The translations under genes were made by a program, and so were the position numbers. From Halichondria panicea (lineage: Eukaryota; Porifera; Demospongiae; Suberitida; Halichondriidae), in assembly GCF_963675165.1 (NCBI RefSeq), contig NC_087384.1, forward strand, positions 3,300,315 through 3,364,314: a stretch of DNA of 64,000 bases, written 5' to 3'. The notes under the pieces are model-generated. The model was given only the letters and a program-made list of their open reading frames with translations, had not been told where the DNA came from and made no database searches. This document shows positions 1 through 64,000 of the stretch, piece after piece (position 1 is the stretch's first letter; every line of letters starts with the position of its first letter).

Positions 1-382
1 TTGTAACTCGGTTACATTCCGTTCTCCTGGATTTTACAACAGTAACAAGAAGCATTACTCAAACAACATGTTTTGTGTATACAATATTAGCATGCAGGAC
101 TGCAACCATATCACTGTTAGATCTACGTCTGATGAACACAGCTTGTTTGACGACGGGAGAGATTATCTGTATTTCGACTTTGGTCAGGTGACCACCACAG
201 TGACTGGTGACAGTATCGGTTCTTTCAGCGAGAGTGTCCCCACCTCTTCATTCTATGCAGTTCTGTGGAGTGATGCTGAGAAATTCACAAGTGCAGGAAA
301 GTTTGAGTTTGAGGCTATGTGCAATGACCCTGTTGCAGATACAGAGAATAAATCGAGTGGTTCAGGGTACCAACACATTTGA
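1..382 (+). CDS. CUB-like secreted protein, type A copy 1 (A1), 5' end outside window
   Basis: This is the second exon of a type A gene; the reading frame enters at base 2 (TGT AAC TCG) and stops at 382. The protein has a CUB-like pattern: TFRSPGFYN, then FCVYNIS, a Cys-Asn pair, DYLYFDFG and FYAVLWSD. It ends with an acidic stretch followed by SGSG. It is almost identical to A3 (18697-19171) and close to A2 (5102-5594). CUB domains are extracellular beta-sandwich modules for binding proteins or sugars. The signal peptide exon lies upstream of the window. The product is inferred to be secreted from its relatives; its ligand is unknown. Confidence 0.8.
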   Translation, partial: CNSVTFRSPGFYNSNKKHYSNNMFCVYNISMQDCNHITVRSTSDEHSLFDDGRDYLYFDFGQVTTTVTGDSIGSFSESVPTSSFYAVLWSDAEKFTSAGKFEFEAMCNDPVADTENKSSGSGYQHI

Positions 383-1545
383 ACATTTGACTCTCTTACT
401 TTCAAGATTTTCTTTACTGTTACATCTAGTAATCAATTCAGTCAACAAATTAATGTTTTATTGCCTCACCTGATAAGATAATTATTGTTCAATCCATGCT
501 TAATATTCTGCATGCATAGACTTATTAAAGGAAGTAATTAAACTTTCAACATGTACTTTTTTCAATGAAGCAACCATGCATGATGTCGATGCAAATATTT
601 AATGGCCTTTATACGCAATAGGGCAATAAAATTATTGATTGTTTTTTTAATTTAGCTGGCACATGCATGCCCGTATGGCCAAGATTGTATATATACACAA
701 TACCTAATAATTATACACATAATTTGGTTACTATTTTCTTCATGTGAAATGTACTTAAGCTTATGTTTGGCTGGATGCTCTCTGCTTGGAGTATAGACTA
801 ACTCCTTAAATTTTAGTTGATTTTGCTAGCAGCTCCAAGGTGTGAAAATTTCAATTTCATTATTATTGTCACATAGAATCTAGATCTAATTGACATTGTC
901 CTATTGGGGGAGCTGTACACAATTTGGGCTGAGAACAAGGCTAAATAGGGTAGCGGCATGCGTTTGTGTGCATGTTGCATTGCAGTCCTTGACAATCATT
1001 ATAGTTCATGCACTAGCTATTGCTGTGTGTGCACTTTGAGGTTCATATGACTCTCACGTCAGGACATAATTATACTGCTGGAGTGAATTTGCATGCTCAT
1101 GCACTAGCTCGTACGTACTGATCTATAGGTGCCATAATTATAGATCTAGGTGTTGATCACTACACATTTTCCCGATAATATTATTGGTAACGGAGACCAC
1201 TCCTTTTTAGGAGGCTGAAAAATCTCTGCTACCACTTTGTTATATATACATAAATTGACTCACTGCATGCTTAGAAACTATGTACATGGCCTGGAATTGA
1301 GGTTCAACCTCCTGTACGGTAAGGTGAGCAATGGGATACTTACATGTCATATAGAGGGTAATTTTCGTGGAGCAAAATATTCGTGATTTTCGTGGTTGAA
1401 GGTCTGACCACGAATATTTTACCCACAAATGAAGCAACCTTGCGTCTTTACCTGCAGTACTTTCATATCAAGTTCTACTTTGCGTCAACAAAGCAATGTG
1501 AGTTTTAAAAGTAAATCGTTCGCATGAATGTGATTTTGTCTTATG
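383..1545. other. 3' flank of A1, no gene seen
   Basis: This non-coding stretch is homologous to the flank after A3 (about 19172-19990); for example the segment around 760-850 recurs near 19625-19710. The array therefore duplicated together with its flanks. Bases 1350-1420 contain an inverted segment (TTTTCGTGG ... CCACGAATATT) that recurs at 38440-38600 and belongs to the CCGTATAGC repeat family. Confidence 0.6.
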
Positions 1546-1549
1546 TAGC

Positions 1550-3468
1550 CATTGCTGTGTGAGTTCAACACGCTAGCAGTGACTAATGGAGTGGCCTCAG
1601 CTACATTTATCTCTCAAGAGTGTCCCTACTCAAAATCTTGTGGACCTTCATCAATGGTACGTACATATCCTATGAATGTTATTATTATGATCTTGATGTA
1701 CATTGTTTGTTCTCTGAATGCTTGTAATAAATTTACATTTTGGCAGCTCTGCATTCTGGGACTATTACTGGAAACAACGTGAAGTTGTCATTTCCTGAAA
1801 ATAAACTCCTTGAATGTGATGGAAAATGTGACAATGCTGAAAGCCACACTATTTGTATTCTGGCTTTTACTCTAGCTGAGATGTCTGCAGGAAATTTAAG
1901 GCAATGTGGTTGGAAATTTCACCGATGTGAGTGCCTGTGTGTACTTTTAACCTCCATCCCCATCTACCCACATATGCAGAAGAGAGTTTAATGTTGAACT
2001 TTCCATTGTGCCCACTTCTAAAGAGTTGACAAAGCTTCTGCAGACACAGTGTATCAAAACGATGGCCTCCAGCTCGAGAAACAGTCCTGTCATCAATGAG
2101 TGCTTCTATGCTCAAAATGTGTACTTGCTAAAAGTTAACTCTTTGTCAAATCATAAGTAGGATCTTACAAACGGTCTATTTAGCGTAAGCTGTCAGTTTC
2201 ATTTGTATGCACACTAACCTGTTGATAAGGATTTTGTACTAACCCACTCCAGGTATCAACCAAGCATTTCTTTTTGGTTGAAATCTGTATTGCTGTGGAA
2301 ACTTCAGTTTGTTGTTCACTTTGAAGTGTCAAAACAACAAGGAAGCTACATCATTAATTGTGAAACTCTTCTTTGGTAAGTCAAAACGTATGTATAACAC
2401 ATATCCTTGGTAATAACTTCCTTGAAAGTGTGCACAAACACTGTTGTATAAAGTTAAAGAGCTGACAATGTTTGCATACAGGGATCATTCAGAAATCAAG
2501 ATTCGGTGGTACCTGTGTGAAAAACATTAAGAGGGTTCTCTTAAACAAAATCTTTATCTTGGTGGGGGTTACACAGGAAGTTCAAAAGCTGATGCAGTCG
2601 TTTACATGTATAGCCCAAAGCTTGACATGTGGAAACTTTTACCACCTAGTCCACTCAAGTGGTTTGCTATAGTGGTCCTAAACTCTCACATAGTTCTGGT
2701 AGGAGGTAAAAGAGACTCTTACTCAGTCACTCTCGTTGGAGTTTACTAATAAAGTGGCCTCGTGGGATCAGGAAATTTCACAGTGGAAGTTTTCACTTCC
2801 GCCAATGTTTAACAGGCGTGTGTCGCCAATCGCTATATCATATGACAGAAATCTAATTGTGGCAGGAGGTAACGTTAGATTATAGTATCGAAATCTTGCA
2901 GAAAACCAACAATGGCAGAATGTATCACAATTGCCTTTAGCTGTACTTCATTGAACACTGTCTGGAATGAACATTGGTATTTTTATAGAGAGTGTGATCA
3001 CACAGTGATTCAAATAAGTCTGAGTAGTCTAACCGCTTGTGCTAAGGAACAAAAACAAAAGACATTGGAATATGGGGGCTACAACTTATGTCCTACTCTC
3101 TAGGCAGTCGAAATAGCGAGCCTATTAATGCATCAACTAAAATTACAGAATGGGAATTCTACAGTCATCTATCATTTACCCCAGTACAAATCTGTACCTT
3201 TCAAAATTATTTGGTTGCGATCAGTAATGAGTGCAGCCCAAAGAAAGAAATTCCAACATTTGCATATGTACCGGAAAGCAACCGTTGGACGAATGTAGGT
3301 AGAATGCCTAAAGAATGTTCGACATCGTCTTTTGTATTGACTAACTCTGGAGACCTATTCCTTGTTGGTGGAGATTCAAATTCTTTCACTGGTAGTCAAT
3401 ACAGTAACAAACTGTTAATGGTAACAATTGTTGCGGAAAATAAGTCCCTGCGTTTGAAATTCACTTAA
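1550..3468 (+). pseudogene. Decayed kelch-repeat gene fragment
   Basis: Fragments in several frames carry kelch signatures. Near 2590-2710 there is a Y-S-P-K-L-D-x-W stretch followed by I-V-L-V-G-G. Near 2765-2880 there is W-x(9)-P-P-M-F-N-R-R, then N-L-I-V-A-G-G. The longest open piece, 3088-3468, has PESNRWTNVGRMP and GDLFLVGGDSNSF. Stops and frame changes separate the pieces, and I find no splice scheme that joins them all. Open stretches at 1552-1660 and 1745-1930 are separated by good splice sites and may be degenerate upstream exons of unknown domain. Kelch repeats form beta-propellers used for protein binding. It lies between A1 and A2 and seems unrelated to them. Confidence 0.5.
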
Positions 3469-3639
3469 GTCTTGTGCATCATCTTTGAGGTTACTGGTCC
3501 TCACCTCTTTGTGTATTGTGTGCAATAATAATAATTATAGCGGCTTACTTTCCTATTAAGTTAACTATTGAAAATTGTCTTTACCGTAATTATATAATGT
3601 ATACAATTGTATAGAGGTGTCAATACAATTGTACATAAT

Positions 3640-4255
3640 AATTATGCATTGAGGCATAGCTGCACGATGAATACGGTAAAGCTGACTGTGTGTGTGTGTG
3701 TCTGTTCCAGTTGTAACTGCTGCAATGCGACGAAAACTAACAGCTTCTATAGACATTCTCTTGGATTTGATTTGTGGATTTGCAAACTAAAGCTTCTCTT
3801 TGCCTCAACAGTGAAGGCTGTTGCAGTCTCTTCAGAATCAGCATCATCTGTTCGCACAAACTTCTATTCAGAGTTAGCCTTGCTATATAGCTGTTTGTTA
3901 ACGGCAATAGCCAGGAAAAACTGCAAAGCTGCGTGCATGTACGTACACTGCCAGCAGCCCTTGTGAACTCTGACCTCATTGCAGATCCACCCTTTTTAAT
4001 TGACAGGAAATACAAAATACTGGTTAAAACTTCTACATTGTAGATCTGCATGCCTATATCCTTTCATCAAGCTGTCAAGACTTTGTTTCCATTAAGCTCA
4101 GCTCTTCTTCTATAATGACTGTGTGGTTCATTGTCATCAATTGCATAATAATTACATAACATTGTACAAAGCAAACTAATTACGTCTTGTAACACTCTTT
4201 GGCGCGAAAGCAAAACATGGCGAGTAGCACAGCGCAGCTTGCACCACTCGTTCTA
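3640..4255. repeat. Dispersed repeat, about 600 bp, copy 1
   Basis: Starting at a (GT)n run, the sequence with GCAATGCGACGAAA, AACAGCTTCTATAG and GCGCAGCTTGCA matches 50070-50590 over its length, with small gaps. Its end (AGCGAAAGCAAAA-CATGGCGAG) also recurs at 26040-26100. No coding capacity is seen. It is a non-autonomous interspersed repeat of unknown class. Confidence 0.7.
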
Positions 4256-4379
4256 CATTAGTAATTCTTTTATGTATAAATTATGGTAATAAAATAGCAA
4301 GTCAACCCGAAGTACCCTAGGCCTGCACTGCATATAGCATTGCGTAATTCACATTCATCAGTTTCCTTCCTTGTCAATG

Positions 4380-4794
4380 TTTGCATAAGTAAGCGTTACT
4401 GCATAGTAAGCGTTACTTTGGAATATTGATAACCAGGGAATTTTAATCAGACGGAAGGAAATAAATGAGTCATCATTAACAGGTTTTTTTGCAATATTTT
4501 GACAGTTTATGTTAATCAGTGACACGCTCAGTCTGATGCAAGCACGTAGATCTAGTGGGTGAAAGCAAACTTTTTAATTCAATTTCCGCGTGGAAATTTT
4601 CCTGGAATTCATTGGTAATTCAGGTAATCAGTTAAGGGAAAAGATGTTGTGTGGGTACACGATTATATACATACATGTAAGCTATTTTATACAGCATCTA
4701 GGTTTGCATTTGAGTATATAAACAGAAACATTCAGCTAACAAAATAACTCAGCAAATCAATTATCCGAAATACAAGAAATACAAGATATACAAG
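4380..4794 (+). promoter_or_regulatory. Type A promoter and 5' UTR (A2)
   Basis: This block is duplicated almost base for base upstream of A3 (8130-8562) and as a relic at 23412-23690. It has a TATA box, TATATAAA, at 4715-4722, about 73 bases before the ATG at 4795. The conserved block starts with GCATAGTAAGCGTTACT. Conservation of the whole block in all copies points to a shared core promoter for the array. Confidence 0.65.
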
Positions 4795-5594
4795 ATGTGT
4801 TATCTCATTTATCTGCTTGTGCTTTCCTCTATATACTGCATACTGGGATCACCAATTGCACAAGACTGCAATCGCGTCATTGTCAATGAAAGAGGCAGGC
4901 GGTCACTTGTCGGTGGTTATAGAGATCACATTTCAGTGGGATTGGGGAGAGAGTGCTTCGAGAGCATCAGTGATTTGCATGTGGAAGAAAAGTAAGTTTT
5001 GCTTTTACTGTATATTATGCATGGCTGGATAATTATGGGAGTAACAGGGAATTGCAGTTCTAATAATTACATGATTTGATTGTTTTTTCGCCATCTTGCA
5101 GTTCTGTAAGATGTTTCAAATGGAGACTGAGAAATAGCGGAAATGTTCAACTCAATGATCGTGAACGAGAAGTACCAACCAAAAATCTCACTGTTTCTAC
5201 TTGTAACTCGGTTACATTTCGCTCTCCTGGATTTTACAACAGTAACAAGAAGCATTACTCAAACAATATGTTCTGTGTATACAATATTAGCATGCAGGAC
5301 TGCAACCATATCACTGTTAGGTCTACGTCTAGTGAACACAGCTTGTTTGACGATGGGAGAGATTATCTGTATTTCGACTTTGGTCAGGTGACCACTACAG
5401 TGACCGGTGACAGTGTTAGTTCCTTTAGCGAGAGTGTCCCCACCTCTTCATTCTATGCGGTTCTGTGGAGTGATGCTGAGAAATACACAAGTGCAGGAAA
5501 GTTTGAGTTTGAGGCCATGTGCAATGATCCTGTTGGTAACAGTGCTGTTACAGAGAATGAATCGAGTGGTTCAGGGTACCATCAACACACTTGA
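4795..5594 (+). CDS. CUB-like secreted protein, type A copy 2 (A2)
   Basis: Two exons, 4795-4991 and 5102-5594, joined across a 110-bp GT-AG intron; the split Asn codon gives NSVRCFKW. Exon 1 encodes a signal peptide (MCYLIYLLVLSSIYCILGS) and the start of the mature protein with one Cys pair. Exon 2 holds one CUB-like domain (SPGFYN ... FYAVLWSD ... FEFEAMC). The C-terminus NESSGSGY is an acidic-SGSG motif of the kind used for glycosaminoglycan attachment. The protein is about 230 aa and appears intact. The start follows a conserved TATA promoter. It is inferred to be an extracellular or matrix protein; the ligand is unknown. Confidence 0.85.
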
Positions 5595-6130
5595 ACATTA
5601 TTACTGTTATTTTCAAAATTATCTTTTCAATACTGTAATCATTTCAGTCCAACAAATTATTGCCTCACCTGATAAGATACTGTTGAATCCATGCTTAACT
5701 TATATATGCATAGATTAATATGAAGGACGTATCTTAATTTTTTATTATAGGAGAATTGAACGAAGCAACCATGATGTTGTTGATGCATGTGATGAAATGG
5801 CCATGCAATAGGGCAATAAAATTATTGTGCGGGAAAAATCTCGTGCTACCACGATGTTATATATATAGACTATACGTTGACTTACTGCTATATCTGTATA
5901 TGGAGGATGACAAAGTATCAACTGTTACTCTGTATTAGGAAATTGCCTTAAACAAACGTATGGTCCCCAGGTACTCTCCCAGGAATTGCAATTGATATCG
6001 ACCAAATATGAAATATGACAGCTTAGGAATGCTGAGTGTAGTTGTATACCCGGTACATTTATAAAAGGCAGTGAAAAGGTAGTCACTCAAAACTTCAAAT
6101 CTGGATCATTTCGAAATCATCCATCCAACC
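5595..6130. other. Intergenic A2-B1, with B-type promoter at its end
   Basis: There is no gene. Toward its end lies TATAAAAGGCAGTG (about 6060-6073), which is shared with the B2 promoter at 20532-20546 and forms the TATA box of the B-type genes. The segment also recurs around 20380-20600. Confidence 0.55.
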
Positions 6131-6150
6131 ACAATTATTGCGACACAATC

Positions 6151-6964
6151 ATGTCTTTAGGTCTACTTCCATCAATCTTTCTGGTTGCAGTATTATCTCT
6201 TTGAGTTTGGCACAAGATTGTGATAACATCATAGTCAACAGAAATGCCAGCCCGAGAGGAGGTATTTTTAAGAAGTTCCAAGATCACGAAACAGTTGGAT
6301 TGACACGAGAATGCCTCGAAAATAGAGTCCGTGTGGAAAAGAAGTGAGTACTAATTGTTTCATTACATACATGGCATGTGCATATCACCACTAACTGTAT
6401 AATTTATAGTAGTGCACCACATTGTATATATGAACTTCTGAGCATGCACAGAATAGATATGAGTATATATATTTCTTCTGTAGCTCTGTACGTTGCTTTA
6501 AATGGAGAGTAAGGACCAGTAAGCAAGTACAACTCAATGAACGACATGTCTCAAGTCAGAAACTTATCACGGAAATTCCCGGTGATTCTGTGACATTTCG
6601 TTCACCTGGATTTTACAATCAAAACACAAAGCATTACTCAAACAGCATGTTTTGTCTGTACAACATATCTGTGGACAAATGCAACCACGTTACTGTTGCA
6701 TCGAGTAGTGGACACACATTGTTCAATGACTCTAAAGACTACCTTCAACTGTACTTGGGTAACAAGTCCTCCCCCCTGTTTGGAGAGAGTGTGAGTACGT
6801 TTGGAGATGATGCTCCTACTGGGTCCTTGTATGCAGTGCTATGGAGTGACGCTGTACCTCGCACAAGCAGGGGAACATTCGAACTAACTGCCACTTGCCA
6901 TTCTTGGGATAATGAAGAAGAGGGATCAGGATCACTTATCTTAAACACTTCTACCAATTTTTAG
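6151..6964 (+). pseudogene. CUB-like secreted protein, type B copy 1 (B1), signal peptide frameshifted
   Basis: Exons 6151-6343 and 6484-6964 match B2 closely, but B1 has two extra bases (TATCTCTTTG against TATCTTTG in B2) near 6198. From the conserved ATG at 6151 the frame stops at TGA after 17 codons. An upstream ATG at 6138 is in frame with the rest and gives MRHNHVFRSTSINLSGCS before the conserved SLSLAQDC, which is a poor signal peptide. The rest is intact: CUB-like domain (FRSPGFYN, FCLYNIS, LYAVLWSD) and acidic-GSGSL near the C-terminus. It may be a recent pseudogene, a copy using the alternative start, or an assembly error. Confidence 0.65.
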
Positions 6965-7790
6965 ACTGGCACTTTTTTTCTGCATCATCATCATTATTTC
7001 AGTTGTAGGTACACCCAACATATTATATCTCAGCTTCATTTCAATTTTAATTTGCAGAGAATGCATGCATAAGCAAAATGTTATAAAGCACAGGAATTAA
7101 TGTGCTCACACTTGTCGGTGGTGGTTGAACTAGCCACCTCTAGACAAACATAAGCACCACTAGACAAACCTCTTAGTCTGAGTTTACCAATAATAGGCGA
7201 TAAAAAGGTAAATGTGTGTGTTGAATGAGATTGAGGATTGAAAATAGCCACAACTTCGAAAATTAACGTGTGCGCATCATTAGCAGGAATGTGTTAGGTA
7301 TAGCTGTTCTGAGTGCTTGTGATAGCAGCTCTATCTGACAGTGAGTGCATGAGATAATTATAATATATAGTCCTGCATGCATACGTGTGACATAGCCCTG
7401 TCAGCCGAGTGTATATACATAGCTATACTGGGTAGAATCTTGTTCCTGGAGCTGTATAATTATTGTATATGTTAATAATTATGACCTTTTTGTCCGTATA
7501 TAACAGCCATCTCTCATATGTACATGTCATCCAGGTGCAGTGACTACTCATACATCAAGTGTAAGAAGATGGACTTATACTGTCTGATATATCTGCACTG
7601 CCGCAACCACCTCAGTCATCCTCAATGACCTCATGTATGCTTACATGTACTATATTCGAGTTTGAGCAGCTAAGCCTTTACATGTATATAGGTCTCTGTT
7701 ACACTGAGAAGCTTTTGAAGGCGTGATATATCCAATACCATAGCTAGTCAAAGTACAATACCTATAATAATTATGAGCCTTTGATAATTT
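6965..7790. other. 3' flank of B1, no gene seen
   Basis: Non-coding and homologous to 21415-22100 after B2, with indels. It confirms that A and B were duplicated as a pair together with their flanks. Confidence 0.6.
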
Positions 7791-7794
7791 GATT

Positions 7795-8135
7795 AACAAA
7801 TGAATGAAAGCACTGCGGGTGCTGATGCCTCAGTGGATGTGTAAAAACTATATAACATAGAGCTACTATAGCTGTATTAGCAATATTATTGCTGATACAC
7901 ACAGCACTGATGATGGATTAATTTTGCTGCATGCAGGCTAATCTGTAATCGCAGGGAAACTGACCATGATTGTGATGCTAAAAATGATGCCAAAAGTACA
8001 AAGTCTAAAATTAATGGCTGCTGCATCATGATCAGTAGAGCTCTCTTCTCACTCTTGCAGCTACGAATAGCTAGCTTTCTAGTGCAGAACTAACTACTAA
8101 GTAGAGTATAGCAAACTCCACGGACAAGTTTTACT
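7795..8135. repeat. Dispersed repeat, copy in B1 flank
   Basis: It contains GCACTGCGGGTGCTGATGCC and, at its end, CTCCACGGACAAGTTTTACTACG. The reverse complement of both landmarks is found at 26470-26650, and the first landmark also at 24395-24430. No ORF is present. Confidence 0.55.
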
Positions 8136-8562
8136 ACGTTACTGCATAGTAAGCGTTACTTCGGAATATTGATAACCAGGGAATTTTAATGTCTAATCAG
8201 ACGGAAGGAAATAAATGAGTCATCATTAACAGGTTTTTTTGCAGTATTTTGACAGTTTATGTTAACTAATGTCACCAGTGACACACTCAGTTTGATGCAA
8301 GCACGTAGATCTAGTGGGTGAAAGCAAACTTTTTAACTTTTTAATTCAATTTCCGCGTGGAAATTTTCCTGGAATTCATTGGTAATTCAGGTAATCAGTT
8401 AAGGGGAAAGATGTTGTGTGGGTACACGATTATATACATACATGTAAGCTATTTTATACAGCATCTAGGTTTGCATTTGAGTATATAAACAGAAACATTC
8501 AGCTAACAAAATAACTCAGCAAATCAATTATCCGAAATACAAGAAATACAAGATATACAAGA
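8136..8562 (+). promoter_or_regulatory. Promoter of A3, severed from its gene
   Basis: It matches the A2 promoter block (4380-4794) almost exactly, including TATATAAA at 8482-8489, up to the bases just before the start codon. The 9.8-kb element 8563-18367 then intervenes, so the A3 ATG (18371) is now about 9.9 kb from this TATA box. Confidence 0.8.
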
Positions 8563-8597
8563 AACACATTCACTGTTAAAAGTTCCCTTTCTCTTTT
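8563..8597 (+). repeat. Left terminal inverted repeat
   Basis: Starts AACACATTCACTGTTAAAAG. It matches the reverse complement of 18333-18367 with one mismatch in 35 bases, and without mismatch in the outer 24. Confidence 0.93.
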
Positions 8598-8815
8598 GCA
8601 GGATCAGAATAGAATTCACTGTTTTATTAGTTAAGTGAAACAAAAATTGTTTGATTTTTTGTCTATTTGTAAATCTTATCTGCATTGTTATGTTATTGTT
8701 GTATTCCATGGTTATGTTAACTTGTTTTTATTGACTCTGTTTAGCATACTAGATTTGGAGAAGCTAACAGAGATATATTTTGTATCACGATAAACAGAAT
8801 GAAATATACACAACA

Positions 8816-11800
8816 TTAGGTGTTACTTTGCTTTAGCTCTTGGTATACACTCTTTAAATGTTCTATTGTCTTTTTACGTAGATGACCGGTGGACGTCAAC
8901 TGGAAATCGTACAAGAGTATTGAGGATTTCGTGACTGAATCTTCCCACTCAATTCGCTTCCTCTTGTTTTCTGGATCCTGTCTTCTTGCCACTTTCCATT
9001 TGCTGTTGTACTTCCCTTCCATCCAGACAACTCCTACCTCTGAATCTGAGATCGATCGAAGTTGAGCAATCCATGGCTCAATGTTACTGCTTGGACAGCT
9101 TCTGACTGCCAGCAACTGATCAATCTTGAGACCTGCTAAATCCTGCACCTCCCTAACGTCTGTCCGTGATTGCTTTCGGTAGGCCCCAGTCTACACCTGT
9201 ATGACATTGAATTTGAAGGTAGATACCATGTGAACAAAGCAACCTAAATTTAGGAAGCCTACTCAGTGACCTAAATTTAGGGATGGTATAATTTGTGTGT
9301 GTGCATGCACACATTGACCTAAATTTAGGGAATTGTGTGTATATACTTATGCATTACGTATATACCTAAGTTGAAGAATTATGCAAAGTGACCTAAATTT
9401 AGGTTATTATAAATTTAGGGAAAGTGCAATAGGTGTGCTGAACTGTCGTATAATTATTGCTTACATTGCACTCTTCATTCTCTGCAGCAAATAGAGCTTG
9501 AAGCTGGGTATTCTGAGGCGCATCACAGCTCATATCTGCTGATCCTGAGGCTGGGAGTTGGGCCAGTTGACGAACTGTGTAATAATTATTAGAATATAAG
9601 TGATATACGTAATGTAAAGTATATTATGGTGTTACGTATATAATTCTGATTGAAATGAGAGTTTGCTCACCTTCTTGGAGATGTAGCAAGGGCCAGGGGG
9701 TAATTCCAAATTCATCATCAGAGTAGACAGCGTCCATATCAAATTGCTCCCACCAAATACGAGCATCATCAGAGATCCAAGAATAAAACTTTGGAATATC
9801 TATGTGTAGACGTGGCAGGTCTATCTTGTTGTCAGACAAGTGAACTCTATTTGGAATGCCACATGGAATCTCCTGCACAGTAAACATTTTGCATGTAAAG
9901 TTAAAAGAGTGTAATTTGATCTATACGAATGCATGAGCTTAATTTATAGCCATAAGAGGTGTAGGTCGATAAATACATTGTCCATTTTTGTTACAGTAAA
10001 ATGCACGAATCAGCGAAAATTTAACCCTCAAAAATGTTACGCTATATAGTGCAAAATCCAAATTTTTATGAACATAATAGGCACATTAATTTTTTAAAGA
10101 ATTCAAGAATCGAATGGGTGTATTATCAGGGCCTAGAGAGCTGTAGAATATACTTATGGTTCGAACTTCAGCGTCTGTAAAAAACTGCTATTAATTATTA
10201 TAACAACTGCATACACCCTAACACAAAGTGTGTTGCCATACATAATGTGCTTGTACGGTATTTATTATGATCACTGACAAAAAAAACGTTATTACATGCG
10301 GACTTGCCAGAAGTAGTTTCACTGCTACATCAGCATTGCACCAAGCATCACTGCTCCAATGCCGAAAATACATCACAGCTTTCCCATCTTCTAAAAAGAA
10401 TTTGAAGCAATGTGGAAGAGAGTGACCATTTAGTCTGTCAATACAAGGTTCCAGCCACGACCTCACATCAGAAATAGTATTGAGTACCTCAACCGTTGGG
10501 GTAGGTGTGCTTGACTGTGTAATCTGCTTTTGGAGATCTGTACAATTTTACATGCAACAATAATTATGTAATGTCACAATCAATTCAAAACCAACCTTAA
10601 TAAATTTTAGGAAGTATAATTATAGCTATAATTATAATTGACCACCATGCATAATACCTACATACTACATGTATAATTATGAATGCATAATTATTACCTG
10701 GTAAAGATTCAGCTCCTTTTAGAGTGAGCTGCTTAGATATCCTTGAGAAAAGCTGGTCAATGTCCTCATGAGTATGACCAACAGGTAGGAAGTTTACCCG
10801 CACCTATTATAGCACAATGTATACAGTGTCATATGCATGCATGGGCAACCATGCATTGACAATGTGTGCATGAATGATTATAATTATAGTCATTAGGGCA
10901 GGGCAGTGCATGCAGTTGCTATGTAATAATTACTATAATGATACCTTAGTGAATATCTTTCGTTCTACCAACAATGCGCAAAACCCCAGGAAGAACTTGT
11001 TTTTGTTTTCTTTTGCTGTATTGTCCAGTTGGATGTTGAGAACTGGTGGGAGATGATCTAGAGCAATCAAGGATTTGAGCAGCACATGAATCGTAACGTT
11101 GCAGTCATGAGGGAATTGCAGCATGTCAATGTAGACGTGAGCTAACTTTCCATGAGGTGCCCGGGTGTGTACTAGCACTCCAGTGACGTGTGTTCTGAGA
11201 GGAAGCAATCCCTGCACAGACTTTGGGATCTTTGCGAGGCGAGGAAGATTGGTCTTGTGCTGATCCATGCCATCAATGATGATGGTAACACTGTGTTGTG
11301 GATTTGTTCTAGATTTTTCCCGATGACCATAATACTTCCGCCTTTCTTGCCTGTCACCATAATAATAATAGCAAGATGGAATAAAATTCGTATGCATATA
11401 ATTGTGAGTCCCATGCACCCATGCATAATTACGTTTTGGATGTATAATTATGCACATGGGACGAGTAATTTAGGTACATTTTATTGCTGTCTGACTAAAG
11501 GCAAAGAATTAATTGCGTGGAAATGTAATGTGTACTCGAATACAAGGTAAAGGCTTGCAGAGTCACTTACTGAACAATCTGTAGATGTTGATCATACTCC
11601 TCCTTAAATTCACACCTCCATCCACTCTTCATTCTTTCCTGGTCAAACTTAGTGCAAATATCACACTTGCTGAAAGCGCTTTGCTGTAAATTGGATAATT
11701 ATATGGTTATGGTTATATAATAATAGTATAATAGAATACTTACACTGGGAATGAGCACCTTCGAAAAATCTTCTTTCCAAAAGCGGTAAAAGGTAGAAAC

Positions 11801-12964
11801 TTTCACAACAGCATCTTCTGGGATTCCTCCAGCCATGAGCTCCCTCTTCATCCTGACGTACACATCGTACTTAGTGAGGAAATGAGGAAGGTGTACACGA
11901 TCGATGTTAGGCATCTGATCTCCAATGAGATTAAAGTATTGCCTCATCCAAGTCTTGGCTTCAGACGTTTTTGAGGCCTCGGCTCTCACGTGGGGTTTTC
12001 TAGTGGCTTTGTGAATGCCATTTGAGAATTGTTCGGTTACTGTTTTGAATCTCTTGTTTGAAATTCCAAGAATATTCAAGAAGGCGTTCTTGCATACATG
12101 CTTTCCTTCGAGCATCATCGTAAGCTTGCTTGAGCTCGATGATTGTCTGCTTGACGAGGGAATAAATATCAATGAGGTATCAAACAGAAACTGTTTCTGG
12201 TCAGCTCTTCTCTTTTTGTTAAAGATACCTCTAACTTTCTGTACTTCCTGCTGAGTAAATGCAGCAATACACACCCTTCCACAACATTGAAACCGATGAG
12301 AGCTTACAGGAGATTCACTCTCATATTCCAAAGGATCTTCTGTCCTTCGCTTCTTGACAGGTGTTGAATTCAAAGGAGCTTCAAATTGGGGATCAAAATC
12401 CATGAGTTCGAGTAGTTCGGAGTCAGCATCACAGTTAGTGAAGCTGGAGGACACAAACAACTCTTGGCTGCTGTCTACAACAGGAGATAAGAGCAGAGAG
12501 TTTTGCGTGTTGGTAGTCATGCTTGTCTCTGGAGACACAATAAGAAGGGAGTCTTGCGCTATGCTTGTTTCGAGTTCTGGTGACACAAAGAGGAGGGAGT
12601 CTTGCGCTATGCTTGTTTCGAGTTCTGGAGACACAATGAGGAGAGAGTCTTGCGCTATGCTTGTTTCGAGCTCTGGAGACACAATAAGGAGAGAGTCCTG
12701 CGCTATGCTTGTTTCGAGTTCTAGTTCTGGAGACACAATGAGGAGAGAGTCTTGCACTATGCTTGTTTCGAGTTCTGGAGACACAATGAGGAGAGAGTCT
12801 TGCTTGTTGTTAGCTATGCTAGCAGGAGTGCATGCACCCCTGATGCTAGTTTGTGAGTCTTGCTTACTGCTTGTCCCTGGTGACACAATAAGGAGAGAGT
12901 CTTGGCTATAACTGCCATCATAGAGAGGACATGAATCATTCATCATTGCATGCATGCAAGCCAC
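8816..12964 (-). CDS. DUF7869-like transposase candidate
   Basis: Eight exons: 12964-11744, 11683-11571, 11350-10945, 10803-10698, 10537-10296, 9872-9671, 9574-9465 and 9190-8816. All introns are GT-AG and phase-consistent, giving about 924 aa. The N-terminus is disordered with 16-residue repeats (QDSLLIVSPELETSIA). A Cys-containing CCGRVC segment and a helical region (HVCKNAFLNILGISNKRF) follow. The core has acidic landmarks IIDGMDQHKTN, NIQLDNTAKENKN and LPVGHTHEDIDQ, spaced as in RNase H-fold DDE nucleases. GFCALLVER and the HTHEDIDQ box are typical of the DUF7869 family of animal mobile-element proteins (family recognised from memory). It is the presumed transposase because it lies within the TIRs. 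No frame breaks are seen. Confidence 0.82.
9242..9420. repeat. Left subterminal palindrome cluster (CCTAAATTTAGG)
   Basis: CCTAAATTTAGG occurs at about 9243, 9270, 9318 and 9392, with a half copy AAATTTAGGG at 9411-9420. The cluster starts about 680 bp from the left end, in the last intron of the transposase gene. A matching cluster is near the right end. It is likely a protein-binding array such as transposase sites. Confidence 0.75.
12530..12912 (-). repeat. 48-bp coding tandem repeats in transposase exon 1
   Basis: About seven copies of a 48-bp unit (plus-strand core GAGTCTTGCGCTATGCTTG) encode 16-aa QDSLLIVSPELETSIA repeats. One copy has an extra two codons (ELELE), and the outer copies are more divergent. 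The region is likely disordered. Confidence 0.85.
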
Positions 12965-13136
12965 AAATCATGCGCACTGAACTATCACACCTGCGGGTTC
13001 ACGCATGGCTACTTTATTGCGCATGCGCCGATGGACTAGCACTATTCAGCTGCATTTAAAACTGCACTGCACTGCGCTGCACTTAGTAGTACGTGCTTAG
13101 CTACTGTAGCTCCCTAGTTTACAGCATAGGTGAAGA
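12965..13136. promoter_or_regulatory. Bidirectional spacer/promoter of the transposon
   Basis: These 172 bp separate the two divergent start codons. It contains the palindrome TTGCGCATGCGCC and CTGCACTGCACTGCGCTGCAC. There is no clear TATA box. It must hold the 5' UTRs and the core promoters of both genes unless further upstream exons exist. Confidence 0.5.
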
Positions 13137-16100
13137 ATGCCTGCAACCAAGAGGTGGCACTTTGAGTTTCTCGTGGGTGGAGTCAGTGGTATCACTGTGT
13201 ACAAGAATGGTGCAAGGATTAAGAGCTACAAACTCCCAAATCGCCCAGTCTTGGAAAGTGTATATTCAATAGGTACTCCTTCTACTAGAAAGACTTGTGA
13301 TAAGGTTAAAGAATACCTAGATCAAGCCATTGAGGTAAGCTATAATGTATAACAATGTTGTAATTTTAGTAATAAGCACCACAGATATAATCCTGGTTTT
13401 TATTGGTCATACAGGTCACATTTAAATGCAAGACTACTGTGCTCCTGAACCGGAAGGAGTTTGAATGGAATAAATCAGCATTTTGTCGACTGTTGAGGCT
13501 GTCTCCTGGGGCGAGAGCAGTCGACTTCATTCAAGTCTTCAACCAACTGACAAAGGTATCATAATAATGTGTCTTGCCCATTTCTGCGTGATTGCTAAGG
13601 TGTACAACAGTTGATACAGTCCCTGTTTTCACATAGGAATAATGGGGGGGGGGGTCATATAGATCCTTGTGATAGGGAAAATGTAATAATTGATGTACAA
13701 TGCGTTTTTCATGTACATCACTTGTTTACATACATTGTACATAAAATTAACATAATAATAACTCTATATAATTATAAAGTTTACTTAATAATTATAGTAT
13801 AGAGTTCATGTATGATCGCTAACCCACCAATATATAACCGTTCAAATTGCTGTCTGCATGCATGCTTATAATAATTATTATATACCCATGCATGCATCAT
13901 GCGTGGGAAAACAGTTGAACATACAATCAGTGCATGGCAATCAATGTTTGTACGTGTGAATTCTATATCTTGACATCATGCACTGTATACAAACCTCGTG
14001 TTTATAATCTACACTAGCTAACCTGATAAGGTATTAAAATTGTTACAGCAGCTATATGTATGTACATATTCTTACTTTATCTACAGTTTAATTCTGACCG
14101 AGGCTTCTTAGTTCCTGTAAGCCCCCTGCCCACCAGTTCGGAGTTGCTAACTGAGGAGGCGTTGTCTGATGGTGGTGACTCTGAGGATGACCACCCGCTG
14201 TCTTCATTGACAAGTACCCAAAGCATAGACGGCAGCCACCAACTTGGAGAAAAGAGAAGTCAGCAGGAGGAGGAAGTATCGAGAAAGAGGATGAAGCACA
14301 AAGATACTATGGACGATGCGATCTTCACCAAGAAGATTGGTAAGCTGCATGTGTGCCAACTGTATCACACATGCAATTTCAACCTTGCTTGCGCATGCGC
14401 ACCAAGGCACAATTGAACTTCTCTCACTTGATATTGTATATGCATGCATGCAGGAACTATTGATCTCCAGCTGAGAAACCTCTCAGAACCCAAAACACAA
14501 CGCTGTTTAAGAACGGTTGACACTGTATTTGTGGAGGAACTAGTGAAGAAGTTCACTAAGGATCCCTCTGCTCCAGGTGTACCTCCGATTGCTGTCCTGT
14601 GCATTTCTGTCGAGAGCATAGATGTGTTTGACACCAACAGAGTGGACGCCTATAAGTACGAGCTGCTTGGAGGCCAGCATACAGCCTTGGCAAGAAGGAT
14701 AGTAGCAGCCAAGTCTTCAGACAATACGTTGCTACAGACTGTCCTTGCTGAGGTGTATGTTGGTCTGACAGACGATGAAGCACTTAGGCTCGCCTCTCGC
14801 CACAACACAAATAGTCATTTTATCCACAAGATGACACATCGGGACTATGTAAGTTAAAGAATTCAAAATTCCTCTAAGAAATAAGCTGTGTTCATTCATT
14901 TTGCTATGATTATAGCTTGAGGCCTGCCGATCGAAACTGTTTTCAATGTGCGGTAAGGCTCCTGAGGAGGAAACCCCAAAAGACTCGGTGGAATGGAAGG
15001 ATGTGTGCAAGCGATGCATTTTACCTCAGGTATTATACTATTTCGTCTGTTAATATACATTGTACTTTACAGAACTGATCCATGCATGCTCATAATATTT
15101 GTCCAAATCTTAGGATATGGGCCGCTGCACAATGGAGAATATCTTTAAGCAGGCAAGCTTTACTAAGGAAGTCTGGGCATTGGCCGTATCGGTCATGAAC
15201 TTGTACGAGGAGGGGGAGCTGAAAGATCAGACCCTCTCAACAAAATCTCTGACTACAAAGCCCGAGTTTAAGCAGCAAAATTTTAGCCCAATCCAGTGCC
15301 TTCCTGATGAGTTCAAGCTGGAAATGTTATCAAAGGTATACAAGCGCTTGAGAAGATTTTCTATAGACAAAATAATATTGTTACGTATAAAGAAGCACAT
15401 GCAGAGGTATAATATAGGAGCCTGACAGCGTAATCTATTTATATCTGCATTGAAGTTGTTATGAAGTAACAGTTTTTTAGATCATGTTTGCCTGCAATCT
15501 GATTGGCTATAGAGGAAGTGTTCTATCCAACTTAGTATACTTACCGTATAGCGCGAAATTTTTGAGGCACTTATATTTCGTGGATTGGCCTCTAAAAACC
15601 ATTTCGTTGCACAATGTTCGCGGAATGACTGCTTACGGGAAGCCACGCCTTTAAATATTTGCACGATAGCAGGTAATTCTAATTAAAGAACAATTTTCGT
15701 GGACTTAATTTTCGTATAGAATTCTAACCCACGAAATCCGCGAAAATTAAGCCCCTCGAACATTTCGCGCTATACGGTATTTACTTCACTTATGTAGCAA
15801 AGATTAGATAAGAATAGTGCATGATTGACTAAATTGAGAATCATGGTTGCTATATTATGCATGATCTATATAATCAGGGCTAGTAGAACCCTCTCTACAC
15901 GTTCGGGATACTACAACCATGCAGCTCTAAATGTTAATTATTAATTTTCCAGGTTTCAAGCAGTGAGCTAAGCCTTGCCGAATTAAAGGAAGAAGCTACC
16001 AGCTACAGATCAAGAAAGTCTCTGCAAAGGGCTTTTTGCAAGTAAATTAACAATCACATGCATGCATTTGTATAGACACTGTTTAGGAAGTTTCTAGAAG

Positions 16101-18101
16101 CCCAAAGGGCTGGTAATTGTAGTATCCCGAACGCGGTGAGGGTTCTACTAGCCCTGACTCGTGAGGACTTCTAAATCATGTGAAAACTTCCTTTTTTTGA
16201 TCTAAAGTGTATTATTTCTATAATCACATTTTTTAAGTTAAGTATAATTCCATCCCAGGATAACTACTTCCAGTACGTGGTGCGAGGCAAAATGTAGATT
16301 TCCTGCCTTCACTACCCCAGAGCGTCTGAGGACATTCCACCAGATATGTTTAACCAAAACAATACCGGCGTCTTTTCGTTCATATTGTGAGGCAGCTCTA
16401 AAAGCAGAAAAATCAGGCAGCACAGACACTGTTGTCCCCTCGGCTGATATATATAAGTTCAGGCACTGCAAGGCTTATGTGGTCGAAGGGGATGCAGCAA
16501 ACATGTGCTGCCAAGATGTTAGGGATGTCTACCCTACATTCATGGGCTCAAATCTCTTCCTGGCTGACATACCCGTGGTATAATTATGTGCATGCATGCA
16601 CGTACAGCTATAACACATGTATATGTTATAGCTACGTATATAAACACTCCTGATATTATACTTACATGTTGTTCAACTTCGTGCAGGCGTGGACAACAGA
16701 ACAAATTCAAAGCCTTGTGTACACCACAAAACAGCTGAATACAATACCCGAGAAAACTGTGAGCACATTTAATGTTGCATTGATTAGCACCAGTCTCTCA
16801 AAAATTGAAGAACTGAAGAATTGTTTGTTGAAGTGCTACGAACACGTCAGTGTGTGCTACTGGCAGACAGCGTGCACAGGTAAACTATGTTCAATAATAA
16901 TTCATCGACATTATACATTTAACAACTTGTGTCACACGGTGTGTGCAAATCCATCGGTTTTTCGCCTCTGCTATAATTATACACTCAAAATAACAACGCT
17001 ATAAATATTTCGCATGACTGTATATAATATTTATCGTGTAACAACTGTATAATAGCGTGAACTTTTTCGAGGTGCTTAATTTTTCCTGATTTCGTGGGTT
17101 GCAATACTACTAATTATCTGCTATAACTCGCAAAGATTTAAGGTGTGGCTTCTGGTAAGCACGAACATTGTGCAACGAATTGCTTTTAGAGGCCTTTACA
17201 AAATATATAAGCACCTCGAACATTTCGCACTATTATGTACACATGCAGCCTATTATATCGTACATAACTATAAGCATAATAATTATTATACAGCCCATAA
17301 TCATTATTGTTATAGGTGGCTTAGATTCCACTCATCCACTGGGATTTATCCCATCAATTGGTTGTGTGGTAGTGGGACACTACTCACTCAGTGGAAAGCT
17401 GGAGGAGGACCACTTTAACTTCGTTGAGGAAGGGCGGTCCAATTTCTTCCCCTGTATTGATCAATCCACTGCTAAGATTCCGATTTGTGTGCTGACAGGC
17501 ATTATAAAGAAGCTGTCTTTTGAAGGGAGCACTGTTATTGATGCCACAAGTGAATCTGGTAATTATTATAGGATGACAGTGCATGCATGCATGATTACTA
17601 TTATTTTTATGTTTTAGATACCCAGCATGATTGTGATGTACAAACAACTATGGACCACCTGCCATGATAGTCAGATAGTTTCGGCCTTGTTGGGCCTCGT
17701 CAGCATAGCGTAGTTGTATATATGTAATGAGTACATGTAATAAGATTACATGCATAATATTATATACATGCACATACATGTAATTATCATGTGTATAATA
17801 GTGCATGGGAATGTATCCATGCATGCACATGTACACAAGTAGAGTTCATGTATGCATGAAGTTTACCTAAATTTAGGTATTATTATAATGCAACTGTCTC
17901 TAAATTTAGGTACAACGTACAAAGTTAATGGTACATGTAAACCTAAATTTAGGTAGAATTGCATAACACATCGTTTCATGCATGCATGCAGGTAACTGTG
18001 CAATTGCCTCACTACAAGCAGGAAGAGATGTGGTGGTACTCAAGGCATTGGCCCAAGCAGCACTTGCAAGAAGCCAGCTTGCAGAACTGTCAACAACATA
18101 G
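13137..18101 (+). CDS. ParB-like domain / N4-N6 DNA methyltransferase-like fusion protein
   Basis: Eleven exons: 13137-13334, 13415-13555, 14087-14339, 14454-14848, 14916-15029, 15114-15335, 15953-16041, 16259-16577, 16687-16879, 17316-17558 and 17992-18101. All are GT-AG and phase-consistent, about 758 aa. Residues about 198-330 resemble ParB/Srx-like domains: a beta-rich start, GGQHTALARR at about 270 (family G-x-H-R-x-x-A box) and LTDDEALRLASRHN. Residues about 540-758 follow beta-class methyltransferase order. LFLADIPVAW sits at motif IV (family D/N-P-P-Y/W); then strands and a variable region; IPICVLTGIIKKL as motif X; and TVIDATSESGNCAIASLQAGRD as motifs I-II (family DPFxGSG). Motif IV lacks both prolines and the aromatic residue, so methylation activity is doubtful. 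ParB-methylase fusions are known from phages and bacterial mobile DNA. The role is perhaps DNA recognition by the transposon. Confidence 0.75.
15542..15779. repeat. CCGTATAGC-family MITE in intron 6 of the fusion gene
   Basis: Inverted ends TACCGTATAGCGCGAAATTT ... CGCGCTATACGGTA. It is very close in sequence to the copy at 31694-31921, including the internal GGAATGACTGCTTAC and GAAGCCACGCCTTTAAA. A diverged relative is at 17045-17235 in intron 9. Confidence 0.8.
17864..17954. repeat. Right subterminal palindrome cluster (CCTAAATTTAGG)
   Basis: Copies lie at about 17866 and 17942, with a near copy TCTAAATTTAGGT at 17899. They are 413-503 bp from the right end, in the last intron of the plus-strand gene, mirroring the left cluster. 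Confidence 0.75.
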
Positions 18102-18332
18102 CTAGCTATGGACTAGACTATACTATACTGTTTCAAGCGTTCCGTTAACTTCTATGTTACTTTGTATATGCGGAGTATACGACTCGATCTTCATCTTATT
18201 GAATGTTCATCTGGTTAAGCAAGTCAATGGGTATCAATAGAAAATAATTGGTGTTCTCTAATCTTTGAGAAATTAACAGGGATATTAAACTAAAAAAAAT
18301 GATTATGAACAAAAAACATAGCATATTAAAAT

Positions 18333-18367
18333 AAAAGAGAAAAGGAACTTTTAACAGTGAATGTGTT
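18333..18367 (-). repeat. Right terminal inverted repeat
   Basis: Ends ...CAGTGAATGTGTT at 18367 and is followed by the AAGA target duplication. It mirrors 8563-8597. Confidence 0.93.
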
Positions 18368-18370
18368 AAG

Positions 18371-19171
18371 ATGTGTTATCTCATTTATCTGCTTGTGCTT
18401 TCCTCTATATACTGCATACTGGGATCACCAATTGCACAAGACTGCAATCGCGTCATTGTCAATGAAAGAGGCAGGCGGTCACTTGTTGGCGGTTATAGAG
18501 ATCACATTTCAGTGGGATTGGGGAGGGAGTGCTTCGAGAGTATCAGTGATTTGCGTGTGGATGAAAAGTAAGTTTTAAATTTACTGTATAATATGCATAG
18601 TTGGATAATTGTGTGAGTAATGGGGAATAAAACTATACATGCAGTTCGATGTAATAAATGATTACATGATTTGATTGTTTTTTCTCCGTCTTGCAGTTCT
18701 GTGAGATGTTTCAAATGGAGACTGAGAACTAGCGGAAATGTTCAACTCAACGAACGAGAAGTACACCCAAAAAATCTCACTGTTTCTACTTGTAACTCGG
18801 CCACATTCCGTTCTCCTGGATTTTACAACAATAACAAGAAGCATTACTCAAACAACATGTTTTGTGTATACAATATTAGCATGCAGGACTGCAACCATAT
18901 CACTGTTAGATCTACGTCTGATGAACACAGCTTGTTTAACGACGGGAGAGATTATCTGTATTTCGACTTTGGTCAGGTGACCACCACAGTGACTGGTGAC
19001 AGTATCGGTTCCTTCAGCGAGAGTGTCCCCACCTCTTCATTCTATGCAGTTCTGTGGAGTGATGCTGAGAAATTCTCAAGTGCAGGAAAGTTTGAGTTTG
19101 AGGCTATGTGCAATGACCCTGTTGCAGATACAGAGAATGAATTGAGTGGCTCAGGGTACCAACACATTTGA
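18371..19171 (+). CDS. CUB-like secreted protein, type A copy 3 (A3), disrupted 5' UTR
   Basis: Exons 18371-18567 and 18697-19171; intact signal peptide and CUB-like domain as in A2, about 223 aa, ending ENELSGSGYQHI. It is nearest to A1. The ATG overlaps the last base of the AAGA target duplication, so the transposon's right end is directly upstream. Its natural TATA promoter is 9.9 kb away at 8482. Expression would need a promoter in the transposon end or splicing over the element. The coding sequence shows no decay, which suggests a recent insertion. Confidence 0.85.
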
Positions 19172-20015
19172 ACATTTAACTCTCTTATTTTCGAAATTCT
19201 CTACTTTTATACTGTTACATAGTAATCGTTTCAGTCGACAAATGAATGTTTTATTGCCTCACCTGATAAGTGAATCCATGCTTCACATTACTTGAATAAT
19301 CTATACAGTCATGCATCGACTTATTAAAGGAATTAACTTAACTTTTTACATGTGCAATGAAGCAACCATGCATGATGTCAATAATATATGTGATGAAAAT
19401 GTTTAATGGTCTTCATATGCACTAGGGCAATAAAATTATTGATTGTCTTTTGAATTTAGCTGGCACATGCATGCATGCATGCATGGTCATGATTGTATAT
19501 GCACAATACACATTATACCTATACATAATATACACATAATACATAAGTATTTCAATAGCAAAGTATTTCACTAACAGAACTTGATTTAGTTACTATTTTC
19601 TTCATGTGAAATAATTATATATACTTATGTTTGGCTGGATGCTCTCTGCTTGGAGTATAGACTAACTCTTTAAATCTTAGTTGATTTTGCTAGCAGCTCC
19701 AAGGTGCGGAACATTTCAACTTCATTATTATTCAAGTGGATTTGCATGCTCATGCACTAGCTCGTACGTAGATTATGTGAGATTACACTGATCTATAGGT
19801 GCCATATAGATCTAGGTGTTGATCACTAAACATTTTCCCGATAATATTATTGGAGACCACCCCCTTTTAGGAGGCTGAAAAATCTCTGCTACCACGATGT
19901 TATATATACATTGACTCACTGCTTAGAAACTATGTACATGCATGGCCTGGAATCGAGGTTTAACCTCCCACACATTATTATGGTAGTTATCGCTTTGTTG
20001 ACTAGCTACCATTTT

Positions 20016-20089
20016 ACTTTTATTTTTATCCTACACTATACAATCTGTGATGGTTCACAGATTGTATAGTGTAGGATAAAAATAAAAGT
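20016..20089. repeat. Perfect 35-bp inverted repeat with 4-base spacer
   Basis: Arms 20016-20050 and 20055-20089 (ACTTTTATTTTTATCC ... AATCTGTGA) are exact reverse complements around TGGT. It is absent from the matching flank of A1, so it arose after duplication or was lost there. It could be a foldback MITE or a replication-made palindrome. Confidence 0.85.
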
Positions 20090-20617
20090 GTAGTTGCCCA
20101 TCTCTAATTATATGCATCCTGGCCAGTCAAAGGGAGTGGTCTCTAGTCTAGTTGACACCTGCAGTACTATAATTAGCTTCCTTTAGCTCACAAGAAACTG
20201 TTACCATAAATAAAAATGACTTAAACATAATGCTTAAAAATCAGTTGATGGCTGTGTGGCGGTTCATCAACTTTGTGGCATTCATTTGGAGCCTTTTAGT
20301 TTGTATAAGACGTGCATGCTTGAATCAATTAAGCTGTTGAATGACATTATCATCTGGTTTTAGTACAAGGGGAATCATGGAGGATGACAAAATGTTGACT
20401 GTTAATCTGCATTAGGAAATATGAGATTTACTTAAACAAACGTATAGTCAGTCCCCCAGGAATTGATCGACCAAATATGAATTTACTATATGACAGGTTT
20501 AGGAATGCTGAGTGTGGTTGTCTACCCATGCATATATAAAAGGCAGTGAAGAGGTAAAACTTCAAATCTAGATCACTTTGAAATCATCCATTCAACCACA
20601 ATTACTGCGACACAATC

Positions 20618-21414
20618 ATGTCTTTAGGTCTACTTACATCAATCTTCCTGGTTGCAGTATTATCTTTGAGTTTGGCACAAGATTGTGATAACATCATAGT
20701 CAAAAGAAACGCCAGCCCGAGAGGAGGTATTATTAAGAAGTTCCAAGATCATGAAACAGTTGGATTGACACAAGAATGCCTTGAAAATAGAGTCCGTGTG
20801 GAAAAAAAGTGAGTATAGCTGTTTCATTACATACATGCATGATTGTGCTGACTATAAGTATAGTAGTGCACCACACTGTATGAACTTCTGAGCATGCACA
20901 GAATAGACATGAGTATATTTCTTCCTTCTGTAGCTCTGTACGCTGCTTTAAATGGAGAGTAAGGACCAGTAAGCAAGTGCAACTCAATGAACGACATGTC
21001 TCAAGTCAGAAACTTGTTACGGAAATCCCCGGTGATTCTGTGACATTTCGTTCACCTGGATTTTACAATCATAACACAAAGCATTACTCAAACAGCATGT
21101 TTTGTCTGTACAACATATCTGTGGACAAATGCAACCACGTTACTGTTGCATCGAGTAGTGGACACACATTGTTCAATGACTCTAAAGACTATCTTCAACT
21201 GTACTTGGGTCACAAGTCCTCCCCCCTGTTTGGAGAGAGTGTGAGTACGTTTGGAGATGATGCTCCCACTGGGTTCTTGTATGCAGTGCTATGGAGTGAC
21301 GCTGTATCTCACACAAGCAGGGGAACATTCGAACTAACTGCCACTTGCCATTCTTGGAATAATAAAGAAGAGGGATCAGGATCACTTATTTTAAACACTT
21401 CTGCCGATTTTTAG
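20618..21414 (+). CDS. CUB-like secreted protein, type B copy 2 (B2)
   Basis: Exons 20618-20808 and 20934-21414, with a split Asn codon as in the A genes. The signal peptide MSLGLLTSIFLVAVLSLSLA is followed by QDCDNIIV, like QDCNRVIV in type A. There is one CUB-like domain (FRSPGFYN, FCLYNISVDKCNH, LYAVLWSD, FELTATC). The tail has EEGSGSLIL. It is about 223 aa and intact, and serves as the reference for the B1 frameshift. A TATATAAAAGGCAG box is at 20532-20546, about 80 bp before the ATG. Confidence 0.85.
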
Positions 21415-23411
21415 ACACTGATTACTTTTTATTTTCTGCATCATCATCATTTCAGTTGTATAGGTACAACACCATTAGAGATATAATTATTTATCTCAAC
21501 TTCATTTCAATTTAGAGAATGCACAAGCAAAACTAAAGCACAGTAATGTGCTCACATGCACTTGTGTGCCATCATGGTGGTTGGACTAGCCACCTCTAGA
21601 CTAGACAAAAATAACCACCACTTAGTCCTAGTTACCACATAATGAATAATGGCGATAAAATGCCAAATTTGTGTGTTGAATTGAGATTGTAGGATTGAAA
21701 ATAGCCACTACTTCGAAAATTCTGTGCACATCACTTGATTTTAGCAGGTGTTAGGTATGTATATATAGCTGAAGTTAATTATCTGTCAGTGAGTGCATGG
21801 GATATCCCATATACATGCATATGTATATACAGTCCTATGTTTGAACCTGCATATGATTCCGGCCTATATATATGCCTTGTATATTATTATAGCCCTGTCA
21901 GCCTAATGTATAAAAAGTTATGTATACATATAACTACTGGGTAGTTTTGTTCCTGCAGCTGTATAATTATTGTATACGTTAATAACTTTTTGTCCGTATA
22001 ATTTATAACAGCCATCCCTCATATATACATGTCGTGCAAGTGCAGTGACTAGGCACTCGTACATCAAGTGCAAGAAGATGGACTTACCTGTCTGATATCT
22101 ATACAATCCACTGCATTTACACACAGTGCAACATGATGCACTGTGCTGGGGCAATAACTAAAACTTAGTGGTATAGGTATCATTTGGAAATAACAGAATA
22201 TTTAGAGGTACAGAAACATGTTTTAGGATATGTTTCTGTACCAGTAACACAGGTATATAGAACAACCTAAATAATTAAGTAGTGTACTGCATGTGTGTCA
22301 TAATAGCCTCAAGTATCGATCAAATATAGAAGTAAAAGTTCGGCAGCAGGATTCTCACACTGACAGTAAGACAATCATTTGTCTCTTTTTTGTGTCTTTG
22401 GCCATGCACCATGTACAGTAGGCGTCCTCGATTAAATCCCGGAGCGAAACCCGGATAGTTTTCTAGGCACTAAGTGTTTCCTCTCTTTTATCTATGGTGC
22501 AATGTGTAACAAATTCCTAGGGCTAGGGTGTCTGTTTTAGTTGTAAAAACCATGCTTCAATAGTGAATTACAATTGATTGTACTCTACTGGATTGGGTGA
22601 CTACATGATCGGGTGAGGTTACTACTGAAGTACAAATGCAAAAGCTTGGAGAACCGGAAGGTATTTTCCCCCACATGTTGTTTAAATGCCAATAGCTTGC
22701 TTTAGGGTAACCCCCATAAATCTTTATTTACCAGTGTTTGTACATAAAATCCCCTTGTCCACATGTGACTCAGCATGAACTATTTGCCCTGTGCAACCAT
22801 GCACAACACCTTATTAGGATTCCTCCCACGAATCCTAATGAGGTGTTGTCGACTTTAGGGGGAAATGTTGAGGGCCGGTTTCTATAAATAAACTTGTCGT
22901 GCTTATTTAGAGTATGTAATGGTTTCTACCTCAGCTATTGCCTCTATTGGTATAAGGTTGGCTCTCTCGACTGAGCTGTGTGTGTGTGCATAAGGTTGGC
23001 TCTCTCGACCGAGCTGTCTGTGTGTGCGTAAGTTGTTGCAACTTCTCAACTTTGACAGAGATCATGTGGTCTCTGAAACACTATAGTAGACTAGTGGTAA
23101 TGTCTAGTAAGTACTTCCTTGCCTTAAATAGTTATGAATAAACCCTTTCTTGTATTTTAGTTACCATTGAAGACCTATATATGTGCAGTTAAATGACTGT
23201 TGTACTTGATTCAGCATGCAATCAGTCATTGGGAAGCTTTACCTTTGTGTTTCATGTGCAAGTGACTTAATACTTTTTTAATTACCATTGTATAGAGGTG
23301 TTTATACAATTGTACAATCATGCATATTCTTCTAATAAATAGCAAATAACCTGATTTCCCTGCACTGCGTAATGACAAAATTACATTCATCAGCTTCCTT
23401 CCTTGTCAGTG
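21415..23411. other. Intergenic after B2, two hairpins, no gene seen
   Basis: Bases up to about 22100 match the B1 flank. Hairpins: 22207-22219 with 22230-22242 (GGTACAGAAACAT arms), and 22803-22822 with 22830-22849 (arms starting ACAACACC, one mismatch, loop CTCCCAC). A 40-bp near-duplicate GGTTGGCTCTCTCGAC-GAGCTGT block lies at 22950-23020. ORFs here are short and unsupported. Confidence 0.55.
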
Positions 23412-23690
23412 TTAGCATAGTAAGCGTTACTTTGGAATAATCACCCCAACATAGATAACCAGGGAATTTGAATGACGGAAACACATGGGCTTGGAAATAC
23501 AAGAGTCATCATTAACAGGTTTTTTGCAGCATTTTGACAGTTTATGTTAATCAGTAACACACTCAGTCTGCTGCAAGCACGTAGATCTAGTGGGTGAAAG
23601 TAGTTCAATTTCTGTGGAAATTTTCCTGGAATTCATTGGTAATTCTGTTATAAGGTGAAGGATGTTGTGTGGGTACACAATCATAATTAT
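23412..23690 (+). promoter_or_regulatory. Relic type A promoter with no gene after it
   Basis: It matches the 4380-4680 block (CATAGTAAGCGTTACT, GATAACCAGGGAATTT, CACGTAGATCTAGTGGGTGAAAG) but loses similarity before the TATA box. It marks the edge of the last duplication unit; a further A gene was lost or never copied. Confidence 0.65.
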
Positions 23691-23750
23691 ACATGCATGG
23701 GTCATTCTATATCAATTCAACGTGACCTCTTCAAATTGCACGAAACTTGG

Positions 23751-23914
23751 TACCGTATAGCGAGTATATTTCAAGGGTATAAACTTTCGCGGAATAGCAG
23801 CCTTTCTGCAGCATGCATGCATGCGATATTAAATTCGTGGGTATAAATATTCGCAGTACATGCTTGATCAGCGAAAATTGCGATATACCCTCGAAATATA
23901 CACGCTATACGGTA
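23751..23914. repeat. CCGTATAGC-family MITE
   Basis: Ends TACCGTATAGCG ... CGCTATACGGTA; the interior has TTCGCGGAATAGCAG. Non-coding. Confidence 0.75.
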
Positions 23915-24947
23915 TAATTATGTATGAGGAATGGTATAACATCCCAAAAAAATTTGGGTTTGTAAACAATATGGCTTCTGAGATTGAGAATGAAGAAATT
24001 CTCCACTTTTATTCTAACCATTAACATTCAAGACGAAGAATGTACATCATTTTGTTGCCTAAGAAATGCCTTTGGCATGTTGTATGGGTTCATTCGACAA
24101 AGCATCCAATTAGTATTCTTTGAACTCTGACTTCTCAAAAAGCACTGTTTTTTCCCCTGTATTTGTTTGGTACCATGTTCTTCATACCATTTTTCTTGAA
24201 GTGTGACAAGTTTGGTTCTGAGATTCCAATGGGATCATGAGATATATTGTGGGATGTAGTGTGATTTGGGTAATATTTATGGTTTCAGAGAACAGTCGTC
24301 ACAGCCACATGCAGCAACAAGTACACTGGAGACAGTTACTCCTTGAATTATATACATACACCGAAGGATTTAATTAGGATTTTACTATAATAAAAGCACC
24401 ATGGGTGCTGATGCCTCGGTGGATGTGCCAAACTCAATCTACTTTTAGCCATTGCTAATACATAGTGACGGTACATGTACGATGAATGTTATTTGCAGAA
24501 GTTAATTAGCCATGTGCCTACTAATAATTTATCTTCTTATAGTGAAAAAGTAAACGAGTCATTGCTATAAGTACATGTACCGTACTTAACCGTCGAAGCG
24601 CCCATATGTTTTCATAGCTACATTTAGGCTAAACAAGGGGTGGGCGGTTATTTGATATGGCCGGTTCGACGGTTAAGTATGGTAGTATAATTATTTAACA
24701 ATGAATATGTGTTGTGATTTGCAGATATTGATTAACTGTTGCTTGGAAAGCCGAATTTGCATCTATACAAACAGCAACAGACCCACTTTTCTACTCCCAA
24801 GCCCAAGTTGCTCTTATAGAGAGAAAATAAAGAGACAATGAGTATAAATAGTGTGTATTTCTTATATTGAAGGTGTCAATGATGAGTCGAAGTCCTTGCA
24901 TTTATTTGTGGTGAAAAGTGACAAAGTACAATGATGTGATGTCTTAA

Positions 24948-25138
24948 TACCGTATAGCTGGTTATTTTCGAGGATTGACCCAGACACACGAAAATTTTGT
25001 GCCTCAAAAATTGGTTTACATCCGGTATTGAAGCCTCTCTACTGTAGGGGTGTGGTCATTTGAACCACTATCCTCGAAACGTTTTGTTTGGGCAATCCGC
25101 AAAAATTTAGTGCCTCGAAAATAACCCGCTATACGGTA
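24948..25138. repeat. CCGTATAGC-family MITE
   Basis: Ends TACCGTATAGCTGG and CCCGCTATACGGTA, with TTTTCGAGG / CCTCGAAAA next to them. Non-coding. Confidence 0.75.
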
Positions 25139-26084
25139 GTTACTCACTGGTGCAGGGGACACCTGCAATAGCCAGACCCAATCTTTGTGTGAAGGGGCGT
25201 AGCTTGTGAGACTATATAACTGTACACCAGAGGAGGTACGACAGGAAGTGATGTTTCACTGCTAAATTGAATTCTTTACATACCGCGCACACTTGCCACC
25301 AATAAAATGTCTTCCTTAGACTAGACGCTAGACAGTGCCAGCTGCAGTCCTTTCACTTGTCGTAGAGATCAGAAATTGACAAACTAGAAAATAATCATCC
25401 CACCTTTCTCTTGGACTTGTAAAGTTGGAGTTCAGTTCCTTGAGAATGAAAACAGTGACTCTTATGTTGTGATGATGGATGCCTTCATCAGAGCTGATCC
25501 TGTAAGCTTGGCAAAGTAGTGCCTCCTGAAAGAGTTTCATTACTCAACTTAAAAGATTACTGCTTTGTATGGTAAGAATTCTTGTCTACTACATTTCGAT
25601 GCAAATTAATAATGTCTAGCTATATAATAATAAAGACATCATACATGTATTTTATAGTACAAATATTACAAATGTAGGTATGTCAAATCTATACGAGATG
25701 AACTTCTCATTATAGAAGGGAGTATGGATGATAAAATGCATCTGATGACGAATGTCTGACAAAAGTGTTAACAGAATCTGATGAATGGCCGTCTCTAAAC
25801 AAATTAGCACCATCAGTTTTTTAAGTATGTAGGTGTTACCCGTGACCCCTAGCTTGAAAAAACATTGAAACGAGCATTTTATATGTTATCAACGTAAAAA
25901 GAAGGTTTTAAATCCCGAACCCTACAATCTTTGATTCTCATGCAGTGGCATTTGAGTGCGAGGTTGCTGGCTGTTAACTGTGGACACCCCTTGTGAAAGA
26001 ATCAAAGCACATTGCAAATTATTTACCTCTTCTATAACACTCTAGCGAAAGCAAAAACATGGCGAGAGGCATATTAGCAAGTGT

Positions 26085-26290
26085 GCGCTTGCAACACTCG
26101 TTTTTTAAGTGTTGCCTTAAAATCAAATAAGTACGGTATGCTACTCACTTTTTAGTGTCACAGGCTATTGTTAGCATCAGTATGCCTTGCGCAAGCTTGC
26201 AACACTCGTTTTTTAAGTGCATGTTGCCTTAAAATCAAATAAGTACGATATGCTACTCACTTTTTAGTGTCACTGGCTATTGTTAGCATC
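26085..26290. repeat. Tandem duplication, about 105-bp unit
   Basis: The block from GCTTGCAACACTCG through CAAATAAGTACG-TATGCTACTCAC to GCTATTGTTAGCATC occurs twice in direct orientation, with a few differences. It follows the tail of the dispersed repeat also seen at 3640 and 50070. Confidence 0.75.
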
Positions 26291-26449
26291 GCGCAAGCGA
26301 GGTATACGTTAGTGTGGTGTGTGTGTCTGTCTGTGGACTGCTACAGCTGCTCAAAGATCAATGAAGTGCAAGTAAGAGTTTCAATAGATTTTTAGCCATG
26401 TTTTCATTTTAATTTGGGGATTTGCAAAATAATTTTTCGTTCTAGTTTT

Positions 26450-26655
26450 GCTTATTTGGAGCCGTTTCAGAAGAGTGCGTAGTAAAACTTGTCCATGGAG
26501 TGTTGCTGTACTAGTATCATTTCCTACCTTGCTATGTAGTGAAAAACGTTCAGCATGATATCTGTGTTTATATGCAATAGCTCTAGCTTTAGGCTATGCA
26601 TGTAGCTTTGACACATCCACCAAGGCATCAGCACCCGCGGTGCTTTCATTTACTA
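26450..26655 (-). repeat. Reverse copy of the 7795-8135 repeat
   Basis: CGTAGTAAAACTTGTCCATGG near 26477 and GGCATCAGCACCCGCGGTGC near 26625 are reverse complements of landmarks at 8095-8140 and 7810-7830. The stretch 26656-27186 shows no gene that I can support. Confidence 0.55.
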
Positions 26656-27186
26656 ACTAGTATTGAACAATTATTGCCCAATGAAAACCATTCTACCAAG
26701 AGTATAAATATAAGAAGAGAAAAGTGTCGAACTACTGATAGCTCTAAAAAAATTCGTGCACAAAGTCCTGTCAACTTCACGTGAGCAAATCGCAATCGAC
26801 GACGTTTGCGCATCTATTACGTAACGCACAGAACTTGTTAACAGTGAGTCAAGAGTGCAAGTGAAGAGGATCAACTCGACTGACAATTGTCTCTATTTTG
26901 TGATATCAATGGGCAGTGAGCAGCTCAGCCTCTGAACGTGAAAGAATTACCACACCCCTAAAAACGACAATACTTTATCACGTGCGTGTCATGTTACTTT
27001 GTGCACAGTTTTTGTGTAGAGCTACATGTATCAGTAGTTCGACACTCTTCATTCTATACAATTATGAAAGCACTGCATTTACAGGTTCAACATATTTAAG
27101 GTGCAAACTGCCAATAAAAATGGAGGGAATACAAAACGAGAGTTTAAAATGCCTCTTGACAATACATAACAGAAGACAACAAAACA

Positions 27187-30100
27187 TCAACTATGGTCTT
27201 GTTTTTTATCTTTACGATTCAAAAATTTGTCTATTGTAGTGATACCAATAAGAAGTAGCCCCTGCACAATGTAGAAAAGAATAATATTGCTGTTATGCTG
27301 TACAGTGCACACGTAATAACAACAAATAGGGTATAAAACACACATAACCAAGGAAAGATTAGACACCACTGCAAACTCATTGCATACTCTCCGGTACGCA
27401 TATCAAGTATTAATACATGTAACTCACCAGTGCAAAAACAAATTCACCAAACAGCTGCAGAATAATAAGACAGTGGAGGAGTAAAGAATTATTCATGCAC
27501 GACTTGTAATACCGGTATACTATTGTACATGATTACACAAACTCACCAGTGTACTTGTTTGAAAGTCAAAGTACTGTGTCAGACCCCCGCTGATAATAGG
27601 CCCTATAAATTCTCTGCAGCCAGATAAAGTGTATAATAATTACTATAATTATTATGAGTGACATTCCATGATTCCCCACGAAGCAAAACCAATTATTAGT
27701 GATGCCCCAATCATTACAGCTGTCTTACTATAGCAATCGCACACTTTTGAGCTTACCCCAATGAGACAGAGGATGAGATCACACCGGACAAAACACTGGT
27801 AAGTGCTTCACTATCCACTACTCCAGCAGATTCTCTACACACATATTCAGCATAATTATAATGCTCGTCGCACAAGTAAGTCTACAATTTCTCTGTCTGC
27901 CTGCCGACGACATCTACACCGTAAACATGTGTATGATCGACGTTGTGGCTAAGTTTTTAAATTCAAAGCCGTATAGCGGGTAAATTTGGCGAAGAAAGCA
28001 ATTGAACTATTAGTGCGATGTTTAATTTGACAACCATGCTGCATGTCACATGCACTCATCAATTTTGGCGACCCTGATTTGCTAATTCATTGTCAAAATT
28101 ACCTGCTATACGGTATTTGAATATTATTTAATGTCTACACAGGGTTCTAAGCCAGGCTAATATACATGTACATGCTTCCAATTGAATTCCGCAAAGGCAT
28201 GTATAAATGTTGTTAAGTACATGAATGTAACTTAGGAGAGTGTACATACTTTGATAGGTTCAGTATGTCAGTGTAGATAGGCACCATTCCAAATGCTGCT
28301 CCACATCCAACCACCACAAATGCAGTGATTGTTATCCACAATTGGCTATAGAAAAAGTAGATGCATGTGCATAAAGTTAAACTCATACACAAAGTATATA
28401 CCTGTGCATGTAAAGTTAAACTCAATGTGATTCTGGCATAATAAAACAGTTAAATTTGCATTTATTGTACGTACATAATTGGGTAGCTGTGAATTTTACC
28501 AAAAACAGCAAAACATACAAAACGTACGGGTATGATATGAAGTCCGCAGGCCCCAAAAAAATATAGCCAACACTGTACAGTATTTGTCCAAACAAAATAA
28601 ATCCTCTTGGACCCTGCATATGAAATAGAATTACTCATGTGTGTGTAATTATAGTCAGGGCTTCATTTGATGATTAGACAGTATAGACAGCATTATTATT
28701 GTCAGTGGTGCCAGAGAATTTAAGTTAATATTGACGTTGAAACTTAAAATGAGTCGCACTTACATGTACTCACTTACACGTACTTAGATGAAGGGCTACT
28801 AGATATAATACAACTACCAATTCTGCATACCAGCTTGTCGGAGAGAGGACCAACCACTATAGAGAACACCATGTAGGACAATGGTCCAGAAAGGAAGACA
28901 AGACCAACATACAGTGGATCAAGATCAAACTGCAGGACAACAGGTAACTAATCATCACATAATTATACTCAACAATGCTGTTACTATAAGAAGTAGGGTG
29001 ATATGTGCATGGCAACATCTTTATAGAAGTTTACTCACAAATTTAGATAGGAATGGCTGAAACGAGGGAGTGAGGAAAGAAATTGCCGCTATGGAGAAGA
29101 TGTTCACAGTTACTATGAGAAGAGGGAAGAAAAACAGAAAACTGACACTTGCATAATAACACACTGTTAAAAAAGGTCCTCGAGTATAATTAGTATTAGT
29201 GTACGTGTGTGCATATTTATTCTTACACATTAATTTTATTCTTACTAAGTAAAATGATAGTGAAGTTCGACAAAATCATCTTTATTATTTTCCAGGACAG
29301 AGGCTGGGCCTTGCAATCTGAAAGGCAATCGTGGTATAATGAAACAGTACAAGCGCTTGAGAGAGCTAACCAGGCTTCTTGATCAGAAAGAAGCAGGGAA
29401 CCAGGAACAATAATGAGATTGACCCCATTACGTGAAAAGGCAGGCTGAATCCTCCAGCCTGGTCCGTAAAGAAATAGAGAGATGAGAAAATGCAGTTAGT
29501 TATCTTTGCTAAAAAGTATAAAACAGGTGTATGTACAATTATATGAAAGCATATATACATGCATGAATACAAACTTTAGGGATAGACACACAGCAGGATA
29601 TAAATAACACTCTAATGTTTTCCGAGGCATTAAGCACTCAGGTGCTGTGGGATTTTTGTTTAAGCGGGTGGCCATAACAGAACGTTCACATGAGCACAAT
29701 GAATTACCTGATATAGCAGTCCTCCCAGTGGTGGACCAATGGCATATCCCAGACCGGTAGCAACTTCAAAGAGCCCCTAGCAAGGAAATACTTAGCTTTG
29801 TAAGAACTACCAATACCACATAAAAGGATACACTATAATGCGCAGACATACATGTACATGTGGAAGTGAATTCTTGTTCAATATGCCATGGTTATAATAA
29901 TACACGTAAGATGCCATTGCTAATTATATGTTACCAACGTACCACAGCAGTCCCAATATGATTGGGGAAAAGCTCGGGAATGAGAGCATAGCAGGCTGTA
30001 AAGAACATGGCTGACCCCACACCTTCAGTCATTCTCAAGATGATACACAATGTTGCAAACATCCACCCAGAACTGATTTGTGGAGAGGACATGAACCTGC

Positions 30101-31298
30101 AGAATAAGAAGCTTATTGAGTGCCTAATACCAGTGCTCTACTAATACAGACATGAGCTAACGACTATAAGCCAAAATTGTTTTGATCTTTTATATTTCAT
30201 GATCGTTGAAGAGTGTGTATGCTATACTATAATAAAAGACTAGGGGCTATGCGCTAAAGAATATGACCATTTCCATGTCAAATGGTTGCATTGTCCACAT
30301 CCCATTTCAATGTGAGTACGTACCCCAGCAAAATGAATGGCCCTCCAACCAGCCATAGTCCTGCCATTAGAGTGAATCTCAAACCAAGACGAGGCAGCTG
30401 GATTAAGCATGATACATTGTTAAAACAAAGGGTTTAGCCTTATTAGCATTACCATAATCGTATAATGTGCAATTACTGTCTTGAAGCCCACGAAAGCAAA
30501 TCATCACAAACTAGACCACTGATGTCACTCACCACTTACCAGGTACCCAATCAGTGGAGCTAAGATGACCACACAAAGAGGGGAGCTGCTCACAATCACT
30601 CCTACCATTGTGGGGGAGGCTCCCTTGTCTGCTGCCTACAGGAAATTTAAAACTACCATGGCAAGTATACAAACATGGTACCTACATCCCCTATACATCA
30701 CTATAGATTTTATAGATCACTAATCTGGAACAGTAGAAAGTGTAGACACTACTAACAAGTGGGCTACATCACCTGTGTAGCTGAATACCGGTGTTCAGAT
30801 ACGTTGATATATCCCTAGCCACCAGAAACTAGTGCATACAAGGGGAAACATTGTATTACATGTGCTCCTTTGCATGACCTACACGTACACGAGGGAACGC
30901 AATACATGTGGGTCATGCTCTAATCCCATTCTGCATTCTGACTTATGTACTACTCTACATAATATCTATGAGACGAACGAAGTGTATAGTGTTCAGCTCA
31001 CCTCCCCTGGAAAGAAAGGACCAAAGAGGGAGTAGGAAGCACTGACAACCATGATCCCCAGCCACAAAAACACTGCTGAGAATATAGTTTTACTTGACAC
31101 AGCCCATCTCTTGGTAAGTTTAGCTTCAACCACAGAATTGATCGAAGACTTCTGGCATAGGAGATGGTCAGTTTCTGTGGCTTTGCTTTTGCTACCGAGA
31201 TCTAGTACAGGAGACTGAATGGAATGAGAGTCCCTGTTGATACCCTCTGGCTCCATGCTTAGCGCTTCAAGACGCTGCTGCTGCGCACAACTTGGCAA
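27187..31298 (-). CDS. SLC18B1: MFS transporter, SLC18B1-like
   Basis: About 15 exons from ATG 31298 to the stop near 27187, including 31298-31002, 30635-30540, 30397-30324, 30096-29943, 29776-29708, 29458-29371, about 29319-29248 and 28929-28830. The C-terminal exons lie near 28345, 27838, 27617 and 27480, and the last begins at about 27277. The reading follows human SLC18B1 block by block: SYSLFGPFFP (TM1), a KGASPTMVG segment, GPPLGGLLYQ (TM5-6 region), YVGLVFLSGPLSY, and a final IQGL-like LLLIG helix. The roughly 100-aa cytosolic N-terminus is Ser-rich. Human SLC18B1 is a vesicular polyamine transporter; the substrate here is inferred. A start at the internal Met before EPEGINRD is also possible. 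Exon 10 (about 28615-28470) is the least certain. Confidence 0.82.
27969..28115. repeat. CCGTATAGC-family MITE in transporter intron
   Basis: Ends CCGTATAGCGGGTAAATTTGG and AAATTACCTGCTATACGG. Non-coding, between transporter exons. Confidence 0.7.
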
Positions 31299-31332
31299 TG
31301 TCGTCCACTTGACTCGACTGGAAACCTATAGG

Positions 31333-31360
31333 CTATGGTGCAATATTAGTGCCAAAATTA
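31333..31360. repeat. Left arm of 27-bp inverted pair enclosing the nested block
   Basis: CTATGGTGCAATATTAGTGCC... is the reverse complement of 38081-38107 with one mismatch. The pair encloses 6.7 kb of nested elements, so it probably marks the oldest, outer element. Confidence 0.6.
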
Positions 31361-31381
31361 GTCTATTAGAGTATATACGTA

Positions 31382-31687
31382 TTTGTATCTAGGGGGGTAC
31401 TCTTTTTGTCAACAAAATTAATAAACATTCAGGGGTACACTTTTTAGTGTAGACTATCACTTGGGGGCACTTAGTCTCGAATACCCGCCTCAACCTAAAA
31501 GCTTTTAGGTTGAGGCGGGTATTCGAGACTAGGGGGCACTCTTATCAGTTTAGGTACCTACTCAAATATAATTATGTTCCATACCTGAGTACCTAACCCC
31601 CAAGTGTTTCTTTTTGATACTTTACACTAAAAAGTGTACCCCTGAATCTTTACCAGTGGACCAAAAGAGTACCCCCCTAGATACAAA
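31382..31687. mobile_element. MITE with TTTGTATCTAGGGGGGTAC ends
   Basis: Inverted ends of about 25 bp (TTTGTATCTAGGGGGGTACT ... AGTACCCCCCTAGATACAAA). A second internal inverted pair is GGGGTACACTTTTTAGTGTA / TACACTAAAAAGTGTACCCC. The 60-bp palindrome 31472-31531 is inserted inside it. No ORF. Confidence 0.75.
31472..31531. mobile_element. 60-bp perfect palindrome: minimal TIR-TIR element with 9-bp TSD
   Basis: TAGTCTCGAATACCCG to CGGGTATTCGAGACTA, centred on AAAAGCTTTT, with perfect symmetry. It equals the outer 30 bp of the TIR of the 42468-43097 element joined to its own complement. It is flanked by GGGGGCACT on both sides (31463-31471 and 31532-31540), a 9-bp target duplication. Confidence 0.85.
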
Positions 31688-31693
31688 ATTTAA

Positions 31694-31921
31694 TACCGTA
31701 TAGCGCGAAATTTTCGAGGCACTTATATTTCGTGGATTAGCCTCTAAAAGCTATTTCGTTGCACAATGTTCGCGGAATGACTGCTTACCGGAAGCCACGC
31801 CTTTAAATTTATGCATGCTATAGCAGGTAATTCAATTTTCGTGGACTTAATTTTCGTGTAGGATTCTAACCCACGAAATCCGCGAAAATTAAGCCCCTCG
31901 AAAATTTCGCGCTATACGGTA
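31694..31921. repeat. CCGTATAGC-family MITE (best-preserved copy)
   Basis: The 27-bp inverted ends start TACCGTATAGCGCGAAATTT; the interior has ATTTCGTGGATTAGCCTC. It is the closest relative of 15542-15779. Confidence 0.85.
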
Positions 31922-32675
31922 CATAAATTTTGGTAGTCTCGAATACCCGCCTCAACCTAAAAGCTTGAGTCTGGTCAAACTCACATTGAGGTTTGGTTCA
32001 AGTGTGTCCAGGAATTTCTTGGACATTTAATTGACCACAAGTGGGTGTGAAACATGAAAAAGTTATAGTCTACATGAATATCATTATAGCTAACCGCCGC
32101 AGCAGCATGGATTGTTACTAGTAGAAAGAATTAGCCCCTGACATCGACAGAAGGCGACGTAGGAAAATCATGGAGAGAGTTGTAAGGATGTGATACTAGA
32201 ACTCTCCAGACTAGCAACAGGACCTTTGGAACACCTTGTCGAAATTAACAGCCTAAATGCTCATTTATGTGAATGTGACCGTCGACCATGGTTTCATGGC
32301 CCTCTAGCTCTGTGCAATGATGGCTTCAAGCTCAGTGTTTTTCTCGTAGGCTTTCAACTCCTAGCCTTAATTGATACACTGTCTAATATAGAGAGTCCTG
32401 GTAAACTCTTCAGCATCTAAATGGGCAGCCATCACCAGGGGTGTCCCTCAAGGTTCTATTCTGGGCCCACTTCTTTTTGTAATATTTGTAAACGATCTTC
32501 TGAATGTCGTAAAGTCCTGCAAAATTCATCTATATGCTGATGACACGACAATATACTCCTCACACAAGCTAAAATCAGAAGTTGAAAAATTTCTAAATAC
32601 AGACCTTCAAAACATCTCACAATGGATTGAAGACAACAATCTTAAAATGAATATCAAAAAAACCCAGTTCATTTC

Positions 32676-32822
32676 TGTTGTGGTTTAGTTTACTTCCTGT
32701 TCTATGTGTACTATTTATGTACGTGTGTTCTCAATGTTTTTAGTCTCTATTAAACTGTCAACTGTAAACCAGTACTGAGTTGGTAACTTAGCGGTGAGTC
32801 CAGACCTAGCTAAGTTACGACA
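32676..32822 (+). repeat. 5' LTR
   Basis: 147 bp, TG...CA ends, identical to 36946-37092. Short for a Ty3/gypsy LTR. Confidence 0.95.
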
Positions 32823-32850
32823 TAAATTGGCGACGAGGAGTTAGAACTCT

Positions 32851-35800
32851 ATGATGGCTACAGGACTGCTTGGGCACCTCGAGCAATTCGATCCAGCGTT
32901 GGAGGAATGGCCGCAGTATGTGGAGAGACTCGAACAGTTTTTTGTTGCGAACGATATCACTGGAGATGGTAGTGCTGTGAAGAAGAGAGCTACCTTTCTC
33001 GCAGTGGTGGGCCGTAGTGCCTACAATCTGCTGCGAAGTCTAATTGCACCAGCAAGGCCTGCAGAGAAAACATTTGAGGAGCTGGTGGAAGTGCTTACTG
33101 CACACTACAGTCCGAGGCCTACCGAAGTCATGCAACGTTTCCGATTCAACTCTAGAGCGAAGAAAGAAGGAGAGTCTATTGCTGACTATGTAGCTGCGCT
33201 GAGGAAGCTAGCCGAATTTTGTAATTACGGTGCTGCATTGGACAAAGTGCTATATCTACGTGACAGGCTAGTGTGGGGAGTCAAGGACACCTACATACAG
33301 AAGAAGCTGCTAGCAGAACGAGAGCTGACATTGGCTACGGCTATTCAGATTGCTCAAGGTTCTGAGACTGCAGAGAAGAACCTTCGTGAGATGGGAAGCG
33401 AATCCCATAAAGAAGGAGTACATTACGTCCAGAAACAGACGCCGAAACCGATTAAAACTAACTCGAAGTGTTATCGATGTGGCAAGACGAGTCACAGTGG
33501 CAATGACTGCCCGTACAAGGACTTTGTGTGTAGAGGATGTCATAAAGTGGGACACTTGCAAAAGATGTGTCGAGCTGCCAAGGGACGCCCAAACCCAAAG
33601 AAGTTCCCTCGACATGACAAGTATAAGAAAAGGGCTGGAATAAACCAAGCAAGAGAGTCTGGAGAATCAGATGACGAAGACTTCCTGCTGATGGTAGAAG
33701 TTGGAGGAATCCACAGGATCTACCAGCCCCCAATAAAAGTACCCGTGAGTATAGAGGGTACTACTGTGTGTATGGAACTAGACACAGGTGCCTCAGTATC
33801 TCTAGTATCAGAGTCACAGTACAAACAGTTGTGGCCAGGGAGGAGCTTAGACCCATCTGATATCAACTTACAGACCTACTCAAAGGAACCCCTTGTAGTA
33901 ATGGGAAGTTTTGATGTTGAGGTTGTGTATGATAACAAAAAGGTGACCTTACCTCTTGTTGTTCAAGGGAATGGACCTTTGTTGTTTGGCAGGAACTGGC
34001 TAAATGCTATTAAGTTGAATTGGTCTAACATTCACTATACCCAAGCTCCAGGTTTACAGGACTTACTGGCCAAGTACCCCGATGTGTTCCAGAAAGGACT
34101 GGGTACGTACCAGGGACAAGAAGCCTCCCTTGTAGTGGACGCTGATGCTGTTCCCCGTTTTAACAAAGCCAGACGTCTTCCATATGCTATGCGAACGAAA
34201 GTGGAAGAGGAACTGGAGAGGCTGGTTCAGGAAGGCACTCTGAAGCCCGTGGACTATGCTGAATGGGCCGCACCAATTGTGGCAGTGTTAAAGAGTGATC
34301 GAACGAGTGTGAGAATATGTGGCGATTTCCGAATGACAGTTAACCCCGTTTCTAAACTCCATCGTTACCCCCTGCCGAAGGTGGAAGATTTATTTGCAAC
34401 CCTGGCTGACGGAAAGATCTTTACTAAATTAGATCTGACACAAGCTTATCAACAGTTAAAGCTTGACACCCAATCTCAGAACTATGTGGTAATCAACACC
34501 CTAAAAGGGTTGTTCCAATACACGAGATTACCTTTTGGAGTGTCATCAGCCCCTGGCATTTTTCAGAAGACCATGGAGACCCTGCTACAGGGTATTGCTG
34601 GGGTAGTGGTGTATTTGGACGACATTTTGATCTCTAGTGCAACCGAAGCGGAGAACCTGAAATCACTCGAGGAAGTGTTGAAACGCCTATCCGAAGCTGG
34701 TTTGCGAGCCAAACGAGGCAAGTGCACGTTCATGGCTCCATCTGTCGAGTTTTTGGGTCACCTGGTTGACGCTAAGGGTATCCGACCCTTACCTGAGAAA
34801 GTCCGTGCTGTCCAGCAAGCACCTACCCCTACCAATGTGACGGAACTGAGGTCCTACATTGGATTGATTTCTTATTATGGGAAGTTCCTACCGAATCTAG
34901 CCACTCGTTTAACACCATTGTACAAGCTGTTAAACAAAGATGTGCCATGGAAATGGTCATCTGAGCAAGAACTTGCTTTTAACAGGTCGAAACAGCTGCT
35001 GACATCAACAAATCTGTTAGCTCATTACAACCCCCAATTACCTATTGTTCTGGCCTGCGATGCCTCTGCATACGGAATTGGAGCCGTACTTGCTCACCAA
35101 ATGCCTGATGGTACCGAGAGACCGATAGCCTATGCTTCTAGGACTTTGAATTCGGCTGAAAGAAATTACTCGCAGCTTGAAAAGGAAGGACTGTCCTGTG
35201 TTTTCGGAGTAAAGAAATTCTATGCATACCTATTTGGTCGAAAATTCACTCTAATTACGGATCACAAACCGTTATTGAGCCTGCTGAGTGGACAGAAACC
35301 AACCTCATTACAAGCCTCCGCAAGGATTCGTCGATGGTCATTGGCACTGTCGATGTACGAGTACGAGCTGAAGTTCCGAAACACTACAGCTCACGGTAAC
35401 GCAGATGCTTTGAGTCGTCTGCCCTTAACTGACACTGTTCCTGATGACCGAACACCACCAGAACTGGTGCTCTTACTGGAACATCTCGATTCCTCACCGA
35501 TCACGGCTGCACATATCAAAGAGGCTACCAGACGAGACCCAGAACTCTCTACTATTCACCAGTATGTGCAACAAGGATGGCCACACCGTTCCGCCATGGA
35601 AACCAGTCTAATGCCCTTTTATGAGCGACGAGAAGAACTTTCAGTACATGATGGTTGCTTGCTGTGGGGAAATCGTGTGGTGGTACCCAAGACCTACCGA
35701 GGTGATGTGCTCGTACAACTGCACGAAGGACATCCTGGCACCACTCGCATGAAAGGACTATCGCGTATGTATGTGTGGTGGCCTGGTATTTCGAAAGACG

Positions 35801-36843
35801 TCGAAGAGACGGTACAAGATTGCATTCCCTGTCAACAACAACAGTCAAAACCACCTGTTGCCCCACTCCATCCTTGGGCTTGGCCTACACGCCCGTGGGC
35901 CAGATTGCATATCGATTATGCTGGTCCCATTCACGGACAAATGTTTTTGATTATCATTGATGCCCATTCAAAATGGATTGAAGCAATTCCAACATCTGGC
36001 TCGACATCCCGAGTAGTGATCGAAGAACTACGGTTTTTGTTTTCTCAATTTGGCCTACCAGAGTGTGTTGTGTCTGACAATGGCACATGTTTCACTAGTG
36101 CAGAATTCAAAGGATTCCTGAAGAAAAATGGTATCAACCAAATTCTGTCTGCCCCTTATCACCCCTCTACAAATGGCCTGGCTGAACGAGCAGTGCAAGT
36201 AGTTAAGAAGGGACTTAAGAAGGAAACAAAAGGTTCGATGCGCAGTAGACTTGCAACGGTGTTATTTGCTTACAGGTTAACTGCACAGTCAACCACTGGA
36301 CAATCCCCAAGTGAACTTTTGTTAGGTCGTCGACCACGATCTCGTCTAGATCTGCTTAAACCGAACACAGCAGAGAGAGTTGAACGTCAACAAGCAAAAC
36401 AGGTGAAACAACACGACAACCGTGCTCGCGAAAGAAGTTTTGAGCCCGGAGATCTGGTGTATGTCAGAAATTACCAGTCAGGAAATCGTTGGTTACCGGG
36501 TGTGATACAGGAAAAGACAGGACCAGTATCGTTTCGAGCGAAGATGCAGAATGGTCAAGTGCGAAGGTGTCATGTGGACCAGGTTCGGAACCGAACAGTA
36601 GAGGAACCTACCGAGCCAGAAGAGGTCCCTATTCCGAATGCAATTCTTCCTGACGAATTGACCACACCGTATGCACCTCAAGCTGATAGTACTCCTGGAA
36701 ACAGCTCCCCGTCACCTGAAGTTGGTGTAGAACCACCTGTCGACGTCCCTAGTCAAGGTGTTGTCTCAAAACCTGCAACTGCGATTAAAGTATACCCTAA
36801 GCGTAACCGTAAGACTGTGGATCGATATGAACCTAAATGGTAG
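32851..36843 (+). CDS. Ty3/gypsy Gag-Pol polyprotein
   Basis: A single 1330-aa frame with no stops. In order: Gag capsid-like helices (residues 1-190); two CCHC zinc knuckles (CYRCGKTSHSGNDC and CRGCHKVGHLQKMC, about 208-245); aspartic protease ELDTGASVSLVS (about 310); reverse transcriptase with FTKLDLTQAYQQ and YLDDILIS (about 410-600); RNase H starting LACDASAYGIGAVLAHQ (about 735); integrase zinc domain H-x3-H ... C-x2-C (HEGHPGT, DCIPCQ, about 965-1005); integrase core D,D,E with HIDYAG, VSDNG and a Glu in NGLAERAVQ (about 1030-1130); and a GPY/F-like RWLPGVIQEKTGPVSF module (about 1215). There is no chromodomain and no env ORF. Gag and Pol are fused without a frameshift. Confidence 0.95.
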   Translation: MMATGLLGHLEQFDPALEEWPQYVERLEQFFVANDITGDGSAVKKRATFLAVVGRSAYNLLRSLIAPARPAEKTFEELVEVLTAHYSPRPTEVMQRFRFNSRAKKEGESIADYVAALRKLAEFCNYGAALDKVLYLRDRLVWGVKDTYIQKKLLAERELTLATAIQIAQGSETAEKNLREMGSESHKEGVHYVQKQTPKPIKTNSKCYRCGKTSHSGNDCPYKDFVCRGCHKVGHLQKMCRAAKGRPNPKKFPRHDKYKKRAGINQARESGESDDEDFLLMVEVGGIHRIYQPPIKVPVSIEGTTVCMELDTGASVSLVSESQYKQLWPGRSLDPSDINLQTYSKEPLVVMGSFDVEVVYDNKKVTLPLVVQGNGPLLFGRNWLNAIKLNWSNIHYTQAPGLQDLLAKYPDVFQKGLGTYQGQEASLVVDADAVPRFNKARRLPYAMRTKVEEELERLVQEGTLKPVDYAEWAAPIVAVLKSDRTSVRICGDFRMTVNPVSKLHRYPLPKVEDLFATLADGKIFTKLDLTQAYQQLKLDTQSQNYVVINTLKGLFQYTRLPFGVSSAPGIFQKTMETLLQGIAGVVVYLDDILISSATEAENLKSLEEVLKRLSEAGLRAKRGKCTFMAPSVEFLGHLVDAKGIRPLPEKVRAVQQAPTPTNVTELRSYIGLISYYGKFLPNLATRLTPLYKLLNKDVPWKWSSEQELAFNRSKQLLTSTNLLAHYNPQLPIVLACDASAYGIGAVLAHQMPDGTERPIAYASRTLNSAERNYSQLEKEGLSCVFGVKKFYAYLFGRKFTLITDHKPLLSLLSGQKPTSLQASARIRRWSLALSMYEYELKFRNTTAHGNADALSRLPLTDTVPDDRTPPELVLLLEHLDSSPITAAHIKEATRRDPELSTIHQYVQQGWPHRSAMETSLMPFYERREELSVHDGCLLWGNRVVVPKTYRGDVLVQLHEGHPGTTRMKGLSRMYVWWPGISKDVEETVQDCIPCQQQQSKPPVAPLHPWAWPTRPWARLHIDYAGPIHGQMFLIIIDAHSKWIEAIPTSGSTSRVVIEELRFLFSQFGLPECVVSDNGTCFTSAEFKGFLKKNGINQILSAPYHPSTNGLAERAVQVVKKGLKKETKGSMRSRLATVLFAYRLTAQSTTGQSPSELLLGRRPRSRLDLLKPNTAERVERQQAKQVKQHDNRARERSFEPGDLVYVRNYQSGNRWLPGVIQEKTGPVSFRAKMQNGQVRRCHVDQVRNRTVEEPTEPEEVPIPNAILPDELTTPYAPQADSTPGNSSPSPEVGVEPPVDVPSQGVVSKPATAIKVYPKRNRKTVDRYEPKW

Positions 36844-36945
36844 TTATTGATTGGAAACTGGTATTTTATTGGTATTGTTTTGTCATTAGTTGGATGATTT
36901 TTGTCATTAGTTAATTTTGTGAGTCCTCACTAAAGGAAGGAGGAA

Positions 36946-37092
36946 TGTTGTGGTTTAGTTTACTTCCTGTTCTATGTGTACTATTTATGTACGTGTGTTC
37001 TCAATGTTTTTAGTCTCTATTAAACTGTCAACTGTAAACCAGTACTGAGTTGGTAACTTAGCGGTGAGTCCAGACCTAGCTAAGTTACGACA
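36946..37092 (+). repeat. 3' LTR
   Basis: 147 bp, identical to the 5' LTR; preceded by a purine tract and followed by the ATTTC duplication. Confidence 0.95.
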
Positions 37093-38080
37093 ATTTCTCT
37101 CACTAACAGCAAGAAAACAGGAAAAATTAACATCCAGTTAAAAGGTGAAAGCATTAAGGAGACGGACTCAATCAAATACCTAGGAGTCACTGTAGACAGA
37201 GACCTTAAATGGAACTCACACATCAGTGGTGTAAAGAAAAAGCATCAGCTGGAATTGCCTGTCTCAGAAAAATAAGCCCAAGCATCCCCATCAACACAAG
37301 GAAACTCCTCTTTAATGTCTTGGTTCGCCCCCACTTGGACTACTGCTCAGTAGTATGGCATGCCTGTAGCAGCAAGCTCAAAGATCGAGTTGAGAGCATC
37401 CAGAATTATGGCATGAGGGTCATCCTGGGCAAGCCTCCTAGGACTCCAAGTTCTCCGCTGCGTAGCGAGCTAGGATGGACTACTCTAGAACAGCGTTGAG
37501 AAGAGCTAATGCTGGTACAAGTCCACCGCAGCATAATTAAAACAGCACCTAAGTACTTGCAAGAACTATTCACAAAGAACTCCGAACACAGTAGCAGACA
37601 AGCACAAGTAACAACTCGTGGACAAGATAATCTCCACCTTCCAAGACCATCCACTGAGCTACTCAGGAAAAGTTTCAGTTTTCAAGGAGCTCTCAAGTAC
37701 AATGCGCTTCCTCAAGAACTCAAGAAAACAAATACAGTACCAGCGTTCAAGAACATTATACACAAACTGTTCTCTAACTGCAACTAAGCAATTATTTTTC
37801 TACATTCTTGTCTTTTGTTCATGTCTGTATAGTATACAGGACCTGCATTAAAACCCACACTGTGGATGCAGCATTTCCTGCCCAAATAAAAAGTTCTATC
37901 TATCTATCTATCTAGCCCTCTGTGTATGTTCTGTCCCTAACATGTACATGCGATGGCTTGTGGCTTTATCACTATGCTTGTGGGCGTGTAGCCCACTTGA
38001 CTTTGCTGACTGTGCAGAACAAAGTTCATATGTGAGTTTGACCAGACTCAAGCTTTTAGGTTGAGGCGGGTATTCGAGAC

Positions 38081-38107
38081 TAAATTTTGGCACTAATATT
38101 GCGCCAT
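38081..38107. repeat. Right arm of the 27-bp inverted pair
   Basis: AATTTTGGCACTAATATTG followed by CGCCATAG mirrors 31333-31360. Bases 38108-38940 show no gene; 38440-38613 hold a CCGTATAGC-type repeat ending CCCGCTATACGGTA. Confidence 0.55.
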
Positions 38108-38943
38108 AGAAACCGTCTAAAGAAAGGGGCGTGGTTTCAAGTCTATGTAAGAAAGATTTGGTCCCCCTCGAATTTTTTCCCGGACACCCGCCGGACCAGA
38201 CCTGGCCTCAAATCCAGGCCGATGTCCTTTTGCCTTCTGCATTGCATTGGTGACTGCAACCGCCACTGTATATACTGATCTGGTTCAGCTTGACCAGGCG
38301 TTCTTTCAGATAACGAACGGCTGGTCTCGAGGCTAATAATGGACTGGGTTGCCATTTCTTTGTGAAACCAGCGTGAAGAGTCAATTTTTTGTCATCATCG
38401 TCTGCCATGTCTACAATTGCTCAAGAATAGTATAATTATGATAATTTTCGGGGACAAAATATTTGTGGTTCAGCAATATTTAGACATTTCGTGGTTGCTT
38501 AGCTTGCACTGCAGGTAAAGGTAGGCAAGGTCACTTCATTCGTGGATAAAATATTCGTGGTCAGACCTCCAACCACGAATATTTGCCCCACGAAAATTAC
38601 CCGCTATACGGTATTCAACCAAAACACTACCCTCGATTCTAGGCCACACTGAAGATGTTGAGACCTTGTGAAGGAGGCTACCAAAACACAAGCACAAAAA
38701 CAGCTAGCGAAATATATAATTATGTTTGTTAAAGTATTCTACCAACCTACTACCAAGTGTGGAATAAGAATTGTTAGTGAGGGTCAAACGATCGCTCTAT
38801 TGTAGCCTATATGACTTTTGGAAATTTACACTAAGTTATATATAATTATAGCATCAAAAGAATGCATATTCATAGACAGGTAATTATACTGAAGATACAG
38901 AGGTTTTCGAGATTTAAATTAAGAAATTGGCACAATTATAATA

Positions 38944-41900
38944 TTATTGGGAATACTTCTTTCGTTTGTTAGGTGGTGTGTGAACATTTTTTCCGTCACT
39001 ATCACCACTAGCAAGATTGGCTTGATGGTTATTCTCCACGGATCCTTGAGACCCAATTACATCCAGTCTTCCATGGTTTTCGATGTAAGCGAACAGCTCA
39101 GACATTGGATTGATAAAAGAAATGGAAGTATGAAGATTAGCCGAGCTCTTGGTGCCAGTGGGTATGGATTCTGCTGTTTTGAGTGTAGTGTTTAAGGTAC
39201 CCAACTTTAGTAGTGCGTCTTTGGCTGAGAGGGCCTTCCAGGCTTCATACTCTGTCAGGGCACTCAGGACTTGTGACCCCTTCTCTTCTGTGGACCTAAA
39301 GTTACATACAATATTATTTATGCTTTGAAGTTACGAATGTTGACCTTAAAAATGTGCTTTTTGCGGTGTGTTTTATTCCCTGTACTCTGTCTACACACAA
39401 TGGAAATCGGAACGTACCTGACATTAGTTTCAACAGAGGAATTGAGTTCTTCCATGTGCTCCTTTAACTCGCGCAATTGAGAATCCTTTCGTTTCTTAAT
39501 AAGCTCCTCGAGTTCTCTGTAGGACTGTTCAATGACCTGAACCAGACCATCCTCCTGACTCCTCAGGGACTTTTGCTCATCTTTGAACAGGTCCAGCTTA
39601 CTAGAGATCTCTGTAGATTTACTAACTACCTTCTTCACGGTTAGTGTTAACTGCTTCTCTACTTCCATTTTGGCATCACTCACGAGCTTACACTCATGCC
39701 CAGCGTGCTTCCCTTGATAAGCACAACCAATACAAACCAAGCAAGAGTCTACAAAGCAGTAGTAGTCCATGTTTTGCTTGTGAGACTCACAGAAATATTT
39801 TGATTTGGGGATAAAGTTACCGATCATTTGCATGACAGCGTGGTTTGGAAACCATAGCTCACGAGTGCTGCCTCCAGAGTGTTCTTGCTCACATACTGAG
39901 CATGTTATCGTAACCGGTGAGTCCGAGGTGTAGTTGTTGCATTTCTTGTCCAGGCAGTCTGTGGAAATTAAGAGTGCATGAACTATGTACATGTACTAAA
40001 TACTTTTATCAAACCATGCCTAGACTAAACACACATACATGCATCTGTAGGAACAAAATTTGGGCTAGCAAGCAATGATAATTTAACTAGGGTAATTGAT
40101 AGCATGAGCCTGCTGCCGTACCTGAGCAGAATGTATGCCCACACCTCAGACTCATAGGCTTCTTGCCCCCCTGTGTGTCATAGTCACAATCGCAGCCAGG
40201 GCAAGTCAGCACTGAGTTCTGACGAGCCAGCTCTCCACTGGTGCTTCTCTGGGCTCTGCAAATGTGTAGGGATCCTAGATGTGGTAGAAGGCAAACAACT
40301 ACAATCTATCCAGTCTCACTAGTATAGCTAAGCGAATTAGAATCAACATGTCAAGCTCCATGTACACATATATACACTCCCCAATTTACGGCTTAGTGCT
40401 TCATAGTCAGCAGCGGGATACACTGTAGGTTACACAACAAAACAACAAATGAATAAAAACTCACTGCTGTTGAACCTCAATCTCTGCTTTCAAGACAATA
40501 CTATCATTGACAATGAACCCTTTCGCTGGGTTAGTGAGATCCTAGAGAGTAGTATAAAAAATGCTAGCCAATTTCAGTCCTGCACTTACCCTTAGCTTCA
40601 TAAAAGAAGAGTAACCCCAATCGGTTGAGGAGTTTGAGTAGTTATGATTAAACTCTGCATAGGTGAGGTAACGAATCATTGATTTTGTCCAAAAGAATTT
40701 CGATACCTTTTGAGTAGCTCTTCTCTGGGTTGTCATGATTGATCAGAGTTATAGTGGCTCGAGTGGGAGCAGCAGAATCACTACTATAGGGAATATTCAT
40801 GTATGTAACGTGCAGTGCCACATTTTTGAGGATGAAATATTTTGCAGATTGCTAAAACTAAATATTTTGTTTTCGAGGATAAAGGTTCTAATAACCGGAA
40901 GTGAACCATGTTGTCAATGATTCCAAACTTTCGAGGTTCGAGGTCATCCACAAAAACTGACTCGGACTTTAGAATAATACATTCTGTATTAAGGAGGAAG
41001 TTAAAACTACTCTGGCGATGGATAGAGCCTCATATTCAACGCTTGGTAGACCTGAAAAAACATGGTACAAATGTCGATTTTGAATCTCTGCTAACGTAGT
41101 TGATGCTAGTTAACAAGGGCAAACATTAAATACACTTTTAAATAGTGCATATTTTAGAGCAAAAAAATTGTGTTCAGTCTGAGTGGGCACACTTAAATTA
41201 AGTGGCGCTTATGTGGAAAATTTAATATTTTAATGATGTGCAAAAGATTACAGCAGTTATGTAATTACAGTGGCACCATAATTTACGCGCTATCTCTAGA
41301 ACACAATTTTTGAGGTCCTAAGAAACGCCAATCGTTGCTGCAAGAATATGTTCTGCTGAAAAGGGGTGCGAGGGCTGCTTATAATTACTACGTGCATGCA
41401 TAGCTGTGCTAGCTGTATTACTGTCTAGATGCAGCTGTAAAATACAAAGACCAAAAATCAAACTGTCTATCATGCATCGACCTGCGTACCTAGTCGGGCG
41501 CCTAACGGTTGCATGGAAGGAGGTTGGGAATCAGTTTTATTCTGGCCTGTTGCGCAATAGTATTGACGTCATTCTAAGTGGATGCTAGCCAATAGCGATT
41601 ATTATAGTGGGTGTTGGCCACGCCTCAGTCAATCCAGCGTGTATAAAATTTACACGTGGTAAAGTTGAGTGGGTGTAATCAGAGATACTGCAATCTGATT
41701 GGAGCTGGTGGAATCAGAACAAAACTGTGGATAGGCTTGATTCCCGACCTTCTTCAGTACAGTGCAACAGTAGAGGGCGGCAGCGCCCGACTACCGTGTA
41801 CCTATGAGATTACTATATACATGTAGCTGTAGTATATAAGCGCTACTATAATTTATGTGTGCCCGTTAGACTTCACTGTAATATTTTGCACATCATTAAA

Positions 41901-42271
41901 AAAATTGTCCTTACAGTAAATTGGTTGACTCTGGAATTCGCTGGAGGTAGACACCTAATGGCTTTGATCTTCCTCCTTGAGAGCTGCCTGTTTGCTCCTT
42001 ACGTACCACCATCATTCGCCTGTGGTCAACATTTGAATTGTTGGCATGAAATTTGAAAAGAAGAAACTCACCAGAGGTAACCATCCACCATCTGCTTGTC
42101 GCTAAGCCTCGTTCCATCCAGTTGGCTGAAATCGGACACTGTGAAACTAAATCCCCCTCTCTCTGACTCAGGCAGTGACTCTGACAGCTCTGACATCACG
42201 GCAGTTATGCAGTGTAGATGTCTAATATTTTCTAGAGTAGTGCCAATGCCCACGCGAGGCCCACGTGGCAA
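38944..42271 (-). CDS. MATH-RING-B-box-coiled-coil protein, probable E3 ubiquitin ligase
   Basis: Eight exons: 42271-42072, 42019-41915, 40783-40707, 40654-40590, 40541-40465, 40255-40122, 39958-39418 and 39295-38944. All are GT-AG and in phase, giving 516 aa (491 aa from the second ATG, 42196). The MATH/TRAF-like domain spans exons 1-5: FSFTVSDFSQL, VDGYLW, SDSAAPTRATITLIN, DWGYSSFMKL, NPAKGFIVNDSIVLKAEIEV. A C3HC4 RING follows (CPGCDCD ... LRCGHTFCSDCLDKKC ... CSVC), then a B-box (FCESHKQNMDYYCFVDSCLVC ending in H-x2-H-like Cys/His) and a coiled coil (LFKDEQKSLRSQEDGL). The tail is low-complexity with a basic NKRKK. RING implies ubiquitin ligase activity; MATH usually binds receptors or substrates. 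A 52-bp intron at 40655-40706 explains an apparent frameshift. Confidence 0.82.
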
Positions 42272-42314
42272 AAAGTTATCCTAGACACACCCACCCAGTT
42301 CCCCAGATGAGAAG
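42272..42314. promoter_or_regulatory. Shared 43-bp gap between divergent ligase and kinase genes
   Basis: The ligase ATG (42271) and the kinase ATG (42315) are 43 bp apart (118 bp if the ligase starts at 42196). No room exists for separate promoters unless 5' UTRs overlap antisense, so a bidirectional core promoter is inferred. No TATA box is visible. Confidence 0.5.
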
Positions 42315-45300
42315 ATGGTTGAAGAAGAGTTAAAGCGTCTAGAGCTGTCTGGTGTTGAATTAATTGATGAGGAGCTTGGTAGGGGGTCGTATGGCTACGT
42401 TATTGGACTAAAAGTGAAGGGACTGAAGTGAGTACACAGATCCATCTACTGCACTGTACTGGTACATTAGTCTCGAATACCCGCCTCAACCTAAAAGCTT
42501 GAGTCTGGTCAAACTCACATTGAGGTTTGGTTCAAGTGTGTCCAGGAATTTCTTGGACATTTAATTGACCACAAGTGGGTGTGGAACATGAATAAAATTA
42601 TAGTCTACATGAAATCATTATAGCTAACCGCCACGCAGCATGGATTGTTACTAGTACATGTAGAAGAATTAGTCCCTGACAGAAGGCGACGTAGGAAAAT
42701 TCGTGGATAGAGTTGTAAGGATGTGATACTAGAACTCTCCAGACTAGCAACAGGACCTTTGGAACACCTTGTCGAAATTAACAGCCTAAATGCTCATTTA
42801 TGTGAATGTGACCATCGACCATGGTTTCATGGCCCTCTAGCTCTAGCTCTGTGCAATGATGGCTTCAAGCTCAGTGTTTTTCTCGTAGGCTTTCAACTCT
42901 TAGCCTTAATTGATACACTGTCTGATATAGCCCTCTGTGTATGTTCTGTCCCTAACATTAACATGCGGTGGCTTGTGGCTTTATCACTATGCTTGTGGGC
43001 GTGTAGCCCACTTGACTTTGCTGACTGTGCAGAACAAAGTTCATATGTGAGTTTGACCAGACTCAAGCTTTTAGGTTGAGGCGGATATTCGAGACTACTG
43101 GTACATGGTATGGTACGCGGTGCACGTAGGTCTACCTGCATTATTTATAACTTGGCTGTGGTTTTTGTAGATCAAGTCGATTCACGGCACCGGATGTTGG
43201 TTATAGTAGACCTGGCAAGGAAAGGTTAAATAGCTAAGAGACGTTTCTGACATCCGGTACCGTGTATCCGACATCATCTGCCATTTTAAGCTACAGCTAA
43301 GTCTTCGAGTGTACGTACGTAGAGCTGGGAAATAATTACGTTAAGGCCGGCTAGTCTACTGTAGTTTATACCACTTTCATTTTGCCACCCTTGTTGTACA
43401 ATAAATACCGTAGAAACTGGATAGGGTCAATAGCAGAGCTCTATATACGCTTATAGAGAATGTGCCTATATTATAAATGCAGTAATTTTCGAGCCCTACC
43501 CAGTAACCGGATGTCTCTGTAAAAGAGAAATGACTCGAGAGCTAGCTAGAAAGTGAACAAGCTAGGCAATTGCAAGCAGGCACCCTAACTGGATCCAATT
43601 ATTAATTATCATATTGACCATAAACTGGAACAAAAGGGGTCGAAGTCCACGTCTCACATTCTCTCAGGATGATCAGACAAGGTAACAGCGCTTTCCCAGA
43701 GAGTCCTTCCAGATGGATATCACCAGCACTGTACAAGCTTGGAAAAGCGCTTCAATTCGAGTACAAAAACATGCAGTTACATGCTACTTACATGTAGCAT
43801 GCACTTAAAAAAATATATGCTTATAATCGCTAATAATCCAGTTGCTACGGTACATGTAACTGTATTTGTTGCCCTTTGCTCAGAGTGTTATGTTCTTGTG
43901 CCACTTTCCCCTAATTGTTGCTACCAATTGGTCTTGTTTGTACATATATACTGTAGAATACATAATTAGTAATAAGAAAAAATAATGTCCGCGTGTCACT
44001 GTTTGAGGCTCTTTTTTAACTCTTCAATTAGTAGATCTGCAAAATTATACCATTGATTATGCGTACTAAAAATAATTATAGTACTCACTGTCTGCACTGT
44101 TTGCCCTAATCGGCATTGGTGTAGCATACTCATTGATATCTGTTATCTCTCTTCTGCCAACTAAAGGTGTATAGTAGCCTATCTCCTGTGGATATCTTTT
44201 TGCAGATCCTTCTATTTCACGTCCTGCATGGAAACAAATTGTAGTAGCTAGATCTACCGTATTTGAAATAGATCTCAATAGTTAATATCACCTGGTAGCT
44301 GTGAGTGTTTAATCCACGTCATTCTGTCAGACTCTCCACTTCCCACTCCACTGTCCCCGGTCCCTCCAGTGAAATCATTCTCTTCATCTGCCAGATTTGG
44401 TGGTGCTTGTTTTAGCAGTGCGGTTTGAGCATACTTGGTCCTTGGAAGAGGCTTGGGCTTTTGACGTCTTCTAGAGGTTTCTGGAGTGAGATCTGTGGTG
44501 TCGTGTTCAGTTTCTTGAACTGGCATTGGTGCTTGTACCATTTCGTAGTAATTTTCGTCACCAGTGACTAAGGGGGGTGGTGGTTGTACCACAGCTAGGC
44601 GCCATTCTTCAACAGGAGAGCCATTATTTGTTTCAGTGAAATCAGTCGACCCAACACTTGATCCAGATATTGCCTTTTGCATCATGCGTCTACTTTTCTC
44701 CATCACTTCAGACAATCTTTGAAATGATTTTTGCACCTCCACGACATGTACACATCTGCTCTTGTACTGCTCAAGTATGCTCTCAGTTTTAATAACAGCT
44801 TTTGTCAAAGTGTTCAATACCGTAAATGTTTTCGTTTTCATTACAGCTAGCATTTTTTCAAATTCTTATATGTTTTCTGGTGCTGGATTTTCAATTTTAT
44901 CATGATGTCCTTTTTTCAGCTTATAGTGCTCTTTAACTTCTTCTTTGTAGCGCTGCTCAGCTTTGTACTGCTGTACTTTTTTGATTGCTTCATTTTTTTT
45001 GGCTTTCTTCAAAATCTCTATGAGACCATCTGGATTGAGAGGACCAAAGCTCCCTCGTCCTTGTAGGAGGTGTAATAGTTCCACATGAAAATCTTCACGG
45101 TCAGAAGTAATCATAGATTTAGGAAGTTGCTCTGCATGGGCTATCTTGATGCAGTCAGTTTTGGACAGATCGTCGGATACATCATTTAGCAGCCAGCCAA
45201 AGTTTGTTCTAAGCTTATCAGATGGTATTGTTGCCATTGCGTTTTTCAGTTACTTAGTAATGATGAGCAAAAGAACTATCTGTTTTATACATTGTTGTTT

Positions 45301-47991
45301 GTTGTTTGTGCACTTATACAGTATACGTCATTATAATGATATTCAATACTGATGTGACTGCAAAGATTCATGTTTACATTCAGTGCTACATAAATTCATT
45401 GTGACTTGACGTAAGACAGTAGATCCCCACCAACTTTCTCACTACATTCATTGCTCTCAATCAGGATGTATAACCAGCTTGCACATTCCTGAACATAATT
45501 TACTGTGCAGTACATGCAACTGTTTATGAAACTTACACAAGAGTTAATCTACTGTATCAGAACTTCATGTAAATAGTTCCTGCCTGTAAGTTCTGGTGGC
45601 GATTCTGTAACGATTTTGATTAGGTGAAAGAGGCTTCTCAATCCTAATGGACTTACATATAATTCATTGGGGAGATGGAGACGGAAGTGTATAAGGGTAT
45701 AGTGTCTTTGGTAGCAATGGGGTTACTCATTTTCTTTCCAACATAGTTTGGTGCGTGTATACTCACGAAAATATGCCTACCCTTTCTTAAAACTTGAGGG
45801 CTGGCCGTATATTTGAGAACTGCAAAACATGCTCAAAAGTACGTATAGGCCCATCTGCATGTTGCTATTTGTCGAGCCTAATCTATGGTAGCAGCGAATT
45901 TAAATAGTACTGTCTCTAATTTTGCTATCAGGTATACTGAAAATTATTGTTAGCTCAACCTATATCCATTTGTTTTTCAGATGTGCTGGAAAGAGCCTAC
46001 ATCACACCTTCTTTGAAGGCATTACGACTAAAGAAAGGTGTCGAATTACAAGTATTTTTGCAAATGAGTGTATTCAGCATTCGAAACTTCACCACCCAAA
46101 CATAGTGCAGTGCCTTGGTGTCTACACTCCCCAAAATTCCGATTTGCCAATGCTTGTAATGGAATATATGCCCCTTACTCTCACCCACTGCTTGGAAAAG
46201 TACGCCCACATACCGTCTTCGATTAAGTATCGCATACTATTGGGAGTTTCATCTGGCTTGTACTTCCTTCACGATCAAGACCCACCAATTGTGCACCGAG
46301 ATTTGACATCCAACAACGTTTTGCTCTCAGAGTCTTTGCAAGCAAAGATTGCAGATTTTGGTGTGTCTCGAATAATTTCTGCTGATAAACGAATGTCTAG
46401 TCTTACTACAGCCCCCGGTGCCACTGTTTACATGCCTCCCGAAGCGTTAATCGCTAACCCAAAGTATGACAAGCAGCTGGACATTTTCTCACTCGGTGTG
46501 CTGATTGTTCACGTTGGAGTTCAAGCCCTGCCAGCCCCTAACATTGCACCTACAAAGGTTGATGAGAAGGATCGGAATAAAGTGGTTGGAGTGTCTGAAG
46601 TAGAGCGACGAGCAACATTTTTAGATAAGATGAAGAGTGAAATTGTTCTTTGTTCATTAGCCCGGAGTTGCCTTAGCAATGATCCTCGACAGCGCCCTTC
46701 AATCTTCCACATCATTTCTCAACTTGAAATTCTATTGTCTGCAAATGCAAGTGAGTTCCCTTTTTCCAATACGCTCGAAGCTGCTCAGCTATTGGAACAG
46801 AGTCTAATATCAGAAGATACGCTGAAAACACAGGCGCAGTACCTCCACTCTCAGTTGACCGCTGTACTAGAAGATGTACAAGGCGTAGACAGCGTTTCCA
46901 TATCAAGCATTTCCAGCCAAATCAAATTTCTCACGAAAGTAGCTAGTGAAATGGCATGTAGCAATGCTTCTGTTGTAAATGGCAGTCGATTTGTTTTTAA
47001 CTACAAGCACCCATCAGCTGAAAAGTGCTTAGTTCAAATGTCAAAAATTCAGAATTCTGCAGAATTGGCTTTAGTTTTGCAGCCTCCAGTGAATATGAGG
47101 TTCTCAGGAACGTACGTGAGAACTATCGCATCAAATTTGGTAAAAGCTTGGGGCGTGGCAGTTAGTGAGACGGGTAATTTGTTTGTTGTTGATAACAATG
47201 GTTGGGACAGTGTACGCTCCTATGATTCAAGTGGTGTGTATTCTGTTCTTGTTCACTCTGCTGGGAGGTTAGAGTTTAATCCACCGGAATTAAAGTGCTG
47301 GCATCCTACTACAGTTGCACTCATGAGTAATGACATCTTGATTGTTGCAGACAGTGGAAATAAGCGCCTTATTAAGCTGTGTCTGCCCCGACATCCTTCT
47401 GGTGAAGTCACCGTTATAGCAAAGTCAAAGAAAGGTCTGTTTGAAATATCAGAGTTTTCCTATTTGTCTGTCAGTGCCCCGATGCAAGACAGCCCTGTGG
47501 GTATTGCCATCTCAAAACTAGGTTCGGTATTTGTCTGCGATCGAGCAAATCATCGATTGCTAGTCCTAAGCAGTGACCTTGTTCTATTGCGTATGTTTGG
47601 TTCCAAAGGTACAGGTCCTGAACAGTTTATCCATCCATGGGATGTTGCTTTTGATAGCCGCTCCAACCTCTATATTTCTGATTGCAGTAACAGTTGTATC
47701 AAAGTTTTCACATATAATTTGAAACCACTCCGTACGATCGGTAGCGCTGGTAGTGCTCTTGATAATCTTCGAGGACCAACTGGAATTTGTATTGATTCTG
47801 AAGATTTTTTGTATGTAGCCGACAAAGATCATCGTAGAGTTTATGTTTTTGATACTGCCGGTAATTTCAAGATGTATTTCTCGGGATCTCCAAACGGACT
47901 GTTTACAAAACCCCTTGGAGTAGCTGTTGATCATGAAGGCTTTGTCTATGTGAGCGATGGAGAGGGAGGACGAGTGGAGGTGTTTACTTAA
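42315..47991 (+). CDS. TKL-like protein kinase with C-terminal NHL beta-propeller
   Basis: Two exons, 42315-42427 and 45981-47991, separated by a 3.55-kb intron; the split Lys codon restores the frame and the protein is 707 aa. The kinase domain spans residues 16-270: glycine loop LGRGSYGYV (21-29), CAGK with Lys42, HRDLTSNN (143-150), DFG (163-165), and an APE-like MPPEA. It looks catalytically complete and TKL/tyrosine-kinase-like. A helical linker (about 280-390) follows. Residues about 400-707 have NHL repeats: AWGVAVSETGNLFVVD, PVGIAISKLGSVFVCD, HPWDVAFDSRSNLYISD, GPTGICIDSEDFLYVAD, KPLGVAVDHEGFVYVSD. No signal peptide or membrane segment is present, so it is cytosolic. An upstream ATG in the extended exon 2 frame (45922) lies in the intron and would lose the glycine loop. 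Confidence 0.85.
42468..43097. mobile_element. 630-bp non-autonomous TIR element with 9-bp TSD, in kinase intron
   Basis: TIRs of about 53 bp start TAGTCTCGAATACCCG, with one mismatch between arms (GGATATTCGAGACTA at the right). The target duplication CTGGTACAT is exact (42459-42467 and 43098-43106). It is the uninterrupted version of 31934-38082. A 118-aa open frame (42723-43079) also exists in part in the other copy, but it resembles nothing I know and is probably chance. Confidence 0.9.
43996..45237 (-). CDS. DED-domain adaptor-like protein, gene nested in kinase intron, with in-frame stop
   Basis: Exons 45237-44292, 44223-44099 and 44036-43996, with phase-consistent GT-AG introns; the frame is about 370 codons. 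Residues about 8-95 look like a death effector domain: FGWLLNDVSDDLSKTDCIKI, LPKSMI, VELLHLLQGRG, LIEILKKAKKNEAIKKVQQY. A TAA at about 44863-44865 (codon 125, PENI-stop-EFEKM) interrupts the frame, and the same frame continues for about 245 codons. That part has a helical segment, a KPKPLPRTK SH3-type motif and Tyr motifs (ENYYEM, IGYYTPL, INEYATP). Either a 124-aa DED-only protein is made, or this is a recent nonsense mutation or sequence error. DED proteins act in death-receptor and caspase-8 pathways; the partner is unknown. Confidence 0.7.
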
Positions 47992-49140
47992 CTGAACTAT
48001 AATTATATCAAGCCTGACTTGCATGTGCATGTGCTGTGTTTTATACTGAACACCTGTATATATAATTATATATAATTATATTATGATATAATTATAATTA
48101 CATCCTGGGTGCATGCATGTGCTTTAGATGTACATGGTCGGGGTGTACGAACTAACGGACAAATCTGACTGTTATCTGTTATACATGATAGCTATACGTG
48201 CTTTAGTCCACAGAATTTGTTCATTGCTTGGTAACGTCACAGGAGCCCATAATTAATAACAGGGCAGCATATCCATGTATAAGTTAAGTGTAATGCCCTG
48301 TTTTCACAACTCTGATGCTTATTTGGTACAGACCTTGTCACCCGGCTCACTGGCAGAAAGTACACTCATTATACTGATTAGCAAGCATCCGCCTCAATTC
48401 AATGGCATAAAAGACACAAAGCACCCTCAATGTATGAAAACACACCCTCATTGCTAATCTTGACACTACATGTATAAGTATAATATCACACCAGAGTAAT
48501 ACCATGCAGGAGCACATTACATTCTGTAATGTGCTCCTGGTATACCTATATATATATCTACTGAGCTAATTATTCGCTTCATTTAGTAGCCTAAGACTTG
48601 CCGTATAGCGGGAAATTTTCATGGAGTGCAAAATTTCGCATTTTTCGAGGGCAGAAAAAAAAACAAGGATAAACTCCCATGCACCGTTGCATGTACATGT
48701 AGAAGCGATATGGGGCTCCCCCCATTTCGGGGCCCCCAGGCCTTAAAACTCTAGCGAGTTTGGCCCCCCCACAGCCCTATTTCACTAGCGCTTTGAGTAG
48801 TCTTGCACCAGCCCCGATCGACCTAGCGTTCAAATAGAAAACATCCGGGGCTGGCTGTGCGAGACTACGCTTTGTGGCCCCTCCAGCGCGGGATATGGGG
48901 CCCCTACTTATAACTTGCAGTGTAGATGGTATCTACGCTTGTAGCCTCAGCCTCATGGTAGATGGTATCTACGCTTGTAGCCTCAGCCTCATGCTCTAAG
49001 TATATCTAAATGTCCCTTGCTGGCTAGATCTTGCACAGTGCTTACTCATAATTATGTCCAAGCGTTTGATATAACACCATTCATGACTATTAATGTTAGG
49101 CTAGATCTTAGGAAAGAGGATTATTCCATGGACAATAGTA
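47992..49140. other. Intergenic: hairpin, tandem duplicate and MITE end
   Basis: 48507-48521 and 48525-48539 form a perfect 15-bp hairpin (CAGGAGCACATTACA, loop TTC). CCGTATAGCGGGAAATTTTC at 48601 is one end of a CCGTATAGC repeat without a clear partner. A 36-bp unit (GTAGATGGTATCTACGC...) is doubled at 48923-48994. No gene is supported. Confidence 0.6.
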
Positions 49141-49148
49141 GATAGTAG

Positions 49149-49982
49149 ATTTATTCACGAACGTTTTCAACTGTGTTTTCTGAAGCAAAGGCTGGCAAGT
49201 ACGACTCAATTCCTGTGTGTGATGAACTAAAGACAGCCACTGTCAAGCAAGTTTTGGTTGGAAGTACCGTTAGCAATCTGATGGTTGTTGGTGAGAAACA
49301 GTCTGTGTTCACCATATGCCAAGAATTTGGAAAGTTTGTTGAGTTCAGAGCTGAATTGTTGGAGAAGCAAAATGTTTCCACAAGAAATGCTTTTGATGTC
49401 ATGGCAATGGCCCAGAGACAAGTACAGTTTGGTGACAATGGAGTTCCTTCGAAGATACTGGAGAGAACAAGCAAAGACAGGCTGTTTAATGACTTGATAC
49501 AGTTGATGAAAGACATCAATGTCAAGTGGAGTGATCCTAAGGCGTTTGGTGTTCCATTCTTGAAAAAGCTTACTGAAATACTTTGGTATATTGATGGCCA
49601 TCATCATACAATTGCTGAAAGCGCTCCTCCAATTCCGAGTGTATTCTCAACATTCACTGGCTACAATTGTCCTGAAAAGTACAAGCACCGGAAAAGGACA
49701 CAGGATAACTTGCGATCTTCAGAGTTTAGTTTTCATTCTCTGACCCTATGTGATTTTGTGCAAGCAAGTTGGTTTAAGAAAGACCAATTTAAACAGTTAA
49801 GGCAAGCCACAGAAGCTTTGATAGTCTGCTTACAGTCGTACGCATCTTTTCTCCAGGAAAAACTAAAATATCAAAAACTTCACCATAATTCTACAATGCA
49901 CGAAGATTTGTCGCATGTTGATCATAATTATCCAGAAATCTTCACAAACTGTTCCTTCGATTCTCATTCCACTGGACAATGA
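49149..49982 (+). CDS. Unrecognised 270-codon ORF without a start codon (terminal exon or gene fragment)
   Basis: The frame is open from after TAG 49146-49148 to TGA 49980-49982. There is no ATG before codon 38 (in LMVVGEK), so this is probably a terminal exon entered from an acceptor near 49148 or a truncated copy. The amino-acid texture is that of real protein: helical, with paired hydrophobics, GHHHTIAESAPPIP, YNCPEKYKHRKRTQDN and LRQATEALIVCLQSY. No domain is recognised. No upstream exon could be identified in 48000-49140. The next 300 bp downstream give way to the dispersed repeat at 50070. Confidence 0.45.
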   Translation: MYSRTFSTVFSEAKAGKYDSIPVCDELKTATVKQVLVGSTVSNLMVVGEKQSVFTICQEFGKFVEFRAELLEKQNVSTRNAFDVMAMAQRQVQFGDNGVPSKILERTSKDRLFNDLIQLMKDINVKWSDPKAFGVPFLKKLTEILWYIDGHHHTIAESAPPIPSVFSTFTGYNCPEKYKHRKRTQDNLRSSEFSFHSLTLCDFVQASWFKKDQFKQLRQATEALIVCLQSYASFLQEKLKYQKLHHNSTMHEDLSHVDHNYPEIFTNCSFDSHSTGQ

Positions 49983-50069
49983 ACTTGTATCTAGAGAACC
50001 CTTGATTGATTGATGTTGTGTACTCCAGATTCAGTTTTTAATATGAGTGATAATAATTAAGATTGTGCC

Positions 50070-50590
50070 TAGTAGCCATACGAGGGAATACGTGTAAAGC
50101 TGACTACTGTACTGTGTGTGTGTCTGTAACTGCTCAACGGTTGCAATGCGACGAAACTAACAGCTTCTATAGGCTTCTAGCCACGTTCTCTTGGATTTTG
50201 TTTCGTGGGTTTGCAAACTAAAGCATGGGTAGCTAGTTTGACTCACAACAGTGAAGGCTGTTACATGCAGTCTCTTCAGAATCTTTCATCGGTTCGCATG
50301 AACTTTTTATTCAACTTATGAGTTAGCCTTGCACTAAATAGCTGTTTGTTAGCTACAAAAGTCAGAAAAGAGCTGCAAAGTTAGCTGCATGCGGATGTAG
50401 GACTAGGACCAGAATTCATCAAGCCATCTGTTTCCATTCCTCTTCTTATAATGACTGTGTTCAGTGTCAACAAATAACATAAAACATTATACAAAGCAAA
50501 CTAATTACCTCTTCTATGTATATACACTCCATTGAGCGAAAGCAAAATATGGCGAGAGCATTAGTACAGCGCAGCTTGCAACACTCGTGA
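50070..50590. repeat. Dispersed repeat, copy 2 (matches 3640-4255)
   Basis: Shares GCTGACT...(GT)n, GCAATGCGACGAAACTAACAG and ACAAAGCAAACTAATTACCTC with copy 1. 50591-51144 holds no gene; 50933-50944 is a C run. Confidence 0.7.
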
Positions 50591-51144
50591 TAGCATTAAA
50601 CTTTACACATTAATCACACAACTTAAATCAATCTTAAAAACATTACCCAGGACTCCTTCAAGCCAAACAAATGGTTCAACAGGTTAGTCCTACAGTCTTG
50701 CCCTGATGAACATTATTTTCCGCTACCAGCGAAAGGTTGCTGTGAAATAACGAGAACTGACACAGTTCACGACAAAAATTAAAAGTTGTTGACAGAGGAC
50801 ATTATACAGGATTTTGAAGTAGGGGAAATAAGAAAAGTAACCAGAAAATTTTGAAAAAAAGGTCAACTGTTATTCCAATACCCCAGCTATGGACACTTGA
50901 ATGCAAATTTTAGAGGGGGGTATCCCCTGTTACCCCCCCCCCCGTATGACACCTAGGAACTGAGATCTTATAAAATAAGCATTTCAATTGAGAGCTTTGT
51001 GTACAACCATTGTTATGAGTGTAAATTTCATAGTGTTATGGATATAATTTTATAAGTCTGTACAATTTCAGTGTGTAGAAATAATTATGTCACCCGTAGT
51101 AGTAAGAAACACACAAATAATTGGTTCCACAAATCATTAATGTC

Positions 51145-54100
51145 TTAATTAGCTACTGGGAACTTCCCAAACTGCAACTGGGAATATCTCACTGAGCCAC
51201 CGTAGACAGGATTCTTGACAGTGGTGATGTTCCCCGATATAGTGCTGTATGCATTTTCCTCTGAATCGTGTGGTTCAGCCTGTGATCGAGCGTTTGGCTG
51301 TGTGATTTCATCAATACTTGCATAAAATGAGTCCTTGTTATCAGCATTTATCTCAGGAGTAGGCATATGTGAGCCATATACAGGGTTGTCTGCTACAGAA
51401 TCTTGCCTAGGCTTGTGTACATCATAGGATGGGTTAAAGCTGGTAATGTCATCATCGTTTGATCCAGATCTGCGTATTCAAAGCAATAATTATAGTCATG
51501 TGTGAGTGTTATAGTGGGTATTACTAGATCTAGGCCATTATTACGTGGAACCAAATCATCTTAAATTTTACTACACCTTGTTCTCCCTCTAGAGCAAGAT
51601 ATCACCCACGCTCCCACTACTGCCACGAGAATTAGAAGGGCAAGTAACATTCCTGCTCCAAGTAGAATGAGCAGCCAAAAGAAATTGTTACATGAGTCGG
51701 ACCTAGAAGAGGAAGAGGCATTAGTGACAGTGAAGTCACAGCGTTGATCGACATGATTTAACACTTGAAGTAAATTGGTTGTCTCATAGTAGAGGGTAAT
51801 GCAACATTGGTAGTTTGTAGATGGTTGCAGCTGATACAGAGAGTTTTCGAACAACCCATAAGAAGATTGAACAGCAACACTTTGACTAGAAGTTGAACCA
51901 GAATCAGTAGAACAACTCATATCAAACTTTTTGATACTTTGAATGGTACTGAAGTTGAATGTTACAAAAGTTGAGTTGGCAGTTAGTAGGATAGGAAAGT
52001 TTTGTTGTGTTGATGCTTGCACCAGATTTTCTCTCAGCGTGAACCACTGGTCGTTACTGCATATATCAAGTGTTATATCATTCTTATTTAAGAGTCGTGT
52101 TTCACCATCTCTGCAAACTGATTAATTTATATTATTGGTACATGTATTAATGATATAACAGTTTAATATACCTGAAATTATGATTTGAAAGCTGTCCTCA
52201 CTCAGTATATTCTTTGCTATACATTCGTATGTACCCGAGTCTAATTTTCCCTTATCGTATATTCTTAGTTTGTTCCTGTACACTGCTGTCAAAGGATCAA
52301 TCACTTCTTGCGAGAATATGTATTTTCCCATACTAGGTAAATCTATTTGGACGTTGTCTTTTGACCAAATAAGGTTTGTTGCAGGTCCACCCGTTGTGTT
52401 GCATTCTAACGTCTGTGTTAGTCTGTCATATGTTAAGTTTGACACAGTCACACTTCCTGCATAGACAAAAATGTGCTTTGTACTAGCTGTCACGATTATG
52501 GTCCATTGTACATTTAACAATTGAGCTACGATTTAAATAGAACAATTAGGACCTCGTGAGTATTGTTTAAATCTAGCGTGTACATGCATGCCCTGCAATT
52601 TCATCACACAGGTGCTTGCTTACGCAAGAAAATGTGACAGTAACAGTCATACAAGCATTGTAAAATATTGTTGAGATAGCAAAGCTCCAAGATTCATTAG
52701 CAGCAGGAATTGAACATACATGTGGGTGGCAATTTATATGTTATTCCGTACCTTTACTTGATGACGTGTTACTGTAAATTCCCACATAAACACTCTGCAT
52801 CACATTTTGTTGGTCAGGTACTTGACAACAATAAATGCCTGGTTCGAACACTCCCCCTTGATACTTCAATTTAACTGTTTGATTATCCCCTTTACTTACA
52901 AACATCTCATTGGAGCTGTCAGTCGACACAATGCTTCCGTTGGGGAAAATCCAGTGACCGTTGACATTTCCTTGCGATGCACTTTTGTCTGTTATGCAAT
53001 TAAGAGCATTGCCTTGAAATACGTCATTCTGAACAGTGTTATTCCTCCCATCATCATCACCTATGTCCTCAATAAAGACGACACTGTTATTGCCGTAGAG
53101 TCGACCACCTAGTACTATCAGCACACCTGTGTTCGTGAATACCAGTAGTAAACATAGTATACATATCTATGTTGACCGTCTTAATTAACTATGTACAGTA
53201 CAGTACAGTATGGTTTGTTTTTCTACAACTTTTGCAAGTGAAAACCTTCATTTGCAAATGAGTAGACAATTTACAATCTGGTACAAAAGTCTATAAAATG
53301 CTCAGTACTAGGTGTCACGCTGGCAGGCTTGAATCACCTATACCTATATACGGTATATTATAGCTGTGTACATACCAATTAATGCTGCCATGAAATATGT
53401 ATCAACAATGGCAGCACAGTTTACCTTCGGGTCTCATACAAATAACCCCTGCATCTTCTCTATGATCGCAACTTGTATCTGTTGGGCACTCAAAGAGTGT
53501 GTCCTCAGCTCCAGAGCAATTTAGGTATTGAAGAAACACTGGACCAATTGCTTCTCCATATGAAATGCCACCACTAACAACACCCTGGACTGCCGTAGCA
53601 CCTGTGGTGTACGCAATTTGGTAATAATGTTGAACAATGATTAATTACTACCGTAATACCTCTAATCAAGGCGACCCTCCAAATATGCGACACCCTCGAG
53701 CTCAAATTTTCTGACCTCTAAAAGCAGCAACAATTATTTTTTAATGTCGCATCTTAAAGGAGGTAAATGTGGCCACACCCTAGCCTCGATTCTAGCCCAC
53801 TGGAAACTACATTTCTAAGCAGCTAGAAATCGAGGAAAGTAGACTGAGTAGAGCTACCTCTAATTAGACGCGACCCTCTAAATAAGCGACACCAGGTCTT
53901 CAAATAATTGTTCAACCTTCAAAAGAAGCGACCGCCTTAAAAAGTGTCGCCGATCTTACGGTAATCCTAACCAGGACTATGCATAGTATTGCGGATTCAC
54001 TATCGTATAATCACATTTCCTGGTTTGTAATGTGCTAAGTGCTTTAATCGCATCTTGTCCTATTATTCACTGTGATTCGTACAGTGATTAATCGCGTATT

Positions 54101-55045
54101 AGTAATTGCACGTCGTCATTAACGACGTGCAATTACTGCCTTGACGACTGCACGTTCGAATAATGGCCGCGGCAATTTTTTTTACTGAAACTGCAGCTAA
54201 AAATGTCCTTAAAACTGCATCACAAACGATTAACAATCAATAGTATGGCTACTCGTGCAATTTGCGCCGAGTGCTATTAACCCATATTGCACTCTTATAG
54301 CCATACTATTAATTATACTAATCATCATTAAGGGCGTATAAAAAGATACAATACATGTAACTGACATCAATCCTACGTGCGAGCAGAAACTAAAGCCACA
54401 GACTGCGCGGATACACTATGTACTGTACACTGAATAGAATTAATATTACCAAGGGCTTATATAATTATAAAGTTCTAGAAGATTTTTCTTCATGCGCCCT
54501 TGAAAGTACTTTTCCACCGCATGACCCTCTCTCTTTTTTATACGCCCTTGCAATTGGTACAATGAGTAATGTTAGCAGCACTTAGCGGTTTGTATGGCAA
54601 TGTTTGCACATAGCTAGACGATATATACAGAATCCGCTCTATCTCCTCATGTGCTCCTGTCCTAACCATATAACTCTTCATTAAGAATCCAGTTGCAGTT
54701 CTTGTCTAACCACTGAGGCGGCAGAGTTACGTACCACACATTCATGTACATGTACCTTGACTTGAGAATCCCAACTGCTTACAGACCACATTCGCATCAT
54801 TGTCATCAAATCCATCGTCACATACTGTTCCCCATTCATTGTGGATACATACCTCTAGCCTACCCTCCAGGAAGGACACCTTATCAGCAAGCCGGATGGC
54901 ACCATTGTCACAAATTTCTGCATAAAATCATTGGAACATGCCTTGAATATAATTATTATGCTTGATCAAAAAGTTCACCTGAATTAACTGTCACCACAGT
55001 GCAGAGAAGAGCGATCAGACAAATGGTGTTTAACTTGGTATTCAT
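51145..55045 (-). CDS. Type I receptor: SRCR, two Ig-like, FN3-like, TM, tail with ITIM-like and NPxY motifs
   Basis: Seven exons: 55045-54979, 54917-54756, 53601-53425, 53126-52752, 52456-52172, 52108-51577 and 51469-51145; 640 aa. A signal peptide ([20 protein letters not shown]) is followed by one SRCR domain split over two exons ([40 protein letters not shown], then [20 protein letters not shown]). Ig-like 1 has CI ... GIYCCQV. Ig-like 2 has LECNTTG ... LIWSKD ... DSGTYECIA. An FN3-like domain has [10 protein letters not shown]. The TM is about residues 500-528 ([19 protein letters not shown]). The tail has SFYASI (Tyr582), NAYSTI (Tyr607), VRYSQL (Tyr628), NPSY and two NPVY. Extracellular recognition with phosphotyrosine signalling, possibly inhibitory, is inferred. 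The ligand is unknown. Confidence 0.85.
53649..53963. repeat. MITE with TACCGTAA ends in receptor intron
   Basis: Starts TACCGTAATACCTCTAAT and ends GATCTTACGGTA. The interior has internal repeats AAATA-GCGACACC and AAGCGACCGCCTT. Non-coding, between the SRCR exons. Confidence 0.6.
54101..54137. repeat. Perfect 16-bp hairpin in receptor intron
   Basis: AGTAATTGCACGTCGT (54101-54116) and its complement (54122-54137) around CATTA, next to repeated GTGATT-ATCGCG-like sequence. Confidence 0.75.
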
Positions 55046-56508
55046 TTCAATCTGTTGCAACAATTTTTTTTGTTTCATACACATTCCTTCATTACTTTTA
55101 TACCAATAAACTGCAACGGTACGGTGCGTCACTGTCTGTCATTCATACTCAGTAACAATTACAGTCTAAGTTTGTACAAGTGTCCATTCCATTGTATTCC
55201 TTACTATATTTAATTATGTTTATAGTTAACCGAATGTTTTGCGAGCATCAAACATAATTTTATGCGAACTTTTGCGAGGGTTGACCAATTCGCAATAGTT
55301 AAATCGCACAAGGTCAATTTTTCTGCTGATTTGGCTCATTCGCAAAGGTTTTTCACCAGAAAAATATTCTAGTAACATATACAGTAGGTAGCACACACTT
55401 AATACTATAATATAGCGAGTTTGTCGCCTATAACGTGTACCAGATAAGAAAAGCCTTGAGAAATTAATGTCACTTGTTTTAATTAACAAAAAGAATTGAG
55501 AAGAAAGCAATGATAGTTGATTCACGGTCTACAGACAGACATCTACCACCCTGGGGCAGCTTGGGCCAATCTTCTCATTCTCCTACGTGACAAAAGAGTT
55601 ACATGTACATAAAAACATGCATTGATGGACATGAACACTGTCATGTGGAACGTACTCCTATCATAATAAGGACTCTCTTAAAGGACACGTCGTTAATCAG
55701 GGCACTAGCTCTAGGTCATGCATGGTACCTGAGGTATATGCACACATTTAGATTCAAGACATGTTTGGGAAATCAAATGAAGTTACTGTAGGTTGTATTT
55801 CAAATGTACTAGCGGTTAACAAACCTTTCCAAAATGACCATTGACATAACATGTGCAGTAATTACATCCGTAGAGCGGGTTATTTTCGTGTGGTGGAAAT
55901 TCCGTACTTAATTAAGCATTAAAAGTGAAAAATTATTATGCGCAATAAGGTTTTACGTCACTATATTCTTAATTGGAAAGTGGTAGTTTACACAAAAATT
56001 TGCACCAACGAAAATTGCCTGCTATACGGATACGTAGTTTAATGTTAAATCAACCGTATCCAGATTATAAACTCCATGCCCAATGTACTTGCCTCTAAAT
56101 AGTGGACAGACAAGAAGCCATGCAAATAGAATAAACGCATGAAGATAGGAAATTGTATTTGCCCTCGAACTTGCTTTGCTAAATCAGCAATATTTTAACA
56201 ATGTGCTCTCAGTACAAAGGCCACTATTAAAAGATCTCACAGACTCGCTCTATTGGAGTTACAGCTGCTTCCCTTCTGGTCGCCTATATCTGTACACATG
56301 CAAGTGTCTTCGTTAATGGTATTCATAATTACTTAATTCGAAATGGTCATGTACATATTTGGATATAGTCGAGGGTCTAGTAGTGCATGTCGATGTAACT
56401 GCATGTGGACACAGTGAGCAATGTCATTATCAATTCCTTTTCTTTTTTGCCCATATTTCTTCCTAACTTCCCTAGAAAGGACAACCTTTCCGAAAGCCAT
56501 AATGTCCA
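55046..56508. other. Intergenic receptor-SMARCB1, with a CCGTAGAGC repeat
   Basis: 55868-56030 has ends CCGTAGAGCGGGTTATTTTCGTG ... CGAAAATTGCCTGCTATACGG, a diverged CCGTATAGC-family copy. 55226-55340 holds TTCGCAA/TTGCGA repeats in a 99-codon minus-strand frame with no protein features. No gene is supported. Confidence 0.55.
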
Positions 56509-58709
56509 CTATTCGGAGTGTCTGCTGTACATGTACAGTATCCTGTAGCAAAATTTGCTGTACCTTGTATTTCTGTCTTGGTCTCTCATCTTCTTCTCCA
56601 TTTCAGCATCAGAGAGCACCTGCAGTGTCGGTCCCCACTGCTCAGCATCCCCCAACTGACGTACTGGGAACTTGATTGAAGGGAGGGGGGCCTCGCTGCA
56701 GTGTACATTACATAACGTCATAGATAAAGGAGAGGGTTGCAACATATGCTACATAATTGTATCATCACTACATTGTATCATCGAAGAATGTGAGGCCTAA
56801 AGCAGATACACAACAATAAGCACGATCATGACTTTAAACTGCAGCATATCATGCACTTCTCACATATCAGGATTGCAGCACTTAGCCACTATAACTATAT
56901 GTACATGTAGTTATTTGCGTTTTTAGCTGCCGCTAGACTTCATCTTGCATTTGTACAATTATTTGTTGCTATATACATACGAGTACTAGCTGTAATAATC
57001 ACTTTTGCAATGCATCCATACCTACCTGAAAGCATAAGTTCGTGTATGCCAGCTCAGTTGTCCACGAATAGAGTATGCAATGGTTGTAACAAACTCTCCT
57101 CCCAAACCCAAGTCGGCACACAGCTGTCGGGCAAACTGCTCAGGGCTGTTGAGAGGATTGGTGAGATCCCATTCAAACTGGTCATTGAGGGAAATGTTGC
57201 CCACGTGAATATTTAGCTGTAAGGAAATGGATAGCAATTTCTGATTCATACATGTACATGTGTTGTGCTGTATCCATGTACATTTGTACATGGATACACA
57301 AAACGTCTTATCATCAAGGCTGATGACTTCTCAAAGACATAATATACATGTACATGTATGTACTTGTACATTTAAGTACTATGGAGACTCAGAGGCTATT
57401 TGACTATGAATAATCTGCAGGTCATCATCGCAAATACATTAACATGCAGATTACTCACGATTGTACAGTACACGTACAAAGCGTACCTTGATGATGACCC
57501 TCCTGTCCTCCTCGTCTTCTGGTATTATGTCCACCGAAAACTGCTCACATTGCTGGCGTATAGAGGAGGCTATGGCCGGAACAAATGAGGAGTTTGGCAG
57601 CTCAAGGTCATCACACAGAATCTCAGCAAATTGATCAGGACTCAACAAAGTGTCTGCATGCATGTATTACAATTATACGGGTGGGCATGTCAATGACTAT
57701 ACATATACGTACGTACTACACTGTAAGAGGGATGGTGGGATGTAAAATGTACATCTGATTTTTTGCTTTTTATCAAAGCGCGCGGCGCATAATTATCATA
57801 ATTCTATCTGTGGAAACGGGAGCTGGGCCACAATATCCGTGAGTACTATAATTATACTGTTTCATGAAGGCTAGTGAAGTTTAAGAAAACATTTACACAA
57901 AAATTGTACAGCTGTTTCCATACCGTTCTTGTTCCAGGTAAATGTGTCCCTAAGTTTTTGGCCGTCGATGTCAATGTCCAGTCTGATAGGAACCAACACC
58001 TCAGGTACAGAGGCTGCTTCGTACATTGCCTTAGGATTCTTATCTTCGTAGCTGCAAAAACATTGTTGACACTTGCTTTCTGAGTTATCATGTAGTGATA
58101 GTTTACGTGTACATGTAAGTTACATGTAAGAATTACATACACATACTGTAGGTAGTTGAATTTATACAGTACTAGTATAATCACTCACCATGTTGGGAAG
58201 CTCTTGACTTTTTTGGTGTTAGTCTTGTACCTGGCTATGGTAGTGGCACAAGGCACAGCGTCTAAGTGGTAGGAGCTCCCAGGAATTGTGGCTATCCATG
58301 GGCTTTTCTTAGAGCCTCTCGTGCCAGTACCTGAGTTGCTATGTTGTGTAGAAGGAGTCCTGTCCACATTACTTGACGAAGACACCACAGTATCAAACCC
58401 AAATGCTGATCTGTACTTCTCATCGTTCATAGTTAGAACGTCCTCGATTTCAGACACTTTGACAATTTGTACGTTAGTGGATACATTGTTATAGCCATAT
58501 CCTATCTGCTCACTGGCATGTTTTCGCTCCTCGTAAGTCATTTTTCTCTTCCATAGCCCAGGATAACGTTTGTAGAGATCTCCTCGAAATAGACGGAAGT
58601 AGTTACCAACCTCAGAGCCTAGCATGTACTCGTCACCATCCTCCACGAGACTAAATGATTTTGGACGGGGACCATAGGTTTTCATGGTAGTGCACAATTT
58701 CGAGGACAT
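56509..58709 (-). CDS. SMARCB1: SWI/SNF chromatin-remodelling subunit SMARCB1/SNF5
   Basis: Six exons: 58709-58189, 58051-57924, 57653-57487, 57216-57026, 56695-56564 and a tiny last exon near 56509-56524. The N-terminal winged-helix DNA-binding domain has [24 protein letters not shown] linker has [16 protein letters not shown] and [14 protein letters not shown]. Two SNF5 repeats follow: [19 protein letters not shown] ... [12 protein letters not shown] ... [12 protein letters not shown], and [18 protein letters not shown] ... [21 protein letters not shown]. The C-terminal helix has [17 protein letters not shown]. It is a core BAF subunit that contacts the nucleosome acidic patch. The C-terminus ends in about RHSE rather than the family's MRRLANTAP-like tail; the acceptor choice (56523 or 56526) leaves this uncertain. 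It is head to head with TCHP. Confidence 0.92.
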
Positions 58710-59379
58710 CTTAGAGCCTAGTACAGTGTATCAGTGCAGTGCCTGTTGTACAATATGCATGAGGTGTACAAAAAACACATATAAAACGGTGTGCTTATGT
58801 AGATTATATTTGGCCACAAAATTATTTATAGACTGATGTCAGAGCTCTTGGATCTTTGCAGGTAAACTCACAGAACAATTATCAATTGTAAACATCACCA
58901 GTGCACTTACAGTGTAACCAGAGGCTCTGGTTTCTAACTTGATCTAGGACGTTTTCACTTGGCATTTGCTTCTAATTAATGTGCACCCAAATACTTTTGT
59001 TTTTCCATGGTGAATTTAAGCCAACACGTACTGTTGCAACTGAACACACCACCAAGATCTGCTATATCTACACATGCTACTATCTAGCCTACTAGGCCAG
59101 ACAACTCTAATAAAGTAAGTGTCGTGAATGCATAATTATAAACTCGCATCCTCTGACCTTGTTTAGTTGTTTAATTCCCTATACGTATACTCTTATATCT
59201 ATATGCTTTGATATTGATAGTGCTTAAATTTAGCGGGTTGTCTTGCCTAACGTGGGAGAATTGAGGTCTTTCGAGTCGATAGGGCAGCAGAGTCTCACCA
59301 AGTAGATCAATCATTGAATGACAGTTATAGCTATAATTATTATGCTGCGCTGGTTACCCGTACCCTGAGGCCATCATCT
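58710..59379. promoter_or_regulatory. Divergent intergenic region SMARCB1-TCHP
   Basis: About 0.84 kb lies between the two ATGs. No TATA box or CpG cluster stands out and there is no ORF. It must carry both promoters. Confidence 0.35.
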
Positions 59380-59382
59380 TTT

Positions 59383-59606
59383 TATACATCCCCTCTCTCT
59401 AGATGGCTCTCCCCACATTAAAGGTCATACTACAAAGTACACCGTCCCCACTCTATGGCAATGTCAATAGTTATAGCTATAATTATTATGCTGTGCTAGT
59501 TACCCTAAGGCTATCATCTTTTTTTTTTATACATCCCCTCTCTCTAGATGGCTCTCCCCACATTAAGGTCGTACTACAAAGTACACCGTCCCCACTCTGT
59601 GGCTGA
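59383..59606 (+). repeat. 145-bp tandem duplication spanning TCHP exon 1 start
   Basis: CATCATCTTTTTATACATCC through ATGGCTCTCCCCACATTA to GTACACCGTCCCCACTCT occurs at 59383-59458 and again at 59512-59603. The first copy also has an ATG (59403) but adds one A after CATTA, which puts it out of frame. Confidence 0.85.
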
Positions 59607-62600
59607 GGGACGCATCGTAAGCAGGAGAGTGTTGGAGGAGGATGTCAGGCAGAGATGGGCAGAGAACTCAAAATACTTCAACAGTTCCAACGTGAGAGCC
59701 AGCAAACAGGAGGCCTGGACATCCAGTAAATCGTTCCAGGGCAGGTGTGTGCTGCAGCTATTACATTTCACTTCAAGCAGAAAACTATTAATTTGCTGGA
59801 TATGCATGGTTTCATAGTGGGACGTTATAAACTTGATTGCTATAATTATTATTATACTACACGTATGCAGAATTTACAGATGTTGTATGTACCTGTATGG
59901 AATCGAATGTATCCCTCGTTTAATAATGGTCGATTACATACGTTTTCCAATAGCATGGATGCATACCACAAGAGAGGTATTGAGGAAGAGAAGAGAAGAA
60001 AACTTCTGGTCAGAAGGCAGAGATTAAGTGAACTGCTTGAAAAGGAAAATAAAGAATACGAGGTATTGACCTAGGCTTGTGAGTGTGTAGTTGTACAGTA
60101 CATGTGCCCTTAATATTACATGTATATCAGGGCTCCATGGTATATGTCTGTGTCCATCCTATTGTGTTAAATCCCAGGGGGGCGAAATACCCCCCTCGCC
60201 CCCCCCCTCAATGCAGCCCTGTATATGTATACGTGTAGTTGTTGTTTAATTTCCGTTGTACGTGTAGGTTGAGTTGAAGTCACGCTCTCCTGATCAGTTG
60301 GCAACCATGAGAGATAGGTATGGCTATATTGTGCATAATTATATGCGTGTGCTGAGTATTTATGTTTTTTAGAGCTGAACATCTCAAAGGGCAACGTGAA
60401 AAAGAAAGGAAAATGGTAAGCCAGTTGTAGTAATTCAGAAAGGCACAATTGATTTGCACCAATTATTATGTCAAGTAATTTGTTACCCTTCACATAGTGC
60501 AATTTTAGATACACTGTACATGTACATACAGTGTATAGAGAAGTATCAAACAAGCAGTCTCTGTGTCAGCTTTTCACTTATGCAGGAAGACAAAAAATAT
60601 GTATATGCCATGTCTTGCCTACAGGTTGTTCATCTCTTCAGATAGCATTTTCAAATCGCCTGTAGGCCGGTCGAGCTGTAGCTTGAATGTTTCAAATAGG
60701 TCTCCTGGGCATCTCCATGCTCTAGTTTGAATAACTCGCCATCTCGCACCAAGTCAGTGTAATTATCAGTAGCGTGTAAAATAATTTCGTAGTGTATAAT
60801 ATACACTACGAAATTTTATATAATAGAGATTTTATCTATCCAACTACAACTTCTACAACACTAATTATACTTTCTGTAATGCAAGTTGGTATACATGCAG
60901 GAAATCGATTTACGTGTTTTACAAACTCGCAACGGTAGCTGACAGTTACTTACTTTGCAGATAGCGGATGAAAAATTTTATGAGCACTGGAAGGACAACT
61001 GTCCTGAGCTTAGAAAAGTGGAGTCCAGGGAAACGAATAAACATATTGTCAGTGAGTGGGGGAAACAAAGGGAAAGAAGAGAACAGGTACAAACCTCTGT
61101 GGCATGCATTGTTAAGTGCAACATAATTATACTGCTCTTATTTTGCTTATACATGTATAATACAGGAATTGGAAACAGCAAGACAAGAGAAAAAAATGTT
61201 CGTATAATAATTATGTAGACAAGTTATATACACTAACAAGAGTTAAAATTCTATTTTCTAGCTATGTACATATCTCACCACACTATTAATCAGAATTCTT
61301 TGTGCTATAGGTATGAGTTGGAGTTGGAGCAAGATAGGTTGGCGGCCCTGAAACTACAGGACAAGGAGCAAGAGAGGCAAAAGAAGTAATGTTGTCTATG
61401 TTGTATTCAGCACTCATTCACATATAATTATACACACACACGTATGTAATTTCCTTTGATGGTTTTTGTAGGGAGCTCAAGGAGCACAGTGAGGTGCTCA
61501 AACTACAAATGAGAGAAATCAAACGAAGAGAGAAGGAGGTCAGTCATAATAATTATTACTACTGTACACACACTATACTCGTCGATTCCAGGCTGCTCTG
61601 CTGGAACAAAAACAGGCTAAACTAATTCAGGATCAAATTGAACTGCAGAAGGCGGTAAGGTTTTAACTACTTGTACATGCATGGCTGTTGTGTTTGCAAT
61701 GTGTATAGGTGCTTGTATAGTACGCCATACACTTGTAAACCTTGACTAATCAGACATATCCTTGTAGGAAGATTCAAGGAAAGCAATGGAGGAAAAACGA
61801 AAAAAGAGTGAACTACGGTATACATTAACTTCGTGGAGCAGCAGGTTCTATTAAATAATTATGTTACACACCGCAGGAGATTTCTCATCCATCAATGCAA
61901 GGCTCAGCTTCGAAGAAAAAGTCAACAGATACAAGAGTCACTGGTTAGTGCTGTAGTATTGGTCGATAAAACCATGCATGCAGTATTTACCATGCGTACG
62001 TTTACTGTTAAAAATTTTAAATTCAGGAATTAGATCTTGCAATCCTTGAAGATTTGGCAGAAAAGGTAGGTTTTTAACTTTTTAGCAAGCCAGACAAAAT
62101 TATCTGTAAATTATTATATCAATTTAACTACTCGTATGTACATGTACAGTTGTATGTGTGAGCTAGCTAGTTACACTAATTTTCTGTACTGGTATGTACA
62201 CGTACGTACATGACGTAATAATGCAGATTTTATGTTCAGAGTGTTCACTGTAAGAAATGCTTGACTGCAGGAAAAGGAAGAGCAATCATTACACACTGCT
62301 CGTAGGGAGAGAGCTCGTGCAGATACCCTATGGATGAAGGAGGTTATTGTCGAATTACACACTCTTATTTATGTAGCTATACCACTAGTAAAATTGACTG
62401 TTGTAGTTTTTCATGTGCTCTATAATATAATTATTTGAATGGATGACCCTCGTGTTACAGATGGTCACTAAACAACTGGAGATCGAAAAGCAAAGAGAAT
62501 TGGAATTGGACAATATGTACCGGTGGGAATTAATTTCGTTTCTGTTTGTGTTTAGGTACCATGATGGAGAGTGGGGGGGGGGGGGGAGAGAGAAAGTGAG

Positions 62601-64000
62601 GAAGCATGGGGGTGGTGAGCTGAGAAGTATGTGCTCATAATTATTTTATCCTGTACGTACAGCAGTATATACTTGTACATTGTAAAAATCAGCATGTCAA
62701 GCCCCAATAATGGTGGCAGTGGTGTAAATTAATCAGTCCAGATGGAAAATTATGGAAATTACATGTACTAGGTACAGTATATACTGGCAACTTATTGTAG
62801 TAATTGGCTCATGAAGACCCCTTGTTTCGAACTACAAACACAATGCATGTGGGGATTAAATAAGAATAGCTGGTTAACATAATGCTTGTTAGTGCACTCT
62901 CGCGAAGAGGCAATATAATTTTATAGTGCTCTGATAGTATACCATACCTACGTAGTTGTCACCTCAACTTCAACTTTATTCCTTCTCCAGAGAAGAGGCT
63001 GCCCGACTGTGGCAAAAGCGTGAGGCAGAGTGGGAAAAAGAACAGCAAGCGAGAGAGCGGTTAATGAAAGAGGTATTAATTGATCGACCTTGTTGTACGT
63101 ATAATTACTTATGTTTACAATGTCTTGTGATTGTTTAATGAGTGAATAATGTACGTTGCACTACAGAGTTTCAGATTGTCCATATTTCAGGTATTTGAAG
63201 AGCGAAAACAACAGATTAATGTGAAAATGGATGTACTTAAAGAAGAGCAGGTATCTACATGTACATGTATGTGCCTGTAGAGTACCATACCATATAATGT
63301 ACAAAGGCCTAGATACATACAGGCGTATAATTATGATCTGTTATACTAGCATGAACCTACCATTTACATGCATAATTATGTATGTAATGTTTGGACAATA
63401 ACCTTATAAGAAAGGTGGTGGTGCGTGTGGTAATTATAAGGCATTCAATCTGGACTAGTGACTATTTGTATTATCCACTGCATGGTATTACAGGACTATT
63501 AATGTTCTCTCACTATAATTAAATTATGGGGTACAGTGTAACAGTGGCATACATGTACATGCATGCAATTTAGCTATTGCTTGTTGTGACACGTGTATAG
63601 TCTCAGTCGATTCAAGAGCGTGAGAGACTGATTGAGGAGATGGAGGTGGAGGTGGAAAGAGAGGAGGCTGAAGCCACCGCCAGACAGAGAGATACTGCCA
63701 TGATGGCACAAGGATGGCACCAACAAGTATGCCATACATACATACATGTCATGTTTATATAAAGCTTATGAACATGTTGTAACATTGTGGTGAAGGGGGT
63801 AGAATGTACGTGGCTGAACACTGAGAACAGTTTTTAATGTTAACAAAAATCCCTAACACTCTTGTATAGATCAAGGAGAAAACAAGGAAGGAAGAAATAG
63901 AATATATGAGGTACCAGCGAGAACAGGAAGAGCAGAGGTACATGCATGCATGCTATATGAGTTCAAGTGATGAATTCTTGCTATTATAGGATGGCTGAAG
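59548..64000 (+). CDS. TCHP: Trichoplein (TCHP), 3' end outside window
   Basis: At least 19 short exons: 59548-59740, about 59955-60063, 60268-60312, 60371-60416, 60961-61086, then 61167, 61311, 61472, 61591, 61768, 61877, 62025, 62271, 62461, 62992, 63191, 63602, 63871 and 63990 onward. The start MALPTLRSYYKVHR and RQRWAENSKYFNSSNVRASKQEAWTSSKSFQ match vertebrate trichoplein. Later blocks also match: KFYEHWKDNCPELRKVE, RRKSQQIQESL, RLWQKREAEWEKEQQARERLMKEV. The rest is a Glu/Arg/Lys-rich coiled coil. Trichoplein is a centriole and keratin-filament protein that restrains primary cilium assembly through Aurora A. The frame is intact as far as it runs. The preferred ATG is the second of two duplicated ones. 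Confidence 0.9.
60782..60816. repeat. Perfect 16-bp hairpin in TCHP intron
   Basis: AATTTCGTAGTGTAT and ATACACTACGAAATT around a short AAT spacer. Non-coding, probably a small foldback element. Confidence 0.75.

Follow-up and report, generated by a model that had tools for sequence, protein, structure and literature searches.

Structure and mobility of the element

The interval 8563..18367 of the window, which is the whole 64,000-nucleotide stretch of Halichondria panicea DNA analysed, is a DNA transposon with recently moved copies. The 9.8-kb element combines 35-bp terminal inverted repeats (TIRs), a 4-bp target-site duplication and two divergent multi-exon genes. The left TIR (AACACATTCACTG...; 8563..8597, plus strand) and the right TIR (18333..18367, minus strand) agree at 34 of 35 bases, and the duplicated AAGA lies on both sides of the element (8559..8562 and 18368..18371). 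A sequence-only reading had taken the locus for a real transposon, and near-identical copies with 4-bp duplications of their own bear this out. The 131-Mb genome contains 25 matches to the 20-base core of the TIR at up to two mismatches and no match to the reversed control, indicating that these occurrences are more than chance.

The TIR search suggested by the sequence-only reading recovered other full copies with 4-bp duplications. Among the 12 F1-type places fetched, four have both ends in the normal order, one is a rearranged copy with its ends joined back to back, and seven have only one end within the stretch fetched. The F1 duplications are clean AAGA, CTAT and ATAT, and GACA when one extra base is allowed at the right end; those of a second family are TTAA, TAAC, TACA and TATA. 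Thus, seven of the eight two-ended copies in the two families carry a 4-bp duplication, and the eighth carries one with an extra base. Kolobok-type TTAA specificity was rejected, since TTAA is found in just one of these eight copies. The ends of family F4 and the right end of F3 were sought and not established; an F4-like element on C6 has the flanks TACT and AACT, and a clean duplication was not established there.

Both genes are open in two F1 copies, and an alignment of these copies over 9,845 bases contains 46 substitutions. Two other copies at different sites show no difference in 8,577 bases, indicating that movement was recent. The sequence-only reading had held that autonomous copies lacking one of the genes would speak against the pairing. 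Two copies that lack an intact ParB-like gene have moved very recently, and they could have had help in trans from full copies. One derivative has neither gene and keeps the ends and the palindrome arrays described below.

The DUF7869 gene

The minus-strand gene (8816..12946) encodes a likely DDE transposase of 918 amino acids. Its open frame is produced by splicing eight exons (12946-11744, 11683-11571, 11350-10945, 10803-10698, 10537-10296, 9872-9671, 9574-9465 and 9190-8816) in a model whose joins 4 and 5 had alternatives, and the N-terminal part contains 16-residue repeats coded by a 48-bp tandem repeat (12528..12803, minus strand). The DUF7869 identity first proposed from sequence alone was confirmed by a domain search of the spliced protein (PF25273, E 8.5e-68). 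The predicted fold of a homologue is RNase H-like and resembles Mos1 and retroviral integrase, and an acidic triad of D, D and E is conserved, with D465, D548 and E587 as the candidate catalytic residues. The top Foldseek match of the model is a chain of a Tn7-type transpososome (E 2.4e-4), the sole match below 0.001, and the lower matches are Argonautes, endonuclease V, integrases and unrelated chains. Because of the resemblance of this model to Mos1 and retroviral integrase, the DUF7869 protein is likely to be a DDE transposase, in agreement with its earlier proposal as a transposase candidate. The TIRs, the fixed-length duplication and the acidic triad on the RNase H-like fold of the homologue model are features of DDE/D cut-and-paste transposons, and the element presumably moves by this chemistry.

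Among DUF7869 proteins, 310 relatives were found at E<=1e-3. Among the 120 listed, the named ones come from invertebrate animals and many others from metagenomes, and no name shown contains the word transposase. A full-text search of open-licence literature found no paper on DUF7869.

The last exon of this gene (8816..9190, minus strand) encodes the protein's C-terminal domain, which shares homology with the C-terminal end of the human cohesin loader NIPBL (phmmer E 1.4e-9, with profile support). This domain was not found in the sponge's own NIPBL gene. It is possible that the NIPBL-like tail serves in chromatin contact or in the choice of target.

The ParB-like gene

The plus-strand gene (13137..18101) encodes a protein of 758 amino acids with a ParB-like part and a degenerate methyltransferase part. 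Its 11 exons (13137-13334, 13415-13555, 14087-14339, 14454-14848, 14916-15029, 15114-15335, 15953-16041, 16259-16577, 16687-16879, 17316-17558 and 17992-18101) splice into an open frame, so that the two intact divergent multi-exon genes noted from the letters alone are both present. Two NCBI models from the contigs of two other element copies, P0001 of 471 aa and P0122 of 321 aa, together cover residues 1-758 with identical joins.

The sequence-only reading had called this protein ParB-methyltransferase-like. The ParB-like domain, encoded by the exon at 14454..14848 (plus strand; GGQH...LASRHNTNSHF), is weakly supported on sequence grounds. Matches to ParB-related profiles are sub-threshold and come from paralogues only (DUF6551, E 0.0035 and 0.024; PHROG ParB-like, E 0.0072); the domain of the window protein itself gave no ParB match, and PF02195 was not matched. 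Folded alone, this exon reached a pLDDT of 51, and ParB_N was found in none of 10 viral records. A Pfam scan of both element proteins showed no ParA ATPase partner.

The methyltransferase part is represented by its SAM-binding end. The last two exons (17316..18101, plus strand) encode that end of a beta-class DNA methyltransferase which holds motif I, here in a permuted C-terminal position at residue 715 (hhalign E 1.3e-6 across 42 columns). The whole protein gave E 3.6e-5, and the ParB-like and middle parts used as controls gave E 0.3 each. The DPPY motif is absent: ADIPV (residue 573 in the window protein), TSHS, TGLPE and ADITP stand at its position in the four families, where the alignment is gappy, and the glycine-rich loop is altered. 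Since the SAM-site end is present but the DPPY motif is absent, the plus-strand protein is probably not an enzyme, and methylation by it is unlikely.

These replacements, together with the altered loop, also speak against methyltransferase activity of the protein on the DNA of the transposon itself, an activity of the kind proposed for algal proteins. In favour of such an activity, the motif I region is 40% identical over 42 aligned columns to phage DNA adenine methylases, a PHROG methyltransferase profile matches the window protein at E 0.0027, and the algal analogue is a predicted N4C/N6A enzyme according to excerpts of PMC12477816; even so, an active enzyme is the most improbable of the readings considered here.

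Relatives of the ParB-like protein are found in the sponge itself. Among 5.8 billion proteins, with the 7,994 best-sharing candidates scored per query, only H. panicea entries matched (one with the single sequence and two with the four-family profile). The sequence-only reading had suggested that the gene was perhaps originally bacterial; none of 111 pattern matches in viral contigs and none of 35 in prokaryotic genomes was confirmed, and phages gave only chance-level matches (2 and 9 records, E>=5, including one in a DNA adenine methylase). The profile of the protein had no useful match among PDB sequences.

Palindrome arrays and the proposed role of the partner protein

Each gene carries an array of palindromes in its last intron. 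The left array (9243..9403) in the transposase gene has four copies of CCTAAATTTAGG, and the right array (17866..17953) in the ParB-like gene has two copies of CCTAAATTTAGG and one of CTAAATTTAG. Palindrome or repeat arrays are present on both sides of the gene pair in each family.

The head-to-head two-gene layout is kept by four deeply diverged families, and the ParB-like gene is under purifying selection, suggesting that the partner is, as the sequence-only reading had supposed, an accessory part of the element and not baggage. The same two observations weigh against a passenger gene with no role in transposition. The very recent movement of the two partner-deleted copies would suit a passenger, as would the many accessory genes without an assigned role on algal giant transposons (excerpts of PMC12477816), but a passenger is improbable, if slightly less so than an active methyltransferase.

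These observations lead to the hypothesis, which we consider probable, that the element is a cut-and-paste transposon in which a likely DDE transposase of the DUF7869 family works with a likely non-methylating, accessory ParB-like protein that binds the palindromes near the ends. We infer that end binding is the accessory function of the partner and that the arrays are recognised by it and not by the transposase. The partner protein would bind the arrays near both ends, and this binding may bring the ends together or license cutting in the manner of TnpA of Spm, which acts on the ends of its element in these ways by binding them.

Alternatively, palindrome binding may fall to the transposase, leaving the ParB-like protein another task, such as insulating the element or protecting it from silencing. 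Such a division would be consistent with the weak helix-turn-helix and winged-helix matches that a scan of 49 DUF7869 proteins gave for a few of them, with the 22 of 35 DUF7869 loci that have no ParB-like locus nearby, and with the movement of the partner-deleted copies. The ParB-like reading, however, would make palindrome binding a natural role of the partner, and binding by the transposase is considered rather unlikely.

Comparison with known transposons

Spm/En uses TnpA together with subterminal repeats. The sponge element resembles it in having an accessory DNA-binding protein, predicted here, and short repeats clustered close to both ends, whereas the transposase superfamily, the repeat and the protein are all different, so that the analogy is functional only.

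The sequence-only reading knew of no described animal transposon with this layout, and the matches listed from the open-licence full-text literature include none that carries a ParB-like gene; the layout is reported, however, from the brown alga Ectocarpus. Excerpts of PMC12477816 describe Sola1-1_Ec32, a 21.5-kb transposon whose ParB-methyltransferase gene and transposase gene lie on opposite strands, and cite Iyer 2011 and Petroll 2025 for transposons of green and red algae with ParB-methylase-like proteins; such partners are thus already reported from algae. The sponge element and Sola1-1_Ec32 are alike as large eukaryotic transposons with a ParB-like and methyltransferase gene opposite the transposase, a likeness drawn from gene layout. 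They differ in that the algal element is named Sola1 and has a predicted N4C/N6A methyltransferase, whereas the sponge element is 8-10 kb long, has lost the catalytic motif, and has a DUF7869 transposase and palindrome arrays near both ends.

It is conceivable, though tentative, that the sponge element is a member of the established Sola superfamily with DUF7869 as the Sola transposase, a question of classification that is compatible with the preferred hypothesis. Consistent with this are the layout of Sola1-1_Ec32 and the 4-bp duplications, which are also given for Sola2 in excerpts of PMC3627910. More doubtful than this, and than palindrome binding by the transposase, is the idea that a plasmid-style partition pair, with a ParB-like clamp and parS-like arrays, has come to serve end recognition in an animal superfamily not yet described (DUF7869), whose transposase tail later entered NIPBL. 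Fungal TET/JBP transposons likewise have a DNA-modification-related gene beside the transposase, but the enzyme is of the dioxygenase type, and the superfamilies and duplication lengths are different (excerpts of PMC12730594).

Implications

A function is thereby proposed for the large orphan family DUF7869. The sponge element sets an animal case beside those of algae. Its methyltransferase part no longer has the catalytic motif, which argues that the partner is kept for DNA binding and not for methylation. Elements that moved recently and retain both genes intact provide material to examine why transposons recruit ParB-like proteins, and the tail common to the likely transposase and NIPBL allows phylogeny to test whether a transposon contributed to the cohesin loader.

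Structure and recent movement of the element

The element at window 8563–18367, for which the sequence-only reading had claimed 35-bp TIRs and an AAGA duplication, is confirmed as such: the TIRs agree at 34 of 35 positions, and AAGA flanks the element on both sides. The search with the element end proposed in that reading yielded further two-ended copies with 4-bp duplications, one of them with both genes open. Matches of 98–100% to a 438-bp left-end query occur at seven places, over all or all but two of its bases. Among 12 fetched places of F1, the family of the window element, four have both ends in order, seven have one end only within the stretch fetched, and one, on contig C3, is rearranged. 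The two-ended copies are the window element (duplication AAGA), C8:5623577–5633398 (GACA, if an additional base at the right end is allowed for), C11:2900100–2911263 (CTAT) and C12:5015753–5024325 (ATAT). Both genes are open in the window copy and in C8:5623577–5633398, which differ by 46 substitutions over 9,845 aligned bases, and the C11 and C12 copies show no differences over 8,577 bases at different insertion sites. Therefore, F1 movement is recent. The C3 place (C3:1891844–1901667) is circularly permuted, running from element bases 7798–9805 through the joined ends, with one base between them, to bases 1–7811, and 14 bases are repeated at the outer breaks; the simplest reading is that an excised circle would have been reinserted elsewhere.

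The window also contains a Ty3/Gypsy-type retroelement (32845–36843, plus strand) with an uninterrupted 1,332-codon frame encoding reverse transcriptase, RNase H and integrase domains, and a single 695-aa open frame (45904–47991, plus strand) encoding a protein kinase domain followed by NHL repeats.

Four families with a head-to-head gene pair

Genome searches gave at least 21 ParB-like and at least 35 DUF7869 loci, both lower bounds. A DUF7869 locus lies within 15 kb of 13 of the 21 ParB-like loci, against an expectation below 1% per locus, although one of these 13, C1:8433024, may be part of a neighbouring element; conversely, 13 of the 35 DUF7869 loci have a ParB-like locus within 15 kb. 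The ParB-like locus C4:2471635, scored as unpaired, lies about 4 kb from a match to the transposase tail. Many ParB-like and DUF7869 loci are packed into about 430 kb at C1:8.11–8.54 Mb.

Since many loci are copies of one another, families are the independent count. The head-to-head pair is present in all four: F1, F2 (C1:8261165–8269411 and C7:3992060–4009354), F3 (C1 near 8.42 Mb) and F4 (C14 near 4.83 Mb), which diverge by 35–61% in DUF7869 and 45–66% in the partner, F3 and F4 being sisters by both genes. F2 ends begin AACACTCTCTC, and all four two-ended F2 copies examined have duplications (TTAA, TAAC, TACA, TATA). No stops interrupt the F2 gene models, of which that of the partner lacks a complete C-terminus; the C7 copy has two stops in its transposase model.

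In a comparison of the intact F1 pair, synonymous changes outnumber replacements by 7 to 3 in the ParB-like gene (dN/dS 0.12, Fisher p 0.002) and by 7 to 5 in the transposase (dN/dS 0.20, p 0.006). For the two F2 copies, dN/dS is 0.27 over 459 codons for the ParB-like gene (p 0.0005) and, as a point value from 4.5 and 6.5 changes, 0.40 for the transposase.

Palindrome and repeat arrays near the ends

In F1, CCTAAATTTAGG occurs four times 681–841 bp from the left end, in the last intron of the transposase gene, and twice, with one shortened copy, about 410–500 bp inside the right end, within the last partner intron. It has 59 genomic occurrences against 4 for a reversed control; F1-family elements hold 49 of the 59 (43 of 50 listed, to which the C12 copy adds six), and it is retained in diverged C5 copies (86–93% identical in matching blocks) and in a C6 solo end. 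Seven copies of a 20-base word that resembles the F1 end, with final G not C, lie over 480 kb at C13:5504396–5982391; the one place fetched among them is without CCTAAATTTAGG.

The 10-base core ACAAATTTGT occurs 14 times in F4, on both outer sides of the gene pair, 12 times inside full GTACAAATTTGTAC, which is found three times on one side of F3 and once beyond the other gene, and 41 times genome-wide against 0 for the control. Further GTACAAATTTGTAC clusters, at C3:400993–401444, C6:2282507–2289975, C7:5738793–5742866 and C11:5123549–5123637, probably mark additional F3/F4-type elements. Of the 16 CACGTG sites in F2, 15 are no more than about 760 bp away from an end, and most belong to repeats with the sequence GGACCCACGTG; the genome has 35 occurrences of GGACCCACGTGTG, against 1 for the control. 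Among four 10-kb stretches of the window taken as controls, one palindrome recurred, with three copies in a single stretch. A 1,715-bp F2 derivative has lost the genes but for a stub and keeps both ends, both arrays and a clean TACA duplication, which suggests that, at the DNA level, movement requires the ends plus the arrays.

The partner protein and its possible role

The plus-strand partner gene has 11 exons encoding 758 aa; two NCBI models span it end to end with identical joins, and an NCBI H. panicea protein matches 62% of the gene's length with an identity that rounds to 100%. Its description as ParB-methyltransferase-like holds in part. At its C-terminus the partner protein aligns with phage DNA adenine methylases (42 columns, 40% identity, pairwise E 1.3e-6; E 0.3 for the ParB-like and middle parts as controls), in agreement with sub-threshold methyltransferase matches (PHROG, E 0.0027; NCBIfam, E 0.088). 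However, the catalytic motif DPPY is absent: the four families have ADIPV, TSHS, TGLPE and ADITP at its place, in a gappy stretch of the alignment, and on this ground the methyltransferase part is judged very likely non-catalytic. The four-family alignment has the invariant blocks GG.H and LASRHN.N.HF.H..THR, of which GG.H and RHN presumably correspond to ParB boxes. Near GG.H, two of the four partner paralogues match DUF6551 (E 0.0035 and 0.024) and one matches a PHROG ParB-like family (E 0.0072), but neither matched the window partner's own domain; these weak matches hint at a ParB-like domain.

The element would be a DDE cut-and-paste transposon. We infer both that the arrays are bound and that the partner is the binder, which would help bring the transposon ends together. 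The strongest fact against such an accessory role is that the recently moved C11 and C12 copies, in which the DUF7869 gene is open, share a deletion of element bases 5163–6660 that takes out partner exons 3–5 and one half of exon 6. Full copies acting in trans might account for this movement.

In the sequence-only reading, the two-gene layout was not known from any described animal transposon, and a full-text literature search gave no animal transposon with a ParB-methyltransferase partner among the matches listed, nor any paper on DUF7869 by name. The layout is nevertheless not without precedent, since PMC12477816 describes such partners in a brown alga and cites red and green algal cases.

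Homology between the transposase tail and NIPBL

A PDB chain of Nipped-B-like protein (NIPBL), which we take to be human, is matched at its extreme C-terminus by the DUF7869 profile (E 1.3e-11), by the last exon alone of the window transposase (8816–9190, minus strand; E 1.4e-9) and by the F2 transposase tail (E 1.3e-4). This NIPBL stretch is matched at E ≤ 1 by 20 of 120 retrieved DUF7869 proteins and has 21 matches in the sponge genome, 14 with E < 1e-4; 13 of these 14 could be assigned to transposons of this kind or their immediate surroundings, leaving C1:13138537. The GTACAAATTTGTAC cluster on C3 adjoins the best match. At the sponge NIPBL gene (C4:7149992–7151198), the domain is absent from 4.5 kb across the 3' part (C4:7145800–7150300), where an intron-split domain could escape. 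Judged by these matches, the C-terminal domain of the transposase and the NIPBL C-terminus are homologous. The domain of the cohesin loader may be transposon-derived, or else shared with the transposase.
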